From: Balneola sp. | GTDB lineage: Bacteria; Bacteroidota; Rhodothermia; Balneolales; Balneolaceae | Length of the DNA stretch: 64,000 nucleotides | Direction of reading: 5' to 3' | NCBI GenBank assembly: GCA_002696035.1 | Contig: NZQV01000002.1 | Coordinates: 1 to 64,000 of the forward strand | Part shown: piece by piece, positions 1 to 64,000 of the stretch | Layout: each line of letters starts with the position of its first letter | Position numbering within the stretch: the stretch's first letter is position 1 | Notes under the pieces: generated by a model | The model's input: the letters and a program-made list of their open reading frames with translations, nothing else | Told to the model about the DNA's origin: nothing | Databases searched by the model: none | Position numbers and translations under genes: made by a program

Positions 1-111
<111 letters not shown>

Positions 112-131
112 TTACTTAGTGTTTAATTTCT

Positions 132-2270
132 TTATGATTGATCTTCAATGATCTCTTTAGCCAGTGTTTCAGGCACTTCAATATAATCGTGGAACTCCAT
201 TGAGTATACTGCACGACCCTGTGTTAAAGATCGAAGATCGGTTGAATATCCGAACATTTCTGAAAGAGGTACATGAGCTTTCACTACTGAACCTTCCTTG
301 TTGGTATCCATGCTTTGCATGATTCCGCGACGGCTATTCAAGTCACCAATTACATCACCCATATATTCTTCAGGGGTGATAATCTCAACTTTCATTACCG
401 GCTCAAGGATTTTAGGTGAAGCTTTACGCGCTCCATTTCTAAAGCCAAGTTTAGCGCAAAGCTCAAAACTCAATTGATCAGAATCAACATCGTGATAGGA
501 ACCATCATACAAGCGGAATCCAATATTTTCTACAGCATAATTGGCTTGAATACCACCACTTAATGCTTGTTGGAATCCTTTCATTACAGATGGAATAAAT
601 TCACGAGGAATATTTCCACCTACAACTTCATTGATGAAGATAAATCCATCCTCTCTTGTGATACGATCTTCGTTGCCTTCATAATCTTCGAACTCTTCAA
701 TTGGTCCCATTTCGAAAGAGATGTCGGCAAATTTACCACGACCACCAGTTTGCTTCTTGTAAATCTCCCGGTGATCAATTTTCTTAGAGATTGTTTCTCG
801 GTAAGAAACTTGAGGAGCACCAACGTTGGCTTCAACTTTAAATTCACGCTTCAGACGATCAACAATAATTTCAAGGTGAAGCTCACCCATTCCGGCAATC
901 GTTGTCTGACCTGTTTCATGATCAGTTCTAACCTGGAATGTTGGATCTTCTTCAGCAAGTTTTTGAAGCCCAGTAGAAAGCTTTTCGCCATCCGCTTTGG
1001 TCTTCGGCTCAACAGCTAACTTAATTACAGGCTCTGGAAATGTGATTTGCTCAAGAATTACCGGGTGATCTTCCGCACAAAGCGTGTCCCCCGTATGTAC
1101 TTCTTTAATTCCAATAATAGCTGCAATATCTCCAGCCTGTATGTAATCTAAATCTTTTTTGTCGTTGGCATGCATTTCAAGAAGTCGGCCAACTCGCTCT
1201 CTGTTTCCAGTAGAAGCATTCAATATATATGAGCCTTTTTCCAAACGCCCAGAATAAACCCGAACGAACGTCAACTTCCCTACATAAGGATCCGTCATGA
1301 TCTTAAATGCAAGCGCAGAAAATGGCGCGTTTACATCAGGTGCTTTTTTGACTTCTTCCTCGGTTTCCGGATCAATTCCTTTTACAGGAGGAATGTCAAG
1401 TGGATTAGGCATAAAGTCGAGTACTCTATCAAGTAATACCTGAACTCCCTTATTTTTGAGCGCGGTACCCAGCATTACTGGAGTAATAGCCTTCGAAATA
1501 GTTGCTGTACGCAAGGCCGAGATAATTGCTTCCTCTGAAATCTCCTCTTCCATCAGATATTTCTCCATCAGAGAATCATCAACATCAGCAAGAGCTTCAA
1601 CCATTATCTGACGATATTCAGCAGCTTTATCTTTCAGATCTTCTGGAATATCTACTACATCGTACTTAGCACCCAACGACTCATCATCCCAAATAATAGC
1701 CTCCATTTTAATAAGGTCTACTACTCCCTGAAACTCAGCTTCAGCGCCGATAGGAATTTGAATTGGAATTGGGTTGGCATTTAATTTCTCATCTAAAGCA
1801 TTAACTACATTGTAGAAGTCAGCCCCAACTTTATCCATTTTATTTACGAAGGCCATACATGGAACTTCGTACTTGTTAGCCTGACGCCAAACGGTTTCAG
1901 ACTGTGGCTGCACAGCTCCTACTGAATCAAGTACAAAAACTGCACCATCCAATACACGCAATGAACGCTCTACCTCTACAGTAAAGTCAACGTGACCAGG
2001 AGTATCAATAATGTTAATTCGGTGATCTTTCCAGATACAATGAGTAGCAGCAGATTGAATAGTAATCCCTCTTTCCTGCTCCTGCTCCATCCAATCCATA
2101 GTAGCAGCGCCATCATGAACTTCACCCATACGGTGACTACGACCGGTGTAAAAAAGGATACGCTCAGTCACGGTTGTTTTACCGGCATCAATGTGAGCCA
2201 TGATACCAATGTTCCGCGTGCGCCGGATCTTCTCTAAAATTTCTGGATCTGTTTTTGTTGCTTCAGACAT
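132..2270 (-). CDS. fusA: Elongation factor G
   Basis: A 712-residue translocation GTPase that moves tRNA and mRNA on the ribosome and, with RRF, recycles it. P-loop AHIDAGKT is at residues 25-32, followed by switch I (RGITIQSAA), DTPGHVDF and NKMD. The length and uninterrupted domains II-V are normal for EF-G. It lies 23 bases after rpsG and before tuf in the str operon. The start is [15 protein letters not shown]. One EF-G is visible; whether a second paralogue exists elsewhere cannot be judged. Confidence 0.98.
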
Positions 2271-2293
2271 AATACTTGTTCAAATGATATTCT

Positions 2294-2761
2294 TTAAAAT
2301 CTAAAATGGGCAAAAGCTTTATTAGCGTCAGCCATTCTGTGCGTCTCATCTTTCTTGCGAACCGCGCCACCTTCGTTATTGGAGGCATCCATCAATTCTC
2401 TGGAAAGACGAATTGACATGGACTTATCATTACGGCCACGGGCAGCTTTAATCAGCCACCGCATTCCTAATGCAGTCCCTCTTTCCTGACGAACCTCAAT
2501 TGGCACCTGGTAAGTAGCACCACCTACGCGGCGACTTTTAACTTCCACTACCGGAGTTGAGTTCTGCAGGGCGTTGCGGAATACATCGATTCCGGTTTCG
2601 CCTGTTTTTTCTTCAATAAGTTCAAACGCCTGATATACAATTTTGCGAGCAACATTTTTCTTCCCATCTCGCATCAGGTTGTTGACGAAACGAGTCACCA
2701 GCTTATCCTCAAAAATTGGATCCGCTTGCACATCTCGTTTTTCTGCTGTTTTTCTACGCAT
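2294..2761 (-). CDS. rpsG: 30S ribosomal protein S7
   Basis: A 155-residue S7 of normal length. It is a primary 16S rRNA-binding protein that nucleates assembly of the small-subunit head. The start MRRKTAEKRDVQADP and the conserved block SRRVGGATYQVPIEVR are typical of bacterial S7. It is encoded 26 bases after rpsL and 23 bases before fusA in the str operon. In Escherichia coli S7 regulates this operon translationally; no such structure was identified here. Confidence 0.98.
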   Translation of the reverse strand: MRRKTAEKRDVQADPIFEDKLVTRFVNNLMRDGKKNVARKIVYQAFELIEEKTGETGIDVFRNALQNSTPVVEVKSRRVGGATYQVPIEVRQERGTALGMRWLIKAARGRNDKSMSIRLSRELMDASNNEGGAVRKKDETHRMADANKAFAHFRF

Positions 2762-2787
2762 GCTCGATTAATCTTAATTTCTTAGTG

Positions 2788-3162
2788 TTACCCTTTCGGC
2801 TTCTTGGTGCCATACAGACTACGGCTCTGGGTTCTACCCTCAACGCCCGCAGTATCTAATGTTCCACGTATAATATGATATCGAACACCTGGTAAATCTT
2901 TTACACGACCACCACGGATCAATACAATACTATGCTCCTGCAGGTTGTGACCTTCACCGGGAATGTAAGCCGAAACTTCAATTCCGTTGGTCAAACGTAC
3001 ACGAGCTACTTTACGCAATGCCGAATTCGGCTTTTTAGGCGTAGTTGTATAAACGCGAGTACAAACACCACGCTTCTGCGGACAATTCTGCAACGCAGGA
3101 GCAGTTGTTTTACTTACTTTGCTTTTTCTACCTTTTCGTATGAGTTGTTGTATAGTTGGCAC
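2788..3162 (-). CDS. rpsL: 30S ribosomal protein S12
   Basis: A 124-residue S12, part of the decoding centre and first gene of the str operon. [11 protein letters not shown] contains Lys43 and [10 protein letters not shown] contains Lys88. Both are wild-type residues whose substitution gives streptomycin resistance in other bacteria, so sensitivity at this locus is inferred. The short N-terminal form [12 protein letters not shown] is usual. It is transcribed leftward from the region shared with the divergent recG. Confidence 0.98.
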
Positions 3163-3202
3163 TGTTCATATGTTTGGTTATTGCCATCAAATCGAGAGCT
3201 TT

Positions 3203-3235
3203 CAAATATAGGGAAGGTTGCTATACGAATGCAAA
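3203..3235 (-). promoter_or_regulatory. Candidate promoter of the str operon
   Basis: Read on the minus strand, TATATTTG (3203-3210) matches the Bacteroidota -7 box TAnnTTTG. A TTTG (3232-3235) lies 21 bases upstream, two more than the usual 19. It sits ~40 bases upstream of the rpsL start. The longer spacer keeps confidence moderate. Confidence 0.4.
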
Positions 3236-3353
3236 ATATTTATCCGAATTATTTCCTTAATTTCTGAATACCCCCTCAAACAGGGTCATTTCATCAAAAT
3301 ATTCACAAAATATTGGTCTTTTTTAGATAGACTGATATATAACTTTATATCAC

Positions 3354-5423
3354 TTGAATTTAACCGATTTAGCCAATTTAAGTACCAAAAGACTAGAGGC
3401 CCTGCAGTCAGAAGGTGTTCATTCTGCAGAAGATCTGCTAAATTTTTTCCCCCGCAGATATCTTGATCGTAGTAATACTCAAAAAATGAAGGTCCTTCCC
3501 GGCTCAGGAGAAGAAGTTACGGTTGCCGGAGAAGTGGTTTCGGTTAATATGGTGGGGTATGGAAACAAGAAAAGACTGGAGGTCACTCTGAATGATGGCA
3601 CCGGCACCGTTAAAGGGGTATGGTTTCGCGGGGCAGGTTATTTTAGCAAGTTTTTCAAGAAGGGGGAAACGGTTGCTTTCTTTGGTCAGGCCAAACGGTA
3701 TGGCAAGAATATCAGTATTGCACATCCTGAAGTCGATAAAATATCATCAGCAGGAGACCTGGATGATTTTTCAAGGATCGTCCCCATTTATCCCGGCAGT
3801 AAAGCATTAAGTAAGGCACGCATCAACAGCAGCATGATCAGCAGCTGGATGAAAGAGATCTTGTCTTCGGAGCAGATCAATGAATTTCTGCCCGGCAAAC
3901 TTCTTTCTGAAATGAAATTCCCAGAGCGCATGCAAGCCTACCGGATGATCCACTTTCCTGAGTCTCACAATCAGCATAAAAATGCTTTGAACCGTTTCAA
4001 ATATGAGGAGTTGTTTTTATTTGAGCTTAGTATGGAGAAGATCAACTTCACCGTAAAAGAACGAGCAAACGGGCATGTGTTTAAAGAGATCGGGAATTAT
4101 ACATCTCGCTATTTCAATGAGCTTTTGCCTTTTGAGCTTACCGGTGGGCAGAAATCTGCCTTGGCTGAAGTCAAACAAGATGTGCGCTCCGGAAAACAGA
4201 TGAATCGACTAGTGCAGGGCGATGTGGGCGCTGGCAAAACCATCGTAGCCATTGGCGCTATGCTGATGGCTTTGGACAACGGATTCCAGGCTGCCTTCCT
4301 TGCCCCGACTGAAATTCTGGCTGAACAGCACTACCGAACACTTTCTGAACATCTTAAAGAACTGAATGTGAATGTCCGTTTGCTCATCGGTTCACAAAAA
4401 AAAGCCCTGCGGACTGATATTCTTACCGATGTGGAGGGTGGCAATGCACAGATCGTTGTGGGAACGCATGCCATCATTCAGGAACAAGTTCGGTTTCACA
4501 ATCTTGGACTTGCGGTTATTGATGAGCAACATCGGTTTGGGGTGAAGCAAAGAGCGGACCTACTGAATAAGGGGAGTCATCCGCATATGTTGGTAATGAG
4601 TGCGACTCCTATCCCCCGCTCATTGGCAATGACGGTTTATGCCGACCTGGATGTTTCCGTTATCAAAGACCTGCCTGCGGGTAGAAAGCTTATCAGAACT
4701 GCTATTCGCTCGCAGAAAAAACGAGAAGATGTAATGAATTTTGTCCGGCAGGAAGTGGAAGACGGCGGACAGATATATGTAGTATATCCGCTGGTGGAAG
4801 AATCGGAGGCGCTGGATCTAAAAGATGCCACGGCCGGCTTTGAAAAGCTTAAACAACGGTTTCCTGAATTTAAGATAGGTTTGCTTCACGGTAGAATGAA
4901 AACCGAGGAAAAGGAAACAGTCATGAGAAAATTCATCGATCATGACATTCATATTCTCGTTTCCACTACCGTGATAGAGGTGGGAGTAGATGTGGCCAAT
5001 GCATCCATCATGGTTATTGAGCATGCTGAGCGATTCGGACTTTCTCAGCTTCATCAACTCCGCGGGCGCATTGGCCGAGGTGAACGGCAGAGTTACTGCA
5101 TCCTGATGCCGGATGTGAAAGTGAGTAAATCCGGTGCTTTCCGACTTAAAACCATGGAAGAGACCAACGATGGATTTCGAATTGCTGAGGCTGATCTGAA
5201 ATTACGCGGCCCCGGAGATTTCCTAGGAACCAAACAAAGCGGGTTGCCCGATTTCAAGTTTGCAGATATAGTGGAAGACCAGTTCCTGCTGGCTCAAGCC
5301 AAAGAAAAAGCGAAATCAATATTGGAGGCTGACCCTGAATTACAATCTCCGGATCACCAAAACCTGGCCAGGGTATTTGCTCCTTACTTTGAAGAAAAGG
5401 TACAATTTTACGGAATGGGGTGA
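3354..5423 (+). CDS. recG: ATP-dependent DNA helicase RecG
   Basis: A 689-residue branch-migration helicase that regresses stalled forks and processes Holliday junctions. The N-terminal wedge/OB domain is followed by helicase motif I QGDVGAGKT (near residue 290), the DEQH-type box DEQHRFGVKQR (near 388), SATPIPRS, and the C-terminal LRGRIGRG and GPGDFLGTKQSG blocks typical of RecG. Length is normal. The apparent start is TTG at 3354 (MNLTDLANLSTKRLEALQ), with no obvious Shine-Dalgarno. It is divergent from rpsL and convergent with the E2 gene. Confidence 0.96.
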   Translation: MNLTDLANLSTKRLEALQSEGVHSAEDLLNFFPRRYLDRSNTQKMKVLPGSGEEVTVAGEVVSVNMVGYGNKKRLEVTLNDGTGTVKGVWFRGAGYFSKFFKKGETVAFFGQAKRYGKNISIAHPEVDKISSAGDLDDFSRIVPIYPGSKALSKARINSSMISSWMKEILSSEQINEFLPGKLLSEMKFPERMQAYRMIHFPESHNQHKNALNRFKYEELFLFELSMEKINFTVKERANGHVFKEIGNYTSRYFNELLPFELTGGQKSALAEVKQDVRSGKQMNRLVQGDVGAGKTIVAIGAMLMALDNGFQAAFLAPTEILAEQHYRTLSEHLKELNVNVRLLIGSQKKALRTDILTDVEGGNAQIVVGTHAIIQEQVRFHNLGLAVIDEQHRFGVKQRADLLNKGSHPHMLVMSATPIPRSLAMTVYADLDVSVIKDLPAGRKLIRTAIRSQKKREDVMNFVRQEVEDGGQIYVVYPLVEESEALDLKDATAGFEKLKQRFPEFKIGLLHGRMKTEEKETVMRKFIDHDIHILVSTTVIEVGVDVANASIMVIEHAERFGLSQLHQLRGRIGRGERQSYCILMPDVKVSKSGAFRLKTMEETNDGFRIAEADLKLRGPGDFLGTKQSGLPDFKFADIVEDQFLLAQAKEKAKSILEADPELQSPDHQNLARVFAPYFEEKVQFYGMG

Positions 5424-5514
5424 AATATACTCTCAAGATTCTCGGCGTCAATAAGTAATTCTGATCGCAAACCACTTCACGCGACTCTGGAGAGACGCGC
5501 TACATCTCACTTTT

Positions 5515-5557
5515 ACAAAAAAAAGGCGCCCTGAAGAGAGCGCCTTTAAGTTTTTTA
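5515..5557. terminator. Bidirectional terminator between recG and the E2 gene
   Basis: AAAGGCGC (5522-5529) pairs perfectly with GCGCCTTT (5540-5547) around a 10-base loop. An A-run precedes the stem and a T-rich stretch follows it, so it can terminate both recG (rightward) and the convergent E2 gene (leftward). Confidence 0.8.
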
Positions 5558-5570
5558 TAAACTCGTTCTT

Positions 5571-7343
5571 TTAGATAGAACGATCTGTGTCGAACTCTTC
5601 CAGGATCTGCTTGATGCGATTCAGGAAAGCCCCGCCGTGTGCACCGTCAATAATTCTATGATCATAACTCATGGAGAGATACATCATATGACGAATGGCT
5701 ATCACATCTTGTCCATCTACTTCTCGGACAACCGGGCGTTTTTCGATCACTCCCGTTCCAATGATCGCAACCTGTGGCTGATTTATGATCGGTGTTCCCA
5801 TCAGGTTTCCTACACTTCCGTAATTAGTGAGGGTGATAGTTCCGCCAACCAGATCGTCAGGACTTAGTTTCTTGCTGCGGGCTTTGTTTGCAACTTCGTT
5901 CACTGAGTTTGCAAGGCCTACCAGGTTTTTCTCCTGAGCCTTCTTGATAACCGGCACAATTAGTCCGCCTTCGCCGCCTTCACCAAGGGCTACCGCCAAA
6001 CCGAAATTGATATCTTTCTTCAGGTGGATCTCATCCCCAACAACAGAACTGTTGATCAGCGGATACTCCAGCATAGCATTGATGATGGCTTCCACAAACA
6101 GCGGTGTGAAGGTAAGCTTGGTTCCCGTTTTCTCCTGGAAAGCCTGCTTATGAGCATTTCTCCATTTCACCATGTTCGTTACATCCACTTCCGCAAAAGT
6201 AGTAACGTGTGCTGATGTCTGCTTGGATTTAACCATGTGCTCAGCAATCATCTTGCGCATGCGATCCATCTTGATCACTTCCACATCACCAGAAGGACTG
6301 TGTTTAACATCCAGCTGACCTGCAGAAATGGATCCATCAGAAGACTTCCCTGACGATGGCTTACTAAGACCGCCACCAGAAGAGGCTGCTTGTTTTTTCT
6401 GAGCCGGAGATGAAACCTTACCGGCTTTCTTATCTTCTACATAGGATAAAATATCTTGTTTGGAAACACGTCCGCTTTGCCCGGATCCCTCGATGCTTTC
6501 CAATTCTTGCTGAGAAATTCCCTCTTCCTTAGCAATAGAGCGAACAAGTGGAGAATAAAATCTTCCGTCACTGCCTACGCGCTGAGGATCTTCTCCTTCT
6601 GAAGTTCCATTGGAGGCTGAAGTTTCAGCCTGCTGACTTGCTTGCGATGAAGTTGACTCTTTCTTCTCCTCTTTTTTCGGAGCCGGAGATGAACTTCCTG
6701 CGGATGCCGTTGCTCCCTCACCCGTTGCTATAACAGCAATGGTCTGTCCTACTTCAATAGTGTCATTTTCTTCTGCGAGGATCTCAACCAGTGTCCCTGA
6801 TGCCGGAGAAGGAACTTCGCTGTCTACTTTATCGGTGGAGATCTCGAGCAGGGTTTCATCTTCCTCTACCTTATCGCCCACCTGTTTATTCCATCCAATT
6901 ACAGTAGCCTCCACAACCGACTCACCCATCTGAGGCATTTGCACCTCAATGCGCTCGCCTTCGTCTCCACCACCTGAAGCAGCAGGAGCAGATTCTTCCT
7001 GTGCTTCCGATTCCTGATCTTGTTCTTGCGATTCTTCTTCAGCAGGCTCTTCAGTTTCAGCCTCATCAGATCCACCGGAAGAAACATCACCGGCAGCATC
7101 GGCATCGGTCTCAATTATGGCGATCGGTTTACCGACTTCGATCACGTCCCCTTCTTCAGCTAAAATTTCTACGAGAACGCCGGCTTCGGGAGATGGCACT
7201 TCCGTATCCACTTTATCGGTGGCTACTTCGAGCAGGGTTTCATCCACTTCTACAGTGTCTCCCACACTCTTACTCCACTCAATAACTGTGCCTTCCATTA
7301 CCGATTCGCCCATCTGGGGCATCACTACTTCTACCTTCGCCAT
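5571..7343 (-). CDS. 2-oxoacid dehydrogenase E2 (dihydrolipoamide acyltransferase), two lipoyl domains
   Basis: A 590-residue acyltransferase core subunit of a 2-oxoglutarate, branched-chain or pyruvate dehydrogenase complex. Two lipoyl domains (about 1-80 and 130-210) carry the DKVD lysine, Lys44 in the first. They are joined by acidic and Ser/Gln/Ala-rich linkers to an E1/E3-binding domain (about 260-300, SPLVRSIAKEEGISQQELE) and a catalytic domain (about 355-590) ending in SYDHRIIDG with the active-site His. Lipoyl attachment would depend on lipB and lipA and on the E3 lpdA at 36.6-40.1 kb. No E1 gene is adjacent, so the substrate cannot be fixed; the catalytic domain resembles SucB and branched-chain E2 more than AceF. 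Confidence 0.93.
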   Translation of the reverse strand: MAKVEVVMPQMGESVMEGTVIEWSKSVGDTVEVDETLLEVATDKVDTEVPSPEAGVLVEILAEEGDVIEVGKPIAIIETDADAAGDVSSGGSDEAETEEPAEEESQEQDQESEAQEESAPAASGGGDEGERIEVQMPQMGESVVEATVIGWNKQVGDKVEEDETLLEISTDKVDSEVPSPASGTLVEILAEENDTIEVGQTIAVIATGEGATASAGSSSPAPKKEEKKESTSSQASQQAETSASNGTSEGEDPQRVGSDGRFYSPLVRSIAKEEGISQQELESIEGSGQSGRVSKQDILSYVEDKKAGKVSSPAQKKQAASSGGGLSKPSSGKSSDGSISAGQLDVKHSPSGDVEVIKMDRMRKMIAEHMVKSKQTSAHVTTFAEVDVTNMVKWRNAHKQAFQEKTGTKLTFTPLFVEAIINAMLEYPLINSSVVGDEIHLKKDINFGLAVALGEGGEGGLIVPVIKKAQEKNLVGLANSVNEVANKARSKKLSPDDLVGGTITLTNYGSVGNLMGTPIINQPQVAIIGTGVIEKRPVVREVDGQDVIAIRHMMYLSMSYDHRIIDGAHGGAFLNRIKQILEEFDTDRSI

Positions 7344-7611
7344 AAAATTGTATTATTTAAGTGCTCTAAAAGCATTTTTTTGAAGATTTATAAACGGCTC
7401 TAAAGTTCAGGATAATTCCAATTAGTTCAAAATAAGTATCGTTCCTTTAATTTTTGGAAAAGCGCTTTTTTACGCTCTTTTAAATTACACCCCAAAACTC
7501 TTGCAAGATGGTCGTCCGACAAATGAACCTTAGACAGAATATTTTCTGAAAAAAGCTTGGGGCGAAACTTCAACCCAACGAACAAATCTTTTTATAAAAT
7601 AAAGAAAGTCC
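7344..7611. other. Intergenic stretch without recognised features
   Basis: AT-rich sequence upstream of the leftward E2 gene. It presumably holds that gene's promoter, but no convincing TTTG-N19-TAnnTTTG pair was seen. A bare palindrome AAAAGCGCTTTT lies near 7459-7470 without a usable loop. No open frame of note. Confidence 0.5.
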
Positions 7612-7782
7612 TTGTCGTCATTTGCTCGGGTAATTCCGGTCACGCTAACTAGATCACCGCCCGGTCAAATGTATGAAGTGTTAGACGAACAAAAAGAACA
7701 ACTGAACATCCGTATTAAAGATGATCGGGGAAAAATCATCTGGCTTCCAAAATCTCATTTCGAGTTAGTGACTGAGGCTTAA
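7612..7782 (+). CDS. Possible small protein (56 aa from TTG, or 37 aa from ATG at 7669)
   Basis: A short open frame ending at the TAA at 7780-7782. From the ATG at 7669 it reads MYEVLDEQKEQLNIRIKDD and continues RGKIIWLPKSHFELVTEA. The frame is open back to 7603, reading ARVIPVTLTRSPPGQ before the ATG, so a TTG start at 7612 is possible. The pattern of short strands (YEVL, LNIRI, KIIWLPKSHF) resembles small SH3-like barrel proteins, but this is a weak likeness and no family is claimed. It precedes the 403-aa unknown gene by 60 bases on the same strand. Coding status rests only on the protein-like composition. Confidence 0.4.
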   Translation: MSSFARVIPVTLTRSPPGQMYEVLDEQKEQLNIRIKDDRGKIIWLPKSHFELVTEA

Positions 7783-7842
7783 TCACGATATCTTTCTTTT
7801 CTCCATATTGACTGATCACATTTTCATCAAACGCCATCTTCC

Positions 7843-9054
7843 GTGACTACCTCTTATCAAGAAATCAAACAAATTTGTTTACAGAATCAGCAACTCACTA
7901 AGCGACTAATTGATGAGTTTCTGCTGTATTATGCCGCCGACCGTTTTAAGCTGTATCGTGAGATGAACAAGGCTTTTGCGCGTTACCGCCATTTCACAAA
8001 GGATGCTCCCGAGTCGTGGATCAATACCATGAAGGGGCAATATATCGCGCATCGTATTTTTATGGAAGACGGGCTGATCAACCGGTTTATCAATCATCGC
8101 GCATTAGCTCACCTGGATGAGGAAGAGATGGCTTTTCTGCGAAGAAATCAGGCGAACCCGTGGCGATTTTCGTTTAGTGAAATTATTGATAATCCTGCGC
8201 CTGATTTTTTTGAGATAGAGGATGTTTTCACCGGAGAAAATCTCCTTCTTTACTCGCCGTCTACCTCAGAAATATTACAAGATCGTGATCCCCTGCTATG
8301 GTTTAACTTGCTTAGCTACAATGGCTCTTGCTACGAAAGCTATGGCGTCATTAACCCCTTCCAAAGTTTTGAGCCGGAAGATATCCTGTTTTATGCCTCG
8401 CAACTAAATCCAGATCAATGGATTGAGAATCCCAGTAAGCTGATGGAATTGGTTAGCAAAGATCCGGTTCCCTATATGCTTTTATTACTGAAATCGGAAT
8501 TGCCCCTGGTTTTTCAAGGAGACGATCAATTTGTGCAGAATACCGGGGAATTTCTGGATGATAGTTTTGAAAGTTCCGTTCTCAAAGATGCTTTTACCAT
8601 TGAATATGCTCACGATGTCTATCGCCTTTCACTAAAGGATCGGAGTGAATTTCCGCATTTCAGCGTGGCTTATTATGATGAAAGTGAACAGCTCTTGTTT
8701 TTATCGGCGACCACCGACCGTGGGTATGATGCTTTGGTGGATGCCTTGAACGACTGTGGCTACAATCTCCCCTATAACCCTGATTTCAGAGTGAACACGG
8801 CGATGATGAACACGGTTCAGGAAATCCTGAGAAAGGACATCAACCTGAATCCCTATGAAGATCTTTTTAAGAAGATGGACACCAAAGAGTCTGGAGAAGT
8901 GGACAACCTGAATAATATGCTGGCGGAGATTCTGCCAGATCTGAACGCGGGATTAAAACCGGATGCAAAAAAATTAGCCCAACAATTTAATGTAAATGAA
9001 GAAAATGCCCGGGAGCTTATTGATGAGCTTTGGAAGAAGTATGGGAATTTGTAG
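7843..9054 (+). CDS. Conserved-looking protein of unknown function, 403 aa
   Basis: An unrecognised soluble protein with no signal peptide or membrane segment. It starts at GTG 7843 (MTTSYQEIKQICLQNQQ); the next methionine is about 45 residues in. The N-terminal third is helical and rich in aromatic residues (FLLYYAADRFKLYREMNKAF). The middle is mixed alpha/beta and acidic. The last ~35 residues (PDAKKLAQQFNVNEENARE then LIDELWKKYG) look like a helix-turn-helix or similar small helical domain. It may pair with the small frame upstream. Function is not assigned. Confidence 0.8.
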   Translation: MTTSYQEIKQICLQNQQLTKRLIDEFLLYYAADRFKLYREMNKAFARYRHFTKDAPESWINTMKGQYIAHRIFMEDGLINRFINHRALAHLDEEEMAFLRRNQANPWRFSFSEIIDNPAPDFFEIEDVFTGENLLLYSPSTSEILQDRDPLLWFNLLSYNGSCYESYGVINPFQSFEPEDILFYASQLNPDQWIENPSKLMELVSKDPVPYMLLLLKSELPLVFQGDDQFVQNTGEFLDDSFESSVLKDAFTIEYAHDVYRLSLKDRSEFPHFSVAYYDESEQLLFLSATTDRGYDALVDALNDCGYNLPYNPDFRVNTAMMNTVQEILRKDINLNPYEDLFKKMDTKESGEVDNLNNMLAEILPDLNAGLKPDAKKLAQQFNVNEENARELIDELWKKYGNL

Positions 9055-9100
9055 ATCTAGCTACTTATTACAAAACTTTTCAGGCACTTTAAAAGCCTTG

Positions 9101-9733
9101 TTATTCAAACAATGCGAGGCTCTTTTTATAGTTTAACTCCTCGTGCACCTCTTCAAAGTCTTTTATATCACCAAACCATTTCATCGCTTCAGCTTTTCCA
9201 ATGTTCGTTAGTTTATCTAACACATAAGCATGCCAGCTACTAAATGGCCAATCATTCAAATTTCTGGTAAACCCATGATGAATTGGGTTGTTGTGAATGT
9301 AAGCTATTAAGTGGGTGAAGTATTTTTGGGAGTTGATGAGTTTTCGTTTGAAATTTGGAATGAATAGACTGCCTTTCCGATCGTATTTTTTATTGAAGGC
9401 CTGAGTGTATCCATTTAAAAGATGAGAAAATTGCCTGCTAATTACCGAAGGAAACCCTCCAAGGGTTTTGAACCCTTGGAGGGTTGGGTCTTTTTTCCTG
9501 TTTCGAATAAATTCCAACACCTCTCCCTCCCCTTTCACCCGAACCATTAAATGCAGATGATTCGGCATTAAGCAATAGGCAAAAGTGCCAACCACGGGGT
9601 GAATATGATGGAGGTATTTCTTTAGGAAATAATTGTAGTTCTCTTCGCTGCGAAAGAGATTCTCATCACCATTGGCATGCGTCCAGATGTGATATGTGTT
9701 TCCTGATTGAAGTAAAATTTGATTTTTCGACAT
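9101..9733 (-). CDS. REP-associated tyrosine transposase (RAYT, Y1/IS200-like)
   Basis: A 210-residue single-strand HUH nuclease of the Y1 transposase superfamily. The HUH motif is in CLMPNHLHLMV. Downstream NGYTQAFNKKYDRKGSLF and HNNPIHHGF are characteristic of this class, which is thought to act on REP-type hairpins. Length is normal. It starts MSKNQILLQSGNTYHIW. There are no flanking terminal repeats of an autonomous IS. Instead one REP-like hairpin lies just beyond its 5' end (9778-9810) and a perfect palindrome lies inside its reading frame (9453-9485). Confidence 0.9.
   Translation of the reverse strand: MSKNQILLQSGNTYHIWTHANGDENLFRSEENYNYFLKKYLHHIHPVVGTFAYCLMPNHLHLMVRVKGEGEVLEFIRNRKKDPTLQGFKTLGGFPSVISRQFSHLLNGYTQAFNKKYDRKGSLFIPNFKRKLINSQKYFTHLIAYIHNNPIHHGFTRNLNDWPFSSWHAYVLDKLTNIGKAEAMKWFGDIKDFEEVHEELNYKKSLALFE
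9453..9485. repeat. Perfect 15-bp-arm palindrome within the RAYT reading frame
   Basis: Arms AACCCTCCAAGGGTT (9453-9467) and its exact complement (9471-9485) enclose a 3-base TTG loop. The palindrome stays in frame and encodes part of DPTLQGFKTLGG in the transposase. It has the form of a REP hairpin placed in coding sequence. Confidence 0.85.
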
Positions 9734-9777
9734 TGCTTTAAGGGTTAGATCTTTTTTCGAATAACACCCCTTACTAC

Positions 9778-9810
9778 AAACCTGATGGATTTTTGAAACC
9801 CGTCAGGTTT
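9778..9810. repeat. REP-like hairpin upstream of the RAYT gene
   Basis: AAACCTGATGGATTT and AAACCCGTCAGGTTT pair over 15 positions, with two G:T-type differences, around a short loop. It lies 45 bases outside the 5' end of the RAYT gene, the usual kind of association for RAYTs. Confidence 0.7.
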
Positions 9811-9880
9811 AACTATTTCAGGATGGTTTAGTAGGTAAGAGCGCCCTCAAGCCAATTCCTTACACTTTCATACAGATTTT

Positions 9881-9902
9881 CCTTGTTCAATATTCGATGT
9901 TC
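9881..9902. repeat. Copy of the GAACATCGAATATTGAACAAGG dispersed repeat (partial)
   Basis: On the minus strand this reads ACATCGAATATTGAACAAGG, matching 40172-40203 and related to 14563-14597 and 38620-38659. It lies upstream of the frr promoter. Confidence 0.6.
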
Positions 9903-9909
9903 TCCGGGG

Positions 9910-9940
9910 TTTGTCCTCACTTCTGATTTTATTAACTTCG
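9910..9940 (+). promoter_or_regulatory. Bacteroidota-type promoter of frr
   Basis: TTTG (9910-9913), exactly 19 bases, then TAACTTCG (9933-9940), which is 7 of 8 against TAnnTTTG. Transcription would start near 9947, about 35 bases before the frr ATG. Confidence 0.65.
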
Positions 9941-9981
9941 TGATTTAGTCAACCAGCAGTTAACAACAAAGTCTTGGCATT

Positions 9982-10551
9982 ATGATATCAGAAGAATTAC
10001 AAGAAATTATTGATGAAACGGAAATGAATATGCATGAAGCGACTGCTTTCCTGAAAAAGGAGCTTTCTCATGTCCGTGCAGGAAAGGCCAATCCTGCTCT
10101 CCTGGAAGGGATTAAAGTTGAATATTATGGATCTCAAACCCCTCTTCAGCAGCTGGCTAATGTGAGTGCACCGGAACCGCGATTGTTAGTAGTGCAGCCA
10201 TATGATCGTTCAGCGATGGAAGATATCGAGAAAGCGATCATGTCGGCCGGGCTTGGTCTCAACCCAAATAATGACGGCGAACGTATTTTACTTCCGCTTC
10301 CGGTCTTAACTGAAGAACGTCGTAAAGAACTTGTAAAACATTCTAAGGATATTGCTGAGAAAGCTAAGATCAGTATCCGAAATACCCGCCGGGATGCGAA
10401 TGACTCCATCAAGAAAACAGTAGAAAGTGAATCCCTCTCCGAAGACTCCAAGTTCGAAGCCGAGGAAAACATTCAGCAATTGACGGATAAATACACGGCC
10501 AAAGTGGACGAACTCCTCGAGAAGAAAGAAAAAGAAATAATGACTGTGTAG
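9982..10551 (+). CDS. frr: Ribosome recycling factor
   Basis: A 189-residue RRF that splits post-termination ribosomes together with EF-G. The conserved core includes LSHVRAGKANPALL, VEYYGSQTPLQQ and LTEERRKELVK, followed by a C-terminal helix bundle rich in Lys/Glu. Length is normal. It starts MISEELQEIIDETEMNM. In many bacteria frr follows pyrH; here it stands alone with its own promoter and is followed by an S23-type gene and smc. Confidence 0.97.
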   Translation: MISEELQEIIDETEMNMHEATAFLKKELSHVRAGKANPALLEGIKVEYYGSQTPLQQLANVSAPEPRLLVVQPYDRSAMEDIEKAIMSAGLGLNPNNDGERILLPLPVLTEERRKELVKHSKDIAEKAKISIRNTRRDANDSIKKTVESESLSEDSKFEAEENIQQLTDKYTAKVDELLEKKEKEIMTV

Positions 10552-10629
10552 GTGTTTCGGGTTTCTTGATTCCAGTTGCGGGTTGTTCTTGTCAGTTCAT
10601 CTCTTATTGCCTTTTATCAACATATATTC

Positions 10630-10998
10630 ATGAAAAGTTATACGGACTTAGATATATATAAAATGGCTTATGAACTGGCGCTTGAGGTTCATGAACTCAC
10701 AATGACACTCCCTAAATATGAACAATATGAGCAGGGAAGTCAGATTAGGCGTTCTTCTAAAAGAATAAAAGATACCGTTGCTGAAGGATTTGGAAGAAGA
10801 CGCTATAAGGATGAATTTATTCGATTTCTTATTTTTGCCCATTCTTCCTGCGACGAAACAGTTTCACAACTCAACATGATCAGCGACATTCATTTTAAAG
10901 AAAATCCTCTTACCGATTTATTGAACAGATACGATATATTAGGACGCAAAATTAATAGTTTCATCAAGTATATTGAAACGAGCTGGAAAACCAATTAA
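10630..10998 (+). CDS. Four-helix-bundle protein (23S rRNA intervening-sequence / S23 family)
   Basis: A 122-residue protein starting MKSYTDLDIYKMAYELALEV. Helices and the family block RRSSKRIKDTVAEGFGR then FLIFAHSSCDET match the 'four helix bundle' or IVP family first found within 23S rRNA intervening sequences and common as stand-alone genes in Bacteroidota. The molecular role is unknown. ATG at 10630 was chosen because the longer frame from 10576 has no family-like residues. The gene is bracketed by 10-base inverted repeats (10575-10584 GTTGCGGGTT and 10997-11006 AACCCGCAAC), suggesting a mobile cassette between frr and smc. Confidence 0.9.
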   Translation: MKSYTDLDIYKMAYELALEVHELTMTLPKYEQYEQGSQIRRSSKRIKDTVAEGFGRRRYKDEFIRFLIFAHSSCDETVSQLNMISDIHFKENPLTDLLNRYDILGRKINSFIKYIETSWKTN

Positions 10999-11035
10999 CC
11001 CGCAACACAAAACCCGCACCAAGCAACCCCATTAA

Positions 11036-14000
11036 ATGTATATAAGCGAACTTGAATTACAGGGGTTTAAAAGCTTTGCCCATAAGACCAAGGTGAAGTT
11101 TGACAGCGGCATTACGTCTATCGTAGGACCGAATGGATGTGGTAAATCCAATATTGTGGATGCGCTGCGCTGGGTTTTGGGTGAGCAACGGCCTTCCCTG
11201 CTTCGTTCTTCGGCAATGGCGAATGTCATCTTTAATGGAACGGCTCAAAAGAAAGCCCTTGGGATGGCAGAAGTCTCTCTCACCTTTGTAAATGACAAGG
11301 GAATCCTTCCTATCGAATATAGTGAAGTGACCATCACGCGCCGGCTGTATCGTTCCGGGGATAGTGAATACCTGATCAACGGGACTACTTGTCGGCTCAA
11401 GGATATCATGGAATTATTCATGGATACCGGGATGGGGTCTGATGCCTATTCGGTGATCGAGCTGAAAATGGTGGAAGAGATCCTGAATGATAAGAACAAC
11501 GATCGCCGCCGTTTGTTTGAGGAAGCCGCCGGAGTAACCAAGTACAAAGATCAGCGCAAGAAAACGATCCGGAAGCTGGAAAGTACACGTAAAGATCTTC
11601 AGCGGGTTGATGACTTGTTAGTTGAGCTTCGCAAGAAAGCCCGATCTCTGGAAATTCAGGCCGAAAAAGCAGAGAAGGCAAAGATCTACAAAGATGAACT
11701 CGAACTCCTTGATAAAGCTCTCACCCTGCACGATTTCAACAAGATCAAGGATGAGCTGGAGCCGCTGAAAGAACGCATTCAAAATGCGGATAAAGAGAAG
11801 AAAGAGATCACCAAAGGCTCAGAGGAATTAGAGGAAGCCGACGAAAAAGCCCGTGCGGCACTCATCGAAAAAGAACGACAGCAGGCGGAAGCACAACGCC
11901 GGGTAAGTCAGCTGCATAATGCCATTCGGGAGGCAGATACCAACCTGCGGATCACCCGGGAAAAGATCGAGAATGAGAAAAAGGTGATCACCGAGTACTC
12001 AAAGGACATTGAAAGTGGTCAGGAAGATCTGGAAGAACTGACCGAGTTGTTGGAGTCGAGCCGGAATAAGCTGGAAAGCTATGACGATGAGATGGAGAAA
12101 TCGCGTAAAGCGCTGGAAGATTCCAAGAAGAAATACGGACAGATCCAGCAGCAGTATAATCGCGAACGCAGCGATCTGTATGAAATTGAAGTAGAGCTGA
12201 GTGCGGCCAATAATGAATTAAACCAGCTGCAGACCAAGCGGATCAAGATCGAGAGTCGGCTGGAAAATACGGAAGGCGATCTCGAACGTATTGATGATGA
12301 GATCACCGACCTGAACGACGAGATCGAGAACATGAACGGTGAGCAGGGACTCATCGAGAAGAAGCTCGACAAGCTGGTAGTAGAACGGGATGAGCTGGAA
12401 GAGGAGCTGGAAACATCCCGCCAAAAACGAGAGCAGTTTGCCGACAAGCAGAACGAGATCAAAGACGAGCTCCGCACCCTTCAAAGTAAAAAGGAGTCGC
12501 TGGAATCTGAGATCCGTCTGATGAATGATCTCGCTGCTTCCAACGAGGCATTTCCCGGAAGCGTGAAGTTCCTGATCGAAAATCATCGTTTCGATTTCAA
12601 AGACATGACTACGGTGTCGGAGATCTTTGATACCGATCAGAAACATGCCGTGGCGCTGGAATCGGTGTTGGGTGATATGCTGAATTTCGTAGTCGTCAAA
12701 ACGCTGGATGATGCACAGCGAGCCGCCAAAATTCTCAAAGAAAATGATAAAGGCCGGGCCACTTTCATCCCGTTGGATCAATTAGCAGCTACCTATCCGG
12801 TAAAAGATGGAAGCCTGTTTGATGAGGTGAAATCAAAGCGAGAGTATTCGGCCCTGAAGCAACTGCTGCTCGGAAATGTACTTGTTTTTGATTCGGTTGA
12901 AGAAGCCTACAAAGGCACTAAAGGTCAGGATGACGCGGTTGGAGTGACTTTTGATGGAGAAGTTGTTACCGATAACAAATTCTTCCAAAGTGGAAGTAAG
13001 AGCAAGAATGCTGGCATTCGGGTTGGACTGAAGGACAAGATCGAGAAGCTGGAAAAGGAAGAAGCGAAAGTTTCCAAAGAGATCGGAAAGCTGGAAGATT
13101 ACCTGCAGCAGATCGTGGAAAAATATGAGAAGCTCGATATTGGAAAGCTGTCTCAGATGCTGAAGGAGAAAGAGCAGGAAGTTCGCCGGTTGGAGCAACA
13201 ACAGCAGAGCTTGAGTTCCAAAGTATCGGTGTATCAGAAGAATATTGGTGAGCTGGTGAATCGAAAAGATCACCTGAAAAGCAGCGAAGGAACGGCTCAG
13301 GAAGAACTCAATTCCATTCAACCCAAACAGAAGGAATTACAGCAAAAGATGCTTGGGCTGGATGAGCAGCAGCAGGAGAAAAAAGACCTTCTGGAAACCC
13401 TGGAAGACGAACGCTCTATCGCTCAAAGCCGCTACAACGATACACAGCTCAAACATCAGGACCTCAAGAACAAAGTGGATAACCTGGAGCGTGATGTACA
13501 ACGCGCGGAGACGGGCATCCAGAATGTGAAAAAGCGGATCGAAAACCGAACCCAGCTCATCGAAGAAAGTAAGGAGCGAATTGAAGAGCTGACTACGAAG
13601 ACCAAAGAGCTTCAGGAGACCATCACCGTAAAAAGTGAGGCCAAGAAAGAAGCCGATGAAAACCTTGAAAAGGCAGAAGAAGCTGCCGCCAAACAGCGCG
13701 GCAAGATCAACGAAATTGAGAAAGAGCTGAAGGAAGTCCGCCGCAAGAAAGAGGTGAATATGGAGTTGGTCCATCACTTGGATATGGCACGCGAGAAAAT
13801 GGAGATGCAGTCGCAGGCGCTGTCCGATCACATTTGGGAAACTTACGGCATCCTGATGAAACAGGTGACCGGCGAACTTCCCGAAGATAAAACGCCGGAA
13901 GAAGCCAAAGAACGAATCAGCTGGCTGAAGCAGAAATTGAACAGCATCGGGGAAGTGAATCCGCTGGCCATTGAAGAATACAAAGAAGAGAAAGAACGCC

Positions 14001-14563
14001 TCGATTTCTACGAAGAGCAGATCATGGACCTTGAAGAAGCCGAAGAGCAGCTTCTGGAAACCATCGATGAGATCAACGAAACGGCTACCGAACGATTTAA
14101 CACCACTTTTGAGCGGATACGAACGAATTTCCAGCAGGTATTCAAAACCTTGTTTGAGGAAGATGATTATTGTGATCTCCTGATAGAGCAAGATGTGGAA
14201 GATCCATTGGAAGCCCGGATTGAGATCAAAGCGCAGCCGCGCGGTAAACGTCCGTCGGGCATTTCACAGCTTTCCGGTGGCGAGAAAACACTCACGGCAA
14301 TTGCCCTTCTATTTGCCATTTATTTGGTGAAACCATCTCCGTTCTGTGTGCTTGATGAGGTTGACGCTCCCCTGGATGATGCCAACATCGAGCGCTTTGC
14401 CAAGATGATCAAGAACTTTTCAGAAAACACGCAGTTCATCATTATCACCCACAACAAAAAAACCATGAGTAAAGCCGAGATGATGTACGGCGTGACTATG
14501 CCGGATACCGGCGTTTCGAGATTGGTTGGGGTGAAATTGGATGAAGTGGAAGATGTGTTGTAG
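11036..14563 (+). CDS. smc: Chromosome segregation protein SMC
   Basis: A 1175-residue condensin ATPase that with ScpA/ScpB organises and segregates the chromosome. Walker A GPNGCGKSN is near residue 32. Two long Glu/Lys/Gln-rich coiled coils flank a hinge at about 505-645 (AFPGSVKFLIENHRF ... VVVKTLDDAQRAAKIL). The C-terminal head holds the signature LSGGEKTLTAIALLFA and Walker B FCVLDEVDAPLDDANIERF. Full length. It starts MYISELELQGFKSFAHKT, 37 bases after the S23 gene. Its TAG stop is the first triplet of a dispersed repeat. Confidence 0.98.
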   Translation: MYISELELQGFKSFAHKTKVKFDSGITSIVGPNGCGKSNIVDALRWVLGEQRPSLLRSSAMANVIFNGTAQKKALGMAEVSLTFVNDKGILPIEYSEVTITRRLYRSGDSEYLINGTTCRLKDIMELFMDTGMGSDAYSVIELKMVEEILNDKNNDRRRLFEEAAGVTKYKDQRKKTIRKLESTRKDLQRVDDLLVELRKKARSLEIQAEKAEKAKIYKDELELLDKALTLHDFNKIKDELEPLKERIQNADKEKKEITKGSEELEEADEKARAALIEKERQQAEAQRRVSQLHNAIREADTNLRITREKIENEKKVITEYSKDIESGQEDLEELTELLESSRNKLESYDDEMEKSRKALEDSKKKYGQIQQQYNRERSDLYEIEVELSAANNELNQLQTKRIKIESRLENTEGDLERIDDEITDLNDEIENMNGEQGLIEKKLDKLVVERDELEEELETSRQKREQFADKQNEIKDELRTLQSKKESLESEIRLMNDLAASNEAFPGSVKFLIENHRFDFKDMTTVSEIFDTDQKHAVALESVLGDMLNFVVVKTLDDAQRAAKILKENDKGRATFIPLDQLAATYPVKDGSLFDEVKSKREYSALKQLLLGNVLVFDSVEEAYKGTKGQDDAVGVTFDGEVVTDNKFFQSGSKSKNAGIRVGLKDKIEKLEKEEAKVSKEIGKLEDYLQQIVEKYEKLDIGKLSQMLKEKEQEVRRLEQQQQSLSSKVSVYQKNIGELVNRKDHLKSSEGTAQEELNSIQPKQKELQQKMLGLDEQQQEKKDLLETLEDERSIAQSRYNDTQLKHQDLKNKVDNLERDVQRAETGIQNVKKRIENRTQLIEESKERIEELTTKTKELQETITVKSEAKKEADENLEKAEEAAAKQRGKINEIEKELKEVRRKKEVNMELVHHLDMAREKMEMQSQALSDHIWETYGILMKQVTGELPEDKTPEEAKERISWLKQKLNSIGEVNPLAIEEYKEEKERLDFYEEQIMDLEEAEEQLLETIDEINETATERFNTTFERIRTNFQQVFKTLFEEDDYCDLLIEQDVEDPLEARIEIKAQPRGKRPSGISQLSGGEKTLTAIALLFAIYLVKPSPFCVLDEVDAPLDDANIERFAKMIKNFSENTQFIIITHNKKTMSKAEMMYGVTMPDTGVSRLVGVKLDEVEDVL

Positions 14564-14597
14564 AACATCGAACATCCAACAAGGAACATTCAAGGTA
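14563..14597 (+). repeat. Dispersed GAACATCGAACATCC repeat abutting the smc stop
   Basis: GAACATCGAACATCCAACAA then GGAACATTCAAGG follows directly on the TAG stop of smc. Related copies are at 9881-9902, 38620-38659, 40172-40203 and 45246-45287. Confidence 0.7.
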
Positions 14598-14616
14598 GAA
14601 CTTGCAGCAACCGACT

Positions 14617-14642
14617 CGCTCCTGACGCTCTGCGTTGGAGCG
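14617..14642. repeat. 26-nt hairpin of the ACGCTCTGCGT family, copy 1
   Basis: Stem CGCTCC / GGAGCG around core ACGCTCTGCGT, with two bases left and one base right of the core. It has the same geometry as copies at 50440-50465, 56522-56547 and 58796-58821, but a different, still complementary stem. A second small hairpin AACCCC-GCC-GGGGTT follows at 14662-14676. Confidence 0.75.
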
Positions 14643-14704
14643 GATGATATAACCCATAGTGAACCCCGCCGGGGTTACATCGAATCCTATTTCGCCAAAG
14701 GTTG

Positions 14705-14760
14705 ATCTCGTTGCGAAGGTCCATCTTCGCAACGCAGTCCGGGAAGCTCCGGCTTCCAAC
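14705..14760 (+). repeat. REP double hairpin (CGTTG...CAACG then TCC-loop hairpin)
   Basis: First hairpin CGTTGCGAAG (14709-14718) with its exact complement (14725-14734). Second hairpin GGAAGC (14742-14747) with GCTTCC (14752-14757). The order and the joining sequence CGCAGTCCGG match the double hairpins at 26671-26720 and 27318-27366. Confidence 0.75.
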
Positions 14761-14780
14761 TTTCCATGCATTCCACGAGA

Positions 14781-14954
14781 CCTTTATTTTGTACCGACAA
14801 AAGAAACAACCCCGAGCAGTCGGGGCGGCTGCGAAAAAAAAGCTAAAGCTGATTCCATTGCGCTAAAAGAAATCAATACTCCTTCACAGTCATAAACATT
14901 TTCTTAACGCTTCATTCCATCATCTTCTTAACGCTCTTTTTACTAAGACCGATT
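14781..14954 (+). repeat. Intergenic repeat element, copy A
   Basis: About 174 bp. It begins with an imperfect TTTATTTTGT-ACCG-ACAAAAGAAA hairpin, then CCCCGA-GCAG-TCGGGG, then an A8 tract, AGCTAAAGCT, and a pyrimidine-rich tail with TTCTTAACGCT units. Bases 14791-14850 are identical to 16127-16186 in copy B. Relative to B and C it lacks ~30 bases between two TTCTTAAC repeats. It lies between smc and the TPR gene, and no reading frame is conserved. Confidence 0.85.
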
Positions 14955-15047
14955 AACAATCTTTCAAGCCTAAACCATCATGCAAGAAAGAATTCCAAAA
15001 ACAATATATTCCCAATAATGATGTCTATCCGAATTAACTGAATTGAT

Positions 15048-15980
15048 ATGAAAACTCGCTTTATTTTTATTGCTTTATTTCCAATACTGATTTGTAGCTG
15101 TCAGCCTCAAACTACACAGCCGAAATTTGAATCTCTCCCAATATCCGCTCAAACCATTTCTTTGGTGGGAGATACGCTGAAAACAGCTCCGCAGACTTTG
15201 CCGGAGCGACTCCAGATTCGCATCGACTCCCTGAGTGCGGAAGCGTTGGATGAGGACCGCGTGGTTGACCACTTGATCTGGGAAGCACGTCAAGTGGCGT
15301 ATGAAGGACAATACCGGCAAGCGGTGCAGTTGTTTACCGATGCCATCGAGCAGTTTCCGAATGAACCGAGATTGTATCGCCACCGGGGACATCGATATAT
15401 CACACTTCGGGCTTTTGATCAGGCTATTGACGATTTCCAAAAGGCAGCTCGATTATTTGAAGGTCAAGAAGATATCACAGAACAAGACGGATTGCCAAAT
15501 GACCAAAATCAGCCTTTAAGTTCGCTGCAAACCAACACGTGGTACCATCTCGGATTGGCACATTATCTGAAAGGAGAATATGAGCAAGCCAATCTCGCGT
15601 ACCAAACCGGACTTCAGGTTGCCGATAACAATGACATGGCCGTGGCTTTCACCTACTGGAAATACATGACGCTACGAAAGTTAGGCAGAGATGTGGATGC
15701 TGGAAATCTACTTGAAACCATTTCCCCTGATATGGACCTCATTGAAAATACCAGTTACCACGAATTGCTGATGGTTTTCAAAGGAGTTTTCACTCCCGAA
15801 GAACTGCTTTCCCAGGAAAATTCCGAACTGGATAATGCGACTTTAGGCTATGGACTTGGTTTCTGGCACCACATCAACGGAAGAAATGAACGGGCACAAA
15901 AGATCTGGCAGCAAGTGTATAATTCCGGGAATTGGGCGGCTTTTGGATTTATTGCAAGTGAGGCTGAACTAGCGGATTAG
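15048..15980 (+). CDS. TPR-repeat lipoprotein
   Basis: A 310-residue exported protein. The signal peptide MKTRFIFIALFPILICSC carries a lipobox-like LICSC. At least three TPR-like units follow, around residues 80-130 (EARQVAYEGQYRQAVQLFTD; EPRLYRHRGHRYITLRAFDQ) and 170-210 (WYHLGLAHYLKGEYEQANLA). Such proteins usually act as periplasmic scaffolds; the partner is unknown. It stands alone between two copies of the intergenic repeat element, in the same orientation as both. Confidence 0.85.
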   Translation: MKTRFIFIALFPILICSCQPQTTQPKFESLPISAQTISLVGDTLKTAPQTLPERLQIRIDSLSAEALDEDRVVDHLIWEARQVAYEGQYRQAVQLFTDAIEQFPNEPRLYRHRGHRYITLRAFDQAIDDFQKAARLFEGQEDITEQDGLPNDQNQPLSSLQTNTWYHLGLAHYLKGEYEQANLAYQTGLQVADNNDMAVAFTYWKYMTLRKLGRDVDAGNLLETISPDMDLIENTSYHELLMVFKGVFTPEELLSQENSELDNATLGYGLGFWHHINGRNERAQKIWQQVYNSGNWAAFGFIASEAELAD

Positions 15981-15997
15981 TGTTACCGTGCGAAGTG

Positions 15998-16033
15998 TTA
16001 CGGTGTTAAGGTTACCTACCTTTAACACCGTAA
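15998..16033. repeat. GTGTTACGGTG-type hairpin, copy 1
   Basis: TTACGGTGTTAAGGT (15998-16012) pairs with ACCTTTAACACCGTAA (16018-16033), with one bulged T. Related palindromes with CGGTG/CACCG lie at 17597-17652 and 17978-18042. A separate 14-mer CAAGCGTCCGCTTG follows at 16078-16091, identical in sequence or complement to the pair at 37517-37563. Confidence 0.65.
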
Positions 16034-16118
16034 TATTATAACACCCTCGACCAATACACTATAAACTCACTCTGTCGCAAGCGTCCGCTTGTGACTTCTC
16101 CCCACCTTCCTTGTTCTC

Positions 16119-16317
16119 TTTCTTTTGTACCGACAAAAGAAACAACCCCGAGCAGTCGGGGCGGCTGCGAAAAAAAAGCTAAAGCTCACTCCATTGCGCT
16201 AAAAGAGATCAATCCTCTTTCACGATCATAAACATTTTCTTAGCTACTCAGCGGAATGATTTCTTTCTTAACGCTTCATTCCATCATCTTTTTAGCGCTC
16301 TTTTTTCTAAGGCCGAT
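16119..16317 (+). repeat. Intergenic repeat element, copy B
   Basis: About 199 bp and the most complete copy. Perfect hairpin TTTCTTTTGT-ACCG-ACAAAAGAAA (16119-16142), then CCCCGA-GCAG-TCGGGG, A8, AGCTAAAGCT, TTGCGCTAAAAGA, and a tail with TTCTTAACGCTTCATTCC and TCTAAGGCCGAT. It is located between the convergent TPR and metZ genes, in the same orientation as A and C. Confidence 0.85.
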
Positions 16318-16390
16318 GGTTAAATCACCGCAAATATCCTTCAACTTATATAAGTCTGCCAATAAGTAGAAAACCAACCATTCTTTATAA

Positions 16391-17548
16391 TTATAGTGAT
16401 TGTTCTACATCTTCCCAGATATCTTCAACGTGTTCGAGTCCGATGGAAAGGCGAATGAGTCCCTGGGAAATACCTACCTTTTGGCGCTCCTCTTCCGAGA
16501 GTTTTGAATGGGTTGTTGAAGCCGGATGCGTCGCGATCGTTCGGGAATCTCCAAGATTAGCAGTAAGGGAAAGCATCTTTAACGAATCCAGGAAATTTTG
16601 CCCGGCTTTCAGTCCGCCTTTAATTCCGAACGTTACGATTCCCCCACCCATCGCCATTTGTTTTTGAGCCGTTGCGTAAGCGGGATGATTTTCCAAAAAC
16701 GGATATTTCACCCATTCCACCTGCTCATGATCTTGAAGCCTTTGGGCGATATCGAATGCACTTTGGGAATGTCGCTCCATACGAATTTGCAGCGTTTCCA
16801 AACTCTTCGACAACATCCACGCATTGAAGGGCGATAGACAGGGTCCCGAATGACGAGCAAACGACTCGATCTCATCGATAAGCTCCTGCCTTCCCACAAT
16901 GGCTCCGCCCAAACCACGTCCTTGTCCGTCGAGATATTTGGTAGCTGAATGGATCACCAGGTCTGCCCCAAACTTGATCGGATTCTGGATGATTGGTGTA
17001 GTAAAGCAATTATCCACCACATAGATAAGGTTATGTTTTTTTGCGATCTCGGCTGCTTTTTCAAGGTCGATGATATCAAGCGCCGGATTCGAAGGCGTTT
17101 CCAGGTACAAGATCTTTGTTTGTGGGGAGATGGCTGCTTCCCATTCCTCCAGGTTTGTAGCAGATACATAATTGGTTTTAATATTCCACTTCGGAAAGAT
17201 CTGCGTAAATAATTTGTGGGTTGAGCCGAATACCGACCGGGAAGCCAGTACTTCATCGCCGGCATCCAGCAAAGCCGCAAAAGTTGAAAATACGGCAGCC
17301 ATTCCAGAAGCCGTAGCCCAGCCAGCTTCGGCTCCTTCCAGCATAGCCATTTTCTCAACGAATTCATCCACGGTGGGATTGGAATAGCGGCTGTACACAT
17401 TGCCCTCCTCTTCCCCGGCAAACATCGCTCGCATATGCTCGGCATTATCGAACACATAACTGGAGGTCATATAGATGGGCGTTGCGTGTTCACCAAATTT
17501 CGTTCGGTCGGTTTGGGTACGAATAGATTGCGTTTCTTTACGCTTCAT
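16391..17548 (-). CDS. metZ: PLP-dependent trans-sulfuration enzyme, probable O-succinylhomoserine sulfhydrylase
   Basis: A 385-residue Cys/Met metabolism PLP enzyme. The PLP lysine lies in HSATKYLDGQGRGLGG and the phosphate-binding region in TASGMAAVFSTFAAL. The pattern YSRYSNPTVDEFVEKMAMLE is usual for MetZ/MetB/MetC-like proteins. The family member best matched by memory is MetZ, which makes homocysteine from O-succinylhomoserine and sulfide, but cystathionine gamma-synthase or gamma-lyase cannot be excluded. It stands alone, with repeats on both sides. No SAM riboswitch was found upstream. Confidence 0.85.
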   Translation of the reverse strand: MKRKETQSIRTQTDRTKFGEHATPIYMTSSYVFDNAEHMRAMFAGEEEGNVYSRYSNPTVDEFVEKMAMLEGAEAGWATASGMAAVFSTFAALLDAGDEVLASRSVFGSTHKLFTQIFPKWNIKTNYVSATNLEEWEAAISPQTKILYLETPSNPALDIIDLEKAAEIAKKHNLIYVVDNCFTTPIIQNPIKFGADLVIHSATKYLDGQGRGLGGAIVGRQELIDEIESFARHSGPCLSPFNAWMLSKSLETLQIRMERHSQSAFDIAQRLQDHEQVEWVKYPFLENHPAYATAQKQMAMGGGIVTFGIKGGLKAGQNFLDSLKMLSLTANLGDSRTIATHPASTTHSKLSEEERQKVGISQGLIRLSIGLEHVEDIWEDVEQSL

Positions 17549-17596
17549 GATCTTCGATTTTATTGAGTGAGTGGCTCGAAGATAACAATATCTTTA

Positions 17597-17652
17597 TAGT
17601 GTTATGGTGCGATGGTGTTTTGGTTTTTCAAAGTCATAACACCGTAACACTA
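17597..17652. repeat. GTGTTATGGTG-type palindrome, copy 2
   Basis: TAGTGTTATGGTG at the left end is matched by the inverse of CATAACACCGTAACACTA at the right end. It lies just upstream of metZ. The third related palindrome (17978-18042) sits three bases beyond the M14 peptidase stop. Confidence 0.6.
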
Positions 17653-17715
17653 CATTTTGCGCTCTTTGTGGAGATCTATTTACACAATGTAGTCCGAGTA
17701 GCTTCAGCTTCTACC

Positions 17716-17905
17716 TTTCTTTTGTGCCGACAAAAGAAACAAAAACTCCCGGCTGCGAAAAAAGAGCTAAAGCTGATTCCATTCCACTAAAAGAAATCAA
17801 TGCTCCTTCACGGTCATAAGCATTTTCTTAACTCATCAGCGGTATGATTTCTTTCTTAACGCTTCATTCCATCATCTTTTTAACGCTCTTTTTTCTAAGG
17901 CCGAA
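17716..17905 (+). repeat. Intergenic repeat element, copy C
   Basis: About 190 bp. Perfect TTTCTTTTGT-GCCG-ACAAAAGAAA hairpin (17716-17739). The second hairpin is degraded (AACTCCCGGCTGCG). The rest follows copy B closely, including CAGCGGTATGATTTC, which A lacks. It sits between the starts and stops of two leftward genes (metZ and the M14 peptidase). A degenerate TCC-loop hairpin (GTAGTCCGAGTAGCTTCAGC, 17690-17709) precedes it, as a good one precedes copy A. Confidence 0.85.
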
Positions 17906-18045
17906 GAACTTAAACACATTCATTGGTAAAATTGAAAAGTTAAGTAGGTGCGTTGTCTAGATAGATTTATAGCATGCTGTTGTACTATTATACGGTGCTT
18001 TGAAATTATTCAAACCCAAAACACCGTCGCACTGCAACACTATTT

Positions 18046-20547
18046 CTATCGTACCAAGAAAACCGCATTCCCGATCAGCAATTTCCCGTTGTGCCAGAAA
18101 CCACGGAAGAATGGATTGTCGACCATGTATACAACGCTGCCGCGACCCATATTTTGAACGCCAAACACTAAGCTGTGCTCCAGGTCTTTTTTGGCTTCGT
18201 GACCAGCAAACCCACTTCGGTGTGCGCCTGGTTTGGCAGCTCCCACGTTCCAGCCGTTTTCCAAATATTCGTAGGAGGCAGATCCGGTTTTTAGAGACAT
18301 GTACACATCCCCATAACCAAAAGCGAGCGGATGCGTATTATCCAGCGTAACTTCAAAAATACTTCCCGGGTTAAAACTCGAGATACGCTCGCGAGATGCA
18401 TTTCCATAGGTCTTTAATTTAGATTCTGGATCTTCCTCCGAAGTCTCTTCTTCATCTGATTTCCGCTTCAACGCAAAGCCGTCTTTTCCAGCCAGTATGC
18501 CATTGGCTCCTTCAACCGCAATCAACTTCCCACCTCCACGAACCCATTCTTTGATGGCATCTAATTCATTGTCACTTACCGCACTTCCGTACATTGAAGG
18601 CAGTATAAGCACATCGTAAGAATTCCAATCTACCGAGCCCACATCATCTACATTGATGAGATTCAGCGGATAATTGATCTGCTGATCGAAGTAATTCCAG
18701 ATATGTCCAACCATGTTCGAACTTGTTCCTTCTCCGGATAGCAGGGCTACTTTTGGAGCAGTCAGATATCGCACCGATGACGAACCAAAATCTTTACCTG
18801 AATCTACAAATCCTGTTTCAACCGGAGTCACAATTCGGTTCAGCAAACCGGCTTCATCTTTAACGATCTGATCGAATTTCTCGCCAAGTTTTTCATTACC
18901 ATTTCGGGTGATGATCAATGTGCCCGGTGCATATTCTTCCCCATTTAAGGTGAAGGCCTTCTCGGCATATCGTACCGCGACGCCTTCATCCAGCAAGCGC
19001 GCCAGGTAGCGAAGATCTTCCAGTGAGTTCCATTTAGCCAGATACGCATACGGTTTTTCAACAGAAGGAGTCAGTTCACTTTCTACTTCCATTTCAAGCG
19101 GACGAGTATCCACCTGCCCATTGATCGCATAACCGTCCACACCGTACGCATAATGCATTTCCCAAGCGGTGATATCGTAAGTCAGCGAATCCGCTAACTC
19201 CGGTTTCGGCTCAAACAAAACCCGAACCAACGTTCCTTTGGGCTGATAGGTACTGATCACATAATCTCCTTCTTCCACATTCACCCGTCCGGTTTCGCTG
19301 GTGCTGTAATCATATCCGTTTGCGCGGGTTGATCCGGAAGCCTGACCAAATTCAATATTCTGATTCACCAAATACCGCAGCAGCCTGGACACTTTATCCG
19401 GATTGCTGCTTTTCTTCACAACAAATGTCTTGTATTCACCTGCACCATTCTGGATCGTGTTGTCGAAGTACTTCGAAAATTCATCGATCACTTTTTGTGA
19501 ATTTTGAGCGGTGATCTCAACGGTTGAAAGTCCTGTGGTGGAGTGATGTGTGAGTCGGTCGTGCAAAGTCAGCGTATCGCCTTCAGCGGTAATCACACCC
19601 AAACCGGATGTACTGTGCCCCGCCTGCTCGTAGGTCATCCCGATGGCACCGTTGAAGGTTGGCCAGGTGTCACCATAACTCGGGTAGAACAGATCAAAGA
19701 TCTCGCGGGTGAAATACAGCCAGTTTTCCTCATCAAAATACTCCGTATGGTTTTTCCCGATCATCGTCTGAAAATCACGTTGCCAGTCGGTGATGGCCAT
19801 GTGAAACGGTTCGGCGGCCGGAGCAAAATAGTACGGCGAGTTGATGCCTTGCTCATGGAAATCAACATGCACATGTGGCATCCATTCGTTATACACGCGA
19901 ATGCGCTGCTGACTTTCCACCTGTGTTTGCCACGCCCAATCCCGGTTCAGATCAAAATAATAATGATTGGTACGTCCGCCCGGCCACGGTTCACTGTGTT
20001 CGCGCGATTCCAGATTCACATTCACCTCCTCCCCAACTACACTTCGGTACCAGTTTACATAACGATCTCGTCCATCGGGATTCACCATCGGATCCATCAC
20101 CACAACGGTGCTTTCCAACCAATTAGATTTCTCTGTCAGCAGTTTATACACGGTGTTCATCGCCGCCTCACTGGAAGATGTCTCATTGCCATGCACATTG
20201 TAGCTCAGCCAAACAATCGCCTTTTGGTTTTCGGTGGGTGAACCGGATTCGAGTCCTGCCAGACGCAGATTATTCACCCGGATCTCCTCGATATTCTTCT
20301 GATTTTCTTCGGATGAAACCACCGCATACACCAACTCACGACCTTCATTGGTTTTTCCATATTCCGAAAGCGTCACCTTGGGAGATTCTTCCGCTACATG
20401 CTGAAAATAATTGAGCACTTTGTAGTGCGGTGTCCACTGATCACCCAGTTCATAGCCCAGAAATTCGGCCGGGGATTGAAGTTGCGCCCAGCTCGTGGCT
20501 GTGATCAAAAAAGTTGCTAAAAACGTAAGTAGAAATGATCTCTTCAT
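18046..20547 (-). CDS. Secreted M14-family zinc carboxypeptidase
   Basis: An 833-residue exported peptidase with signal peptide MKRSFLLTFLATFLITATSWA. Zinc ligands HxxE lie in NVHGNETSSSEA. MVNPDGRDRYVN and DFHEQGINSPYYF fit an M14 domain at about 50-350. A class-I glutamine-amidotransferase-like region follows near 620-710 (LILPSMYGSAVSDNELDAIK), a layout usual in Bacteroidota M14 proteins. It probably removes C-terminal residues from extracellular peptides. Its start overlaps the NTF2-like gene's stop by one base (TAATG), so the two are likely cotranslated. Confidence 0.92.
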   Translation of the reverse strand: MKRSFLLTFLATFLITATSWAQLQSPAEFLGYELGDQWTPHYKVLNYFQHVAEESPKVTLSEYGKTNEGRELVYAVVSSEENQKNIEEIRVNNLRLAGLESGSPTENQKAIVWLSYNVHGNETSSSEAAMNTVYKLLTEKSNWLESTVVVMDPMVNPDGRDRYVNWYRSVVGEEVNVNLESREHSEPWPGGRTNHYYFDLNRDWAWQTQVESQQRIRVYNEWMPHVHVDFHEQGINSPYYFAPAAEPFHMAITDWQRDFQTMIGKNHTEYFDEENWLYFTREIFDLFYPSYGDTWPTFNGAIGMTYEQAGHSTSGLGVITAEGDTLTLHDRLTHHSTTGLSTVEITAQNSQKVIDEFSKYFDNTIQNGAGEYKTFVVKKSSNPDKVSRLLRYLVNQNIEFGQASGSTRANGYDYSTSETGRVNVEEGDYVISTYQPKGTLVRVLFEPKPELADSLTYDITAWEMHYAYGVDGYAINGQVDTRPLEMEVESELTPSVEKPYAYLAKWNSLEDLRYLARLLDEGVAVRYAEKAFTLNGEEYAPGTLIITRNGNEKLGEKFDQIVKDEAGLLNRIVTPVETGFVDSGKDFGSSSVRYLTAPKVALLSGEGTSSNMVGHIWNYFDQQINYPLNLINVDDVGSVDWNSYDVLILPSMYGSAVSDNELDAIKEWVRGGGKLIAVEGANGILAGKDGFALKRKSDEEETSEEDPESKLKTYGNASRERISSFNPGSIFEVTLDNTHPLAFGYGDVYMSLKTGSASYEYLENGWNVGAAKPGAHRSGFAGHEAKKDLEHSLVFGVQNMGRGSVVYMVDNPFFRGFWHNGKLLIGNAVFLVR

Positions 20548-21053
20548 TATTCGGATGGATTATTCAGTTCGGTTTCAATTTGGTTGACCACATCATCGAC
20601 GATGGAATTGGGTATGGGAATCGCGAGGTTATAGTGAGCGATCTTCCACGCACCAGCTTGCTTCACCAGTACGCCGCTGCCACGACTCGGCCCTAAGTTA
20701 GGCGTATCCAGCTCTTCATCAAACCAGGCAATTTTACCATTGTCAGAAAAATATACTTTTCGGAAGGTCGGGGTGAAGGTCCATGCTACGCCGTCATCTT
20801 CAAAGTAGGGTTTGGACCACGGCTTGAATTCTGCGATCGTCCAGCGCTCGGTAGCATCGGTTCCCATAAAAATGGAAGAATCATTCTCAAAGTGATTGAA
20901 GTAGCGTTCGAAATCACCTTCCGCTGCGGCCGCGTGCCAGTCATTGAGTACGGCGTCCACATCCTCAGAGGAAGGTTCCGGAATAGTTTCTTTGGGTTGG
21001 CATGCTCCGAGCATCAAGCCGGAAATAATCAGAAGAAAGGTTAATGATCTCAT
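20547..21053 (-). CDS. NTF2/SnoaL-like lipoprotein
   Basis: A 168-residue lipoprotein. The signal peptide MRSLTFLLIISGLMLGACQP ends in the lipobox LGAC. The mature part has the cone fold pattern of NTF2/SnoaL-like proteins (VLNDWHAAAAEGDFERYFNH at the start, GSGVLVKQAGAWKIAHYNL near the end). It may bind a small molecule or be a stress factor; no catalytic residues are claimed. It is first gene of a two-gene unit with the M14 peptidase. Confidence 0.85.
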   Translation of the reverse strand: MRSLTFLLIISGLMLGACQPKETIPEPSSEDVDAVLNDWHAAAAEGDFERYFNHFENDSSIFMGTDATERWTIAEFKPWSKPYFEDDGVAWTFTPTFRKVYFSDNGKIAWFDEELDTPNLGPSRGSGVLVKQAGAWKIAHYNLAIPIPNSIVDDVVNQIETELNNPSE

Positions 21054-21085
21054 CGTAAGATTTTGAAGTTAAATATGGCTTCTAT

Positions 21086-21248
21086 GTTGTCATCCTGAGC
21101 GCCTTTAACGTCATACTCAAGTTTGTTGTTAAACGCGATCCCGAATGCTCGGGACAAATTTTGATACATCACAAATTAGCTAAACATTGAGACTCTTCGC
21201 GATCACCACCTGGTCAACTATTACTTAAAGGGCGCTCAGAGTGACAAC
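21086..21248. mobile_element. MITE-like element with terminal inverted repeats
   Basis: GTTGTCATCCTGAGCGCCTTT (first 20 bases at 21086-21105) is mirrored by AAAGGGCGCTCAGAGTGACA (21227-21246), giving ~23-bp imperfect inverted ends around ~115 bp without a gene. TGTCATCCTGAGCG is a motif of widespread bacterial intergenic repeats. It lies upstream of the NTF2-like gene. No target-site duplication was verified. Confidence 0.6.
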
Positions 21249-21391
21249 TAATGATTTAGGTGCCAAAAGTTAGCCAATGGTAGCTATTCCAAGAGGTTTG
21301 GGCAAGGGGAAATTTTTGTGGAATATTTGTTCACTTGCAGGTCTAAAGACCTTGGCTTGTTTATGAATGAGAAAGGTCAAGCACTTTAGAG

Positions 21392-21437
21392 CTCGTTGAG
21401 TTGCTCCGCGGTTCAATGGAAACCGGAGGTTCTGTCT
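21392..21437 (+). repeat. Degenerate REP double hairpin
   Basis: CTCGTTGAGTTGCTCCGCGG then TTCAATGG...CCGGAGGTTCTG follows the order of the double hairpin at 26671-26720, but both stems have mismatches. It lies 23 bases beyond the stop of the T9SS gene. Confidence 0.5.
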
Positions 21438-21459
21438 TCAAAATCTCTTCCTCCTATTT

Positions 21460-24400
21460 CTACTTCATCAACACCATGCGTTTTGATAGTACGGTACCAT
21501 CAAATTTCAACTGATAGAAATATACACCGCTTGAAAGATCTGAAGCATCAAAACGGGCCACATGTACCCCTTGCCTCATCGTTTCATCAACCAATACATG
21601 CACCGATTGTCCTAACAGATTGAAGACCTCCAGCTGAACTGCTCCCGAAGACGGCAAGCTGAATTCAATTAAAGTAGACGGATTGAACGGATTCGGGTAA
21701 TTCTGAGAAAGGCTAAGCTCCCTGGGAATATCAATGGCGCCTTCAAGTTCATTAGATACTGTCAAGGCTTCCAGGTCAGCCCGCAGGTAATTCTGATGGA
21801 TCACGTTCAAAGGGTTATCTCCAGACCATCGCAAATAAATAGAAGCTTCCCCCCTTTCATGTGCATACTCCACTTTGATCTTCCTGGCCTCGCCTTCAGT
21901 AAGTTGAATGGTGTTGGATGTATTTGATTCGGATATGAGCAGTTCCTCACCCATCCATACCTTAGCCGTACCATTTTCACTTTCCAACGAAAGAGTATAA
22001 TTGCCGGAAGAAGGTGACACTAACTCACCCTCCCAGCGGACACTGAAGTTGTTTGACGGGATATCTTCATGGGGTGTATCCAATTTCCAATTCCAGGCGA
22101 TCATTGGTTCTTTTCGCACCACTGGAGTCCCTGTGAAATCTTCGTTGGGATAGTAAGTGGCAGCAAGTCCTTGGGCTGAATCGGGATCAATCTTAGCAAT
22201 ACCTTGCCCATGAAACTCGATCCAGTTCAGGTTCCCGATACTCGACTGTCCCTCATTTTTAAAAACCAGATATACATCATGCGTTCCGCCAGGATTTGCC
22301 AGATCAGATATAAAGTAATCATATCCCTGCCAGTCGCCGGTAGCTTTGGTATTTACCTGTGCGATCTCGGTGCCGTTTACATCATCTAGACGAACCTCTA
22401 CGCTGGCCGGTGTAGACTGTGAAGCATACCGGAGGGTGATATATTGAATATTTTTAAAATTTATGGGACCATATCCCAGCGCTGACAAATGATTAATAAA
22501 TCCGATATTTTCTCCTCCACCTAAGAAATCGCCAGTGGGTTCGGCTTGTACATCGATCCGGTCAAAAGCATGTTCGGCCTCTTTAATCTTCCCTTGCAAC
22601 ACACTCGATGCCTTGCCAGTCAGAGGAGCATTGATTGCGCCCCCACTATCGGTGTATTCCGCATTGAAAACATAAAATACATTATCAGGGCCTTCACCAT
22701 GAGACTCCGCAATAAACTCACCTTCACAACCTGCAATATTTCCAAGTCCGTGAGCATGATCGTCATGGCCTATGGTCGGTTCCGCCAAGACATCTCTGCA
22801 GTCGATACCCTCTCCAATAGTCCCCTCCTCTTCATCCTTCACAGATACCCTGTATTCTATTGTATCACCTGCTTCGTAAAATCCCCCATTCAACGGGTAA
22901 TCGATATTGACTTCTGGCCTGGAGTTTCCTGCTGTAATTTCTACCTGAGCTGTACTGCTTTCCCCATCAGGATCTGTAACAGTAAGCGTTGCAGAGTATG
23001 CGCCGGACTCTGTGTATGTAAAGTTTGCCGTCTCGGTTGTAGCGTCTTCCGTTCCATCCTCATTGAAATCCCATGAAAAAGAAAGTTCATCATTATCAGG
23101 ATCGCTGGATCGTTCCGCAGAAAACTCCACTTCAAGGGGTATAGCTCCATTTGTGACTGAAGCAATAGCCACGGCTTGCGGAGGTCGGTTTCCAAGGTTT
23201 TCCACATATTCAATTCTGAGTACGCGAGCATCCGGGTTACCACCACTAAACCCAGTTCCCCACTCGATGACATACAAAGCACCATCAGGGCCAAAATGCA
23301 GGTCAATGGGACGATTAAGAACCAGACTCTCCAAAAAATCATTGATCTGCAGCAAGTTACCTTCTCGATCAAACCGAACTTCTTTGATCCAGTTACGTGT
23401 CCACTCTGCGATAAACAGAACTCCGTTGAAGTATTCAGGAAAGCCACCGCTTTCGGTATTGGTTGAATCAAAGTGGAAAAAATCACCGCCAATAGCTGTA
23501 CGATTACTACTGGTCCCAAATTCCGGCTGCTCATCAAAAGGTCCATAAGGATAATACAGCCACGCAGGTTTAGCAGGAGGGAGATTCTGCAAGCCGGTGT
23601 TATTGGGAGAGTCATTCACCGGGTTGGCGCAGTCAAAGGAGCCCTCGGAAGTGCTGTTTTCAAAGTTCCACTCTTCATATGCAAAGTTATCTCCGATGCA
23701 AAAGGGCCATCCAAAGTTTCCTGCAGTTGAGGTACGGTTGAATTCGTCGTAACCTCTGGGTCCCCGGTTTGGGTTATTGACGCGGGCATCAGGCCCCACA
23801 TCTCCCCAAATAAGTTCATTGCTCACTTTATTCACGGCCATACGGAATGGATTTCGGGTTCCCATTACATAAATTTCAGGTTTTCCCTTCTCCTGATCAT
23901 CAAAAAGGTTTCCGTTTGGTATCGTATAACTTCCGTCTTCTTCAGGGTGAATTCTGAGGATCTTACCGCGGAGATCATTGGTATTGCCAGAGGTGCGCTG
24001 GGCATCATAGGCCTCGCGGCCATCGCGTTCGTCAATAGGAGCAAACCCATCCGACTGAAATGGATTCGTGTTATCACCGGTAGTGATAAACAGGTTCCCA
24101 TTACCATCAAATTCGAGGTCGCCTCCGGAGTGGCAGCATTCATCGCGCTGAACAGGTATGGTTAGTAAAATTTCTTCGGAAGAAAGGTCAATCTCTCCGT
24201 CTGTATAGTCGAAGCGCGACACTCTTTGTTCGGAGGGAGATGCCGGAGAATAAAATAGATAAAGCCAGGAATTGCTCTCAAAATCCGGGTCCAGCACAAT
24301 TCCCAATAGTCCATCTTCACGGCCGCTTTCAACATCAAGTTCAGCAGCTGTTTCAATGATTCCTGATTCATTATTTCGGTATTTGACCACACCTCCCCGC

Positions 24401-25263
24401 TCAATATAAAGCACGTCCCGATTGGGCAGAACAGCCAGCTCCATAGGGTCTTTTGGGTTATCGTCTAACACCGTAACCAGGTATTTGTCATCTATGGTAG
24501 CTTCATAGTTTCCATTTATTTTTCCGGCTGCCCATTGTATTCCTCCCAAAATATGATCCAGGAATTCGGGTTCCGAAAAACTTGCTGAAGTATGTCCACC
24601 CCCGGTATACCACGAACGACCTCCGTCAAACTCATGCATCCAGGCGATCGGATGATCATATCCCATATTTCCTCCCCCATAAGTGTCTTCATCCAGCGTC
24701 ATCAACACATGTACATCTCCGCGCGGATTGCTTCGAAAGTTGTACCATTCATCCGTTCTCGTCCATCGATCCGGCAAATGATTTGTTGAAGGATGAAGAG
24801 TGTCAGCTACTTCAATGGTTGCTGTGGGTGTTCCGGGTGGGTGACTATCAAAGTAAGCGCCAACCAGTTCTCCATACCAAGTCCAGTTGTACTCGGTATC
24901 GGAAGCGGCGTGAATCCCGACATAACCTCCACCACTTTGAATGTACTGTTCAAAAGCAGCTTGCTGATCTGTATTAAGGACGTCACCGGTGGTACTCAGA
25001 AAAATGATAACATCATATTGGCTCAGGTTCTCGAAAGTAAAATCAGTAGCATCTTCGGTAGTCTCCACCGTAAAACCATGATCTGAGCCGAGCTGTTGGA
25101 TAGCATTTACTCCGGCTTCAATGGAAGCGTGCCGAAATCCTTCGGTCTTAGAAAAAACTAGCAAACTGTGGTCTTGTGCCTGAATAATGGTGGAAAAAGA
25201 ACATACAATTAGAAGGAAGAGAAAGAAATTTTTCAATACTTGATGATTTAGTCGGAGGATCAA
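21460..25263 (-). CDS. Secreted ThuA / sugar-dehydrogenase-like / PKD / PA14 protein with T9SS sorting domain
   Basis: A 1267-residue multidomain exported protein. After a signal peptide (~1-30) come a ThuA-like domain (~30-250, LLVFSKTEGFRHASIEAGV), a PQQ glucose/sorbosone-dehydrogenase-type beta propeller (~260-680, GREDGLLGIVLDPDFESN; WGDVGPDARVNNPNRGPRGY), a PKD domain (~693-775, SFSWDFNEDGTEDATTE), a carbohydrate-binding-like domain (~900-1040), a PA14 domain (~1050-1170) and a C-terminal type IX sorting domain (LSQNYPNPFNPSTLIEFSLP ... SSGVYFYQL). It likely acts on carbohydrates at the cell surface; substrate unknown. It stands alone. The T9SS signal is the strongest taxonomic hint in the window. 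Confidence 0.92.
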   Translation of the reverse strand: MILRLNHQVLKNFFLFLLIVCSFSTIIQAQDHSLLVFSKTEGFRHASIEAGVNAIQQLGSDHGFTVETTEDATDFTFENLSQYDVIIFLSTTGDVLNTDQQAAFEQYIQSGGGYVGIHAASDTEYNWTWYGELVGAYFDSHPPGTPTATIEVADTLHPSTNHLPDRWTRTDEWYNFRSNPRGDVHVLMTLDEDTYGGGNMGYDHPIAWMHEFDGGRSWYTGGGHTSASFSEPEFLDHILGGIQWAAGKINGNYEATIDDKYLVTVLDDNPKDPMELAVLPNRDVLYIERGGVVKYRNNESGIIETAAELDVESGREDGLLGIVLDPDFESNSWLYLFYSPASPSEQRVSRFDYTDGEIDLSSEEILLTIPVQRDECCHSGGDLEFDGNGNLFITTGDNTNPFQSDGFAPIDERDGREAYDAQRTSGNTNDLRGKILRIHPEEDGSYTIPNGNLFDDQEKGKPEIYVMGTRNPFRMAVNKVSNELIWGDVGPDARVNNPNRGPRGYDEFNRTSTAGNFGWPFCIGDNFAYEEWNFENSTSEGSFDCANPVNDSPNNTGLQNLPPAKPAWLYYPYGPFDEQPEFGTSSNRTAIGGDFFHFDSTNTESGGFPEYFNGVLFIAEWTRNWIKEVRFDREGNLLQINDFLESLVLNRPIDLHFGPDGALYVIEWGTGFSGGNPDARVLRIEYVENLGNRPPQAVAIASVTNGAIPLEVEFSAERSSDPDNDELSFSWDFNEDGTEDATTETANFTYTESGAYSATLTVTDPDGESSTAQVEITAGNSRPEVNIDYPLNGGFYEAGDTIEYRVSVKDEEEGTIGEGIDCRDVLAEPTIGHDDHAHGLGNIAGCEGEFIAESHGEGPDNVFYVFNAEYTDSGGAINAPLTGKASSVLQGKIKEAEHAFDRIDVQAEPTGDFLGGGENIGFINHLSALGYGPINFKNIQYITLRYASQSTPASVEVRLDDVNGTEIAQVNTKATGDWQGYDYFISDLANPGGTHDVYLVFKNEGQSSIGNLNWIEFHGQGIAKIDPDSAQGLAATYYPNEDFTGTPVVRKEPMIAWNWKLDTPHEDIPSNNFSVRWEGELVSPSSGNYTLSLESENGTAKVWMGEELLISESNTSNTIQLTEGEARKIKVEYAHERGEASIYLRWSGDNPLNVIHQNYLRADLEALTVSNELEGAIDIPRELSLSQNYPNPFNPSTLIEFSLPSSGAVQLEVFNLLGQSVHVLVDETMRQGVHVARFDASDLSSGVYFYQLKFDGTVLSKRMVLMK

Positions 25264-25433
25264 AAGAACTTACTAAAAGAAAGGCAGACTGGATAATCAG
25301 ACATTCATACTAATTTCACGATACAGGCCCGAAGTCTCGATTGCTCCGGGCATCAGGAGGCTTAACCTGTTTACGAAGATAGTGATTCATATGCTACATC
25401 ATGCCCCACAATCATCTTTGCTTCCACATCTAA

Positions 25434-26588
25434 TCAATATTCATACTCCCGCACCTCAGCTCCCATATGTGGACTTACCAAAATCCGCTCCCTCTCAAAA
25501 TCCATTCCTACATAAGGATTTAGATCTTCTCCAGAGCCCAACTTCATTCGTTCTACCAATTCTCCTTCTGCATCAAATTTATGGATCCACAGAGGTCGGC
25601 GCGGGGCAAATCTTGTTACCAGGTTAGTGTAGGTCATTAGGAGCAGCTCCCCGTCTTCATTACTTCTTCCGGCTACATATTTTCGCACGTTCATGGCACT
25701 TAGTCTCCGGTCCGGATGTTCTTTTGCAACAGTGGCAAGGTCGATGGCCAGCGTATCAACTTCCGGGGTATCTGGAATTTCTCGCTCCCATAATTTCTCT
25801 CCGCTTAAATCGTATTTCTCAATCTTTGGGATGGCACTGTAGATGATATAGATCTCATCCGGATTGGCACGATCATTCACAGGAAAAGCAAGACACTGAT
25901 CTTTGGCAGGAACTTCTTTGTTTTTGAGGGCTGACCTCGCCGCGTCCTCATCTTCACTGATCGTACAACTTTCCGGTATCGCAGCAATATCCGCGATCTT
26001 TTCGCCCTGCCAGTTTACAGCCTTATACAAATACGCTTCTCCAAAATGAGAGGGAATAAGCACGGTCTCATTCAAGGTTACAAATGGCTGATTGTTGTTA
26101 TCATTGAGCGGCATTGGTGGAGGAGGCGGGCCATCAGGAACGGTTTTCCTCTTGGTTCTTAACTCTGCATAGTCTAAAGATGAAATATGCTTGCCGTCCT
26201 CCCGACTGTATTTATGAACAAAATACTGTCCGCCATCTATAATAAAGAGATGGTTGTCATTGAAAAAGAAATCATTCAGCATTTGGATCTCTCCGGGACC
26301 ACGTCCGCGCTGACCATATTGATGGACCACGGTACTGCTGTCATCAACTTCCGTAATTCCCCATTTCGGCAGGTCCTGAATGAACAGATGTTGGTCGTTG
26401 CCATCGTACTTTAGCCGGACCGGCATGCCCAACAACACTTTATCACTGTCTACATAATCCTTATAGGTGTTGAGTTCTGTTACCTGAATCCTTGTTTGAT
26501 CGGCTTTGTCAGTTTTTCCTGAGGTGCACCCCACAAAGAGGGCCAGAACCATCGTCCCAAAAAACGCATGCTTGTTAATTCTATACAT
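25434..26588 (-). CDS. Lipoprotein, 6-bladed beta-propeller-like
   Basis: A 384-residue protein with a lipoprotein signal peptide (HAFFGTMVLALFVGCTSG, lipobox FVGC). The body has spaced strand motifs such as VHQYGQRGRGPGEIQMLNDF and HLFIIDGGQYFVHKYSREDG, typical of Bacteroidota '6-bladed beta-propeller' lipoproteins with NHL-like blades. It is upstream of, and on the same strand as, the T9SS protein, 170 bases away, so coexpression is possible but unproven. Ligand unknown. Confidence 0.78.
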   Translation of the reverse strand: MYRINKHAFFGTMVLALFVGCTSGKTDKADQTRIQVTELNTYKDYVDSDKVLLGMPVRLKYDGNDQHLFIQDLPKWGITEVDDSSTVVHQYGQRGRGPGEIQMLNDFFFNDNHLFIIDGGQYFVHKYSREDGKHISSLDYAELRTKRKTVPDGPPPPPMPLNDNNNQPFVTLNETVLIPSHFGEAYLYKAVNWQGEKIADIAAIPESCTISEDEDAARSALKNKEVPAKDQCLAFPVNDRANPDEIYIIYSAIPKIEKYDLSGEKLWEREIPDTPEVDTLAIDLATVAKEHPDRRLSAMNVRKYVAGRSNEDGELLLMTYTNLVTRFAPRRPLWIHKFDAEGELVERMKLGSGEDLNPYVGMDFERERILVSPHMGAEVREYEY

Positions 26589-26670
26589 AGAAAGCTATAT
26601 CTAGTTGATCTTCAACAAGATAAAAATATTTACTAAAACTACAATTTTAGTAGTAGGTTTCAGAACCGCG

Positions 26671-26720
26671 CCTCGTTGAGTAGCCCCGCTGCTCAACGCA
26701 ACCCGGAGGCTCCGCCTCCA
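26671..26720 (+). repeat. REP double hairpin, left of the RAYT pseudogene
   Basis: GTTGAGTAGC-CCC-GCTGCTCAAC (26675-26697), then GGAGGC-TCC-GCCTCC (26705-26719). The inverse copy is at 27318-27366 on the other side of the RAYT pseudogene. Confidence 0.85.
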
Positions 26721-26726
26721 AACCCA

Positions 26727-27266
26727 TCACCCCGAAAATAACGTCACAGGAAGTACCACATTCCCCTCGCCTGCATAATTCCGCGCCGAAGAATACTTCC
26801 AATGTTCAGCAAATTCTACGAAGCCTGCTTTAACCGGATTGAAATGTACATATTAAATTTTCTGATTCATCATTTTCACATTCGAGATCTGCTTGGGATG
26901 TACGCCGGCCTGCCACATCTGATACTCACTGTCCTTATGCTTCGAATGTTTCCAGGCCTTTAATTCAGACAGAAAATATCTCCGGTCTTGAGATTTCAAG
27001 TGATCAATAATGCATCTTGCCGTAAATGATTTGAACCTCCCCATTTTCTTAGCCAGCTCTTTTCCTTCAATGATCATATGGAGGTGATTATGCATGATCA
27101 CGTATGCATAGAGTTTCACCTTTTCTTTGTTTTGAAGATGTTTAATGGATTCAATTATAATCTCGCTTATATCCTGATACGCAAATAATGAGATCCCTTT
27201 TACTATGCTACACGTTACAAAATAGGGATAGTGCTCCTCTTTAAATTTATATCTTGTTTTGCCCAT
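26727..27266 (-). pseudogene. RAYT (Y1-type) transposase broken by one nonsense codon
   Basis: MGKTRYKFKEEHYPYFVTCS begins a Y1 transposase with HUH motif VIMHNHLHMII. The frame stops at TAA 26853-26855 after 137 residues (HPKQISNVKMMNQKI). In the same frame it continues YVHFNPVKAGFVEFAEHWKY then SSARNYAG to TGA at 26727-26729, the normal C-terminus of this family. Where TAA stands, relatives usually carry Glu (KIEYIHxNPV), so a single GAA-to-TAA change explains the break. It is bracketed by inverted REP double hairpins. It differs from the RAYT at 9.1 kb, so it is a second RAYT lineage. Confidence 0.88.
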
Positions 27267-27317
27267 AACTTTTTTAGTTAGTTAGAGCCACTTCAAAAGG
27301 ATTCCTTACAGATTTTT

Positions 27318-27366
27318 TGAGGCGGAGCCTCGGGAGAGCGTTGAGCAGCGGAGCTACTCAACGAGG
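27318..27366 (-). repeat. REP double hairpin, right of the RAYT pseudogene, inverted
   Basis: GAGGC-GGA-GCCTC (27319-27331), then GTTGAGCAGC-GGA-GCTACTCAAC (27340-27362). It is the reverse complement of 26671-26720 with a few changes that keep the stems paired. Confidence 0.85.
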
Positions 27367-27442
27367 AATACATATCTGTTACTGAAAAACTCCGTACTTT
27401 TGGTTATGCTTCCATCATATTTTAATAAACCCAATTCCCACT

Positions 27443-29035
27443 TTGATCATCAGCAGCAACAGTTCCAACCAAGTCGCCCCTATCAAACGAATTGCTGCTA
27501 TCGACATTGGCACCAACTCTTTTCACGCCATTATTGTGGATATCTATTCGGATGGCAGCTTCCGCACGCTCGATAAGCTCAAGGAAATGGTGGAACTCGC
27601 CAAGGGCGGAATGGGAAAACGTCTTTCGGATGGTGCCTTCAAACGGGGACTTTCTGCTCTAAAACACATCAAGCGGCTGGCCGACAGTTACGAGTGTGAG
27701 GAGATTCTGGCCTATGCCACCAGTGCTATTCGTGAGGCTGAAAATGGCGGGGAGTTCATTCAGAGGAGCATTGATGAGGCCGGAATCAAAATGCTGGCTA
27801 TTCCCGGTCGGGTGGAAGCAGAACTCATCGGACTCGCGGTTCGACATGGAGTGAAATTGACTTCCGAGCCGGCTCTGATGGCCGATGTGGGGGGAGGAAG
27901 TGTAGAGTTTATAATCGGTAACGATAAGGAGTTCTTTTACCTGGCCAGCAAAAAGATCGGAGTTTCGCGAATGACGGAAGTTTTCAAGCCTTCCGATCCC
28001 ATCACCCCAGAAGATATTGAGACGCTGGAAAATCATTATGAAGAACAGCTTCGGGATGTGGCACAGGCTTTTGCTCAGCATCGCACCGATACGATCATTG
28101 GCTCGTCTGGCACTATGGAAAACATTGCGGAGATGATCGCCGCTCGCAAGAAGAAAACGAGTGATGTTACGCTAAACGAGATGGAATTTTCGGCGGAGGA
28201 GTTCAAGGAGTTTTATAATGATTTCATCAAGTTAAGCCGGAAGGAGCGGAAGAAAGTATCCGGCCTGGAAACGAAGCGTGTGGGCTTTATCAACACCGGT
28301 GTGGTATTGCTTGATTTCCTGATCCGGAAGTTTGGGATCAAGAAAGTGCGTATTTCCTCTCAGGCTTTGCGGGAAGGGATCGTGATCAGGTATCTGAAGA
28401 AAGAAATGATCGGGCTGCCCTGGACCGGTGTTTTTGCAGATCCGCGCCGACGAAGTGTGTTTGAGCTGCTCCGTAAAACCGACTGGCACGAAAATCACTC
28501 CCGTCATGTGGCCAACATGGCCCTCACCATTTTTGATGCGCTGGAGGACGAACTCGGGCTCACCCCAAACGACCGGGAGCTGCTGGAATATGCTGCTTAT
28601 CTGCATGATATCGGGTATTATATCTCTCATTCCAAGCATCACAAACACGCGCTTTATATCATTCGTCACTCTGACCTGAAGGGGTTTAAAGAGAATGAGA
28701 TCGAGATCATCGCCAATGTGGCTCGCTACCACCGGCGGTCAACTCCCAAAAAGCGACACGGGGAGTACTGGAAAATGTCGCCCGCTATACGAAAGCGGAT
28801 CAAGAAGCTGTCCGGGATTTTGCGCGTGGCTGATGGACTGGATCGCAGCCACTACCAGAATGTGAAGGACCTGGAGGTTGTTTCGGAAGAAGTTTACATC
28901 AAAATAAGCATATGGACCGAAGGCGAGCCCTACCTCGAAATTTGGGGAGCCGAGCGAAAGTCGGAGCTATTCAAAGAAATGACCGGGAAAAAACTGAAGA
29001 TAGAACAGGTGCTCAAACCAACGTATTCTTCATAA
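27443..29035 (+). CDS. Ppx/GppA-type phosphatase with C-terminal HD domain
   Basis: A 530-residue exopolyphosphatase / pppGpp phosphatase family protein. The N-terminal ASKHA domain has AAIDIGTNSFHAIIVDI, YATSAIREAENG and ADVGGGSVEF (phosphate-binding loops). The C-terminal HD domain (~330-530) has LHDIGYYISHSKHHKH with the metal-binding HD pair. It would hydrolyse polyphosphate and/or pppGpp in stress metabolism; which one cannot be told from sequence. The apparent start is TTG 27443 (MIISSNSSNQVAPIKR); no ATG occurs before the conserved domain. Confidence 0.92.
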   Translation: MIISSNSSNQVAPIKRIAAIDIGTNSFHAIIVDIYSDGSFRTLDKLKEMVELAKGGMGKRLSDGAFKRGLSALKHIKRLADSYECEEILAYATSAIREAENGGEFIQRSIDEAGIKMLAIPGRVEAELIGLAVRHGVKLTSEPALMADVGGGSVEFIIGNDKEFFYLASKKIGVSRMTEVFKPSDPITPEDIETLENHYEEQLRDVAQAFAQHRTDTIIGSSGTMENIAEMIAARKKKTSDVTLNEMEFSAEEFKEFYNDFIKLSRKERKKVSGLETKRVGFINTGVVLLDFLIRKFGIKKVRISSQALREGIVIRYLKKEMIGLPWTGVFADPRRRSVFELLRKTDWHENHSRHVANMALTIFDALEDELGLTPNDRELLEYAAYLHDIGYYISHSKHHKHALYIIRHSDLKGFKENEIEIIANVARYHRRSTPKKRHGEYWKMSPAIRKRIKKLSGILRVADGLDRSHYQNVKDLEVVSEEVYIKISIWTEGEPYLEIWGAERKSELFKEMTGKKLKIEQVLKPTYSS

Positions 29036-29143
29036 CGCAGCTCATGGAGGTGCAATTTTCAAACATTTCCAGGCTCAATAAAAAGCATTTTTCTGCGTAT
29101 CTTTGGGGTGAAATAAATTCAAAAAAGAGATTTTTACCCTCCT

Positions 29144-30046
29144 ATGGACATCGAAGAATATAATTTTAAAGACCGCCTGATCAAGGGAATGACAACCGAC
29201 GGAAATTTCAAGATCTCTGTCGTTAAAACCACTGAAGTTGTTAAAACCGCCCGCTCAAAGCACAGCCTATCACTACTGAATACGGTAATTTTGGGTAAAG
29301 CCTTAACCGCTACCATGTTACTCGCCTCTGAATTGAAGGGAGAGGAACGTATTCAATTACGAATGGATGGTAACGGCCCCATCGGATTTTTAGTAGCCGA
29401 AGCCAATCAGGTTGGAGAGATCCGCGGCTATGTTAAAAATCCTGCCGCCGAACTCGACTACACAGAGCCTGAGACCCAACTGGGTGATGGTATTGGCCTG
29501 GGGGTTCTCACATTTTCAAAAGTACTTTATAATGAAGCTGAACCACGAAGCAGCACTATTCAGATCGTAAATGGTGATGTAACAAGTGATGTAGCTCATT
29601 ATCTTGCCCAATCTGAACAAATTCCATCTGCCTTATTGGTGGATGTAGGTATTGATGAAGACGGAAATGTAACCGAAGCTGGCGGTTTACTCATACAGCG
29701 CCTGCCGGATGCGCCCGACGGACAGATTGATCTACTTCAGGAACGCCTATCCTCCTTCCCTGCCATCGATGAGTTGCTCTCGGATGGGCAGTATATCGAT
29801 GAGATCATGAAGAAGGCTGTCTCCCCATTAAAGGTGAAAGAACTAAATCGCCAGCCGGTAGATTTTTTCTGCCGCTGCACGCGCAAACGGTTCAAAAATG
29901 CACTTTCTATGCTGACTCTCGATGACCTGAAAGACATGGAAGGCGAGGGACAAGAAGTGGTATGCCATTACTGCAATCGCAGGGAAAAGATTTCGAAAGA
30001 TGAACTGGAGAAGATCATCACCGATGCTCAGGCTAAGATGAATTAA
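29144..30046 (+). CDS. hslO: Redox-regulated chaperone Hsp33
   Basis: A 300-residue cytoplasmic holdase activated by oxidation. The N-terminal Hsp33 fold (MDIEEYNFKDRLIKGMTTDG, LRMDGNGPIGFLVAEA) leads to the redox switch with the four zinc-binding cysteines FFCRCTRKRF and CHYCNRREKI (CxC and CxxC). Length is normal. ATG at 29144. A TAnnTTTG-like box TATCTTTG is at 29098-29105, but no TTTG lies 19 bases before it. It is downstream of the Ppx/GppA gene on the same strand. Confidence 0.95.
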   Translation: MDIEEYNFKDRLIKGMTTDGNFKISVVKTTEVVKTARSKHSLSLLNTVILGKALTATMLLASELKGEERIQLRMDGNGPIGFLVAEANQVGEIRGYVKNPAAELDYTEPETQLGDGIGLGVLTFSKVLYNEAEPRSSTIQIVNGDVTSDVAHYLAQSEQIPSALLVDVGIDEDGNVTEAGGLLIQRLPDAPDGQIDLLQERLSSFPAIDELLSDGQYIDEIMKKAVSPLKVKELNRQPVDFFCRCTRKRFKNALSMLTLDDLKDMEGEGQEVVCHYCNRREKISKDELEKIITDAQAKMN

Positions 30047-30271
30047 GGCCATCTTCGGGAACCTGGCTTCAGCAAATGCCCCAGACTTCAAGTTCTCGGC
30101 ATTCCACGATTATCTGCACCTCTATCTATCCCAGGAAGTTAAGGTTTGGATGATATTTTGAAACACAGCATAGAGGTTCGGGGAAGAAAATTCTCAAAAA
30201 TTTGCCTATACAATTTTAGTTCTCTTGTTTAGATATTAGATTCCCATAGCTTAAATAATCCAAAATATTTT

Positions 30272-32611
30272 ATGGCAGATTTAAAACGTGAACTGGGCTT
30301 TTGGGACGCCTTAACCATTGGCGCCGGAACAATGATCGGTGCCGGAATCTTTCTACTTGCGGGGGTAGCTCTCGAAATGTCGGGCCCAGCCGCTATTTTC
30401 GCCTATTTAATGGCTGGCGTGGTTTGTATGATCACCGCTTCAAGTGCTGCCGAGCTAGCTACAGGGATGCCAACTTCTGGCGGAGATTATTTTTTCGTTT
30501 CCCGTTCTTTAGGACCTGCAATGGGAGCCATATCAGGAGTTGGGATTTGGCTGAGCCTTACTTTTGCCATCGCTTTTTATCTTTTTGGGCTGGGTGAGTA
30601 CCTCTCTCAATTCCTTCCCATTTCTGCTTTTTGGGGCGCTGTAATAGGAGGCGTACTTTTAACGATTCTGAATGTTGTTGGAGCTAAAGAATCCGGCCGA
30701 ACTCAGGTAATAGTGGTTCTCATCCTTTTTGTTATCCTTGGTACGTTTAGCGTGATGGGAGTTTTTCATATTGATACTGCCAACTACGATCCCTTTATGC
30801 CTTTTGGGTTCGACTCCATCTCAGCAACCACAGCTTTGGTTTTTGTCTCATTTCTTGGTTTTGTAAAGATCGCGGCCGTTGCTGAAGAGATCAAAAACCC
30901 ATCCAAGAATTTACCCCGGGCCCTGATTGGATCCGTGGCACTGGTCACTGTTCTGTATGTAATTATTGTGTTGGTAATAGGCGGAATGTTTGAACAGTCA
31001 ACCATTGCTGATGTACGAGATCCGTTGACAACAGCTGCACGTACCATTCTGGGAAGTCCTGGCGCAGTAGCCGTTATTATAGCTGGATTATTGGCAACGC
31101 TTTCTTCCGCAAATGCAAGCATCATGGCTTCATCCAGGATCAATCTTGCAATGGCGAGGGATCGAATGGTTCCAAATTGGCTGGCCGACATTCACCAGAA
31201 ATTACTAACTCCCTATCGTGCCATTATTCTTACCGGGGTACTTGCATTATCATTTTTACTGCTTGAAAGCCTGGAAGATCTCGCCAAAATTGCGAGTGTG
31301 CTACAGCTCTACAGTTATGCCGCACTGAACATTGGTTGTGTAGTATTGCGTGTGTCTCACCCCGACTGGTACAAACCAACCTATCGAACTCCTGGCACAC
31401 CATGGCTACAAATTCTTGCTGCGGTTGGTTGCCTTTCCATCATAGTGTACTCCGGTACTTTTGCGCAGATCGCCGTTGTGGTACTTATTATTGGAAGCCT
31501 TTTATGGTATCTGGCATGGGGGCGTTCCCGCGTTGAAATTGAACATGCGCTGCCTGAACTCAAGCAAAACTGGAAGGAATTAGGTTTCGGAATGTTCACC
31601 GCGCCGGTTGAACTCCATGAATCTGAATTTGAAGAATGGGCTCCTGCCATCCGTGCCTTGAATGTTAAAGAAGGACGGAATATTCTTACCGCACTGGCAA
31701 ATCCTGCTCACGAAAAAGCCCTGCTTAAAATTTCACAGCTTATAGCCACCGGTAAAGACGAAGGTGGTAAAGTAACCGGGATCAATATGATGAAAGTACC
31801 CTTTCAAACCCCGATCTCTACCGTCAATAAGATGCTGGAAGAAAAACAGTCTGTTCGTAAAAGTATAGAACAGATCAGTCAAAGATCACAAGCCGAGACG
31901 CTGGATAAAAAAGGTAAGGATTCAGTCTTGGCAACCACAACTTTTGAGTCTGCAATGGCTGCATCTCATGATATTTTTAAAGGGTTGATCTCTGAAACGG
32001 AAGATCGGCAGGCAGATATGCTGGTTATGGGTTGGCAAGGCGGATTCAGTTTAGGCCGGATCTATAACACCCCCGTGCAAAAGATCATTAAGAATTTAAA
32101 AGCAGACCTTTCCGTATTGAAGGATCGTGAACTGGGTGAGATCAACTCTGTTGTAGTTCCCTGGGGAGGCGGATTGCATGCCCGATTAGGGATGGAAATT
32201 GGACTTCGTATTGCACAAACTGTGGGAGCTAAATTGCGAGTTCTCCGATTAGTTAAGCCTGGAATAAATGTTAAAGAGGAGGAAGAAGAACTTCTTCAGC
32301 GCATTAAACCTTTAGCCGGAGACTTTGACCGAATAGAAATTACAGTTAAAGAATCTACCGATGTAACCGGTGGCATTCTTGAGGAACTTGAGGAACATCA
32401 GGATGACTTACTGATCATTGGAGCTTCCCACGAATGGGGTATCCGAAATGTATTATTTGGAACCATCCCCGATATCATAGCAGATCGTGCCCCCTGCTCG
32501 GTGTTAATGGTCAGAAGATATGTTAACGATGACTGGAAAATGAAGGCCGCTGAAAGTGTTAAGAGAGTTAAAGAGCAGTTAGGTATGACCTCCTCCCCTG
32601 AAAGTAATTAG
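30272..32611 (+). CDS. APC-family amino-acid permease fused to two universal stress protein domains
   Basis: A 779-residue inner-membrane protein. The first ~420 residues form about 12 membrane helices of the amino acid-polyamine-organocation family (GFWDALTIGAGTMIGAGIFL with the unwound GAGIF helix 1; MASSRINLAMARDRMVP). A cytoplasmic tail holds two UspA-like domains (~455-615 and ~625-770; the last contains LLIIGASHEWGIRNVLFGTI and ends PCSVLMVRRY). The USP tails probably bind nucleotide and gate transport, as suggested for similar fusions. Substrate unknown. It stands alone, 225 bases after hslO. Confidence 0.92.
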   Translation: MADLKRELGFWDALTIGAGTMIGAGIFLLAGVALEMSGPAAIFAYLMAGVVCMITASSAAELATGMPTSGGDYFFVSRSLGPAMGAISGVGIWLSLTFAIAFYLFGLGEYLSQFLPISAFWGAVIGGVLLTILNVVGAKESGRTQVIVVLILFVILGTFSVMGVFHIDTANYDPFMPFGFDSISATTALVFVSFLGFVKIAAVAEEIKNPSKNLPRALIGSVALVTVLYVIIVLVIGGMFEQSTIADVRDPLTTAARTILGSPGAVAVIIAGLLATLSSANASIMASSRINLAMARDRMVPNWLADIHQKLLTPYRAIILTGVLALSFLLLESLEDLAKIASVLQLYSYAALNIGCVVLRVSHPDWYKPTYRTPGTPWLQILAAVGCLSIIVYSGTFAQIAVVVLIIGSLLWYLAWGRSRVEIEHALPELKQNWKELGFGMFTAPVELHESEFEEWAPAIRALNVKEGRNILTALANPAHEKALLKISQLIATGKDEGGKVTGINMMKVPFQTPISTVNKMLEEKQSVRKSIEQISQRSQAETLDKKGKDSVLATTTFESAMAASHDIFKGLISETEDRQADMLVMGWQGGFSLGRIYNTPVQKIIKNLKADLSVLKDRELGEINSVVVPWGGGLHARLGMEIGLRIAQTVGAKLRVLRLVKPGINVKEEEEELLQRIKPLAGDFDRIEITVKESTDVTGGILEELEEHQDDLLIIGASHEWGIRNVLFGTIPDIIADRAPCSVLMVRRYVNDDWKMKAAESVKRVKEQLGMTSSPESN

Positions 32612-32677
32612 TATCTCATTTTCACGATTTTTCTAAGACCTCCACGCTCCTGCTTAATTTGAGCAGCACCAACAAAC

Positions 32678-32696
32678 GATGTATATTGTATACATC
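32678..32696. promoter_or_regulatory. Palindromic operator before the toxin-antitoxin operon
   Basis: GATGTATATTGTATACATC is a perfect 19-bp palindrome 17 bases before the antitoxin ATG. It overlaps a probable -7 element (TATATTG, 20 bases after TTTG at 32658-32661). It is the expected site for autorepression by the ribbon-helix-helix antitoxin. Confidence 0.7.
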
Positions 32697-32712
32697 ATAT
32701 TTGGAGAGAGTT

Positions 32713-32973
32713 ATGAAACGAACACAAATTTATCTTACCGAAGAAGAGAAAAAAGCCATAGAAAAGCTTTCCGATGAACGGGGTACGACCCAAAGCAACA
32801 TTATCCGCGAAGCCATCGATGAATATTTGACTAAGGAAAAAGCGAAACCCAAGAAAAAATCCATCATGGATTTTGCCGGCATATGGAAGGAAAAAAAGGA
32901 TATTCCTGATGTGCGTGAAATGAGAGAAGGTTGGGGAAAACGTATGAAAAGATTAGGATTAGATGATAGTTGA
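32713..32973 (+). CDS. Ribbon-helix-helix antitoxin (VapB-like)
   Basis: An 86-residue protein. MKRTQIYLTEEEKKAIEKLS then SNIIREAIDEYL is a CopG/RHH DNA-binding fold. The basic tail (KAKPKKKSIMDFAGIW ... REMREGWGKR) would wrap the toxin. The start at 32713 is supported by GGAGAGAG just upstream and by the RHH strand beginning there. It overlaps the toxin gene by 11 bases and follows a palindromic operator. Confidence 0.9.
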   Translation: MKRTQIYLTEEEKKAIEKLSDERGTTQSNIIREAIDEYLTKEKAKPKKKSIMDFAGIWKEKKDIPDVREMREGWGKRMKRLGLDDS

Positions 32974-33328
32974 TACGAATATCATTATTGACTTTTTGAA
33001 AGGCCGTGACGAGGCAAATAGCTTCATAAAAGCTCATAAACCTATCACTACTTCTGTAGTTGTAGTTTCTGAATTATTTGCAGGAGTTAAAAGTAAAAAT
33101 GAAATGAGAGAGTTAAGAGAGTTTCTGACTTTTGTTGAATTGGTTGATGTAACAGAAGTAATCGCAAAAAATGCCGGTTTACTAAGACGAAAATATTTAA
33201 AGAGTCATGGAATAGAAATTCCGGATGCACTTATAGCCGCAACTGCCAACTATCTAAAAGTCCCGGTAGCCTCTCTTGACAAAAAGCATTTCTCCGTCTT
33301 GACTGATGATCTTGTTATTCCGTACTGA
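32963..33328 (+). CDS. PIN-domain toxin (VapC-like ribonuclease)
   Basis: A 121-residue PIN nuclease. MIVDTNIIIDFLKG holds the first catalytic Asp (residue 4), VVVSELFAG the acidic Glu, and IEIPDALIAATA a further Asp. The four-acid Mg-binding site typical of VapC appears complete. It would cleave RNA (often tRNA) when freed from antitoxin. ATG at 32963 overlaps the antitoxin by 11 bases, a translationally coupled pair. This module looks intact, unlike the remnant at 40.2-40.6 kb. Confidence 0.92.
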   Translation: MIVDTNIIIDFLKGRDEANSFIKAHKPITTSVVVVSELFAGVKSKNEMRELREFLTFVELVDVTEVIAKNAGLLRRKYLKSHGIEIPDALIAATANYLKVPVASLDKKHFSVLTDDLVIPY

Positions 33329-33451
33329 TCTATAGGGAATTCGCCAACCATTTCTATACATAGAATTAGATTCAGGCCTGCGGGGGAATCACCTGTATTA
33401 GACTATGAGCTTATTTTTCAAAGATGCTTTTCTTAATCACAATACCTTGTC

Positions 33452-33471
33452 ATCCCCGTGAAGACGGGGAT
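33452..33471. repeat. CCCGT-GAAG-ACGGG hairpin
   Basis: ATCCCCGT and ACGGGGAT form a perfect 8-bp stem with loop GAAG, followed by CTTATTG. A related CTTCCCGT-GAAT-ACGGGAAG is at 38378-38397. It lies between convergent vapC and the HesB gene and may serve as terminator. Confidence 0.7.
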
Positions 33472-33488
33472 CTTATTGTATCAAGTGA

Positions 33489-33944
33489 TCAAATAGCAAA
33501 GGAAGTCCCGCATCCACAATTCTCAACAGCATTGGGGTTGTCGAAAGTGAAACCCCGGGCATCCAGTCCATCGGGATAGTCGATCTGCATTCCCTCAAGG
33601 TACATAAGATGCTTTGGCGCTACAATGATCTCAACGCCGTGGCTTTCATATACGCTGTCTTCGTCGGTACGATGGTCGAGCCCAAGTTTGTAGCTGAGGC
33701 CAGAGCATCCACCGCCATCTACAGCCACGCGCAGATATAAGTTATCATCCAGTCCTTCGTCACTCTTGATCTTTTCTACCTGCCTTGCTGCCCGTTGGGT
33801 AAGAATAACAGGCTCGCCGGTCAGCTCAGTTTTTTGATAGTCACTTTCAGTGATCGGTTGTGGATCCGCAGATCCTTCTTCCTCATCAACATCATCGATC
33901 AGTGAGGAAATAACATCATCTAAATTTTCTTCTTGAACACTCAT
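33489..33944 (-). CDS. HesB/IscA/ErpA-family iron-sulfur cluster carrier
   Basis: A 151-residue A-type Fe-S carrier. The three cluster-binding cysteines are in GGGCSGLSYKLGL and in the C-terminal NCGCGTSFAI. The ~45 N-terminal residues are acidic (DDVDEEEGSADPQP) and absent from the usual ~105-120-residue proteins. They may be an added tail or a start chosen too far upstream, but no later methionine precedes the domain. It delivers clusters to apo-enzymes; LipA, encoded 3 kb away, is a plausible client. It is separated from the AlbA_2 gene by 36 bases on the same strand. Confidence 0.9.
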   Translation of the reverse strand: MSVQEENLDDVISSLIDDVDEEEGSADPQPITESDYQKTELTGEPVILTQRAARQVEKIKSDEGLDDNLYLRVAVDGGGCSGLSYKLGLDHRTDEDSVYESHGVEIIVAPKHLMYLEGMQIDYPDGLDARGFTFDNPNAVENCGCGTSFAI

Positions 33945-33980
33945 GGTCTATCGCACTCTTTTATTTAGAACGAGTCAAAA

Positions 33981-34679
33981 TTACGAAGTTTTTTTGGAAA
34001 ATGTGTAATGCGTCACGCCTTCTTTCTCAAACAGATCAAGTACGCCTGCACTTACCAAATTCACCAGAATTTTAGCTGCCCGATAGGTGGTGACGCCTAT
34101 CAGCAGCGAGAATCTTTCAACCGTGATGTCGCCGTATTCATTCAAAAAACGAAAAAGTTGTTGTTCATTTTCTCCATACTCAAAGGTCACCCCTTCATCT
34201 GAGTAATTTTGCTTAAGCACTTCAATGTATTCATCACTTGCCACCACGCTTTCGTCATCAACCCGCACATACACCTGGCGGTATTTCTTCCCTTTTACAT
34301 AGATGGGTTTCTCTTTTGCTTCGGGTACTTTCACCATAAGCACATCCCGTTCGCCGGTATTCACCAATTCCATGGTCACTTTTATCTCCGGGATGCACTC
34401 TTCTCTTGCAGCCTGATTCAGCCAAAATTCTTCTTCTTGATAACTTTCAACTCCAATGATCTCACCGTTGTCTTCCACCCCGATCAGCAGAGTACCCCCT
34501 TTTGTATTGGCAAAAGCTGCCATTTCGCGGGCAATTTTTTCGGGAGAAGCTACACTGTGTTTAAATTCAAGAAAACGGCTCTCTCCGGTTTGGATCAGGT
34601 TTTTCAGATCTGTTCGGGTAAGTTCAGATACTTTTACGGTATCTGAATACTGCATATAGAATTCAAACTCATCTTCCAT
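33981..34679 (-). CDS. AlbA_2 (Schlafen-like) domain regulator with C-terminal winged helix
   Basis: A 232-residue protein from ATG 34677-34679 (MEDEFEFYMQYSDTVKVSE). The AlbA_2 domain covers ~25-140 (GESRFLEFKHSVASPEKIAR; FANTKGGTLLIGVEDNGEII). The last ~65 residues read like a winged helix (LFRFLNEYGDITVERFSLLI). Such proteins bind nucleic acid or nucleotides and are annotated as transcriptional regulators or ATP-binding proteins; the target is unknown. The frame runs to 34760, but that added stretch looks like intergenic repeat (GTAACACGAAACAC), so the shorter start is preferred. It lies just after gpsA on the same strand. Confidence 0.85.
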   Translation of the reverse strand: MEDEFEFYMQYSDTVKVSELTRTDLKNLIQTGESRFLEFKHSVASPEKIAREMAAFANTKGGTLLIGVEDNGEIIGVESYQEEEFWLNQAAREECIPEIKVTMELVNTGERDVLMVKVPEAKEKPIYVKGKKYRQVYVRVDDESVVASDEYIEVLKQNYSDEGVTFEYGENEQQLFRFLNEYGDITVERFSLLIGVTTYRAAKILVNLVSAGVLDLFEKEGVTHYTFSKKTS

Positions 34680-34760
34680 TGCTGATAGGATTTCAAGTTG
34701 CGCGTTACGGATTACGGGTTCAAACAGTATGCAACCTGTAACAGGTAACACGAAACACAA

Positions 34761-35777
34761 TTACATGACAATTTCGTTCTTGGGGTCGCGCGTCATCAGT
34801 TCGTATAACGCATCTCCCGGGTCCACATTGTCGAACAAAACTTGATGAACCGCTTTGGTGATGGGCATTTCTACATTATTTTTTGTGGCCCAGTCAAATA
34901 CCGACTTCGTTGTTTTTACGCCTTCGGCCACCATATTCATACTTTCAATGATTTCATTCAGCTTCTCCCCTTTACCAATGCGAAATCCGACCGAACGGTT
35001 CCGGCTATGTGAACTTGTGCAGGTCACGATCAGATCGCCCATCCCAGTGAGTCCGGAAAAGGTATCAGAATGAGCACCCATTAAAGTCCCCATGCGTTTC
35101 ATTTCGTGAAGTCCACGGGTGATGAGTGCAGCTTTAGCGTTATCACCGAGCTCAGCTCCATCCACAATACCGGCTGCAATGGCCATAATGTTTTTGACCG
35201 AACCTCCAATCTCAACTCCTATTACATCATTATTCAGATATACACGAAACATGGGGGTGAGAAAGGTATCCTGAATGATCTTTGCTGTGCGTGTTGAGTA
35301 CGCAGATGAGACCACGGTCGTAGGCTTCAGGGCACCCACTTCTTCAGCGTGACTTGGGCCATACAGCACCCCTATATTGTCCTCCAGGGTAGTGCCCTGC
35401 ATTACATCAATAAGCACCTGAGACATGGTTTTAAAAGAATCATTCTCAATTCCCTTGGCTACCGTCACCAGGATCTCGTGTCCGTCGAGGCAGGGTTTTA
35501 AGTTACCGGCTACATCCCGAAGTGTATGTGAAGGAGTAGCGAAAACCACCATATCCTGAGATTTCATGCACTGCTCAAGATCATTATATGCTATGATAGA
35601 TTCCGGCAGGTCAATATCATTTAAGTACGAAGGATTGCGGTGCTTTGAGTTGATGTGTTCTGCAATATTCTCTTCCCGTGCCCAGAGCTGTACGTTATTG
35701 CCGGCCTGATCAAGTACCATTGCCAGGGCAGTTCCAAAACTTCCGGCTCCGATTACAGTTACATTTCTATTGCTCAT
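34761..35777 (-). CDS. gpsA: Glycerol-3-phosphate dehydrogenase [NAD(P)+]
   Basis: A 338-residue cytosolic enzyme reducing dihydroxyacetone phosphate to sn-glycerol-3-phosphate for phospholipids. The Rossmann start is VIGAGSFGTALAMVL. YGPSHAEEV and EIGGSVKNIMAIAAGIVDG carry the catalytic Lys region, and DLIVTCTSSHSRNR the substrate site. Length is normal. It overlaps plsY by 4 bases, so enzyme and acyltransferase of the same pathway are coupled. Confidence 0.97.
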   Translation of the reverse strand: MSNRNVTVIGAGSFGTALAMVLDQAGNNVQLWAREENIAEHINSKHRNPSYLNDIDLPESIIAYNDLEQCMKSQDMVVFATPSHTLRDVAGNLKPCLDGHEILVTVAKGIENDSFKTMSQVLIDVMQGTTLEDNIGVLYGPSHAEEVGALKPTTVVSSAYSTRTAKIIQDTFLTPMFRVYLNNDVIGVEIGGSVKNIMAIAAGIVDGAELGDNAKAALITRGLHEMKRMGTLMGAHSDTFSGLTGMGDLIVTCTSSHSRNRSVGFRIGKGEKLNEIIESMNMVAEGVKTTKSVFDWATKNNVEMPITKAVHQVLFDNVDPGDALYELMTRDPKNEIVM

Positions 35778-36478
35778 ACTTCAGCCTCGGTCATTTTTTC
35801 AGGGGATTCCTCGCACTTGTCTTTGTTCTTGGAAAAACTAATGCGGCTCTCCGTCCCATTGATCAATCTCTGGATATTAGACTTATGCTTGTAGATGATC
35901 CCACTTGCAATCAGGATGGCAAAAATGATGATGCTTCCATCCACATAATATCCGAATCCATAACGCATCACCAATAAACTAATTGGGTAAATAAAGCTGG
36001 CGGTAATTGAAGCGAGAGATACATATCTGGTAGCATAAACGATCAGGATGAAAACAACAGATGAGATACCAATAGAGATCGGTTCGATTCCATATAACAT
36101 TCCGCATGCAGTTGCGGCTCCCTTACCACCTTTGAACTTGGCAAAAATCGGAAACATGTGCCCAACCACAGCAAATAACCCACAGGTTATCTTCAGAAAA
36201 GCATCAGCTTCCCAGCCCGGCGGTGCTATGGGACCGGCTCCTATTTCAAAAGCATACATGGCAACCCAGTAAGAAGCCGCGAATCCCTTCATGAAATCGA
36301 TCACTAAGACACTCACTCCGGCTTTCCAGCCTAAGTTCCGAAAGGCATTGGTAGTTCCGAGGTTCCCGCTCCCAAAATTCCGGATATCCATTTTATAGAA
36401 TATTTGCCCCACCCAGAGCGAGGCCGGTATAGACCCCAACACGAAACTAATAGCCAATACTGTGAATAATGCAATCAT
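35774..36478 (-). CDS. plsY: Acyl-phosphate:glycerol-3-phosphate acyltransferase PlsY
   Basis: A 234-residue inner-membrane enzyme that transfers acyl groups from acyl-phosphate to glycerol-3-phosphate, the first step of phosphatidate synthesis. Three conserved loops are visible: GSIPASLWVGQ, FGSGNLGTTNAFRNLG and KFKGGKGAATACG. Five to six membrane helices. It is slightly longer than usual owing to a charged tail (SFSKNKDKCEESPEKMTEAE). It is first gene of the plsY-gpsA pair. Confidence 0.96.
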   Translation of the reverse strand: MIALFTVLAISFVLGSIPASLWVGQIFYKMDIRNFGSGNLGTTNAFRNLGWKAGVSVLVIDFMKGFAASYWVAMYAFEIGAGPIAPPGWEADAFLKITCGLFAVVGHMFPIFAKFKGGKGAATACGMLYGIEPISIGISSVVFILIVYATRYVSLASITASFIYPISLLVMRYGFGYYVDGSIIIFAILIASGIIYKHKSNIQRLINGTESRISFSKNKDKCEESPEKMTEAEV

Positions 36479-36571
36479 GTGCCTTCTGTTTTTCGGAAGT
36501 TAAGAGATTGGGGCATTAGTTAGTAGTTAATGGTTTTTGGGAATTCTGCCAATAACCTTTAACCAAATACA

Positions 36572-37453
36572 CTAAACATGACGCTCAGCGTGATAAGAAG
36601 ATCGCACCAATGGACCACTTTCTACATGCTCGATACCCAGCTTTTCGCCAATTTCTTTGTACTCGGCAAACTGGTCGGGGTGAACCCAATCTAAAACGGG
36701 ATGGTGCATCTTGGTTGGCTGCATGTATTGTCCTATAGTAAGCACGTCTACACCATGTTCTACACAGTCCTGCATCAGCTCGATCACTTCTTCTCGTTCT
36801 TCACCTAACCCAACCATGATTCCGGTTTTGGTTCGGATTTCGGCATTTTTGGTTCGCTGAAGTAACTCAAGTGACCGCTCATACCTGGCCTGTGGGCGAA
36901 CCCTTCGGTATTTACTCGGAACGGTTTCCAGGTTGTGGCTGAGAACATCCGGCGGGGTATCAAAAACGATCTGCAGAGCAGCATCCCATTCTCCGCGAAA
37001 ATCAGGGATAAGAGATTCGATGGTTACACCGGGAATAGCTTCGCGAAGAGCACGATGACATTCGGCAAAAATTGGAGCACCGCCATCTTTACGCTCATCT
37101 CGGTTTACAGAGGTAAGCACCACGTGCTTGAGTTTCATTTTTGCGGCTGCATCGGCCACTCTCGCCGGCTCATCCCAATCGAGATCTGCAGGAGGCCGTC
37201 CGGTTTTGATCGCACAAAAAGCACAGGAGCGGGTACAAACATCACCCAGAATCATAAAGGTGGCGGTTCCAGCTCCCCAACATTCGCCCATATTTGGGCA
37301 GCGGGCTTCCGAACACACTGTATTCAGGTTATTGTCTCGAATCGTTTTTGAAACCTCCTTAAACTTCTCCCCTGATGGAAGTTTTACCCTCAGCCAGTCG
37401 GGCCGGCGGTTTTTTTCTGATGGTTTGTCTACTACCTGAAGTTCTTTGATCAT
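36572..37453 (-). CDS. lipA: Lipoyl synthase
   Basis: A 293-residue radical-SAM enzyme inserting sulfur at C6 and C8 of the octanoyl group on E2 and GcvH lipoyl domains. The auxiliary cluster motif CSEARCPNMGEC and the radical-SAM motif CTRSCAFCAI are both complete. C-terminal LVRSSYHAE has the conserved Arg-Ser-Ser. It lies about 160 bases downstream of lipB with a REP pair between them. It needs Fe-S clusters, linking it to HesB at 33.5 kb. Confidence 0.97.
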   Translation of the reverse strand: MIKELQVVDKPSEKNRRPDWLRVKLPSGEKFKEVSKTIRDNNLNTVCSEARCPNMGECWGAGTATFMILGDVCTRSCAFCAIKTGRPPADLDWDEPARVADAAAKMKLKHVVLTSVNRDERKDGGAPIFAECHRALREAIPGVTIESLIPDFRGEWDAALQIVFDTPPDVLSHNLETVPSKYRRVRPQARYERSLELLQRTKNAEIRTKTGIMVGLGEEREEVIELMQDCVEHGVDVLTIGQYMQPTKMHHPVLDWVHPDQFAEYKEIGEKLGIEHVESGPLVRSSYHAERHV

Positions 37454-37516
37454 GGTGCTTCTTTAATGATTTTTTAAGCTTTTCAACGCTTATTTCAGTC
37501 CAAATATATACTGTTT

Positions 37517-37563
37517 CAAGCGTCCGCTTGGAACAACAATATTTTTGCACAAGCGGACGCTTG
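37517..37563. repeat. Inverted pair of CAAGCGTCCGCTTG palindromes
   Basis: CAAGCGTCCGCTTG (37517-37530) and its complement CAAGCGGACGCTTG (37550-37563) are 19 bases apart, a BIME-like pair between lipB and lipA. The same 14-mer recurs at 16078-16091. Confidence 0.75.
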
Positions 37564-37610
37564 CGCAATTCAAAATGGCAACAATTTATGTATTCGAATA
37601 ACTATCAAAC

Positions 37611-38336
37611 TTACGAAATAATCTGCTCCACTTCTTGCAAGGAACCTTTGCTTGAGATGGAGACTTTAAAAACATCTTCAAAGTGAAAAACAATCCGTTC
37701 TTTAACTTCCTCGGCATCAATTTCTTTGCCGGCAAGTTTTTGTAAACTGGTTACCGCCTTGTCATCAATTCCACAGGGAACAATGTTGTTAAAATACCTG
37801 AGGTCGGTATTTACATTGAGCGCAAAACCGTGCATGGTCACCCATCGGGAACATCGAATGCCCATGGCGCAGATCTTTTCGTTGTTCACCCATACACCGG
37901 TGGCGCCTTCAATGCGATGGGCTTCAAATCCAAAATCAGCACAAACCCGGATCATCACTTCTTCCAGAAATCGAAGATATTTGTGAACATCCGTAAAATG
38001 GCGATCAAGGTCTAAAATAGGGTAGCCTACGATTTGTCCCGGTCCATGATAAGTGATATCCCCACCTCGGTCTATTTTTATGAACTCAGCTTTTAACTGC
38101 TGAAGCTCCATCATAGAACGCAGCATATGCTCTTCACTGCCACTTTTTCCCAGAGTATAGACATGCGGATGTTCTACAAAAAACAGTATATCATCCAGAC
38201 GTTTCCCCTTGATTTCTCCTTTTTGCTCAGCTCGCTTTTCATCAATAATCCGCTGCTGTACAGACTTCTGCAAGTCCCATATCGGCTGATATGCGGCATG
38301 GCCCAGGTCGTACAGTTCGATGTTTTTTTGCGGCAT
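37611..38336 (-). CDS. lipB: Lipoyl(octanoyl) transferase
   Basis: A 241-residue enzyme moving octanoate from ACP to lipoyl domains. RGGDITYHGPGQIVGYPILD is the family hallmark. The catalytic Lys is in NNEKICAMGIR and the catalytic Cys in IVPCGIDDKAVTSL. The start is taken at ATG 38334-38336 (MPQKNIELYDLGHAAY); the frame extends seven codons further to a TTG without family likeness. It acts before lipA, its neighbour. Confidence 0.95.
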   Translation of the reverse strand: MPQKNIELYDLGHAAYQPIWDLQKSVQQRIIDEKRAEQKGEIKGKRLDDILFFVEHPHVYTLGKSGSEEHMLRSMMELQQLKAEFIKIDRGGDITYHGPGQIVGYPILDLDRHFTDVHKYLRFLEEVMIRVCADFGFEAHRIEGATGVWVNNEKICAMGIRCSRWVTMHGFALNVNTDLRYFNNIVPCGIDDKAVTSLQKLAGKEIDAEEVKERIVFHFEDVFKVSISSKGSLQEVEQIIS

Positions 38337-38587
38337 TATTATTTCTATTGGTACCAATATTGCTATAGCAAAAGTCTCTTCCCGTGAATACGGGAAGGGG
38401 AGATCAATTCAAAAAAGCTGTTCCTTTTTTGAATTTCGCGGGGTGTTGGTGCCAAGGAATATCGAGTTAAAATTCAACTTCCCTGCCCCTGGCTTACACC
38501 CTCCGCCAGACTTCACATTCGTTCAGTCCGGCACCTCCCTCAAGGGAGGACTTACCTAATTAACTACAAAATTACGTTTAAACTTGA
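38337..38587. other. Intergenic repeats between lipB and lpdA
   Basis: Holds a palindrome ATTGGTACCAAT (38348-38359), a hairpin CTTCCCGT-GAAT-ACGGGAAG (38378-38397), a perfect 11-bp-stem hairpin ATTCAAAAAAG / CTTTTTTGAAT (38407-38434), and a CTCCCTCAAGGGAG palindrome near 38540. No gene is seen. Confidence 0.6.
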
Positions 38588-38616
38588 GACAAAAATGGCT
38601 CCCGAAGGAGCCATTT
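38588..38616 (-). terminator. Terminator of lpdA
   Basis: On the minus strand AAATGGCTCC and GGAGCCATTT form a 10-bp stem closed by a TTCG tetraloop, followed by TTTTTGTC. A clean intrinsic terminator about 40 bases after the lpdA stop. Confidence 0.85.
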
Positions 38617-38619
38617 CCG

Positions 38620-38659
38620 TTCAACATTGAATGTTGGATGTTCCTTGTTCGATGTTCTA
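38620..38659 (-). repeat. Dispersed GAACATCGAAC repeat abutting the lpdA stop
   Basis: On the minus strand, TAG (the lpdA stop) is followed by AACATCGAACAAGGAACATC and CAACATTCAATGTTGAA. As at smc, the stop codon is the first triplet of the repeat. Confidence 0.7.
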
Positions 38660-40075
38660 CTTCTTAACGGGAGTTCCCAAGTGAACACCTTCGTTATACG
38701 CTTCAGCTACAGCTTCCATCACGGCCTCTGAGAGGGTTGGATGTGGGTGAACCGCGCTGATAATTTCATGTCCGGTGGTTTCGAGATCACGGGCCACAAC
38801 GGCTTCGGCGATCATTTCAGTCACTCCGAATCCGATCATATGGCAACCGAGCCACTCACCGTATTTGGCATCAAATACAACCTTAACGAAGCCTTCTTCG
38901 TGCCCAAGCGCCGTGGCTTTTCCGGATGCAGAAAGTGGGAACTTACCAACTTTCACATCATAGCCTTCATCTTTAGCGGCTTGCTCGGTTAATCCTACAG
39001 AAGCAACCTGAGGCTCGCAATAGGTACAGCCCGGGATGTTGTTGTAGTTGATCGGGTGTGGATTTTGTCCGGCCAGTTGCTCAGCAAGAACAGTCGCTTC
39101 ATGAGAAGCTTTGTGGGCCAGCCATGGAGCTCCGATGATATCACCGATGGCATAAATACCGTCCACATTGGTTTTGTATGTTTTCTTGTCAACTACAATA
39201 GAACCTTTCTCGGTTTTGACGCCGGCTTTGTCGAGACCAAGACCTTCAATATTTCCGGTCACACCAACGGCAGAAAGTACCACGTCGGCTTCGATCTTCT
39301 CTTCGCCTTTCTTGGTTTTTACGGTGACTTCAACACCTTTGCCTTTCTTCTTCACGTTCTCGACCGTGCTTTCGGTCATCACGTTGATACCTTTTTTCTT
39401 GTAGATCTTGCCAAGTTCTTTTCCAACGTCAGCATCTTCTACTGGTACTAAATTCTTCTGAAGCTCAACCAAAGTCACTTCGGTTCCGATGGTGTGATAG
39501 AAATAGGCAAACTCAACGCCAATAGCACCAGCTCCCACGATCACCATTTTCTTAGGCTGTTTTTCCAGCTGCATCGCTTTTTCTGAATCGATGATCATTT
39601 CTCCATCGATCTCCAGGCTTGGCAGCTCGCGCGGACGAGCACCGGTAGCCACTATAAAATGCTTGGCCTTGATACTTTCCTGCTCTTTGCCTTTGTCATC
39701 ATTGACAGCCAGCTCAGATTTAGATTTAAAAACACCCGTTCCCATGAACACTTCGATCTTATTCGCTTTCATCAGGAACTGAACGCCCTTACTCATTTTA
39801 TTGGCAACGCCACGGCTTCGTTTCACCATGCCGCCAAAATCAGCTGAGTAATCCTTCACATTAATCCCATAATCAGAAGCATGCTCGATCGACTCATACA
39901 CCTCTGCTGAACGCAACAATGCTTTTGTGGGGATACATCCGATATTCAAACAAACACCGCCGAGATGTCTCTTTTCTACAATTGCGGTTTTAAAGCCAAG
40001 CTGAGAAGCGCGAATGGCGGCTACATATCCGCCGGGGCCTGACCCGATTACACATACATCAAATTCTTTTGCCAT
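38657..40075 (-). CDS. lpdA: Dihydrolipoyl dehydrogenase (E3)
   Basis: A 472-residue flavoprotein reoxidising dihydrolipoyl groups of E2 or GcvH with NAD+. FAD-binding CVIGSGPGGYVAAIRASQLG, redox disulfide GGVCLNIGCIPTKALL, NAD-binding MVIVGAGAIGVEFAYFYHTI, and C-terminal His-Glu pair in HPHPTLSEAVMEA. ATG at 40073-40075 (MAKEFDVCVIGSG) is preferred over the 12-codon longer form. It pairs in function with lipB and lipA and with the E2 at 5.6-7.3 kb. Confidence 0.96.
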   Translation of the reverse strand: MAKEFDVCVIGSGPGGYVAAIRASQLGFKTAIVEKRHLGGVCLNIGCIPTKALLRSAEVYESIEHASDYGINVKDYSADFGGMVKRSRGVANKMSKGVQFLMKANKIEVFMGTGVFKSKSELAVNDDKGKEQESIKAKHFIVATGARPRELPSLEIDGEMIIDSEKAMQLEKQPKKMVIVGAGAIGVEFAYFYHTIGTEVTLVELQKNLVPVEDADVGKELGKIYKKKGINVMTESTVENVKKKGKGVEVTVKTKKGEEKIEADVVLSAVGVTGNIEGLGLDKAGVKTEKGSIVVDKKTYKTNVDGIYAIGDIIGAPWLAHKASHEATVLAEQLAGQNPHPINYNNIPGCTYCEPQVASVGLTEQAAKDEGYDVKVGKFPLSASGKATALGHEEGFVKVVFDAKYGEWLGCHMIGFGVTEMIAEAVVARDLETTGHEIISAVHPHPTLSEAVMEAVAEAYNEGVHLGTPVKK

Positions 40076-40171
40076 GGTACTTTTGATAATAGTTTTGAAA
40101 TTTGGCGCCATCTTGGCTCAACCAAGCATAGCGAACTTTTAAAAGCCCTAAAAGGTAAGGGTTTTTCTTTT

Positions 40172-40203
40172 GAACATCGAATATTGAACAAGGAATATTG
40201 AAG
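40172..40203 (+). repeat. Dispersed GAACATCGAATATTGAACAAGG repeat
   Basis: GAACATCGAATATTGAACAA then GGAATATTGAAG, the best match to 9881-9902. It lies 25 bases past the decayed toxin's stop and in the opposite sense to it. Confidence 0.65.
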
Positions 40204-40228
40204 GTGGGAGTATTTGCTATTCCTGCTT

Positions 40229-40336
40229 CTACCTTTTCCAATGCTTAGGATCTCTTCGCTGATGTAGGAATACGGTAACTACCACCAGATTACCCGAAAT
40301 GATATAAAACAGATTAAAAGGAAATTTAAGTTGCAT
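40229..40336 (-). pseudogene. ParE/RelE-type toxin, C-terminal remnant
   Basis: The 35 codons from ATG 40334-40336 read MQLKFPFNLFYIISGNLVVV then TVFLHQRRDPKHWKR. This matches the last two strands and tail (FPYxIYY...VLxVxHQRRDPxxW) of ParE/RelE-family toxins. The N-terminal ~60 residues are absent, so it cannot be active. It directly follows an antitoxin remnant. Confidence 0.8.
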
Positions 40337-40566
40337 TTATTTCGACTTTTCAGCTTTAACCTCTCCCCGGGAATATAGCTTAGTCTCCCTAGCTTTATAC
40401 TTCTCCTCTCTTTCTCGAATGATATTTAATTGGCTTTTACTCAGGGGAATGACTCCTTTAAACTATCCCATAACATTTCTGTGATCGATAATTTTTCATA
40501 TACGGGTAGCTCTTTCAGTTCTTTGATCAGATCTTCTCTCGTCAACTTTTTTAAAATGCGTTTCAT
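40337..40566 (-). pseudogene. Addiction-module antitoxin, frameshifted remnant
   Basis: From ATG 40564-40566 it reads MKRILKKLTREDLIKELKEL then PVYEKLSITEMLWDSLKESFP and stops at TGA 40441-40443. In the shifted frame it continues PLSKSQLNIIREREEKYKAR then ETKLYSRGEVKAEKSK. This is the 'putative addiction module component' pattern (LS..E..LWDSL ... PLS..Q). A C4 tract at the junction would read through as C5, so one lost C (or a base-calling error) explains the break. The fusion to a toxin tail suggests a later deletion. Confidence 0.75.
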
Positions 40567-40667
40567 TAAATATACTTTTTGAATACACAACGCCAAAAAT
40601 GCTGTTCGCAAATCCATTCAGTTTTGTTATACTACTTTAGAGAGGCGAAAAAAATCCGCTATAGATT

Positions 40668-41444
40668 ATGAAGAAGACGATCATTACCCTGTTAGTACTT
40701 TTTATTTCAATGCCAATACTGGCTTCTGTCACTAATCCCGATCCTGTTAAAATGGAGCGGAACATCAAAGAATTGGCTGAGTATTTTGAGGACAAAGGTT
40801 ACGCATTCAATAAGCTTATCGAAGATCCTCGGTTTAAACTGGTGGAAGGTATTACAGAGAAGTTCACCCGTGCAGCAGAGATCAAGATCGAGAGTTTTGA
40901 AGATTATCAAAACCTGATCAAATTTGATCGCAAGCGGGATAAGATCCGGGATTTTATGCGTGAATATAAGACAGAACTGGAAACAGCAGAAAAAGAATAC
41001 GGCATTCCCAAACATGTGATCGCCGGTATCATTGGGATCGAATCCGAATTTGGCCGGTATCGCGGAAGCTACAATCCGTTCAACGCCTATGTTTCCATGT
41101 ATGCGGAAGGTCATCGCAGTGCATTTGCGAAAGCCCAGCTGGAGGAGCTTCTGATCTTCACCAAAAAGAATGAAATGGATGTACTTTCCCTGGAATCCAG
41201 TTATGCCGGGGCAATGTCGTACGCCCAGTTTATTCCCTATTCCCTGAACAGATGGTGGGTTGGGGACGACCTGTATCACATGCCGAATAACATCAAATCG
41301 GTGGCCAACTATTTAGCACATTTTAAAGAGATCACCGGCACCGTCGAAAAAGCCGTTTTTCGATATAACCCAAGTACGATGTACACGAAAGTGGTATTAG
41401 CTTTAGCTGATGAAGCCTCATTAATGATGGAAGAGACGGAATGA
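40668..41444 (+). CDS. MltB-like lytic murein transglycosylase
   Basis: A 258-residue exported protein. The signal peptide is MKKTIITLLVLFISMPILAS. The SLT_2/MltB core has HVIAGIIGIESEFGRYRGSY with the catalytic Glu in IESEFG, then SYAGAMSYAQFIPYSLNRWW. It cleaves peptidoglycan glycan strands. It is shorter than E. coli MltB and has no peptidoglycan-binding domain. No lipobox is evident. It converges with the TlpA gene with 19 bases between. Confidence 0.88.
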   Translation: MKKTIITLLVLFISMPILASVTNPDPVKMERNIKELAEYFEDKGYAFNKLIEDPRFKLVEGITEKFTRAAEIKIESFEDYQNLIKFDRKRDKIRDFMREYKTELETAEKEYGIPKHVIAGIIGIESEFGRYRGSYNPFNAYVSMYAEGHRSAFAKAQLEELLIFTKKNEMDVLSLESSYAGAMSYAQFIPYSLNRWWVGDDLYHMPNNIKSVANYLAHFKEITGTVEKAVFRYNPSTMYTKVVLALADEASLMMEETE

Positions 41445-41463
41445 TCTTTAGCTGACAGCTTCC

Positions 41464-42786
41464 TTACTCCAAATACCTCGCCAAAGTTTCCATCAAATTA
41501 TCAGCAGACAGTGCCATTCCATATTCCACAATTTCGCCTTCCGGATTCACCAAATAATAAGTCGGATAAGAATTTACAGAATACAATTCCTGGATTTCGC
41601 TGTCCTTTTCATAAATCTCCGGAATTTGCGGCCACTTCAGGTTTTCCCGATCTACAAAATTCTCGAAGCGTTCTAAGTTGAGTTCATTCGCGATCCCAAC
41701 GATCTCAAAATTTTCTCCGCCATACTTCTCATATGCTTCTTTGATGACAGGCAATGCATCTATACACGGACCACACCACGTCCCCCAAAAGTCGATCATA
41801 ACATATTTCCCCTGCAGATCGGCCAGACTTAACTCGTCACCACTCAACGTTTCAGCGGTGAATTTGGGAGCTTCCGTTCCGGGACGCAATGCCACTTTAG
41901 GATCTACTTTTTCTTCCGAAACATCGATGGTAACAGAACTGCCGTCTATGGCAATATCGGTGATTGCCCAGCTTTCTCCGGCTATATTGAACGGCTCGTT
42001 TACAGGATAAGCCTCCATTCCATCCGGCATTACATCAAAGGCGCCATCTCCATCCATATCAATATAAAAATAGGTGTATAGCTCTTTGCGGTATGGAGGG
42101 GCACTTTCTTTGGAGAGAGCCACATCAAAAGTTTGATCGTTGACTGTCCACGTACCCATGGGGATCTTTTCAAAAAACAGCTGCAGGCTTTCGTCAGGTG
42201 GCGAATCCGATAAATACATAAGACTCGCCTGCCCTTCAAACCAAACCACTTCAGTTCCATTGTAATATTCAAATCCGGCAGGAACTACCGCCTCCATCAC
42301 CTGAAACAGGTTATCCTGAAACTCTACGGTTGTACCCTCAAAATAGAATGGCTCCGGTAAAAACTCGCCGTTCCTCCCCTCTACAAAAACCACCGGCTTT
42401 CCCTCCTCATCTTCTCCAACGGCCACGGTAAAAATAACGTCCACCCACTCATCGGTAATGGCAACGGAATCTATCATCGCACTATTTCCCCTAAAGATGG
42501 ACGAATCAATAAAACCAGCTGCATGACCCTGACTCACATATTGATAGATATCAATTATTCCATGTATCACTTCTCCATTTACCAGAGCTGCTGGTGTTTC
42601 TTTCGGTTCTCCGGGAAATTTCGTTTCAAACACGAATCCCCCTCCCATCGAGATAGCAAGCAAAGGCGGAAATTGCCCGGTGTTTTCGGTGAGCTGAAGC
42701 GGAACTTCAAATGGGGGACCGGCTTTTTCGGGGGTGCAGGAGATCAACAGAAATAGTGCTGAAAGGGAAAGGAACAGTTTTTTCAT
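41464..42786 (-). CDS. TlpA-family thiol-disulfide lipoprotein
   Basis: A 440-residue lipoprotein. Signal MKKLFLSLSALFLLISCTPE with lipobox LISC supports ATG 42784-42786 over the longer frame. About 290 residues of unknown beta-rich sequence precede a C-terminal TlpA/thioredoxin domain with active site WGTWCGPCIDALPVI and cis-Pro region SYPTYYLV. It probably reduces periplasmic disulfides. It is divergent from blaI, and two BlaI-type operators lie in the shared 110-base region, so BlaI may control it too. Confidence 0.9.
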   Translation of the reverse strand: MKKLFLSLSALFLLISCTPEKAGPPFEVPLQLTENTGQFPPLLAISMGGGFVFETKFPGEPKETPAALVNGEVIHGIIDIYQYVSQGHAAGFIDSSIFRGNSAMIDSVAITDEWVDVIFTVAVGEDEEGKPVVFVEGRNGEFLPEPFYFEGTTVEFQDNLFQVMEAVVPAGFEYYNGTEVVWFEGQASLMYLSDSPPDESLQLFFEKIPMGTWTVNDQTFDVALSKESAPPYRKELYTYFYIDMDGDGAFDVMPDGMEAYPVNEPFNIAGESWAITDIAIDGSSVTIDVSEEKVDPKVALRPGTEAPKFTAETLSGDELSLADLQGKYVMIDFWGTWCGPCIDALPVIKEAYEKYGGENFEIVGIANELNLERFENFVDRENLKWPQIPEIYEKDSEIQELYSVNSYPTYYLVNPEGEIVEYGMALSADNLMETLARYLE

Positions 42787-42836
42787 TGGACCAGAAGTCA
42801 TCGAGTTGAGTTTGTGTAGCGAGATTATAAGAAAAT

Positions 42837-42892
42837 TTTGCAAATTTGATTTTTTATTCTACATTTGTAGAAACAATTCTATACTTGTAGAA
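42837..42892 (+). promoter_or_regulatory. blaI promoter overlapped by two BlaI-type operators
   Basis: TTTG (42837-42840), exactly 19 bases, then TACATTTG (42860-42867) is a perfect Bacteroidota promoter. Operator 1, TTCTACATTTGTAGAA (42857-42872), is a perfect palindrome covering the -7 box. Operator 2, TTCTATACTTGTAGAA (42877-42892), has one mismatch and is centred 20 bases further, at the expected start of transcription. Both contain the TACA..TGTA core known for BlaI/MecI, with one substitution in the second. Confidence 0.85.
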
Positions 42893-42896
42893 GCTC

Positions 42897-43268
42897 ATGC
42901 AATTATCTCAAACTGAAGAAGAACTGATGCAGTACGTATGGAAGCTGGAAAAAGCTTTCATGAAAGACCTGCTGGATGAATATCCTGAACCCAAACCTGC
43001 CCCAACTACCGTAGCTACTTTGCTAAAACGCATGACTGAAAAGGGCTTTGTCGATTACGAACAAATGGGGCGGTCCCGACAATATTACCCGTTGGTGAAG
43101 AAATCAGATTACTTCTCGAAGCATGTAAATGGATTGATCAGGAAGTTTTTTGATAACTCGGCTTCACAATTTGCTTCTTTTTTTACCAAGGAAACCAAGC
43201 TTACTGAGGAGGAGCTGAAAGAATTAAAAGCTATTGTTGAAAAAGAAATTGAGAGGAAGAACCAATGA
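42897..43268 (+). CDS. BlaI/MecI-family repressor
   Basis: A 123-residue winged-helix repressor. MQLSQTEEELMQYVWKLEKA then PAPTTVATLLKRMTEKGFVD form the DNA-binding half; the C-terminal helices (FASFFTKETKLTEEELKELK) dimerise and hold the usual cleavage region. ATG at 42897, four bases after operator 2. It overlaps the M56 gene by 4 bases, the normal repressor-sensor pair. No beta-lactamase is adjacent, so the regulated response is unknown. Confidence 0.93.
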   Translation: MQLSQTEEELMQYVWKLEKAFMKDLLDEYPEPKPAPTTVATLLKRMTEKGFVDYEQMGRSRQYYPLVKKSDYFSKHVNGLIRKFFDNSASQFASFFTKETKLTEEELKELKAIVEKEIERKNQ

Positions 43269-45082
43269 TCACTTATCTATTCTACTCTTCAATTAGTTTG
43301 GCTTTATTACTACTGGTATATAGATTTCTGCTGGAGAAGGAAAAGCGATTTACTTTTAACAGGATATTTTTACTCTGGAGTCTCGTTTTCTCATTAACAA
43401 TTCCATTACTACCTGTTGGTATAGCTCCGATTGAAACGCAGTGGCACGATCTCTTCTCTTCGGGTGAGTACATTCCTTTGGCAAATACTCAACAGGTGAA
43501 AAGCATTAACCTAAATCCGGATTTTCAGCTTTCAAATGAGCTAAATAGGCCTTCCGAAAGTTCAAGTGAAATGCCCTTCCAGATTACATTTCTTATCTAT
43601 ATAACGGTATCAATTCTTTTATTTTTACGATTGGTACGAGCCCTTCATGAACTTCAGTCGAAGACCAATCGAGAGTCTGGGTACATTGAAAATGGCATCA
43701 AGATTGTGCTCCTAAACGGACAGGTTATACCTCACTCTTTTCTAAATACAGTTTTTGTCAACAAAAAGAAGTTTGAGCGAGGTGAAATACCTGAAGAGAT
43801 CCTGGCTCATGAAGTTGCCCACATCAAACAAATGCATTCGCTGGATATACTTTTTGTGGAGTGTTTAAAAATAATCTTTTGGTTCAATCCACTTCTATAT
43901 CTCTACAAGCATCTTATAGCACAAAATCATGAATACCTTGCGGATCAAGAGGTAATATCTAAAGGTACCGGAATCCAGCATTATCAAAGAATGCTTTTGA
44001 AAACGATGGAGGAAAAAACCAGGTATAGCTTAGCGAGCAGCTTAAATTTTTCCCTAACAAAACGCAGGCTACAAATGATGACTCAATCCAGAACAAAAGT
44101 GAAGTTTCTCCTCAAACTTGTAATGCTGGCACCACTATTTGCTGGATTATCACTGATGCTGGGATGTGAACCGGCATCTAATGAGACTTCTCCTGATGTT
44201 GACACATCCAGTGAACTTAGCATAGAAATTCTGGATGATAATGCCCTGATTGTAAATGAGAATAGTATGACTTTAGGTGAATTGGAACGTCTTTTGTCAG
44301 AAATGCCTGAAAGTCCAGAATTGGTCAGAATGAAAGTCAGCCCTGATGCTGAGTTTGGAGTTATAACGGATGTTCAGAGTACCCTGCGAAGGCATGAGGC
44401 CTTTAAGATTCAGTACTCATCCCAAAACAATAATTATGCAGAAGACTCCACTAAAGACAGTACCAAAATATCTGATTTTTATGAGCCTCATAATGGTCTT
44501 ATTCCTTCTAACCTAAGAATTGAAGCGCATCCTGAAGATGACCGTGTAGCATTAATAAAATTAATTCTTAGGGCAGATTCACCGGTTTTATTCCAGCTAT
44601 CCAATAATGACAATACATATACCATTGTGAATAAAGATTTACCGGCAGGAAATCATCAAGTTCAATTCGATTATTCAAACATTTCCAATGCTGACTTCAG
44701 TTTCAAATTCAAATCCAGGAACAATGATGATATTGAATTAAATGGCCCCTTTATTATTGATGGGAAACTTCAAACTATTGTTGATACACTAGCCTCGCCT
44801 GAGTCGGATAAAAAGATGTCTATGAATAGTGATGACGTTCAGGACCTGAAACCTTTAATGGATATGGCTCACAAAAATTGGCAACAAAAATGGGACGATT
44901 ATTGGGAGATAGAGCCAATTGAAGCTAACTTAGAGAAGTTAAAGCGCGCCTATTTCATAGCTAAGGAATACCATAAGATGCTTGGTGAAATTCAAAGTCG
45001 CTATTACAATGCGATTGGTGAAGCACAGCCACCTTTACCGCCCATTCCACCGGAGCCGGAGACGCGAATAGAAAACCAGTAG
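43265..45082 (+). CDS. M56-family (BlaR1-like) membrane metallopeptidase
   Basis: A 605-residue sensor peptidase. Membrane helices lie near 1-20, 35-55 and 95-115; the zinc motif HEVAHIKQMHSLD sits near 180 with the downstream Glu in NHEYLADQEV; a further helix is near 280-300. It should cleave BlaI when activated. The ~300-residue C-terminal part is not a penicillin-binding domain and is unrecognised, with a Pro-rich end (PPLPPIPPEPE). Right after the last helix, LSLMLGCEPASN resembles an internal lipobox. Confidence 0.9.
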   Translation: MITYLFYSSISLALLLLVYRFLLEKEKRFTFNRIFLLWSLVFSLTIPLLPVGIAPIETQWHDLFSSGEYIPLANTQQVKSINLNPDFQLSNELNRPSESSSEMPFQITFLIYITVSILLFLRLVRALHELQSKTNRESGYIENGIKIVLLNGQVIPHSFLNTVFVNKKKFERGEIPEEILAHEVAHIKQMHSLDILFVECLKIIFWFNPLLYLYKHLIAQNHEYLADQEVISKGTGIQHYQRMLLKTMEEKTRYSLASSLNFSLTKRRLQMMTQSRTKVKFLLKLVMLAPLFAGLSLMLGCEPASNETSPDVDTSSELSIEILDDNALIVNENSMTLGELERLLSEMPESPELVRMKVSPDAEFGVITDVQSTLRRHEAFKIQYSSQNNNYAEDSTKDSTKISDFYEPHNGLIPSNLRIEAHPEDDRVALIKLILRADSPVLFQLSNNDNTYTIVNKDLPAGNHQVQFDYSNISNADFSFKFKSRNNDDIELNGPFIIDGKLQTIVDTLASPESDKKMSMNSDDVQDLKPLMDMAHKNWQQKWDDYWEIEPIEANLEKLKRAYFIAKEYHKMLGEIQSRYYNAIGEAQPPLPPIPPEPETRIENQ

Positions 45083-45210
45083 TACAGACCCGTAAACTTC
45101 ACCGTCTCCTTAAAACACTTTGTTGTATATCAATCTCAGAGCATATCCCTATTAATATTTTTTGTAACTGGAAGATGGAGCTTGGGAACGAGAAAAAAAA
45201 TTCACCCCAC

Positions 45211-45242
45211 AAAAAAAGCCCCTTCCGTTAAGAAGAGGCTTT
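45211..45242 (-). terminator. Terminator of the GNAT gene
   Basis: On the minus strand AAAGCC and GGCTTT arms with further CTTC/GAAG pairing form the stem, followed by a T7 run. It is about 50 bases after the stop of the leftward acetyltransferase gene. Confidence 0.75.
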
Positions 45243-45245
45243 CAC

Positions 45246-45287
45246 TTCAACATTCAGTGTTGAATGTTCAATATTCGCTATTCGTTA
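45246..45287. repeat. Dispersed AACATTCAGTGTTGAATGTTC repeat
   Basis: Related to the GAACATCGAAC family: on the minus strand CGAATAGCGAATATTGAACA then TTCAACACTGAATGTTGAA. It begins a few bases after the TGA of the GNAT gene. Confidence 0.55.
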
Positions 45288-45289
45288 CT

Positions 45290-45781
45290 TCACGCCAGGT
45301 CTTTGGTCATGAAATACCACTTGGGATCACCGTATTCGAAATCTTGTTTTTCATACAGATTGCGCGCCGGATTATCTTCCCGAACTTCCAGGGTGATCTT
45401 GGAGCAGCCCATTTCCCGGGCTTCTTCCTCGATAGTTTCCAGCATCATGGTTCCAATTCCCATTCCGCGTGCATCGGGGTGAACCGCTACATCGTGGATC
45501 TTGAATACTTTGCTTGCCGTGAAGGTTGAAAAACCTACAAAACAGGTTACAATACCCAACGCCTTTTCATCGGCATAGGCGATGTAGGTCATGGTGGTAG
45601 GCACTTTCTTCATTTCTGCGATCATATCAACGCGGACTTCCTCGTCCAGCGCCTGATCCTGCCCCATTGGATCTCTCGCAAATAAATCTACAATCTTGAC
45701 TATATCTGAGGCATGTTTAGGATTATTTAAATCGGCTTTTAAAATCTTGACATCTGTTGCGACGTCTGCTTCTGCAATCAC
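45290..45781 (-). CDS. GNAT-family N-acetyltransferase
   Basis: A 163-residue acetyl-CoA-dependent acetyltransferase. Motif A is IHDVAVHPDARGMGIGTMML with the acetyl-CoA loop RGMGIG; motif B region is LEVREDNPARNLYEKQDFEY. The acceptor substrate is unknown. It stands alone with its own terminator, convergent with the M56 peptidase gene. Confidence 0.9.
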   Translation of the reverse strand: MIAEADVATDVKILKADLNNPKHASDIVKIVDLFARDPMGQDQALDEEVRVDMIAEMKKVPTTMTYIAYADEKALGIVTCFVGFSTFTASKVFKIHDVAVHPDARGMGIGTMMLETIEEEAREMGCSKITLEVREDNPARNLYEKQDFEYGDPKWYFMTKDLA

Positions 45782-45933
45782 TCTTTCTTGAGTTTGAGTT
45801 AATCTTATTTGTTGAGCTGTTAAGTTAAAAAGATTAAGAGTGGGCTTAAAGCTTTTAATCCTATTCTAATTTTTCTTAGCAATAAGATAATTTGGCTTTA
45901 ATTTGTTTTATGCAGCTTCCAATTCTTAAACAT

Positions 45934-45965
45934 AAAAAAACGTGCCGACGCAAAGCATCGGCACG
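45934..45965 (-). terminator. Terminator of the dipeptidase gene
   Basis: CGTGCCGA (45941-45948) pairs with TCGGCACG (45958-45965). On the minus strand it is followed by a T7 run. A smaller hairpin TTACGAC-CACTCTGC-GTCGTAA (45994-46015) lies between it and the stop codon. Confidence 0.8.
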
Positions 45966-46023
45966 AGTTCTTATTAGATATAAATCTAACTTTTTACGAC
46001 CACTCTGCGTCGTAACAGATCAT

Positions 46024-47301
46024 TTAAAGTTTGTCAGCAACGGCCTGAACTTCATCCAGCACGCGAAGCAGGTTTCCACTCCACAGCATGGCGATCTCTT
46101 CCTCGGAATAGCCGCGTTTCACCAGCTCATGCGTCACATTAAAGGTTTCGGAGGCATCCATCCAGTTATAAACGCCGCCCCCACCATCAAAATCGGAACT
46201 GATTCCAACGTGCTCAATACCTATAAGACCTACCATATAATCAATATGATCTACAAAATCTGACACATCAACCGGCGGATTTTGTATGTTCACTTCATTC
46301 TCAATTCTTGGCTCGGCATTGTCCTGAGCGGTGCGATACATTTCCATATATTCTTCGCGTTCTTCGTCACTCATTTCCCGGATATCACTCCAGCCAACGA
46401 GTTCAAACCCAATTTTTTCAGCTTCTTCTTCCAAAATTGTGCGCGAAGCTTCCTGCCAGGCCGCATGCTTTTCGCCATCCACATAACCACGGAAAGCTAC
46501 CGCCTGAACGACACCTCCGGTTTCCTTGAGTTTCAAAAGTTCTTCATCGCTCAGGTTTCGGCTGTGATCATACACTGCCCGGGCCGATGAATGTGAGGCA
46601 ATTACCGGAGCTTTGGTCAATTCCATCGTTTCCATATTGGCTTTTTTTGAAGGGTGTGAAAGGTCGATCATAATTCCCACACGATTCATTTCCGCAATCG
46701 CCTTCTTGCCTAACTCACTTACTCCATCATGCATCCATTCATTATCACGCTCTCCGGTGTTGGAATCCACAAATTGACTGTGTCCGTTATGTGAGAGCGA
46801 CATGTATCGTGCTCCACGATTATAGAATTCTTCAATTCTGGAAAGATCTTCTCCAACCGGATACGCGTTCTCAACCCCGATCATAGCCACTTTTTTACCT
46901 TCTGCCACAATCCTGCGCACCTCGGCTGAAGTAGTAGCCAGCTCCATTTCATTTGGGGCGAGCTCTTCCACCAAACGATGAATAGCTTTGAATTTAGCAT
47001 CCGCATTTTCATAAGCCGCGGCATACCCCTCTTCCGATAGCGTATCCTGCCCGGTATAAACAACCAGCCAGGCTACATCCAGTCCGCCTTCTTCCATTTT
47101 GATCAGGTCTACCTGTGTATCAAGTCGTTGCGTATAGTTTTTTTCTTCAGTGAAGTTGTTCACGTTAATATCAACATGGGTATCAAGCGTGATCACACGT
47201 TCGTGGATATCCATGGCCTTATCAAAGATCTCTTTTTCACTTGGGCCACACCCAACGGTTAGCAGCATCGCAAGCAGAGAAAGTCCGAATATATTTTTCA
47301 T
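46024..47301 (-). CDS. M19 (renal dipeptidase-like) lipoprotein
   Basis: A 425-residue zinc dipeptidase. The signal peptide MKNIFGLSLLAMLLTVGCGP has lipobox TVGC. Metal ligands: LDTHVDINV (HxD), VENAYPVGE (Glu), IDLSHPSK and ASHSSARAVYDH (His). C-terminal HVGISSDFDGGGG closes the site. It cleaves dipeptides, including D-amino-acid ones, in the periplasm. Length is typical. It is divergent from the GlsB-type gene. Confidence 0.93.
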   Translation of the reverse strand: MKNIFGLSLLAMLLTVGCGPSEKEIFDKAMDIHERVITLDTHVDINVNNFTEEKNYTQRLDTQVDLIKMEEGGLDVAWLVVYTGQDTLSEEGYAAAYENADAKFKAIHRLVEELAPNEMELATTSAEVRRIVAEGKKVAMIGVENAYPVGEDLSRIEEFYNRGARYMSLSHNGHSQFVDSNTGERDNEWMHDGVSELGKKAIAEMNRVGIMIDLSHPSKKANMETMELTKAPVIASHSSARAVYDHSRNLSDEELLKLKETGGVVQAVAFRGYVDGEKHAAWQEASRTILEEEAEKIGFELVGWSDIREMSDEEREEYMEMYRTAQDNAEPRIENEVNIQNPPVDVSDFVDHIDYMVGLIGIEHVGISSDFDGGGGVYNWMDASETFNVTHELVKRGYSEEEIAMLWSGNLLRVLDEVQAVADKL

Positions 47302-47430
47302 AATGATGTTTTTGGGTTGAAGGATTACAGGCCGGAATCTATGTTAATTTTCGGATAATTGTGAGTCGCCACGGAACGCATTTCGCTTATTACGCATTGA
47401 TTTAATACATATTAACAAACCCATTCTAGC

Positions 47431-47697
47431 ATGACACTTATGACATTTCTTGGATACATCACCATTGGATTGATAATTGGCTGGTTAAGCAGGCTCGTGA
47501 CCAAAGATCGGGGTGTAACTATGTGGCCAAGCCTTGGCTTTGGAGTGCTGGGAGCTATTGCCGGAACCCTTATCGTTCAATTTTTGGGATTGGCCGGCGC
47601 TGCTTTTTATGCTGCCGTGGGAGCCATTGGTGTTTTGTTTACCGTAAACGTATTTCGCCAGGAAGAACCGATCTTTACCAATACAAAAACCATATAA
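47431..47697 (+). CDS. GlsB/YeaQ/YmgE-family small membrane protein
   Basis: An 88-residue protein with three hydrophobic segments and the family pattern GYITIGLIIGWLSRLV ... GVLGAIAGTLIVQFLG. Called 'transglycosylase-associated' or stress-response membrane proteins; the true role is unsettled. ATG at 47431; MTF at 47440 is an alternative. It is first of three small membrane-protein genes before gdh. Confidence 0.88.
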   Translation: MTLMTFLGYITIGLIIGWLSRLVTKDRGVTMWPSLGFGVLGAIAGTLIVQFLGLAGAAFYAAVGAIGVLFTVNVFRQEEPIFTNTKTI

Positions 47698-47780
47698 ATT
47701 TTACTATCTGCGGAACAAATTTCAGGGTTTGGGATTAAGTTAAATACAGAGAGATCTCCCAACCCCTAATTTTATTTAGA

Positions 47781-48179
47781 ATGAATGTTAAAGACCGCAG
47801 AATTCATATTTTCCTGCAGCTATTTTTCCTGCTGATCGGCATTTTCCAACTTATACGGCTTTTTGGATTCCTGCAAAGCAACACCTTTGCCGGCAGCCTT
47901 TTCGAATTTCAACAAAACGAACTTCCCTTTTTAAGCATCACTGCTTCAGTGATCGCATCTTTTACCGCTTTGATCAGCGCCTTCTCTATGTGGACCCGAA
48001 CCGCATGGACTTATGGCTTCACGCTCTTCACCTCGGGACTCTTATTTATGTATCACCTGTTGAGCCTGGGTAAAGCCATTCAGCAAAACTCCTACGAGAT
48101 CATTCCTATCGTGATCGTGCTGATCGTATTGCTGCAAAGTTTTCCATTTTTATTGAGGAAGTCGTACCGAACAGCGTAA
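47781..48179 (+). CDS. Unknown membrane protein, four helices
   Basis: A 132-residue protein. Hydrophobic helices at about 9-29, 48-68, 75-95 and 105-125 (RIHIFLQLFFLLIGIFQLIR; PIVIVLIVLLQSFPFLL). No motif was recognised. It lies 83 bases after the GlsB-type gene and 30 bases before the next gene on the same strand, so an operon is likely. Confidence 0.75.
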   Translation: MNVKDRRIHIFLQLFFLLIGIFQLIRLFGFLQSNTFAGSLFEFQQNELPFLSITASVIASFTALISAFSMWTRTAWTYGFTLFTSGLLFMYHLLSLGKAIQQNSYEIIPIVIVLIVLLQSFPFLLRKSYRTA

Positions 48180-48209
48180 CTCATCAGGCTCATGTCCGTT
48201 CAATAAGGC

Positions 48210-48935
48210 ATGGATAAGATCACACAAAAAGATATTGACTGGCTGCTAAACCTGGATCCGGCTTCATCCAGAACCTCTGCTCCATCACCCCAAAAGAAAA
48301 AAAGATTCGGGCTGCGGGTATCGGCGGCTTTATTTGTAATCTTTGGACTGATACTGCTTCCTTTCTTCCTGCTGATCCGCACTTCTCTTTTCCTGAATGT
48401 TAGCTGGAACTGGAATGCATGGCTGTCACTATCCGGAGGAATTCTGGTTACGGTGCTTTTGCTGGTTTTCTACATCCTTATCTTTTTTAGAAGCTTCCCA
48501 AATAAGAAATTGTTGCTGAAATTTAGCCTGGCCGGAACTGGATTCCTGGTGTTTACTTTCTGTATGTATGGGGTGATGTATCTCTCGTCGGTGAATGCCA
48601 AAAGTGATGAGATCCGAAATGTGTACCGTTCCATGCATCCCATCCTTCGGGTAGCAGTGGCCACTACAACTTTGGCAGATGGCGATCTTGTGATCACAGA
48701 CATCAGCCGGGCGCCGGAAGATTATACCGCTATGGGCTTGCCGGTCAATCAGCGGTCACTCCACTTTCCTCAACCGGAAACCGGCTACGTACACGCTGTT
48801 GACCTCAGGACCATGGGACATTCCGGGTTTCGGAATTTCATCTTACAGTATTCACTGGAAGTAATGGGATTCTATACCCTGCGACATGCCGGAACAGCCG
48901 ACCACCTTCATGTCTCCATTCCCCGGGCGGGCTGA
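48210..48935 (+). CDS. Membrane-anchored protein with M15-like C-terminal domain
   Basis: A 241-residue protein. Three or four helices lie at about 30-135 (AALFVIFGLILLPFFLLIRT; GFLVFTFCMYGVMYLSSV). The soluble C-terminal ~100 residues contain YVHAVDLRTMG (His195, Asp198) and TADHLHVSIP (His232, His234), which resembles the His-Asp-His zinc site of M15 D-Ala-D-Ala peptidases. The likeness is inferred from motifs alone; the domain is short and the general base is not assigned. ATG at 48210. Confidence 0.7.
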   Translation: MDKITQKDIDWLLNLDPASSRTSAPSPQKKKRFGLRVSAALFVIFGLILLPFFLLIRTSLFLNVSWNWNAWLSLSGGILVTVLLLVFYILIFFRSFPNKKLLLKFSLAGTGFLVFTFCMYGVMYLSSVNAKSDEIRNVYRSMHPILRVAVATTTLADGDLVITDISRAPEDYTAMGLPVNQRSLHFPQPETGYVHAVDLRTMGHSGFRNFILQYSLEVMGFYTLRHAGTADHLHVSIPRAG

Positions 48936-49010
48936 CATTTCTTCCCTTGTTTATCTCTAAGATAATTACGACCATCAAAGCACTTCAAAACCAGTAAAGG
49001 AGATCGGAAT

Positions 49011-50417
49011 ATGTCCGAGTATAAATTTTATGAGCAGGTTAACAAAAACTTTGATAAAGCAGCTAAATACACCCGTTTTGATAAGGGAATTTTAGCACAG
49101 ATCAAGATCTGTAACACCGTTTATCATGTCACTTTTCCGGTCCGTCGCGATGATGGATCCATCGAAGTAGTGGAGGGCTGGCGCGTAGAGCATAGTCATC
49201 ATAAACTGCCCACCAAAGGCGGAATCAGGTACAGCCATAAAGTAGATGAGGACGAAACCATGGCCCTTGCCGCATTGATGTCTTACAAATGTGCCATCGT
49301 GGACGTCCCTTTTGGAGGCGCCAAAGGTGGTGTTAAGATCAGCACGCGCGATTATTCCGAATCTGAACTGGAGCGGATTACACGTCGCTATACGTATGAG
49401 CTTATCAAAAAAGGATTTATCGGTCCGGGCGTAGATGTTCCTGCTCCCGATTATGGAACCGGTGCCCGCGAAATGGGATGGATCCTGGATACCTACCGAC
49501 AGATGGAAGATGACCTGAACGCCGAAGGTTGTGTAACAGGAAAACCCATTCAGCAAGGTGGAATTCGTGGCCGGACTGAAGCTACCGGCCGTGGCGTGTA
49601 CTTTGGTATTCGCGAGGCCTGCGATGTAAAAGAGGATATGAAAAAAATTGACCTAGAAACCGGCGTAGAAGGTAAAACCTTTGTTGTTCAGGGGCTTGGT
49701 AACGTAGGATATCATGCCTCAAAATACATGACCGAAGCCGGTGCTAAACTTGTAGGTGTCGCTGAAATTGAAGGCTCTATTCATGATGAAGATGGCATCG
49801 ACCTTGAGAAGCTGATGGAATACCGAAAGGAAACCGGCACCATCATTGGCTTTGGAAACACCACTGAGCTTAAGAACCGGGATGATGCTTTCTTCCTTGA
49901 ATGCGATATCCTGATTCCCGCTGCGCTTGAAAGTCAGCTTACTGGCGAAAATGCACACAAAGTGAAAGCCAAAATAATTGCCGAGGCAGCTAACGGTCCT
50001 ACTACTGCCGACGGACACGAGATCCTAAAACAACGTGGAGCGCTCGTTCTGCCCGACTCTTACCTGAACGCCGGTGGTGTAGTAGTTTCTTATTTTGAGT
50101 GGTTGAAGAACATTCAGCACGTACGTTTTGGCCGCATGGGCAAACGCTTTGATGAAACCAGCTTCAAAAAAATACTTGCAGTCATCGAGAATATCTCAGA
50201 TCGGAAATTCACTGAAAACGAACTGGCTGATCTTGCCCGGGGCGCCAGCGAATATGATTTGGTAGATTCCGGCCTTGAAGAAACCATGATCACAGCTTAT
50301 CAGGAAATTGTGGACATCCGGAATCAACACGACCTGGACGACCTGAGGACCGCTGCCTACATCAGTGCCATCAACAAGATCGGCATCATGTACGAACAGA
50401 TGGGTATTTTCCCTTGA
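49011..50417 (+). CDS. gdhA: Glutamate dehydrogenase
   Basis: A 468-residue Glu/Leu/Phe/Val dehydrogenase that interconverts glutamate with 2-oxoglutarate and ammonia. Substrate site GGIRYSHKVDEDETMALAAL and catalytic Lys in VDVPFGGAKGGVKI; Rossmann core VVQGLGNVGYHASKYMTE. Somewhat longer than the usual 410-450 because of an insert near 165-190. One of few genes here with a good Shine-Dalgarno (AAAGGAGATC, about 8 bases before ATG). It has its own terminator. Cofactor not assigned. Confidence 0.95.
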   Translation: MSEYKFYEQVNKNFDKAAKYTRFDKGILAQIKICNTVYHVTFPVRRDDGSIEVVEGWRVEHSHHKLPTKGGIRYSHKVDEDETMALAALMSYKCAIVDVPFGGAKGGVKISTRDYSESELERITRRYTYELIKKGFIGPGVDVPAPDYGTGAREMGWILDTYRQMEDDLNAEGCVTGKPIQQGGIRGRTEATGRGVYFGIREACDVKEDMKKIDLETGVEGKTFVVQGLGNVGYHASKYMTEAGAKLVGVAEIEGSIHDEDGIDLEKLMEYRKETGTIIGFGNTTELKNRDDAFFLECDILIPAALESQLTGENAHKVKAKIIAEAANGPTTADGHEILKQRGALVLPDSYLNAGGVVVSYFEWLKNIQHVRFGRMGKRFDETSFKKILAVIENISDRKFTENELADLARGASEYDLVDSGLEETMITAYQEIVDIRNQHDLDDLRTAAYISAINKIGIMYEQMGIFP

Positions 50418-50434
50418 TCTAAAAGTCTACTTCA

Positions 50435-50476
50435 GAATTGGTTCCGACGCAGAGCGTACGGAACCAGTTCTTTTTT
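50435..50476 (+). terminator. Terminator of gdhA built on a 26-nt family hairpin (copy 2)
   Basis: GAATTGGTTCCG and CGGAACCAGTTC form the stem, followed by T6 (50471-50476). The inner 26 bases (50440-50465) read on the minus strand as GGTTCC-GT-ACGCTCTGCGT-C-GGAACC, the same family as 14617, 56522 and 58796. Confidence 0.8.
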
Positions 50477-50532
50477 ATAGATTCATATATGATTTAGATT
50501 TCTGGGATTTTATCACGAAGAAATCACCCTGT

Positions 50533-50928
50533 CTAAAATTCTATGATATCTTCTATGGCATCTACCTGCCACTGACCATCCAGTCTTTTTAGCCTTCCCT
50601 TGATAAGCATATTTTCCATTTTATAGTAAAGCTCGAATTCCGCTTTATCCTCCCCAATATCGAGATCTAAGAACTGGATATAGTTTTTAACTGAATCGCT
50701 CTCCTCTTCAATTAAAAGCACCTTTTGCCCCTTTACTGATAAGTCTACAGTTTCATCCACAAACTTATTCTTGAGTAGATAAAGTGGAGTTCTTTCTGGT
50801 AAGTCCAGGTGTAAATAGTTCTCAATCTGATCAGCATCCAATACGGCCTGAATAACTTCGGTTCCGTCACTAGTTTGTGCGGTAGCTGTCTGAAACAGTA
50901 TCAAGATTATGATTGGGAAATACCTCAT
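50533..50928 (-). CDS. Secreted protein of unknown function, paralogue 1
   Basis: A 131-residue exported protein. Signal peptide MRYFPIIILILFQTATAQ. The mature part has GTEVIQAVLDADQIENYLHL and RTPLYLLKNKFVDETVDL. It aligns over its length with the upstream gene (RIPLYILKNKYINKGLQL), so the two are tandem paralogues. No known family. It lies 23 bases after its paralogue, likely cotranscribed. Confidence 0.75.
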   Translation of the reverse strand: MRYFPIIILILFQTATAQTSDGTEVIQAVLDADQIENYLHLDLPERTPLYLLKNKFVDETVDLSVKGQKVLLIEEESDSVKNYIQFLDLDIGEDKAEFELYYKMENMLIKGRLKRLDGQWQVDAIEDIIEF

Positions 50929-50951
50929 AATTACGAAAATGCCTTATTCTT

Positions 50952-51371
50952 TTAATCTATAAAAATATAATCGTTGACTTCAACTTTACACTTCCCCTCA
51001 TCATTCAACACTATGCCCTGCACTTCTAAATGCTTTAGCTCATAGTAAAACGCTATCTGTGCTGTATCTGATCTCATATCCAATCGCACAATTTCGAAAT
51101 AGTTCTTTTCTAAACCAGTCGTATCATCAACTACCTTGACAACATGATCGTCTCTCGTTAGCTGTAGACCCTTATTGATATACTTGTTTTTCAAAATATA
51201 TAAAGGAATTCTTCCCGGAATTTCCGGATTAAATACGTCATCAAATACAGGATATGTGATGAATGTTTGAATGACTTCATTATCAGTAGCACATTGTGAT
51301 TTACCGATTGAAGAACACCCAAATAATGCGATCAAGCATATTACTATGCGTAACATTTTCTTGTTTAACAT
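50952..51371 (-). CDS. Secreted protein of unknown function, paralogue 2
   Basis: A 139-residue exported protein. MLNKKMLRIVICLIALFGCS suggests a lipoprotein (LFGC), although the stretch to GKSQCATDN could also be a type I cleavage region. The mature part parallels paralogue 1: NEVIQTFITYPVFDDVF, IPLYILKNKYI, YFEIVRLDMRSDTAQIAFYY. Start M1 or M6 (MLRIV). First of two tandem paralogues, divergent from a symporter gene. Confidence 0.75.
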   Translation of the reverse strand: MLNKKMLRIVICLIALFGCSSIGKSQCATDNEVIQTFITYPVFDDVFNPEIPGRIPLYILKNKYINKGLQLTRDDHVVKVVDDTTGLEKNYFEIVRLDMRSDTAQIAFYYELKHLEVQGIVLNDEGKCKVEVNDYIFID

Positions 51372-51460
51372 TAGGTATCAATTCTTTATGATTTAAAATA
51401 AATAGTATCTGCCAGAGAAATGTACAAAAGAGCTAACCAACATCAATTTTACCTAACTCA

Positions 51461-52954
51461 ATGAACGAACTCAACACCATCTCAATTGATAGCAGCGGTT
51501 ATGTATTAGCCGCATTCATCGGGTACCTTGTGATCCTTTTCGGGATCGGCATTTATTCTACCCGCTTTTCCTCCGAAGGCATTTCTGAATTTTTTATCGG
51601 TGGAAGAAAAATGAATCGCCTGGTAGTTGCGCTTTCAGCGGTGGTTTCAGGTCGAAGTGCCTGGTTGTTACTTGGCGTGACTGGCATGGCCTATGCACAA
51701 GGAGCTTCTGCTCTATGGGCGGCGGTCGGCTATATTGTGGTGGAATGGTTCCTGTTCATGTACTATGCCAAGCGGCTCCGGAAATTCACCGAACGCTACG
51801 ACTGCATCACCGTCCCTGATTTCTTTGCCGAACGTTTTGATGATAGATCCGGCACCCTTCGCGCTATTCTTGTTATCATCTTTCTGATCTTTATGGTTGG
51901 TTATGTATCCTCACAGTTTGTGGCCGGCGGAAAAGCTTTCGCCTCCAGCTTTGGCATCACACAGACTTCCGGTGTCGTATTATCCGCTGTCATCATTCTT
52001 CTCTACACCGTTTTAGGTGGCTTTATGGCTGTCAGCCTCACCGATACCATCCAGGCTTTTTTCATGATCATCGCCCTGGTTTTCTTGCCCATCATAGCTA
52101 TCTGGAATCTGGGTGGATGGGGCGCCATGGCCGAACAACTGGCCCTGCATGAAATTGGTTTTATTGATCCGTTTGCTCTCGGATTTGGAGCCTTTATTGG
52201 CTTTGTGGGCATTGGATTGGGCTCCCCCGGTAATCCACATATTCTCTCCCGATATATGTCTATAGATGATGCGAAGCAGCTGAAATATGCCGCAATTGTC
52301 GGGACTATCTGGAATGTGTTAATGGCCGGCGGTGCCATTCTGATAGGATTGGTGGGGCGTGCTTATTTCCCTGAAGTTTCTATGCTGCCTGGCTCCGACA
52401 CCGAAAATCTTTATCCGCTGCTGGCTCAAAACCAACTTCATCCTATTTTGTTTGGCGTGGTGATCGCCTCCATTTTTGCCGCCATCATGTCTACCGCTGA
52501 TTCTCAACTATTGGTAGCTGCTTCCAGCTTGGTTCGTGACGTTTACGATAAGCTCATCAAAAAAGACGATGAGCTTTCACAAAAGAAGCTTGTGCTCTAC
52601 AGTCGCATAGTGGTCGTGTTTTTAGTAATCCTCTCGTTGATATTTGGCCTGGTTGCCGAAAACATCGTCTTTTGGCTGGTGCTTTTTGCCTGGGCAGGTT
52701 TGGGCGCTTCCATCGGGCCAACTTCCATCATGGCGCTGTACTGGAAAAAGACTACCAAAGCCGGAGTCATTGCCGGGCTGCTGACCGGAACCTTTGTGAC
52801 CATCATCTGGTATTTCGTGCCCGTACTGAAAGACAGCATGTATGAGCTTATCCCGGGATTCTCACTCGGACTTTTTGCCACGTGGATCGTCAGTAAATTC
52901 ACCCAAACACCGGAGCGAATTGAAGAGCATTTTGAGGAGATGGTGAGGGAATAA
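51461..52954 (+). CDS. Sodium/proline-type symporter (SSS family)
   Basis: A 497-residue membrane protein with about 13 helices. PutP-like features include FIGGRKMNRLVVALSAVVSG near the start, LGSPGNPHILSRYMSIDDAK and SIFAAIMSTADSQLLVAASS (sodium site region in helix 8). It probably imports proline or a related solute with Na+. Convergent with a second SSS gene, only 31 bases apart. Confidence 0.9.
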   Translation: MNELNTISIDSSGYVLAAFIGYLVILFGIGIYSTRFSSEGISEFFIGGRKMNRLVVALSAVVSGRSAWLLLGVTGMAYAQGASALWAAVGYIVVEWFLFMYYAKRLRKFTERYDCITVPDFFAERFDDRSGTLRAILVIIFLIFMVGYVSSQFVAGGKAFASSFGITQTSGVVLSAVIILLYTVLGGFMAVSLTDTIQAFFMIIALVFLPIIAIWNLGGWGAMAEQLALHEIGFIDPFALGFGAFIGFVGIGLGSPGNPHILSRYMSIDDAKQLKYAAIVGTIWNVLMAGGAILIGLVGRAYFPEVSMLPGSDTENLYPLLAQNQLHPILFGVVIASIFAAIMSTADSQLLVAASSLVRDVYDKLIKKDDELSQKKLVLYSRIVVVFLVILSLIFGLVAENIVFWLVLFAWAGLGASIGPTSIMALYWKKTTKAGVIAGLLTGTFVTIIWYFVPVLKDSMYELIPGFSLGLFATWIVSKFTQTPERIEEHFEEMVRE

Positions 52955-52985
52955 GTTTCAAACGCCAAATACCCAATTCCAATAA

Positions 52986-54419
52986 TCAGTCTGAAGTCCA
53001 ATATCCCACTGCAACAAAAGACAGGGCTGAGGCTGAAATCCCAAATACATTGGGATCTAAACTGTACGGAAGCTGTTCAGTTCCCACAAAAAGCTGGAGA
53101 ATCAGCGTGGCACAACCTCCTACAAGCATAGCGGTCATGGCAGCAGCAGGTGTGCTTCGTTTCCAATATAAAGCTCCGATCACCGGAACAAACAAACCGG
53201 ATACCATAAAGGCATAAGAGTACAACATCAGCTCCAGCACATTCTCCATGGAGTAAGCCAGCAAGATGGCCAGTGAGCCAATAATAAGCGTTACAATTTG
53301 GGAAGTTTTCAGAAAAGATGAACTTTGGTGATCCATTTCACGGATCTTGCCAATGATATCGGTGACTACATTTCCGGATGAAGCCATCAGGCAGCTGTCG
53401 GCCGTGGAGAGAATAGCAGAGAAATAGGCCGCCAGCATTATCCCCATAAATCCAACCGGAAGCACCGTTCGTAGTAACATCGGCAAGCCGGTTTCGGGAT
53501 CGATTTCGCTGAGGTTGGCAGCTCCCAGGTAATCAAACATGCCCTGATCAGCGGCTACCCGGGCGAAAAGCCCCAGAAATACGCCCATGAACGCCATCAC
53601 CGGCCACTCAAATAATCCGGCCAGATACCACGCTCGTTTGGCTGTTTTCTCATCACGGCACGCATAAATGCGCTGATACAAAGTCATCCCAACATACCAG
53701 ATCGGAAAAATAGTAACCAGCCAATACACCAGATCTTGCCATGAGATATTGGTCAGCGATAACATTTCGGGAGAGACCGTTGCCTGAAGGGCTTCCAATC
53801 CGCCAATGGCATAATAGGAAATCGGCAATCCTACAAATACCAAGCCGAGCATCAGGATGGTCCATTGAATGGTATCGGTGTAAATAACAGCTTTTAAGCC
53901 TCCCATTACCGTATAGACCACCGCCACAATACCCATTATCAATACTGCTGAATCAAGACTCAGGTTGGCAAAAGTGCCATTGGCAAGTTTGGCTCCGGCC
54001 AAGATCTGTGAACTAGTAAAACCTGCATATCCCACCGCTGAAATTACGGCCGCTACCAACGCTACCTTTGCAGAATAATAGTGCTCAAAAACCTGGGGAA
54101 AAGTGAATGCTTTCTTAAAAACAGGATTTTGCTTCACTTTTGGGATCAGGAAAACAGCGGCCGACCATGCCCCGATAAAACCAGTGAAGAGCATCCATGA
54201 TCCTGAAATGCCCATCGTAAATCCCAAGCCTCCCAAGCCTATGGAAAAGCCGCCACCTACATCCGTGGCCACCACTGAAAGTCCGATATGCAGGCTGTTC
54301 ATATTTCGACCGCCCACGTAATAGTCATCACCGCCTTTATTTTTGCGGTAGAAATAATATCCAAAGGCCAATAAACCGATAATGTATATGACAAATATCG
54401 ATAAATCTATGGGATGCAT
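52986..54419 (-). CDS. Sodium:solute symporter (SSS family)
   Basis: A 477-residue membrane protein with about 13 helices. YYVGGRNMNSLHIGLSVVAT and YFSAILSTADSCLMASSGNV are SSS family blocks. It differs clearly from the neighbouring PutP-like protein, so the pair is not a recent duplication. Substrate unknown. The start MHPIDLSIFVIYIIGLL has the usual helix 1. Confidence 0.9.
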   Translation of the reverse strand: MHPIDLSIFVIYIIGLLAFGYYFYRKNKGGDDYYVGGRNMNSLHIGLSVVATDVGGGFSIGLGGLGFTMGISGSWMLFTGFIGAWSAAVFLIPKVKQNPVFKKAFTFPQVFEHYYSAKVALVAAVISAVGYAGFTSSQILAGAKLANGTFANLSLDSAVLIMGIVAVVYTVMGGLKAVIYTDTIQWTILMLGLVFVGLPISYYAIGGLEALQATVSPEMLSLTNISWQDLVYWLVTIFPIWYVGMTLYQRIYACRDEKTAKRAWYLAGLFEWPVMAFMGVFLGLFARVAADQGMFDYLGAANLSEIDPETGLPMLLRTVLPVGFMGIMLAAYFSAILSTADSCLMASSGNVVTDIIGKIREMDHQSSSFLKTSQIVTLIIGSLAILLAYSMENVLELMLYSYAFMVSGLFVPVIGALYWKRSTPAAAMTAMLVGGCATLILQLFVGTEQLPYSLDPNVFGISASALSFVAVGYWTSD

Positions 54420-54519
54420 TTGCCTGTAAATCTATCTTATTGATTTTGAATGCCTAATAAACTGAACTAGTATAACATTAATAGGCCGAAGCATCAATTA
54501 GCCAAGTCTTTCAAAGGAC

Positions 54520-55125
54520 TTAGCCCTTCATTTTGGGCAGCGATAGATTATACCGGATGGAAACTGTCCTTATGGTGATAATTACAGCTGTTGTAATAAA
54601 GTAATTCAGGTTTTCGGGGAGATTGAGTTCCAGGCCCATGTAAAACACAACGGCTCCCAAAAGACAAGCTGTGGCATAGATCTCTTTCCGGAAAATCAGC
54701 GGGATCTCGCGACAGAGAACATCACGCGTAATTCCGCCTACCACGGCTGAGATCATCCCCATCATACCAGCCAGGAAGGGATTCAATCCAAATGAAAGTG
54801 CCTTTTCCATTCCAATGATGGTGAACATAGCAATTCCAATAGTATCAAAGATGAAGAGTGTTTTGCTGAAGTTTTTGAGCTTCTTACCCATCAGAAAGGT
54901 AAACGGTACGGCAGCTAAGATCACCATGGGATAGGTCATATCGGCCATCCAGGTAATGGGGTGACTGTTGAGCAACAGATCGCGCACGGTTCCTCCACCG
55001 ATGGCTGTCACAAAGCCCACGACTGCGGCTCCAAACACATCCATATCGGTCCGGGCCGCCAGCCGAATACCGCTAATGGCGAACACAAACGTACCGATGA
55101 GGTCGAGGAGGTAAATGATGTCCAT
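54520..55125 (-). CDS. TRIC-type (UPF0126/YicG) membrane protein
   Basis: A 201-residue protein with seven helices in two repeated halves, each with a glycine-rich motif: TAIGGGTVRDLL and SAVVGGITRDVLCREIPLI. This family includes prokaryotic trimeric intracellular cation channels. ATG 55123-55125 (MDIIYLLDLIGTFVFAISGI) is preferred over a nine-codon longer frame. It is located downstream of the mrp gene on the same strand, separated by a strong hairpin. Confidence 0.9.
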   Translation of the reverse strand: MDIIYLLDLIGTFVFAISGIRLAARTDMDVFGAAVVGFVTAIGGGTVRDLLLNSHPITWMADMTYPMVILAAVPFTFLMGKKLKNFSKTLFIFDTIGIAMFTIIGMEKALSFGLNPFLAGMMGMISAVVGGITRDVLCREIPLIFRKEIYATACLLGAVVFYMGLELNLPENLNYFITTAVIITIRTVSIRYNLSLPKMKG

Positions 55126-55140
55126 TTCTAAATATATAAA

Positions 55141-55172
55141 ACGTAGGGACACAAGATTTTGTGTCCCTACGT
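55141..55172 (-). terminator. Perfect 14-bp hairpin after mrp
   Basis: ACGTAGGGACACAA (55141-55154) and its exact complement (55159-55172) form a 14-bp stem with a 4-base loop. No long T-run follows, so it may be a REP-type palindrome acting as a terminator. Confidence 0.65.
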
Positions 55173-55203
55173 TAATTCAACATCTTTTATAATTAACAAC
55201 CAA

Positions 55204-56328
55204 TTATGGCCGGAATTTAATATCTACTTTCTGGGTCGGAGATTGTTCTTTATTCCGGATGGCGAGCTGTTGCTCCATATTTCCGGTGGCTTCCATCAGG
55301 GCGGTTGCCGCAGGTGATGAACTGTCTTCCAGCACGATCGGTTTTCCGGAATCTCCGCCCTCACGTAAGGTCTGCTGAAGGGGTACTTCAGCCAGCACCG
55401 GAACATTCATTTCCTGTGCCAGCAGCGCAGCGCCGCCTTTACCAAAGATGTAATATTTTTTGTCTGGCATGTCCGGCGGAGTGAAGTAGGCCATATTTTC
55501 CACCATTCCCAAGACAGGCACATTCACTTTACCAAACATGGCTACCCCTTTACGGGCATCGTCCAGCGCCACGGTTTGCGGGGTTGATACAATTACGGCT
55601 CCGGTCAATGGCACGGTTTGCACAATGGTAAGCTGAATGTCGCCCGTTCCCGGAGGAAGGTCCAAAATCAGATAATCCAGCTCGCCCCATTCCACATCTG
55701 TCATGAACTGCTTGACGGCGCTTGTGGCCATCGGTCCGCGCCACACCATGGCCTGATCCACATCTACCAAAAACCCCATAGAAACCAGCTTGATGCCGTA
55801 TTTCTCATGAGGAACCAGTTTCTTTTTGGTGGTAATATTCGGGCGGTCGTGAATATTGAACATGGTAGGGATACTTGGTCCGTAGATATCGGTATCCATC
55901 AACCCAACTTTGTGACCTTTTTTAGCTAATGATGCTGCAATATTCACCGCGACAGTAGATTTCCCAACACCGCCTTTGCCCGATGCCACGGCAATGATAT
56001 TCTTCACGCCGGGCAGGATCTCCTGCTGTTGAGCCTGTTGCTGTCCCGGTTTCGAATCCTCAATTTCTTTCTTCTTGGAGAGATTCACGGCCATCTGAAT
56101 ATCCACAATGGCTTCCTTGTCGATGAATTTTTGAATGGCTTCTTCGCACTTTTCACGAAGCTGATCTTCCAGCGCCTCGTTCTTCTCAGGAAACTCGAGC
56201 GTAAACGACACATATTTATCCTGAACGATCACATCCTGCACCATATTGAGGGAAATGAGATCGCGTTGTTCGGAGGGGTGTAAAACCTGGCTGAGTGCTG
56301 ACTTAACCTGTTCTTTATTAATAGACAT
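55204..56328 (-). CDS. Mrp/ApbC/NBP35-family Fe-S carrier ATPase
   Basis: A 374-residue P-loop ATPase carrying Fe-S clusters. The N-terminal DUF59 (MIP18-like) domain covers ~1-85 (MSINKEQVKSALSQVLHPSE). The deviant Walker A is VASGKGGVGKSTVAVNIAA, with DTDIYGPSIPTMF and LDLPPGTGDIQLTIVQ. The CxxC motif that bridges clusters in many homologues was not found; only GMVENMAYFTPPDMPDKKYY stands at the usual place. Function in Fe-S delivery is therefore likely but may differ in mechanism. Confidence 0.92.
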   Translation of the reverse strand: MSINKEQVKSALSQVLHPSEQRDLISLNMVQDVIVQDKYVSFTLEFPEKNEALEDQLREKCEEAIQKFIDKEAIVDIQMAVNLSKKKEIEDSKPGQQQAQQQEILPGVKNIIAVASGKGGVGKSTVAVNIAASLAKKGHKVGLMDTDIYGPSIPTMFNIHDRPNITTKKKLVPHEKYGIKLVSMGFLVDVDQAMVWRGPMATSAVKQFMTDVEWGELDYLILDLPPGTGDIQLTIVQTVPLTGAVIVSTPQTVALDDARKGVAMFGKVNVPVLGMVENMAYFTPPDMPDKKYYIFGKGGAALLAQEMNVPVLAEVPLQQTLREGGDSGKPIVLEDSSSPAATALMEATGNMEQQLAIRNKEQSPTQKVDIKFRP

Positions 56329-56516
56329 GAATTATTTTGAACCTAATGTTGATGAACGGTCATACTTTTAATTTCGGTGCTAAAGATAAGAATTCTTATG
56401 GAGAATTAATTCCATGAACCAAGTGGTAAATCATCCGACATCTGCAAAGGAACGCGGATGACACGGATTGAGCGGATAGTCGTGGGTTTTGTGATTATTC
56501 AGATGATGGTGCAATA

Positions 56517-56720
56517 CAACTGGTTCCACTCGCTCTGCGTTGGAACCTCATTTTGGTGCTGTAAAAATCTGCGATCATAAGCATACATTTTCCTCGCAGA
56601 GTTATGCAGAGTTTTGGGAAAAGGGAATGTTCTCTCATGACTACTCAATCAGCATATATCAACATCTTTGGACCACCGATCCGGCAGGCATTCCGAACGT
56701 ATTGTTCGGAACGAGGGAAA
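56517..56720 (+). repeat. Flanking direct repeat, left copy (with 26-nt hairpin copy 3)
   Basis: Contains the hairpin GGTTCC-AC-TCGCTCTGCGT-T-GGAACC (56522-56547). After CCTCGCAGAGT comes an ~95-bp block (56622-56716): GGGAATGTTCT, GACTACTCAATCAGC, TATATCAACATCTTTGGACC, and hairpin CATTCCGAAC / GTTCGGAACGAGG (56689-56716). The same blocks in the same order recur at 58793-59054. Confidence 0.85.
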
Positions 56721-56734
56721 AATATCCCATCCCA

Positions 56735-57322
56735 CTAAGGATTTTTAAAATAAATAATCTTCGCAATTTGATGTGTTGCTAAGTTGAAATCGATAAGTAT
56801 TCCATCATAGTCATTATTAGAGCAATTAAACGTTACTACATAGTTTGGATCTATTGCTGGCTTGTAGATTATTTTAAGATTGCTTCCAAACTTTTGCTTT
56901 AGTTCTTCAAAAGAATCTCCCACCCTAATTTCTTTTCCTAAAATCTTTACCGGCCAGTAACTATTTGTGATTTCAATATTCGTTACCCGTTCAAACTCCG
57001 TATCAAAGGCCACGATATTACTACCAAACGCAAATAGCCTTTCCCGAGAAGTCTCATTGTTAGTTACTGATGTATTTGAACCCCACAATGATTGAACACT
57101 GCTATTGTTGCCATCTGTAGCATTTATCTGATTAACTGTATGACCTTTGTATGTAATCGAGTCGTAGGCACTGCATGAAATCAAATTCCTTCCATTTGGT
57201 TGGGTTTGAATTGGATTATTTATTGTATTAGGATCACCAACTTGTCCCTGTGCAAATATATTTGCTGAAATAAAAGCAACATTAGCAATCAAAAATATTA
57301 ATATGGTTTTCAATTTTTTCAT
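56735..57322 (-). CDS. Secreted protein of unknown function in the M23 cassette
   Basis: A 195-residue exported protein from ATG 57320-57322 (MKKLKTILIFLIANVAFISA). No family recognised. The mature part starts QGQVGDPNTINNPIQTQPNG. It has SCSAYDSITYKGHTVNQINA and ends GILIDFNLATHQIAKIIYF. The SYWPVKILGKEIRVGDSFEE then LKQKFGSNLKIIY stretch looks like a small globular repeat. AT-rich with many Asn codons, unlike neighbours. It lies 19 bases after the M23 gene, in an operon with it. Confidence 0.75.
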   Translation of the reverse strand: MKKLKTILIFLIANVAFISANIFAQGQVGDPNTINNPIQTQPNGRNLISCSAYDSITYKGHTVNQINATDGNNSSVQSLWGSNTSVTNNETSRERLFAFGSNIVAFDTEFERVTNIEITNSYWPVKILGKEIRVGDSFEELKQKFGSNLKIIYKPAIDPNYVVTFNCSNNDYDGILIDFNLATHQIAKIIYFKNP

Positions 57323-57341
57323 GGTTATAAGTTTAAAAATT

Positions 57342-58685
57342 TTAGCAATCAGTTCCAGAAATAGGGTTGCCATTAGAATCAAATTTTGTTGAATAAAATG
57401 TTTCAGGATTTAAAGGATTTCCATAATCAAGCCCTGTATCCCAACCAGAACCTGTTCGCTTTCTAATTATTATGTGAGAATGTATATCATCAGTGGCTCC
57501 TGTACGAATTGCATTTCTTAAATTACCACTTAAACCTTGAATTCCAATTACATCTCCAGCTTCTATCGAAGAGCCATTAGGTGGCCAGCTATCTTCTTGC
57601 AAATGGCCAAACTGCATTGTGTAATAAACGCCATTTTTCTGAAAGCGTATGGTTACATGGTGACCTAAATCTTCATCATAACCATAGGCCTCAATATTAC
57701 CACTAAACGGGGCAAACCATGGCTTTCCTATGTCGTTGTTTATGTCTAAGCCACTGTGAAACTGACTTCCCTGGCTCCGAGTATATCCTTTTCTCCCTCC
57801 ATTAATACCACTATTTGTCTGCTCAGCAATCCTTGGATTCTTGACAGGATTTCCCACGCAAGGTACTTCCCCATCTATACAATCTCCATTTGTATCTTCA
57901 ACCTGCCCTACAGGACAGCTTTCAGGGTCAGGATCGCTATCATTACCAGAACCTCCTCCAGGAGGATCATTTGGGTCTGGATCCTCATCACAACCACCAC
58001 CGGGGTAATCACAGCCACCAGTTCCTCCTCCGTCATCACCACCCGGATCTAATTGCTGTTCTTCACATACCCAAATGGTATAAAGATGCTCATTATTTAA
58101 TTCCGAATCCCACTCTTTCACTTCCTGCCAATAACAATGCATGGTTGTTTTCTGCTTGGAAGGAGAAGTGGTTTTCGTTTTTTTGTTTTCAGGTTTAAAT
58201 CCAAATTTACTAGCCCAATCCAAAATCGCTTGTTTTTGGCTCTTGGTATCTGGTATAATTGCCGCTACTATCCTATATGGTTCTTTGCTTTCTGGATCCA
58301 CAAAAATAACGTACTTAAATACCTTTTTCCTTGAAGAAGCTTTGATGTCCTCTTTATCTGGATTCAACCGGAAATATTTATACTTAAACTTTTTATTCTT
58401 TTTATAACTGATAAATCCTACATAAGGAGATTTCTTGTTCTTACTATAATTTAGCAACGTCTCTTTCAGAGCTTTCTTTTGCTCTTCACTAATGTCCTGA
58501 AAATTCACGCTCTTCAGTTTTTGCTCCTCGTTGAAGAAAGTCCCTCTCGATCCATTAGGAACAAGAGTTTCCCCCTCAAGAAGAAATACTGCTTCTTTAG
58601 ATGGAATCTTTTCATTAACCCCAGAATCTGCACAGCCCGTCAAAAGCAACACCCCGGCATAACATAATAGTAGTAAATATTTCAT
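57342..58685 (-). CDS. M23-family peptidase lipoprotein
   Basis: A 447-residue lipoprotein. Signal MKYLLLLCYAGVLLLTGCAD (lipobox LTGC). An unknown N-terminal domain (~30-190) is followed by a Gly/Asp/Pro-rich linker (~210-275, GGDDGGGTGGCDYPGGGCDE). The C-terminal M23/LytM domain has HSGLDINNDIG (HxxxD), MQFGHLQED and DDIHSHIIIRK (HxH). All zinc ligands are present, so an active peptidoglycan endopeptidase or bacteriocin-like lysin is plausible. AT-rich and repeat-flanked, suggesting transfer. Confidence 0.87.
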   Translation of the reverse strand: MKYLLLLCYAGVLLLTGCADSGVNEKIPSKEAVFLLEGETLVPNGSRGTFFNEEQKLKSVNFQDISEEQKKALKETLLNYSKNKKSPYVGFISYKKNKKFKYKYFRLNPDKEDIKASSRKKVFKYVIFVDPESKEPYRIVAAIIPDTKSQKQAILDWASKFGFKPENKKTKTTSPSKQKTTMHCYWQEVKEWDSELNNEHLYTIWVCEEQQLDPGGDDGGGTGGCDYPGGGCDEDPDPNDPPGGGSGNDSDPDPESCPVGQVEDTNGDCIDGEVPCVGNPVKNPRIAEQTNSGINGGRKGYTRSQGSQFHSGLDINNDIGKPWFAPFSGNIEAYGYDEDLGHHVTIRFQKNGVYYTMQFGHLQEDSWPPNGSSIEAGDVIGIQGLSGNLRNAIRTGATDDIHSHIIIRKRTGSGWDTGLDYGNPLNPETFYSTKFDSNGNPISGTDC

Positions 58686-58792
58686 GTGTTAGAACTCTAT
58701 TTGTCAATAATTTTTAGACAAGAGTCACACACACACACGATTTGTTACAAAAGTTTTGAAATTAATTTATCGGGCTTAAGATATTCCTTACG

Positions 58793-59054
58793 TCTGGTTC
58801 TACACGCTCTGCGTTGGAACCTCATTTTTCCTCGCAGATTTCCGCAGAGTTTGGCGCAGAGTTGCGCTGAGGGTTCAGTACCTCATTAATTTCAATCTGC
58901 GAAACTCAGCGTTTTCATCAGCGAGCTTCTGCGAGAAACAAGGGTTTTTGGAAAAGGGAATGTTCTTTCGCGACTACTCAATCAGCCTATATCAACATCT
59001 TTGGACCAGTGGTCCGGACAGGCATTCCGAACGAGCCGTTCGGAACGAGGACAA
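58793..59054 (+). repeat. Flanking direct repeat, right copy (with 26-nt hairpin copy 4)
   Basis: Contains GGTTCT-AC-ACGCTCTGCGT-T-GGAACC (58796-58821). After CCTCGCAGATT an extra ~90 bases interrupt the order, then GGGAATGTTCT, GACTACTCAATCAGC, TATATCAACATCTTTGGACC and hairpin CATTCCGAACG / CGTTCGGAACGAGG (59023-59050) follow. The extra part holds direct repeats of CTCAGCGT.TTCATCAGCGAG, also found at 59056-59083. Confidence 0.85.
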
Positions 59055-59320
59055 ACTCAGCGTATTCATCAGCGAGCCTCTGCGAGAAACAAGAATTTGT
59101 AAACGAGACGTAATCTAATTCGAATCCGTCATTCGGTTAATCGCTATTCTTTTCCTTTGATTTGCAATTTGTTTAACCCCACACAAACATTCCCAATAAA
59201 TACCTATGTTGTGCCGATTTTTGGTGAACAAACCCTTACCTTTCGCCTGATCGATATACAGGATCTCGGGGATCATCGGTGAACCGAATTGACGTAAACT
59301 CAGACCTTATAACTTCGTAC
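59055..59320. other. Intergenic region before gcvT
   Basis: After a further CTCAGCGTATTCATCAGCGA copy nothing gene-like is seen. A TACCTTTC box (59237-59244) resembles a -7 element but has no TTTG 19 bases before it. No glycine-riboswitch signature was found. Confidence 0.5.
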
Positions 59321-60421
59321 ATGTCAAAGAAAACGCCTTTTTACGCCATTCACGAAAATGCCGGCGCCAAGCTGGTAGACTTTGCCGGATTCCAAATGCC
59401 GGTTCAATATGATGGAATTAAAGCTGAACATGCTGCCGTTCGCGAGGCCGTGGGAATTTTTGATGTTTCTCATATGGGTGAATTCTACATCAGCGGTCCC
59501 GAAGCGCTCGACCTCCTGCAGATGGTGACCGTGAACGATGTTTCTAAATTGACCGAAGGCAAAGCGCAGTACACCTGCATGTGCTACGATGACGGCGGGA
59601 TCGTGGATGACCTGATCATTTATAAACTTTTTGATGACGCCGGATACATTGCCGTGGTAAACGCCTCCAATATTGAAAAGGACCTGAACTGGATCCTCGA
59701 TAACAATTCGTTTGATGCTGAGGTGAAAGATCAATCGGATGATACCTGCTTATTGGCCGTACAAGGACCCAAATCTGTGGAAACCCTGCAAAAGCTTACT
59801 GATCTGGATCTGAGTGATATTGGCTTTTATTCTTTCAAGATGGGAAATCTGGCCGGTATGGATAACGTAGTTTTTTCTGCCACGGGATACACCGGCGAAA
59901 AAGGATTTGAGCTGTATTTTGATAAAAATCATGTGGATCCTGAAAAAGTTTGGAATGCCATCATGGACGCCGGCGAGGAGTTTGGTATTGAACCTTGTGG
60001 ACTGGGAGCTCGCGATACGCTCCGATTGGAAATGGGTTTTGCGCTGTATGGCAACGACATCACCAAAGACACGCATCCGCTGGAGGCCCGCCTTGGCTGG
60101 ATCACCAAATTCGACAAAGGGGATTTCATCGGCAAGGAAGCCCTTCAACAGATAAAAGAAGCCGGTTTAAAAAGACAGCTTGTGGGCTTTGTGGTGGAAG
60201 GTGAACGCAACATTCCCCGCAAGGATTACATCATCCAAAACGATGCGGGAGAAGAAATTGGGGTTGTTACCAGCGGAACAATGTCCATCACTTTGGGTAA
60301 AGGTATAGGGATGGGTTATGTAGATACAAATTATAAAGATGAAGGAACCGAGATACAGATCGCCATTCGCAAAAAGCAGGCGAAGGCTACGGTTACCCGT
60401 CCTCCTTTCATAAAAAAATAA
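59321..60421 (+). CDS. gcvT: Aminomethyltransferase (glycine cleavage T protein)
   Basis: A 366-residue enzyme transferring the methylene group of aminomethyl-lipoyl GcvH to tetrahydrofolate. DVSHMGEFYISGP, GTVDD-like GGIVDDLIIYKL and GLGARDTLRLEMGFALYGND are family blocks, the last holding the folate-binding region. ATG 59321 (MSKKTPFYAIHENAGAKLVD) is preferred to the GTG 14 codons earlier. No gcvH or gcvP is adjacent. It heads a probable gcvT-comB-ftsK unit. Confidence 0.95.
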   Translation: MSKKTPFYAIHENAGAKLVDFAGFQMPVQYDGIKAEHAAVREAVGIFDVSHMGEFYISGPEALDLLQMVTVNDVSKLTEGKAQYTCMCYDDGGIVDDLIIYKLFDDAGYIAVVNASNIEKDLNWILDNNSFDAEVKDQSDDTCLLAVQGPKSVETLQKLTDLDLSDIGFYSFKMGNLAGMDNVVFSATGYTGEKGFELYFDKNHVDPEKVWNAIMDAGEEFGIEPCGLGARDTLRLEMGFALYGNDITKDTHPLEARLGWITKFDKGDFIGKEALQQIKEAGLKRQLVGFVVEGERNIPRKDYIIQNDAGEEIGVVTSGTMSITLGKGIGMGYVDTNYKDEGTEIQIAIRKKQAKATVTRPPFIKK

Positions 60422-60445
60422 CGTACTAAGAGAGATCTAAAGAAT

Positions 60446-61183
60446 ATGCCAGAAATTAAATATATAGACGTTTTCTTTTCCTTACAGAGCTTTCAGGAAG
60501 AAGAGCTGCGCGGCAAAAGCGCGGTTATTATTGACGTACTTCGTGCCTCTTCCTCTATTGCCACCGCTATCCATAACGGAGCCAAAAAAGTGATTCCGGT
60601 AGCCGATATGAGCGACGCCATGAAGATCGCCACTACTATGGATCAAAAGGATTACCTGCTGTGTGGCGAGAAAAACGGGACCAAGATCGAAGGCTATCAC
60701 CTGGGCAATTCCCCGGCGGAATATGATCCCGAAGTTGTGGAAGGGAAAACATTGATCTTTAACACTACCAACGGAACCAAAGCCATTAAAAAGGCTTCGC
60801 TGGCGAATGAAGTATATGTGGGGACCTTCCTGAATCAGCAGTCCATTTTGAATGCAATGAATGAACACGACGACGAAGTGGTGCTCATTTGCTCAGGCTG
60901 GCAGGGACGACTGGCCATCGAAGACACCTTATTTGCAGGATCGCTGATCCATAACCTTACCGGTGGCACTCTTCCCGATAACGCCAAAGACGGCGCAAAA
61001 GTAGCATTTGGTCTTTTCGAAAAATATGGGGATGATTTAGAGGCTGCCATCAGCCGCAGCGACCATGCAAAGCGATTGGCTGAAGTGGTTTCTAATGACG
61101 ATATTACATTCTGTTGTAAAGTAAACGAATTTGATGTGCTCCCCGGAATGCGGGACGGAATTCTGACAAATCTGAATGGCTAA
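60446..61183 (+). CDS. comB: 2-phosphosulfolactate phosphatase family protein
   Basis: A 245-residue phosphatase family protein. VIIDVLRASSSIATAI, GEKNGTKIEGYHLGNSP and FNTTNGTKAI match ComB, which dephosphorylates phosphosulfolactate in coenzyme M-type or sulfolactate synthesis. The real substrate in bacteria without coenzyme M is not settled. It overlaps ftsK by 8 bases. Confidence 0.92.
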   Translation: MPEIKYIDVFFSLQSFQEEELRGKSAVIIDVLRASSSIATAIHNGAKKVIPVADMSDAMKIATTMDQKDYLLCGEKNGTKIEGYHLGNSPAEYDPEVVEGKTLIFNTTNGTKAIKKASLANEVYVGTFLNQQSILNAMNEHDDEVVLICSGWQGRLAIEDTLFAGSLIHNLTGGTLPDNAKDGAKVAFGLFEKYGDDLEAAISRSDHAKRLAEVVSNDDITFCCKVNEFDVLPGMRDGILTNLNG

Positions 61184-63716
61184 AAACAACTTAAATACAT
61201 CTACATCCGGTTTAGACGCTAACCGTAAAAAAGAGATCATCGGCATTATTGTGATGTCGATCGCAGTTCTTTTGGGGCTCAGCATCCTTTCTTACAATCC
61301 GGAAGATTACCGGTATGCCCGCAGCATTTCCTTTCTGGATCTGTTCAACCCCGATGCCAATTCCCGTCTGGTGAAAAACTGGCTGGGTCCGGTTGGGGCA
61401 TATATCTCCCACTACCTGGTTCACAGTTTATTTGGATACACGAGTATTATCTTAGCTATGATCGTCGGCTATCACGGATGGCACACCTTTCGCCGTCGTG
61501 ATTTCAAAGAACTCGGCTGGCTTTCGGTGTTATCTGTTTGGGGGATGGTGCTGCTATCCACTTTTATTGGCTGGCTGAATTCCAATACCGGATTCCCCGA
61601 TGATTCGATCTGGAGCGGAGCAGCCGGAGTAGCCATTGCACAGGTGATGTACAATATCACCAATATCGGATCCATCATTATTTTGTCTGTATTGATGCTC
61701 GTAACCATGTTGATGCTGGTGGACCGGGACCTTCAGAAAACCATCGACAATGTGAAATTGTGGATCGAAAGTTTGCAGGAAAAGCTGGAAGAACGTCGCG
61801 CTGCCCGACAGTTGCGTAAGGAAGAAAAAGCCCGGGAACGCGAAGAACGACTCGCCCAAAAGCGTGCTGAAAAAGAAGAGGCCAAGAAAGAAAAGAAACA
61901 GGCTCAGAAGGAAGAAGAGGAAGAAAAAGAATTAGCAAAACAGAAAATTGCCGAACCGAAGGACGAGAAAGAACCTGTAAAACCGGCTCCTTCCATTGAT
62001 GAGATTGTTGAGAAATCGGAAGAAGAAGATCAGAAAAAACGGGAAATTGAGAAAAGTAAGAATGATTCCCTCGATACCCGTCAACGTGCTTCTTTAGAAA
62101 AAGAAGAAGAGATCGATGATGAGGAAGACGACATAGAAGTTTCCGTATTTGTAGGTAAAGGCGAAGAAGAAGCTGACGCTAAAGACCTGGAGAAGAAAAA
62201 CCGGGAGCAGGCGAAAGAAGACAAACCGGTCATAAAGTATAAGTTCCCGAAAGTTGACCTGCTGGATCCTCCGCCCAATGAAGGCAATGAAGTGGACCTG
62301 GAGGAGATCAAAGAGAACAAACGCATCATCCTCGACAAGCTGAAGCGGCATAAGATCGAGATCGTGGGCATTAACGCCATCGTGGGACCTACGGTTACGC
62401 TGTATGAACTGGAACCCGCTCCGGATGTGAAGATCTCCAAGATCGAGAGCTATTCTAATGACCTGAAAATGGCTACGGCCTCGAAAGGCTTACGGATGCT
62501 TTCGCCGATTCCCGGAAAGTCTGCGGTTGGTATTGAAGTACCAAATAGTACACGCGAGACGGTTTTCATCAAGCAGGTTATAAACACCAAGAAATTTGTA
62601 GAAACCAATTTTGTGCTGCCCATCGCATTTGGTAAAACGATCGAAAATGAGGTTTTCATGATCGATCTAACCAAGATGCCTCACTTGCTTATTGCCGGTG
62701 CAACGGGTTCCGGTAAGTCGGTCGGTATCAATACAATCATTACCTGCTTGCTTTATAAGTGCCATCCCGATAATCTGAAATTTGTGATGATCGATCCAAA
62801 GAAGATCGAGCTTTCTCTCTATCGTAATATTCAGAATCACTTTCTGGCTATGCTTCCCGACTCGGATGAGCCGATCATAACCGATACATCCAAAGCGCAG
62901 GAGACCCTGGAAAGCCTGTGTAAGGAAATGGATGATCGCTACGATCTGCTCAAAATGGCCATGGTTCGCGACATCAAATCGTACAACGAGAAATATAAGA
63001 CCGGCGAGCTGGATGAGGATCTGGGACACCGACATCTTCCTTACATCGTAGTCATAATTGATGAGCTTGCAGATCTGATGATGACGGCCGGAAAACAAAT
63101 TGAGGAACCTATTGCCCGGCTTGCTCAGCTGGCTCGTGCCATCGGGATCCATTTGGTTGTAGCTACACAGCGACCTTCTGTGAACGTAATTACCGGTACT
63201 ATCAAAGCAAACTTCCCTGCACGAATCGCCTATCAGGTAGCGTCTAAAGTGGATTCCCGAACTATTCTCGATCAAGGCGGTGCCGATCAGCTCATAGGAA
63301 TGGGTGATATGTTGTTCAATAACGGAACCGGGCTGACCCGAATTCAAAATGCTTTTGTTTCTACGGAAGAAGTGGAACGTATAAATGAGTTCATTGGCAA
63401 GCAGGCCGGCTACAAACAACCGTTCCACCTGCCCATCATAAAAGAAGATACCACAGACATTCCTGACCCGTTAGATGACATAGACGAATACTTTGAGGCC
63501 GCTGCCAAGCTGGTGATATTGCATCAGCAGGGATCGGTTTCATTGTTGCAGCGTAAACTGAAGATCGGCTACAATCGCGCCGGACGAATTATAGATCAAT
63601 TATTTAATGCAGGCATTGTTGGACCATATCAAGGCAGTACGGCACGGGATGTGCTTATCGATGACGAAGATGAATTACAGGAACTTCTGGACAATCTGGA
63701 TGAGTATGAGGGATAA
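61176..63716 (+). CDS. ftsK: DNA translocase FtsK/SpoIIIE
   Basis: An 846-residue septal DNA pump. Four membrane helices lie in ~20-190. A long charged linker (~200-330) is rich in Glu, Lys and Arg (EERRAARQLRKEEKARERE). The motor has Walker A IAGATGSGKSVGINT and Walker B IVVIIDELADLMMTAG; the C-terminal gamma winged helix (~785-846, LQRKLKIGYNRAGRIIDQLF) reads KOPS-type sites. Full length. It overlaps comB by 8 bases. Confidence 0.97.
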   Translation: MAKNNLNTSTSGLDANRKKEIIGIIVMSIAVLLGLSILSYNPEDYRYARSISFLDLFNPDANSRLVKNWLGPVGAYISHYLVHSLFGYTSIILAMIVGYHGWHTFRRRDFKELGWLSVLSVWGMVLLSTFIGWLNSNTGFPDDSIWSGAAGVAIAQVMYNITNIGSIIILSVLMLVTMLMLVDRDLQKTIDNVKLWIESLQEKLEERRAARQLRKEEKAREREERLAQKRAEKEEAKKEKKQAQKEEEEEKELAKQKIAEPKDEKEPVKPAPSIDEIVEKSEEEDQKKREIEKSKNDSLDTRQRASLEKEEEIDDEEDDIEVSVFVGKGEEEADAKDLEKKNREQAKEDKPVIKYKFPKVDLLDPPPNEGNEVDLEEIKENKRIILDKLKRHKIEIVGINAIVGPTVTLYELEPAPDVKISKIESYSNDLKMATASKGLRMLSPIPGKSAVGIEVPNSTRETVFIKQVINTKKFVETNFVLPIAFGKTIENEVFMIDLTKMPHLLIAGATGSGKSVGINTIITCLLYKCHPDNLKFVMIDPKKIELSLYRNIQNHFLAMLPDSDEPIITDTSKAQETLESLCKEMDDRYDLLKMAMVRDIKSYNEKYKTGELDEDLGHRHLPYIVVIIDELADLMMTAGKQIEEPIARLAQLARAIGIHLVVATQRPSVNVITGTIKANFPARIAYQVASKVDSRTILDQGGADQLIGMGDMLFNNGTGLTRIQNAFVSTEEVERINEFIGKQAGYKQPFHLPIIKEDTTDIPDPLDDIDEYFEAAAKLVILHQQGSVSLLQRKLKIGYNRAGRIIDQLFNAGIVGPYQGSTARDVLIDDEDELQELLDNLDEYEG

Positions 63717-63758
63717 GAGCTTTCAGCATTCAGACTTCAGCTCTCAGCGCACCAGAGC

Positions 63759-63786
63759 CCTCGTTCCGAGCGTCTCGTTCGGAATG
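63759..63786 (-). repeat. CATTCCGAACG-type hairpin, third copy
   Basis: CCTCGTTCCGAGCG and CGTTCGGAATG enclose TCT, the reverse complement form of the hairpins at 56689-56716 and 59023-59050, with one G:T pair. It sits between ftsK and the likely start of the LolA-like gene. A TCC-loop hairpin (GGAACC-TCC-GGTTCT, 63793-63807) follows at once. Confidence 0.7.
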
Positions 63787-63810
63787 AATGGCGGAACCTC
63801 CGGTTCTAAG

Positions 63811-64000
63811 GTGTTTATCAGGGGAGTTTTCCTTGTATTAGGATTTCTATTACTCTCAACGAACCTCCTAGCTCAATCTTCAACTTTTGATCAACTCAAG
63901 CAACGCTTTGAATCTGGTGAAGTTTTTGTAGCTGATTTTGATCACATTTACACCGATTCCTATACCGAAGAATCTACCAGCAGTTCAGGCAAGATATGGA
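63811..64000 (+). CDS. LolA-like outer-membrane lipoprotein carrier, N-terminal fragment
   Basis: The frame from GTG 63811 reads MFIRGVFLVLGFLLLSTNLL (signal peptide), then AQSSTFDQLKQRFESGEVFV and ends ...SSGKIW at the window edge. The FDQLKQRF...G.IW layout fits LolA-family periplasmic carriers; the gene also commonly follows ftsK in Bacteroidota. In-frame ATGs exist at 63784 and at 63706 (overlapping the ftsK stop), but these run through REP hairpins, so the start is uncertain. Confidence 0.72.
   Translation, partial: MFIRGVFLVLGFLLLSTNLLAQSSTFDQLKQRFESGEVFVADFDHIYTDSYTEESTSSSGKIW

What the first reader, a model, noticed from the sequence alone, without database searches (positions are those of the whole stretch)
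56517..59054. AT-rich M23 peptidase cassette between ~200-bp direct repeats
An M23 lipoprotein with a Gly/Asp/Pro linker and a secreted unknown partner form one operon with AT-rich, Asn-rich coding unlike the neighbours. Blocks in the same order flank both sides: the 26-nt hairpin, GGGAATGTTCT, GACTACTCAATCAGC, TATATCAACATCTTTGGACC, CATTCCGAACG hairpin. The pair could be a transferred lysin with a companion or protective protein. Direct repeats would let it excise by recombination.
Basis: partly seen in the sequence, partly recalled or inferred. Interest (0 to 1): 0.55.

Follow-up and report, generated by a model that had tools for sequence, protein, structure and literature searches.

The report
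Cell-wall toxin with its immunity gene
This small gene pair most likely makes a wall-cutting toxin anchored in the bacterium's outer membrane and a second protein that protects its owner, one of a family of toxins with exchangeable ends that related bacteria seem to use against each other.

Summary
In detail: a 447-aa M23 lipoprotein and a 195-aa secreted partner form an operon between mrp and gcvT, flanked by two collinear ~200-bp repeat arms. Comparison says the pair is a polymorphic toxin plus immunity protein: (i) the lipoprotein's N-domain also carries GH19, DUF6973 and the named toxin domain Tox-MPTase3 in relatives; (ii) a hinge 84-91% identical within the genus separates faster-changing N- and M23 domains; (iii) for 36 of 37 partner-family ORFs the nearest carrier upstream is an M23 toxin, and none was found at 26 ordinary M23 loci; (iv) seven M23 genes have two or three partner copies, and one partner stands alone; (v) tandem cassettes with a repeated linker occur in related bacteria. 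The partner folds confidently (pLDDT 90) as a tandem alpha/beta protein resembling YfeY and YjgB. The repeats are not the cause: two relatives with the pair or peptidase at this site lack them, gene-free sites keep none, and their pieces are hairpins scattered through the genus. Toxicity, immunity and delivery are inferred, not shown.

The parts
57342..58685 (-). M23 lipoprotein, predicted toxin (447 aa)
   Evidence: ORF; PF01551; profile match to lytM and lysostaphin structures; H310, D314, H361, H402, H404 invariant in the 11 aligned sequences
58632..58685 (-). Signal peptide and lipobox, ending LLTG|C18
   Evidence: Lipobox found by a script rule; C18 invariant in alignment A1
58191..58613 (-). 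N-terminal carrier domain, residues 25-165, also found on toxins with other C-domains
   Evidence: Profile A5: 18 of 124 order genomes at E<=0.01, weak matches included; other C-domains
57921..58190 (-). Variable Gly/Asp/Pro linker, residues 166-255
   Evidence: 25-62% pairwise identity for residues 166-250 among six proteins
57792..57920 (-). Conserved hinge, residues 256-298, containing PCVGNPVKNPRIA; probable recombination junction
   Evidence: 84, 86 and 91% identical to G001, G005 and G009, while the M23 parts are 33 (partial), 47 and 29%
57345..57791 (-). M23 catalytic domain, residues 299-447
   Evidence: 61% to G035 of another genus, 47% to G005 of the same genus
56735..57322 (-). Secreted partner, predicted periplasmic immunity protein (195 aa; signal peptide ending ..IFAQ)
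   Evidence: no Pfam, NCBIfam, PHROG or PADLOC match; AlphaFold2 pLDDT 90.3; association test
58720..58750 (-). Promoter-like TTGTAACA-N18-CTCTT whose spacer holds a (GT)6 tract
56515..56721 (+). Repeat arm A, mrp side
58789..59055 (+). Repeat arm B, gcvT side
55204..56328 (-). mrp, one border of the variable interval
59279..60421 (+). gcvT, other border of the variable interval

Best explanation
The pair is a polymorphic toxin with its immunity protein. The toxin is made as a lipoprotein and anchored by Cys18, probably in the outer membrane (inferred from the lipobox). Its N-domain and hinge carry an exchangeable C-terminal enzyme, here a LytM/lysostaphin-type M23 endopeptidase with a complete active site (shown by sequence). 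Carried to a neighbour by contact or in outer-membrane vesicles (route unknown), the M23 domain would cut peptide cross-links of the wall (inferred from the family). The partner is exported by its own signal peptide to the producer's periplasm (inferred) and would bind and block the cognate M23 domain, protecting the producer and its kin. Extra and solitary partner copies would be stockpiled immunity against other M23 variants (inferred from gene content). The mrp-gcvT gap is one of several spots where such cassettes are gained, exchanged and lost.
For: Carrier with swapped enzymes: besides M23, the N-domain precedes GH19 (L128, 26.7 bits, cut-off 25.5), Tox-MPTase3 PF15639 (L132, E 1.4e-17) and DUF6973 (L130, E 6.8e-25), and by motif only HExxH (L138; L129 and L131, both broken) and JAB-like HTHP domains (L127, L133, L134). 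Mosaic: hinge 84-91% to genus mates, M23 29-47%; the window's M23 is nearest to G035 of another genus (61%), whose N-domain is 28%. Specificity: for 36 of 37 partner-family ORFs the nearest carrier upstream (same strand, within 2.5 kb) is an M23 toxin, 25 of them adjacent; one is solitary; 0 of 26 ordinary M23 loci have one. Extra copies: 7 of the 25 M23 genes with an adjacent partner have 2-3. Solitary partner: G043 keeps only a partner beside mdh, where G035 has toxin plus two. Tandem cassettes with a repeated linker in L091, L094 and L095. Patchy distribution and low GC.
Against: No toxicity, binding or protection was measured here. No delivery machine was identified; the one T6SS gene searched (VipB) is absent. 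Of 36 distinct M23 matches above 60 bits, L173 has no same-strand ORF behind it, L178 sits before T6SS-like genes, and L180 and L181 have no profile-detected partner. That 60-bit cut does not by itself define the family: 16 of the 26 ordinary control M23 genes score 61-73 bits. The window's residues after the lipid cysteine (C-A-D-S-G) only weakly resemble the surface-export signal of other Bacteroidota. The full-length toxin model is poor (pLDDT 58), so the N-domain fold is unknown. Only one carrier was found in the window's genome, far fewer than the 25-80 sitAI loci reported per myxobacterial genome (PMC8546572, passage). The HExxH and JAB-like assignments rest on motifs read by eye.
Confidence: 0.75

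Rival explanations
1. Self wall-remodelling enzyme with a periplasmic brake: the M23 lipoprotein trims the cell's own wall and the partner is its regulator, not an immunity protein.
For: M23 enzymes with regulators are common in cell-wall growth (recalled). Weak NCBIfam matches of these proteins include housekeeping MepM, ShyA and ShyC.
Against: Absent from most relatives; other enzyme domains on the same carrier; tandem cassettes and a solitary partner; M23 divergence far above that of the hinge.
Confidence: 0.12
2. Lytic enzyme for scavenging or predation, with the partner as a folding or export chaperone carried along with it.
For: A secreted partner lies directly behind 25 of 36 M23 matches by profile. 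Weak PepSY-propeptide similarity of the partner profile, E 0.009.
Against: Two or three diverged copies per enzyme and a partner without enzyme are not expected of a chaperone; lipid anchoring is odd for a diffusible enzyme.
Confidence: 0.08
3. A mobile cassette moved by recombination between its flanking direct repeats.
For: Two collinear arms with a 110-nt block at 87%; AT-rich insert; gene-free sites in relatives.
Against: The pair in G005 and the peptidase in G009 stand at the same site without the arms, and gene-free sites show no arm. Arm pieces are interspersed hairpin repeats.
Confidence: 0.05

Closest known systems
SitA/SitI lipoprotein toxins of Myxococcus (PMC5562445: search listing only; PMC8546572: passages)
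   Same: Lipoprotein, conserved N-terminal part, modular C-terminal toxin, immunity gene in the operon, often on mobile DNA
   Different: SitA C-termini are nucleases that act in the cytoplasm, and delivery needs TraAB; here M23 and other enzymes with secreted partners. Homology of the carriers was not tested
TANFOR polymorphic toxins of Bacteroidetes (PMC7073777: outline and section 6)
   Same: Variable C-terminal toxins including wall hydrolases, downstream immunity genes
   Different: Described there as large proteins with an N-terminal TANFOR domain and with T9SS-secreted proteins enriched nearby; no such match came up for the window protein in NCBIfam, though that the library holds the TANFOR model is only recalled
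APD1/APD2, Microscilla-N and MafB-N carriers (PMC3482391: section 37 and passages)
   Same: Signal peptide (APD: and lipobox), lineage-specific N-domain, polymorphic C-termini
   Different: APD proteins are host-directed effectors; 'M23' has no occurrence in the held part of that paper; carrier homology not tested
LytM/lysostaphin-type M23 peptidases
   Same: Catalytic domain and active-site pattern
   Different: Lysostaphin immunity works by changing the wall (recalled); here a secreted protein partner is predicted
YfeY (2qzb), CAP-associated domains (4ifa, 4h0a) and YjgB/DUF4309 (4ygt)
   Same: Partner fold: VIA Z 8.9, 8.8, 8.8 and 7.6 over 120-126 aligned residues, rmsd 3.5-4.0
   Different: 8-13% identity; not known to me as immunity proteins (recalled); Z is little above the 7-8 that the tool calls typical of a best match

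Membership tests
Polymorphic toxin systems | Conserved N-terminal carrier with variable C-terminal toxin domains | tested here: met
   M23, GH19, Tox-MPTase3 and DUF6973 by Pfam, and two more kinds by motif, behind the N-domain; mosaic identities
Polymorphic toxin systems | Immunity gene directly downstream, specific to the toxin class | tested here: met
   Gene arrangement only: 36 of 37 partner-family ORFs have an M23 toxin as nearest upstream carrier; 0 of 26 ordinary M23 loci. Inhibition itself not testable
Polymorphic toxin systems | Orphan toxin cassettes and extra immunity genes | tested here: met
   Cassettes in L091, L094, L095; multiple partners
Polymorphic toxin systems | Toxicity neutralised by the cognate partner | not testable with these tools
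   Needs the bench
SitA/SitI | Lipoprotein toxin with its immunity gene in one operon | tested here: met
   Lipobox; gene order
SitA/SitI | Homologous escort domain (about 375 aa) and TraAB-dependent transfer | not tested
   No SitA or TraA comparison was made; the N-domain here is about 140 aa
TANFOR toxins | N-terminal TANFOR domain | tested here: inconclusive
   NCBIfam scan of the window protein lists only peptidoglycan peptidases; that the library contains the TANFOR model is recalled
T6SS effector | T6SS in the genome | tested here: inconclusive
   No VipB (PF05943) in the 97% complete genome; only this one model was used, and Bacteroidota T6SS can be divergent (recalled)
Peptidase family M23 | Pfam profile above cut-off and HxxxD / H / HxH active site | tested here: met
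   34.3 vs 28.7 bits; invariant H310, D314, H361, H402, H404; roles of the residues recalled

The most novel reading that the evidence does not exclude
An undescribed class of outer-membrane lipoprotein toxins in Bacteroidota carries exchangeable wall- and protein-cutting enzymes, has a structurally uniform periplasmic immunity superfamily for its M23 members, is delivered without a T6SS (by contact or vesicles), and may be switched by slippage of a GT tract in its promoter spacer.
Probability: 0.35. Interest if true: 0.78.

Novelty: new variant of a known kind. Interest (0 to 1): 0.6.

Why it matters
It would add a lipoprotein-borne polymorphic toxin family to Bacteroidota, with an unnamed immunity family that can be recognised from sequence and folded with confidence. 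It suggests a SitA-like strategy outside myxobacteria, aimed at the cell wall, and gives a tractable pair for asking how lipoproteins pass between Gram-negative cells. It also offers candidate protein inhibitors of M23 enzymes.

Tried and rejected
Direct-repeat excision: tested by looking for the arms at the same site in relatives; rejected.

Toxin-specific promoter regulon: TTGTAACA-N-CTCTT lies upstream of several carriers, but a genus search gave 90 matches in 10 genomes (14 for the reversed pattern), and in the window's genome they stand near mixed genes. It looks like a general promoter type; only the GT-tract spacer remains noteworthy.

T6SS delivery: no VipB. Defence system: no PADLOC match. 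Phage lysin: five PHROG matches to the M23 part, three of them named as a peptidase and one as an endolysin, none for the partner.

Partner as BLIP homologue: BLIP appears in Foldseek only at E 0.40; not claimed. Z 3.8 to the Bacteroides T6SS immunity protein BtiO is too weak to use.

N-domain fold: the full-length model is poor, so no fold search was run with it.

Dropped before counting: of the 26 places listed, G042 and G017 match only residues 1-60 and lie in proteins that look unrelated; G114, G048 and G052 (E 0.002-0.008) were not followed up. L091:3112 looks like GH19 by eye but has no Pfam match. The Roseivirga carriers (L094, L095) are not matched by the N-domain profile and are counted only for their cassettes.

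Full report
What is there. Between mrp (55204-56328, -) and gcvT (59279-60421, +) lies a two-gene operon on the minus strand: a 447-aa lipoprotein with a C-terminal M23 peptidase domain (57342-58685) and, 19 bp downstream, a 195-aa protein with a signal peptide (56735-57322). The peptidase profile matches lytM and lysostaphin structures, and positions H310, D314, H361, H402 and H404 are invariant in the 11 aligned sequences. The partner matches nothing in Pfam, NCBIfam, PHROGs or PADLOC. The host is a Balneolaceae by inference: relative G035, of the same family, has a contig of the same length, with the same match, as a Balneola sp. record.

The repeats. Arms 56515-56721 and 58789-59055 are collinear direct repeats with blocks of 35, 27 and 110 nt at 94, 89 and 87%, and the core motif occurs only there in the window. 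They do not explain the pair. In G005 (pair plus two more partner copies) and in G009 (peptidase beside gcvT, contig ending inside the gene) the site shows no arm, nor do the gene-free intervals of G001, G003, G004 and G006. Pieces of arm B recur in 8 of 10 genomes of the genus, own included, and at 50440-50469 and 63758-63818 of the window, as REP-like hairpins. A Y1/RAYT-like transposase gene at 9101-9733 (PF01797, 20.0 bits, below its cut-off of 23) could be their mobiliser; that link is a guess.

A variable site. Among nine relatives in the genus, the interval holds the pair in one (G005), the peptidase beside gcvT in one (G009), no gene in four (259-514 bp), other genes in two (G002, G007), and is cut by a contig end in one (G008). 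G001 has a pair about 45 kb away, beside an lspA-like gene (named by eye), with the peptidase broken by a frame change. Next to mdh (named by eye) G035 carries a toxin plus two partners, G043 a lone partner, and G031 a DUF6973 toxin. The pair has lower GC than its surroundings in 6 of 6 loci.

The N-domain is a carrier. A profile of the N-terminal part of seven proteins matched 18 of 124 genomes of the order at E<=0.01, some only weakly; G106 came. Reading the ORFs and scanning them, the N-domain precedes M23; GH19 (L128, just above its cut-off); Tox-MPTase3 (L132, E 1.4e-17; one of five families that PMC3482391 describes as exclusive to polymorphic toxins, passage); DUF6973 (L130, E 6.8e-25); and, by motif read by eye only, HExxH domains (L138; L129 and L131, each broken) and JAB-like HTHP domains (L134, L133; L127, whose N-domain holds a stop). 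One genome, G011, has three of these kinds at separate places. In L091 (Balneolaceae) and L094/L095 (Roseivirga) tandem cassettes repeat the linker with different enzymes (M23; GH19 by Pfam in L091:7616 and L095:6157; DUF6973 in L095:8047); most are seen to be followed by their own small secreted ORF, and what follows the last GH19 of L091 was not examined. The Roseivirga N-termini are not matched by the N-domain profile.

Mosaic structure. Between the window and its genus mates G001, G005 and G009 the hinge (residues 256-298) is 84, 86 and 91% identical, the N-domain 37, 37 and 40%, and the M23 part 33 (over 54 residues), 47 and 29%. The window's M23 part is nearest to G035 of another genus (61%), although that protein's N-domain is 28% and its hinge 63%. 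This is what exchange of toxin domains at a conserved junction leaves behind.

Partner and toxin go together. I searched 1694 ORFs of 57 loci (window, L067-L097, L127-L141, L172-L181) with a profile of 17 partners (A7). In non-duplicate loci 37 ORFs match at E<1e-3. For 36 the nearest carrier upstream on the same strand within 2.5 kb is an M23 toxin (25 adjacent, 11 further along); one (G043) is solitary. Of the 25 adjacent partners, 12 are in loci not used to build the profile (L067, L078, L082, L084, L085, two in L133, L135, L136, L138, L172, L174). Seven of the 25 M23 genes have two or three partner copies. Counting all M23 matches above 60 bits, after removing duplicates and merging one broken gene, gives 36 genes: 25 as above; six with a secreted ORF behind them seen by eye (L175, L176, L177, L179, L094:6222, and L095:2849, where it is truncated); one on a contig end (L081); and four without (L173; L178, before T6SS-like genes named by eye; L180 and L181, not inspected). 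Control: 26 loci of ordinary M23 genes gave no partner, N-domain or hinge-motif match, although 16 of them score 61-73 bits with the M23 profile; the hinge motif is in 32 of the 40 family ORFs, duplicates included. So the hinge, not the score alone, marks the family. All listed partners but one short ORF (L175) have a strongly hydrophobic stretch near the start, as in a signal peptide.

Spread. A profile of the hinge plus M23 region matched 240 of 394 genomes of the phylum at E<=1e-12, but 17 listed matches exceed 80 bits, and the shorter matches below that are ordinary M23 genes as far as I looked.

Partner structure. AlphaFold2 on A7 gave pLDDT 90.3 and pTM 0.85, with two alpha/beta halves by my reading of the secondary structure. 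Foldseek's best PDB hit is 4ifa (E 4.4e-4; TM 0.43 by query). VIA-align gives YfeY Z 8.9 (rmsd 4.0, 121 aligned), 4h0a 8.8, 4ifa 8.8 and YjgB 7.6. These are moderate and show no function. The toxin model is poor outside the M23 part.

How it probably works. Shown: gene order, different enzymes on one carrier, enzyme-specific partners, extra and solitary partners, complete M23 active site, signal-like sequences. Inferred: lipoprotein anchoring, transfer to a neighbour, wall cleavage, inhibition by the partner. The residues after the lipid cysteine in some other members (CEKDD in L096 and L173, CQKDD in L093) fit the K-(D/E)2 signal cited in PMC6222051 (passages), which reports that such a signal couples surface exposure to vesicle packing in Bacteroides; the window's CADSG fits poorly. 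No VipB was found in the genome.

Literature. Searches of the held open-access library showed no description of this lipoprotein carrier or of the M23-specific partner among the papers listed; most subscription papers are not in that library. PMC12419801 was seen in passages and PMC5080379 only in a listing.

A promoter oddity. TTGTAACA-N-CTCTT precedes several carriers. In the genus there are 90 matches in 10 genomes against 14 for the reversed pattern; 67 of the 90 have a 16-nt spacer by hand count. Upstream of the toxin the spacer holds a GT tract: N18 in the window and G005, N14 in G001. One unit less or more would give the common spacing, so slippage could switch expression. This is a hypothesis.

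Noticed in passing
58720-58750 (-): Promoter-like TTGTAACA-N18-CTCTT with a (GT)6 tract in the spacer; G005 also N18, G001 N14 with a shorter tract, commonest spacing in the genus N16: possible slippage switch.
   Followed up: partly
9101-9733 (-): Y1/RAYT-like transposase gene (PF01797, below cut-off); REP-like hairpins at 50440-50469, 56515-56721, 58789-59055 and 63758-63818 may be its substrates.
   Followed up: partly
L078 (G001:C1:1692000-1710000), 7542-9479: Toxin pair whose M23 gene is broken by a frame change, beside an lspA-like gene; the partner frame is open.
   Followed up: no
L070 (G007:C2:247000-259500), 6317-9333: In G007 the mrp-gcvT interval holds two similar neighbouring ORFs (183 and 189 aa, signal-like start) beside a 610-aa ORF: perhaps another multi-copy immunity set.
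   Followed up: no
L092, L093, L096, L172-L174: Members in other Bacteroidota have N-terminal regions not matched by the N-domain profile in front of the same hinge and M23 domain, so more than one carrier type seems to exist.
   Followed up: no
L178 (G432:C1:335000-342000), 1391-4099: A distant M23 relative lies in front of a TssK-like gene (named by eye), suggesting a T6SS-linked M23 protein.
   Followed up: no
43265-45082 (+): 605-aa BlaR1-like M56 peptidase (PF05569), second lowest in GC of the 40 ORFs of 150 aa or more.
   Followed up: no
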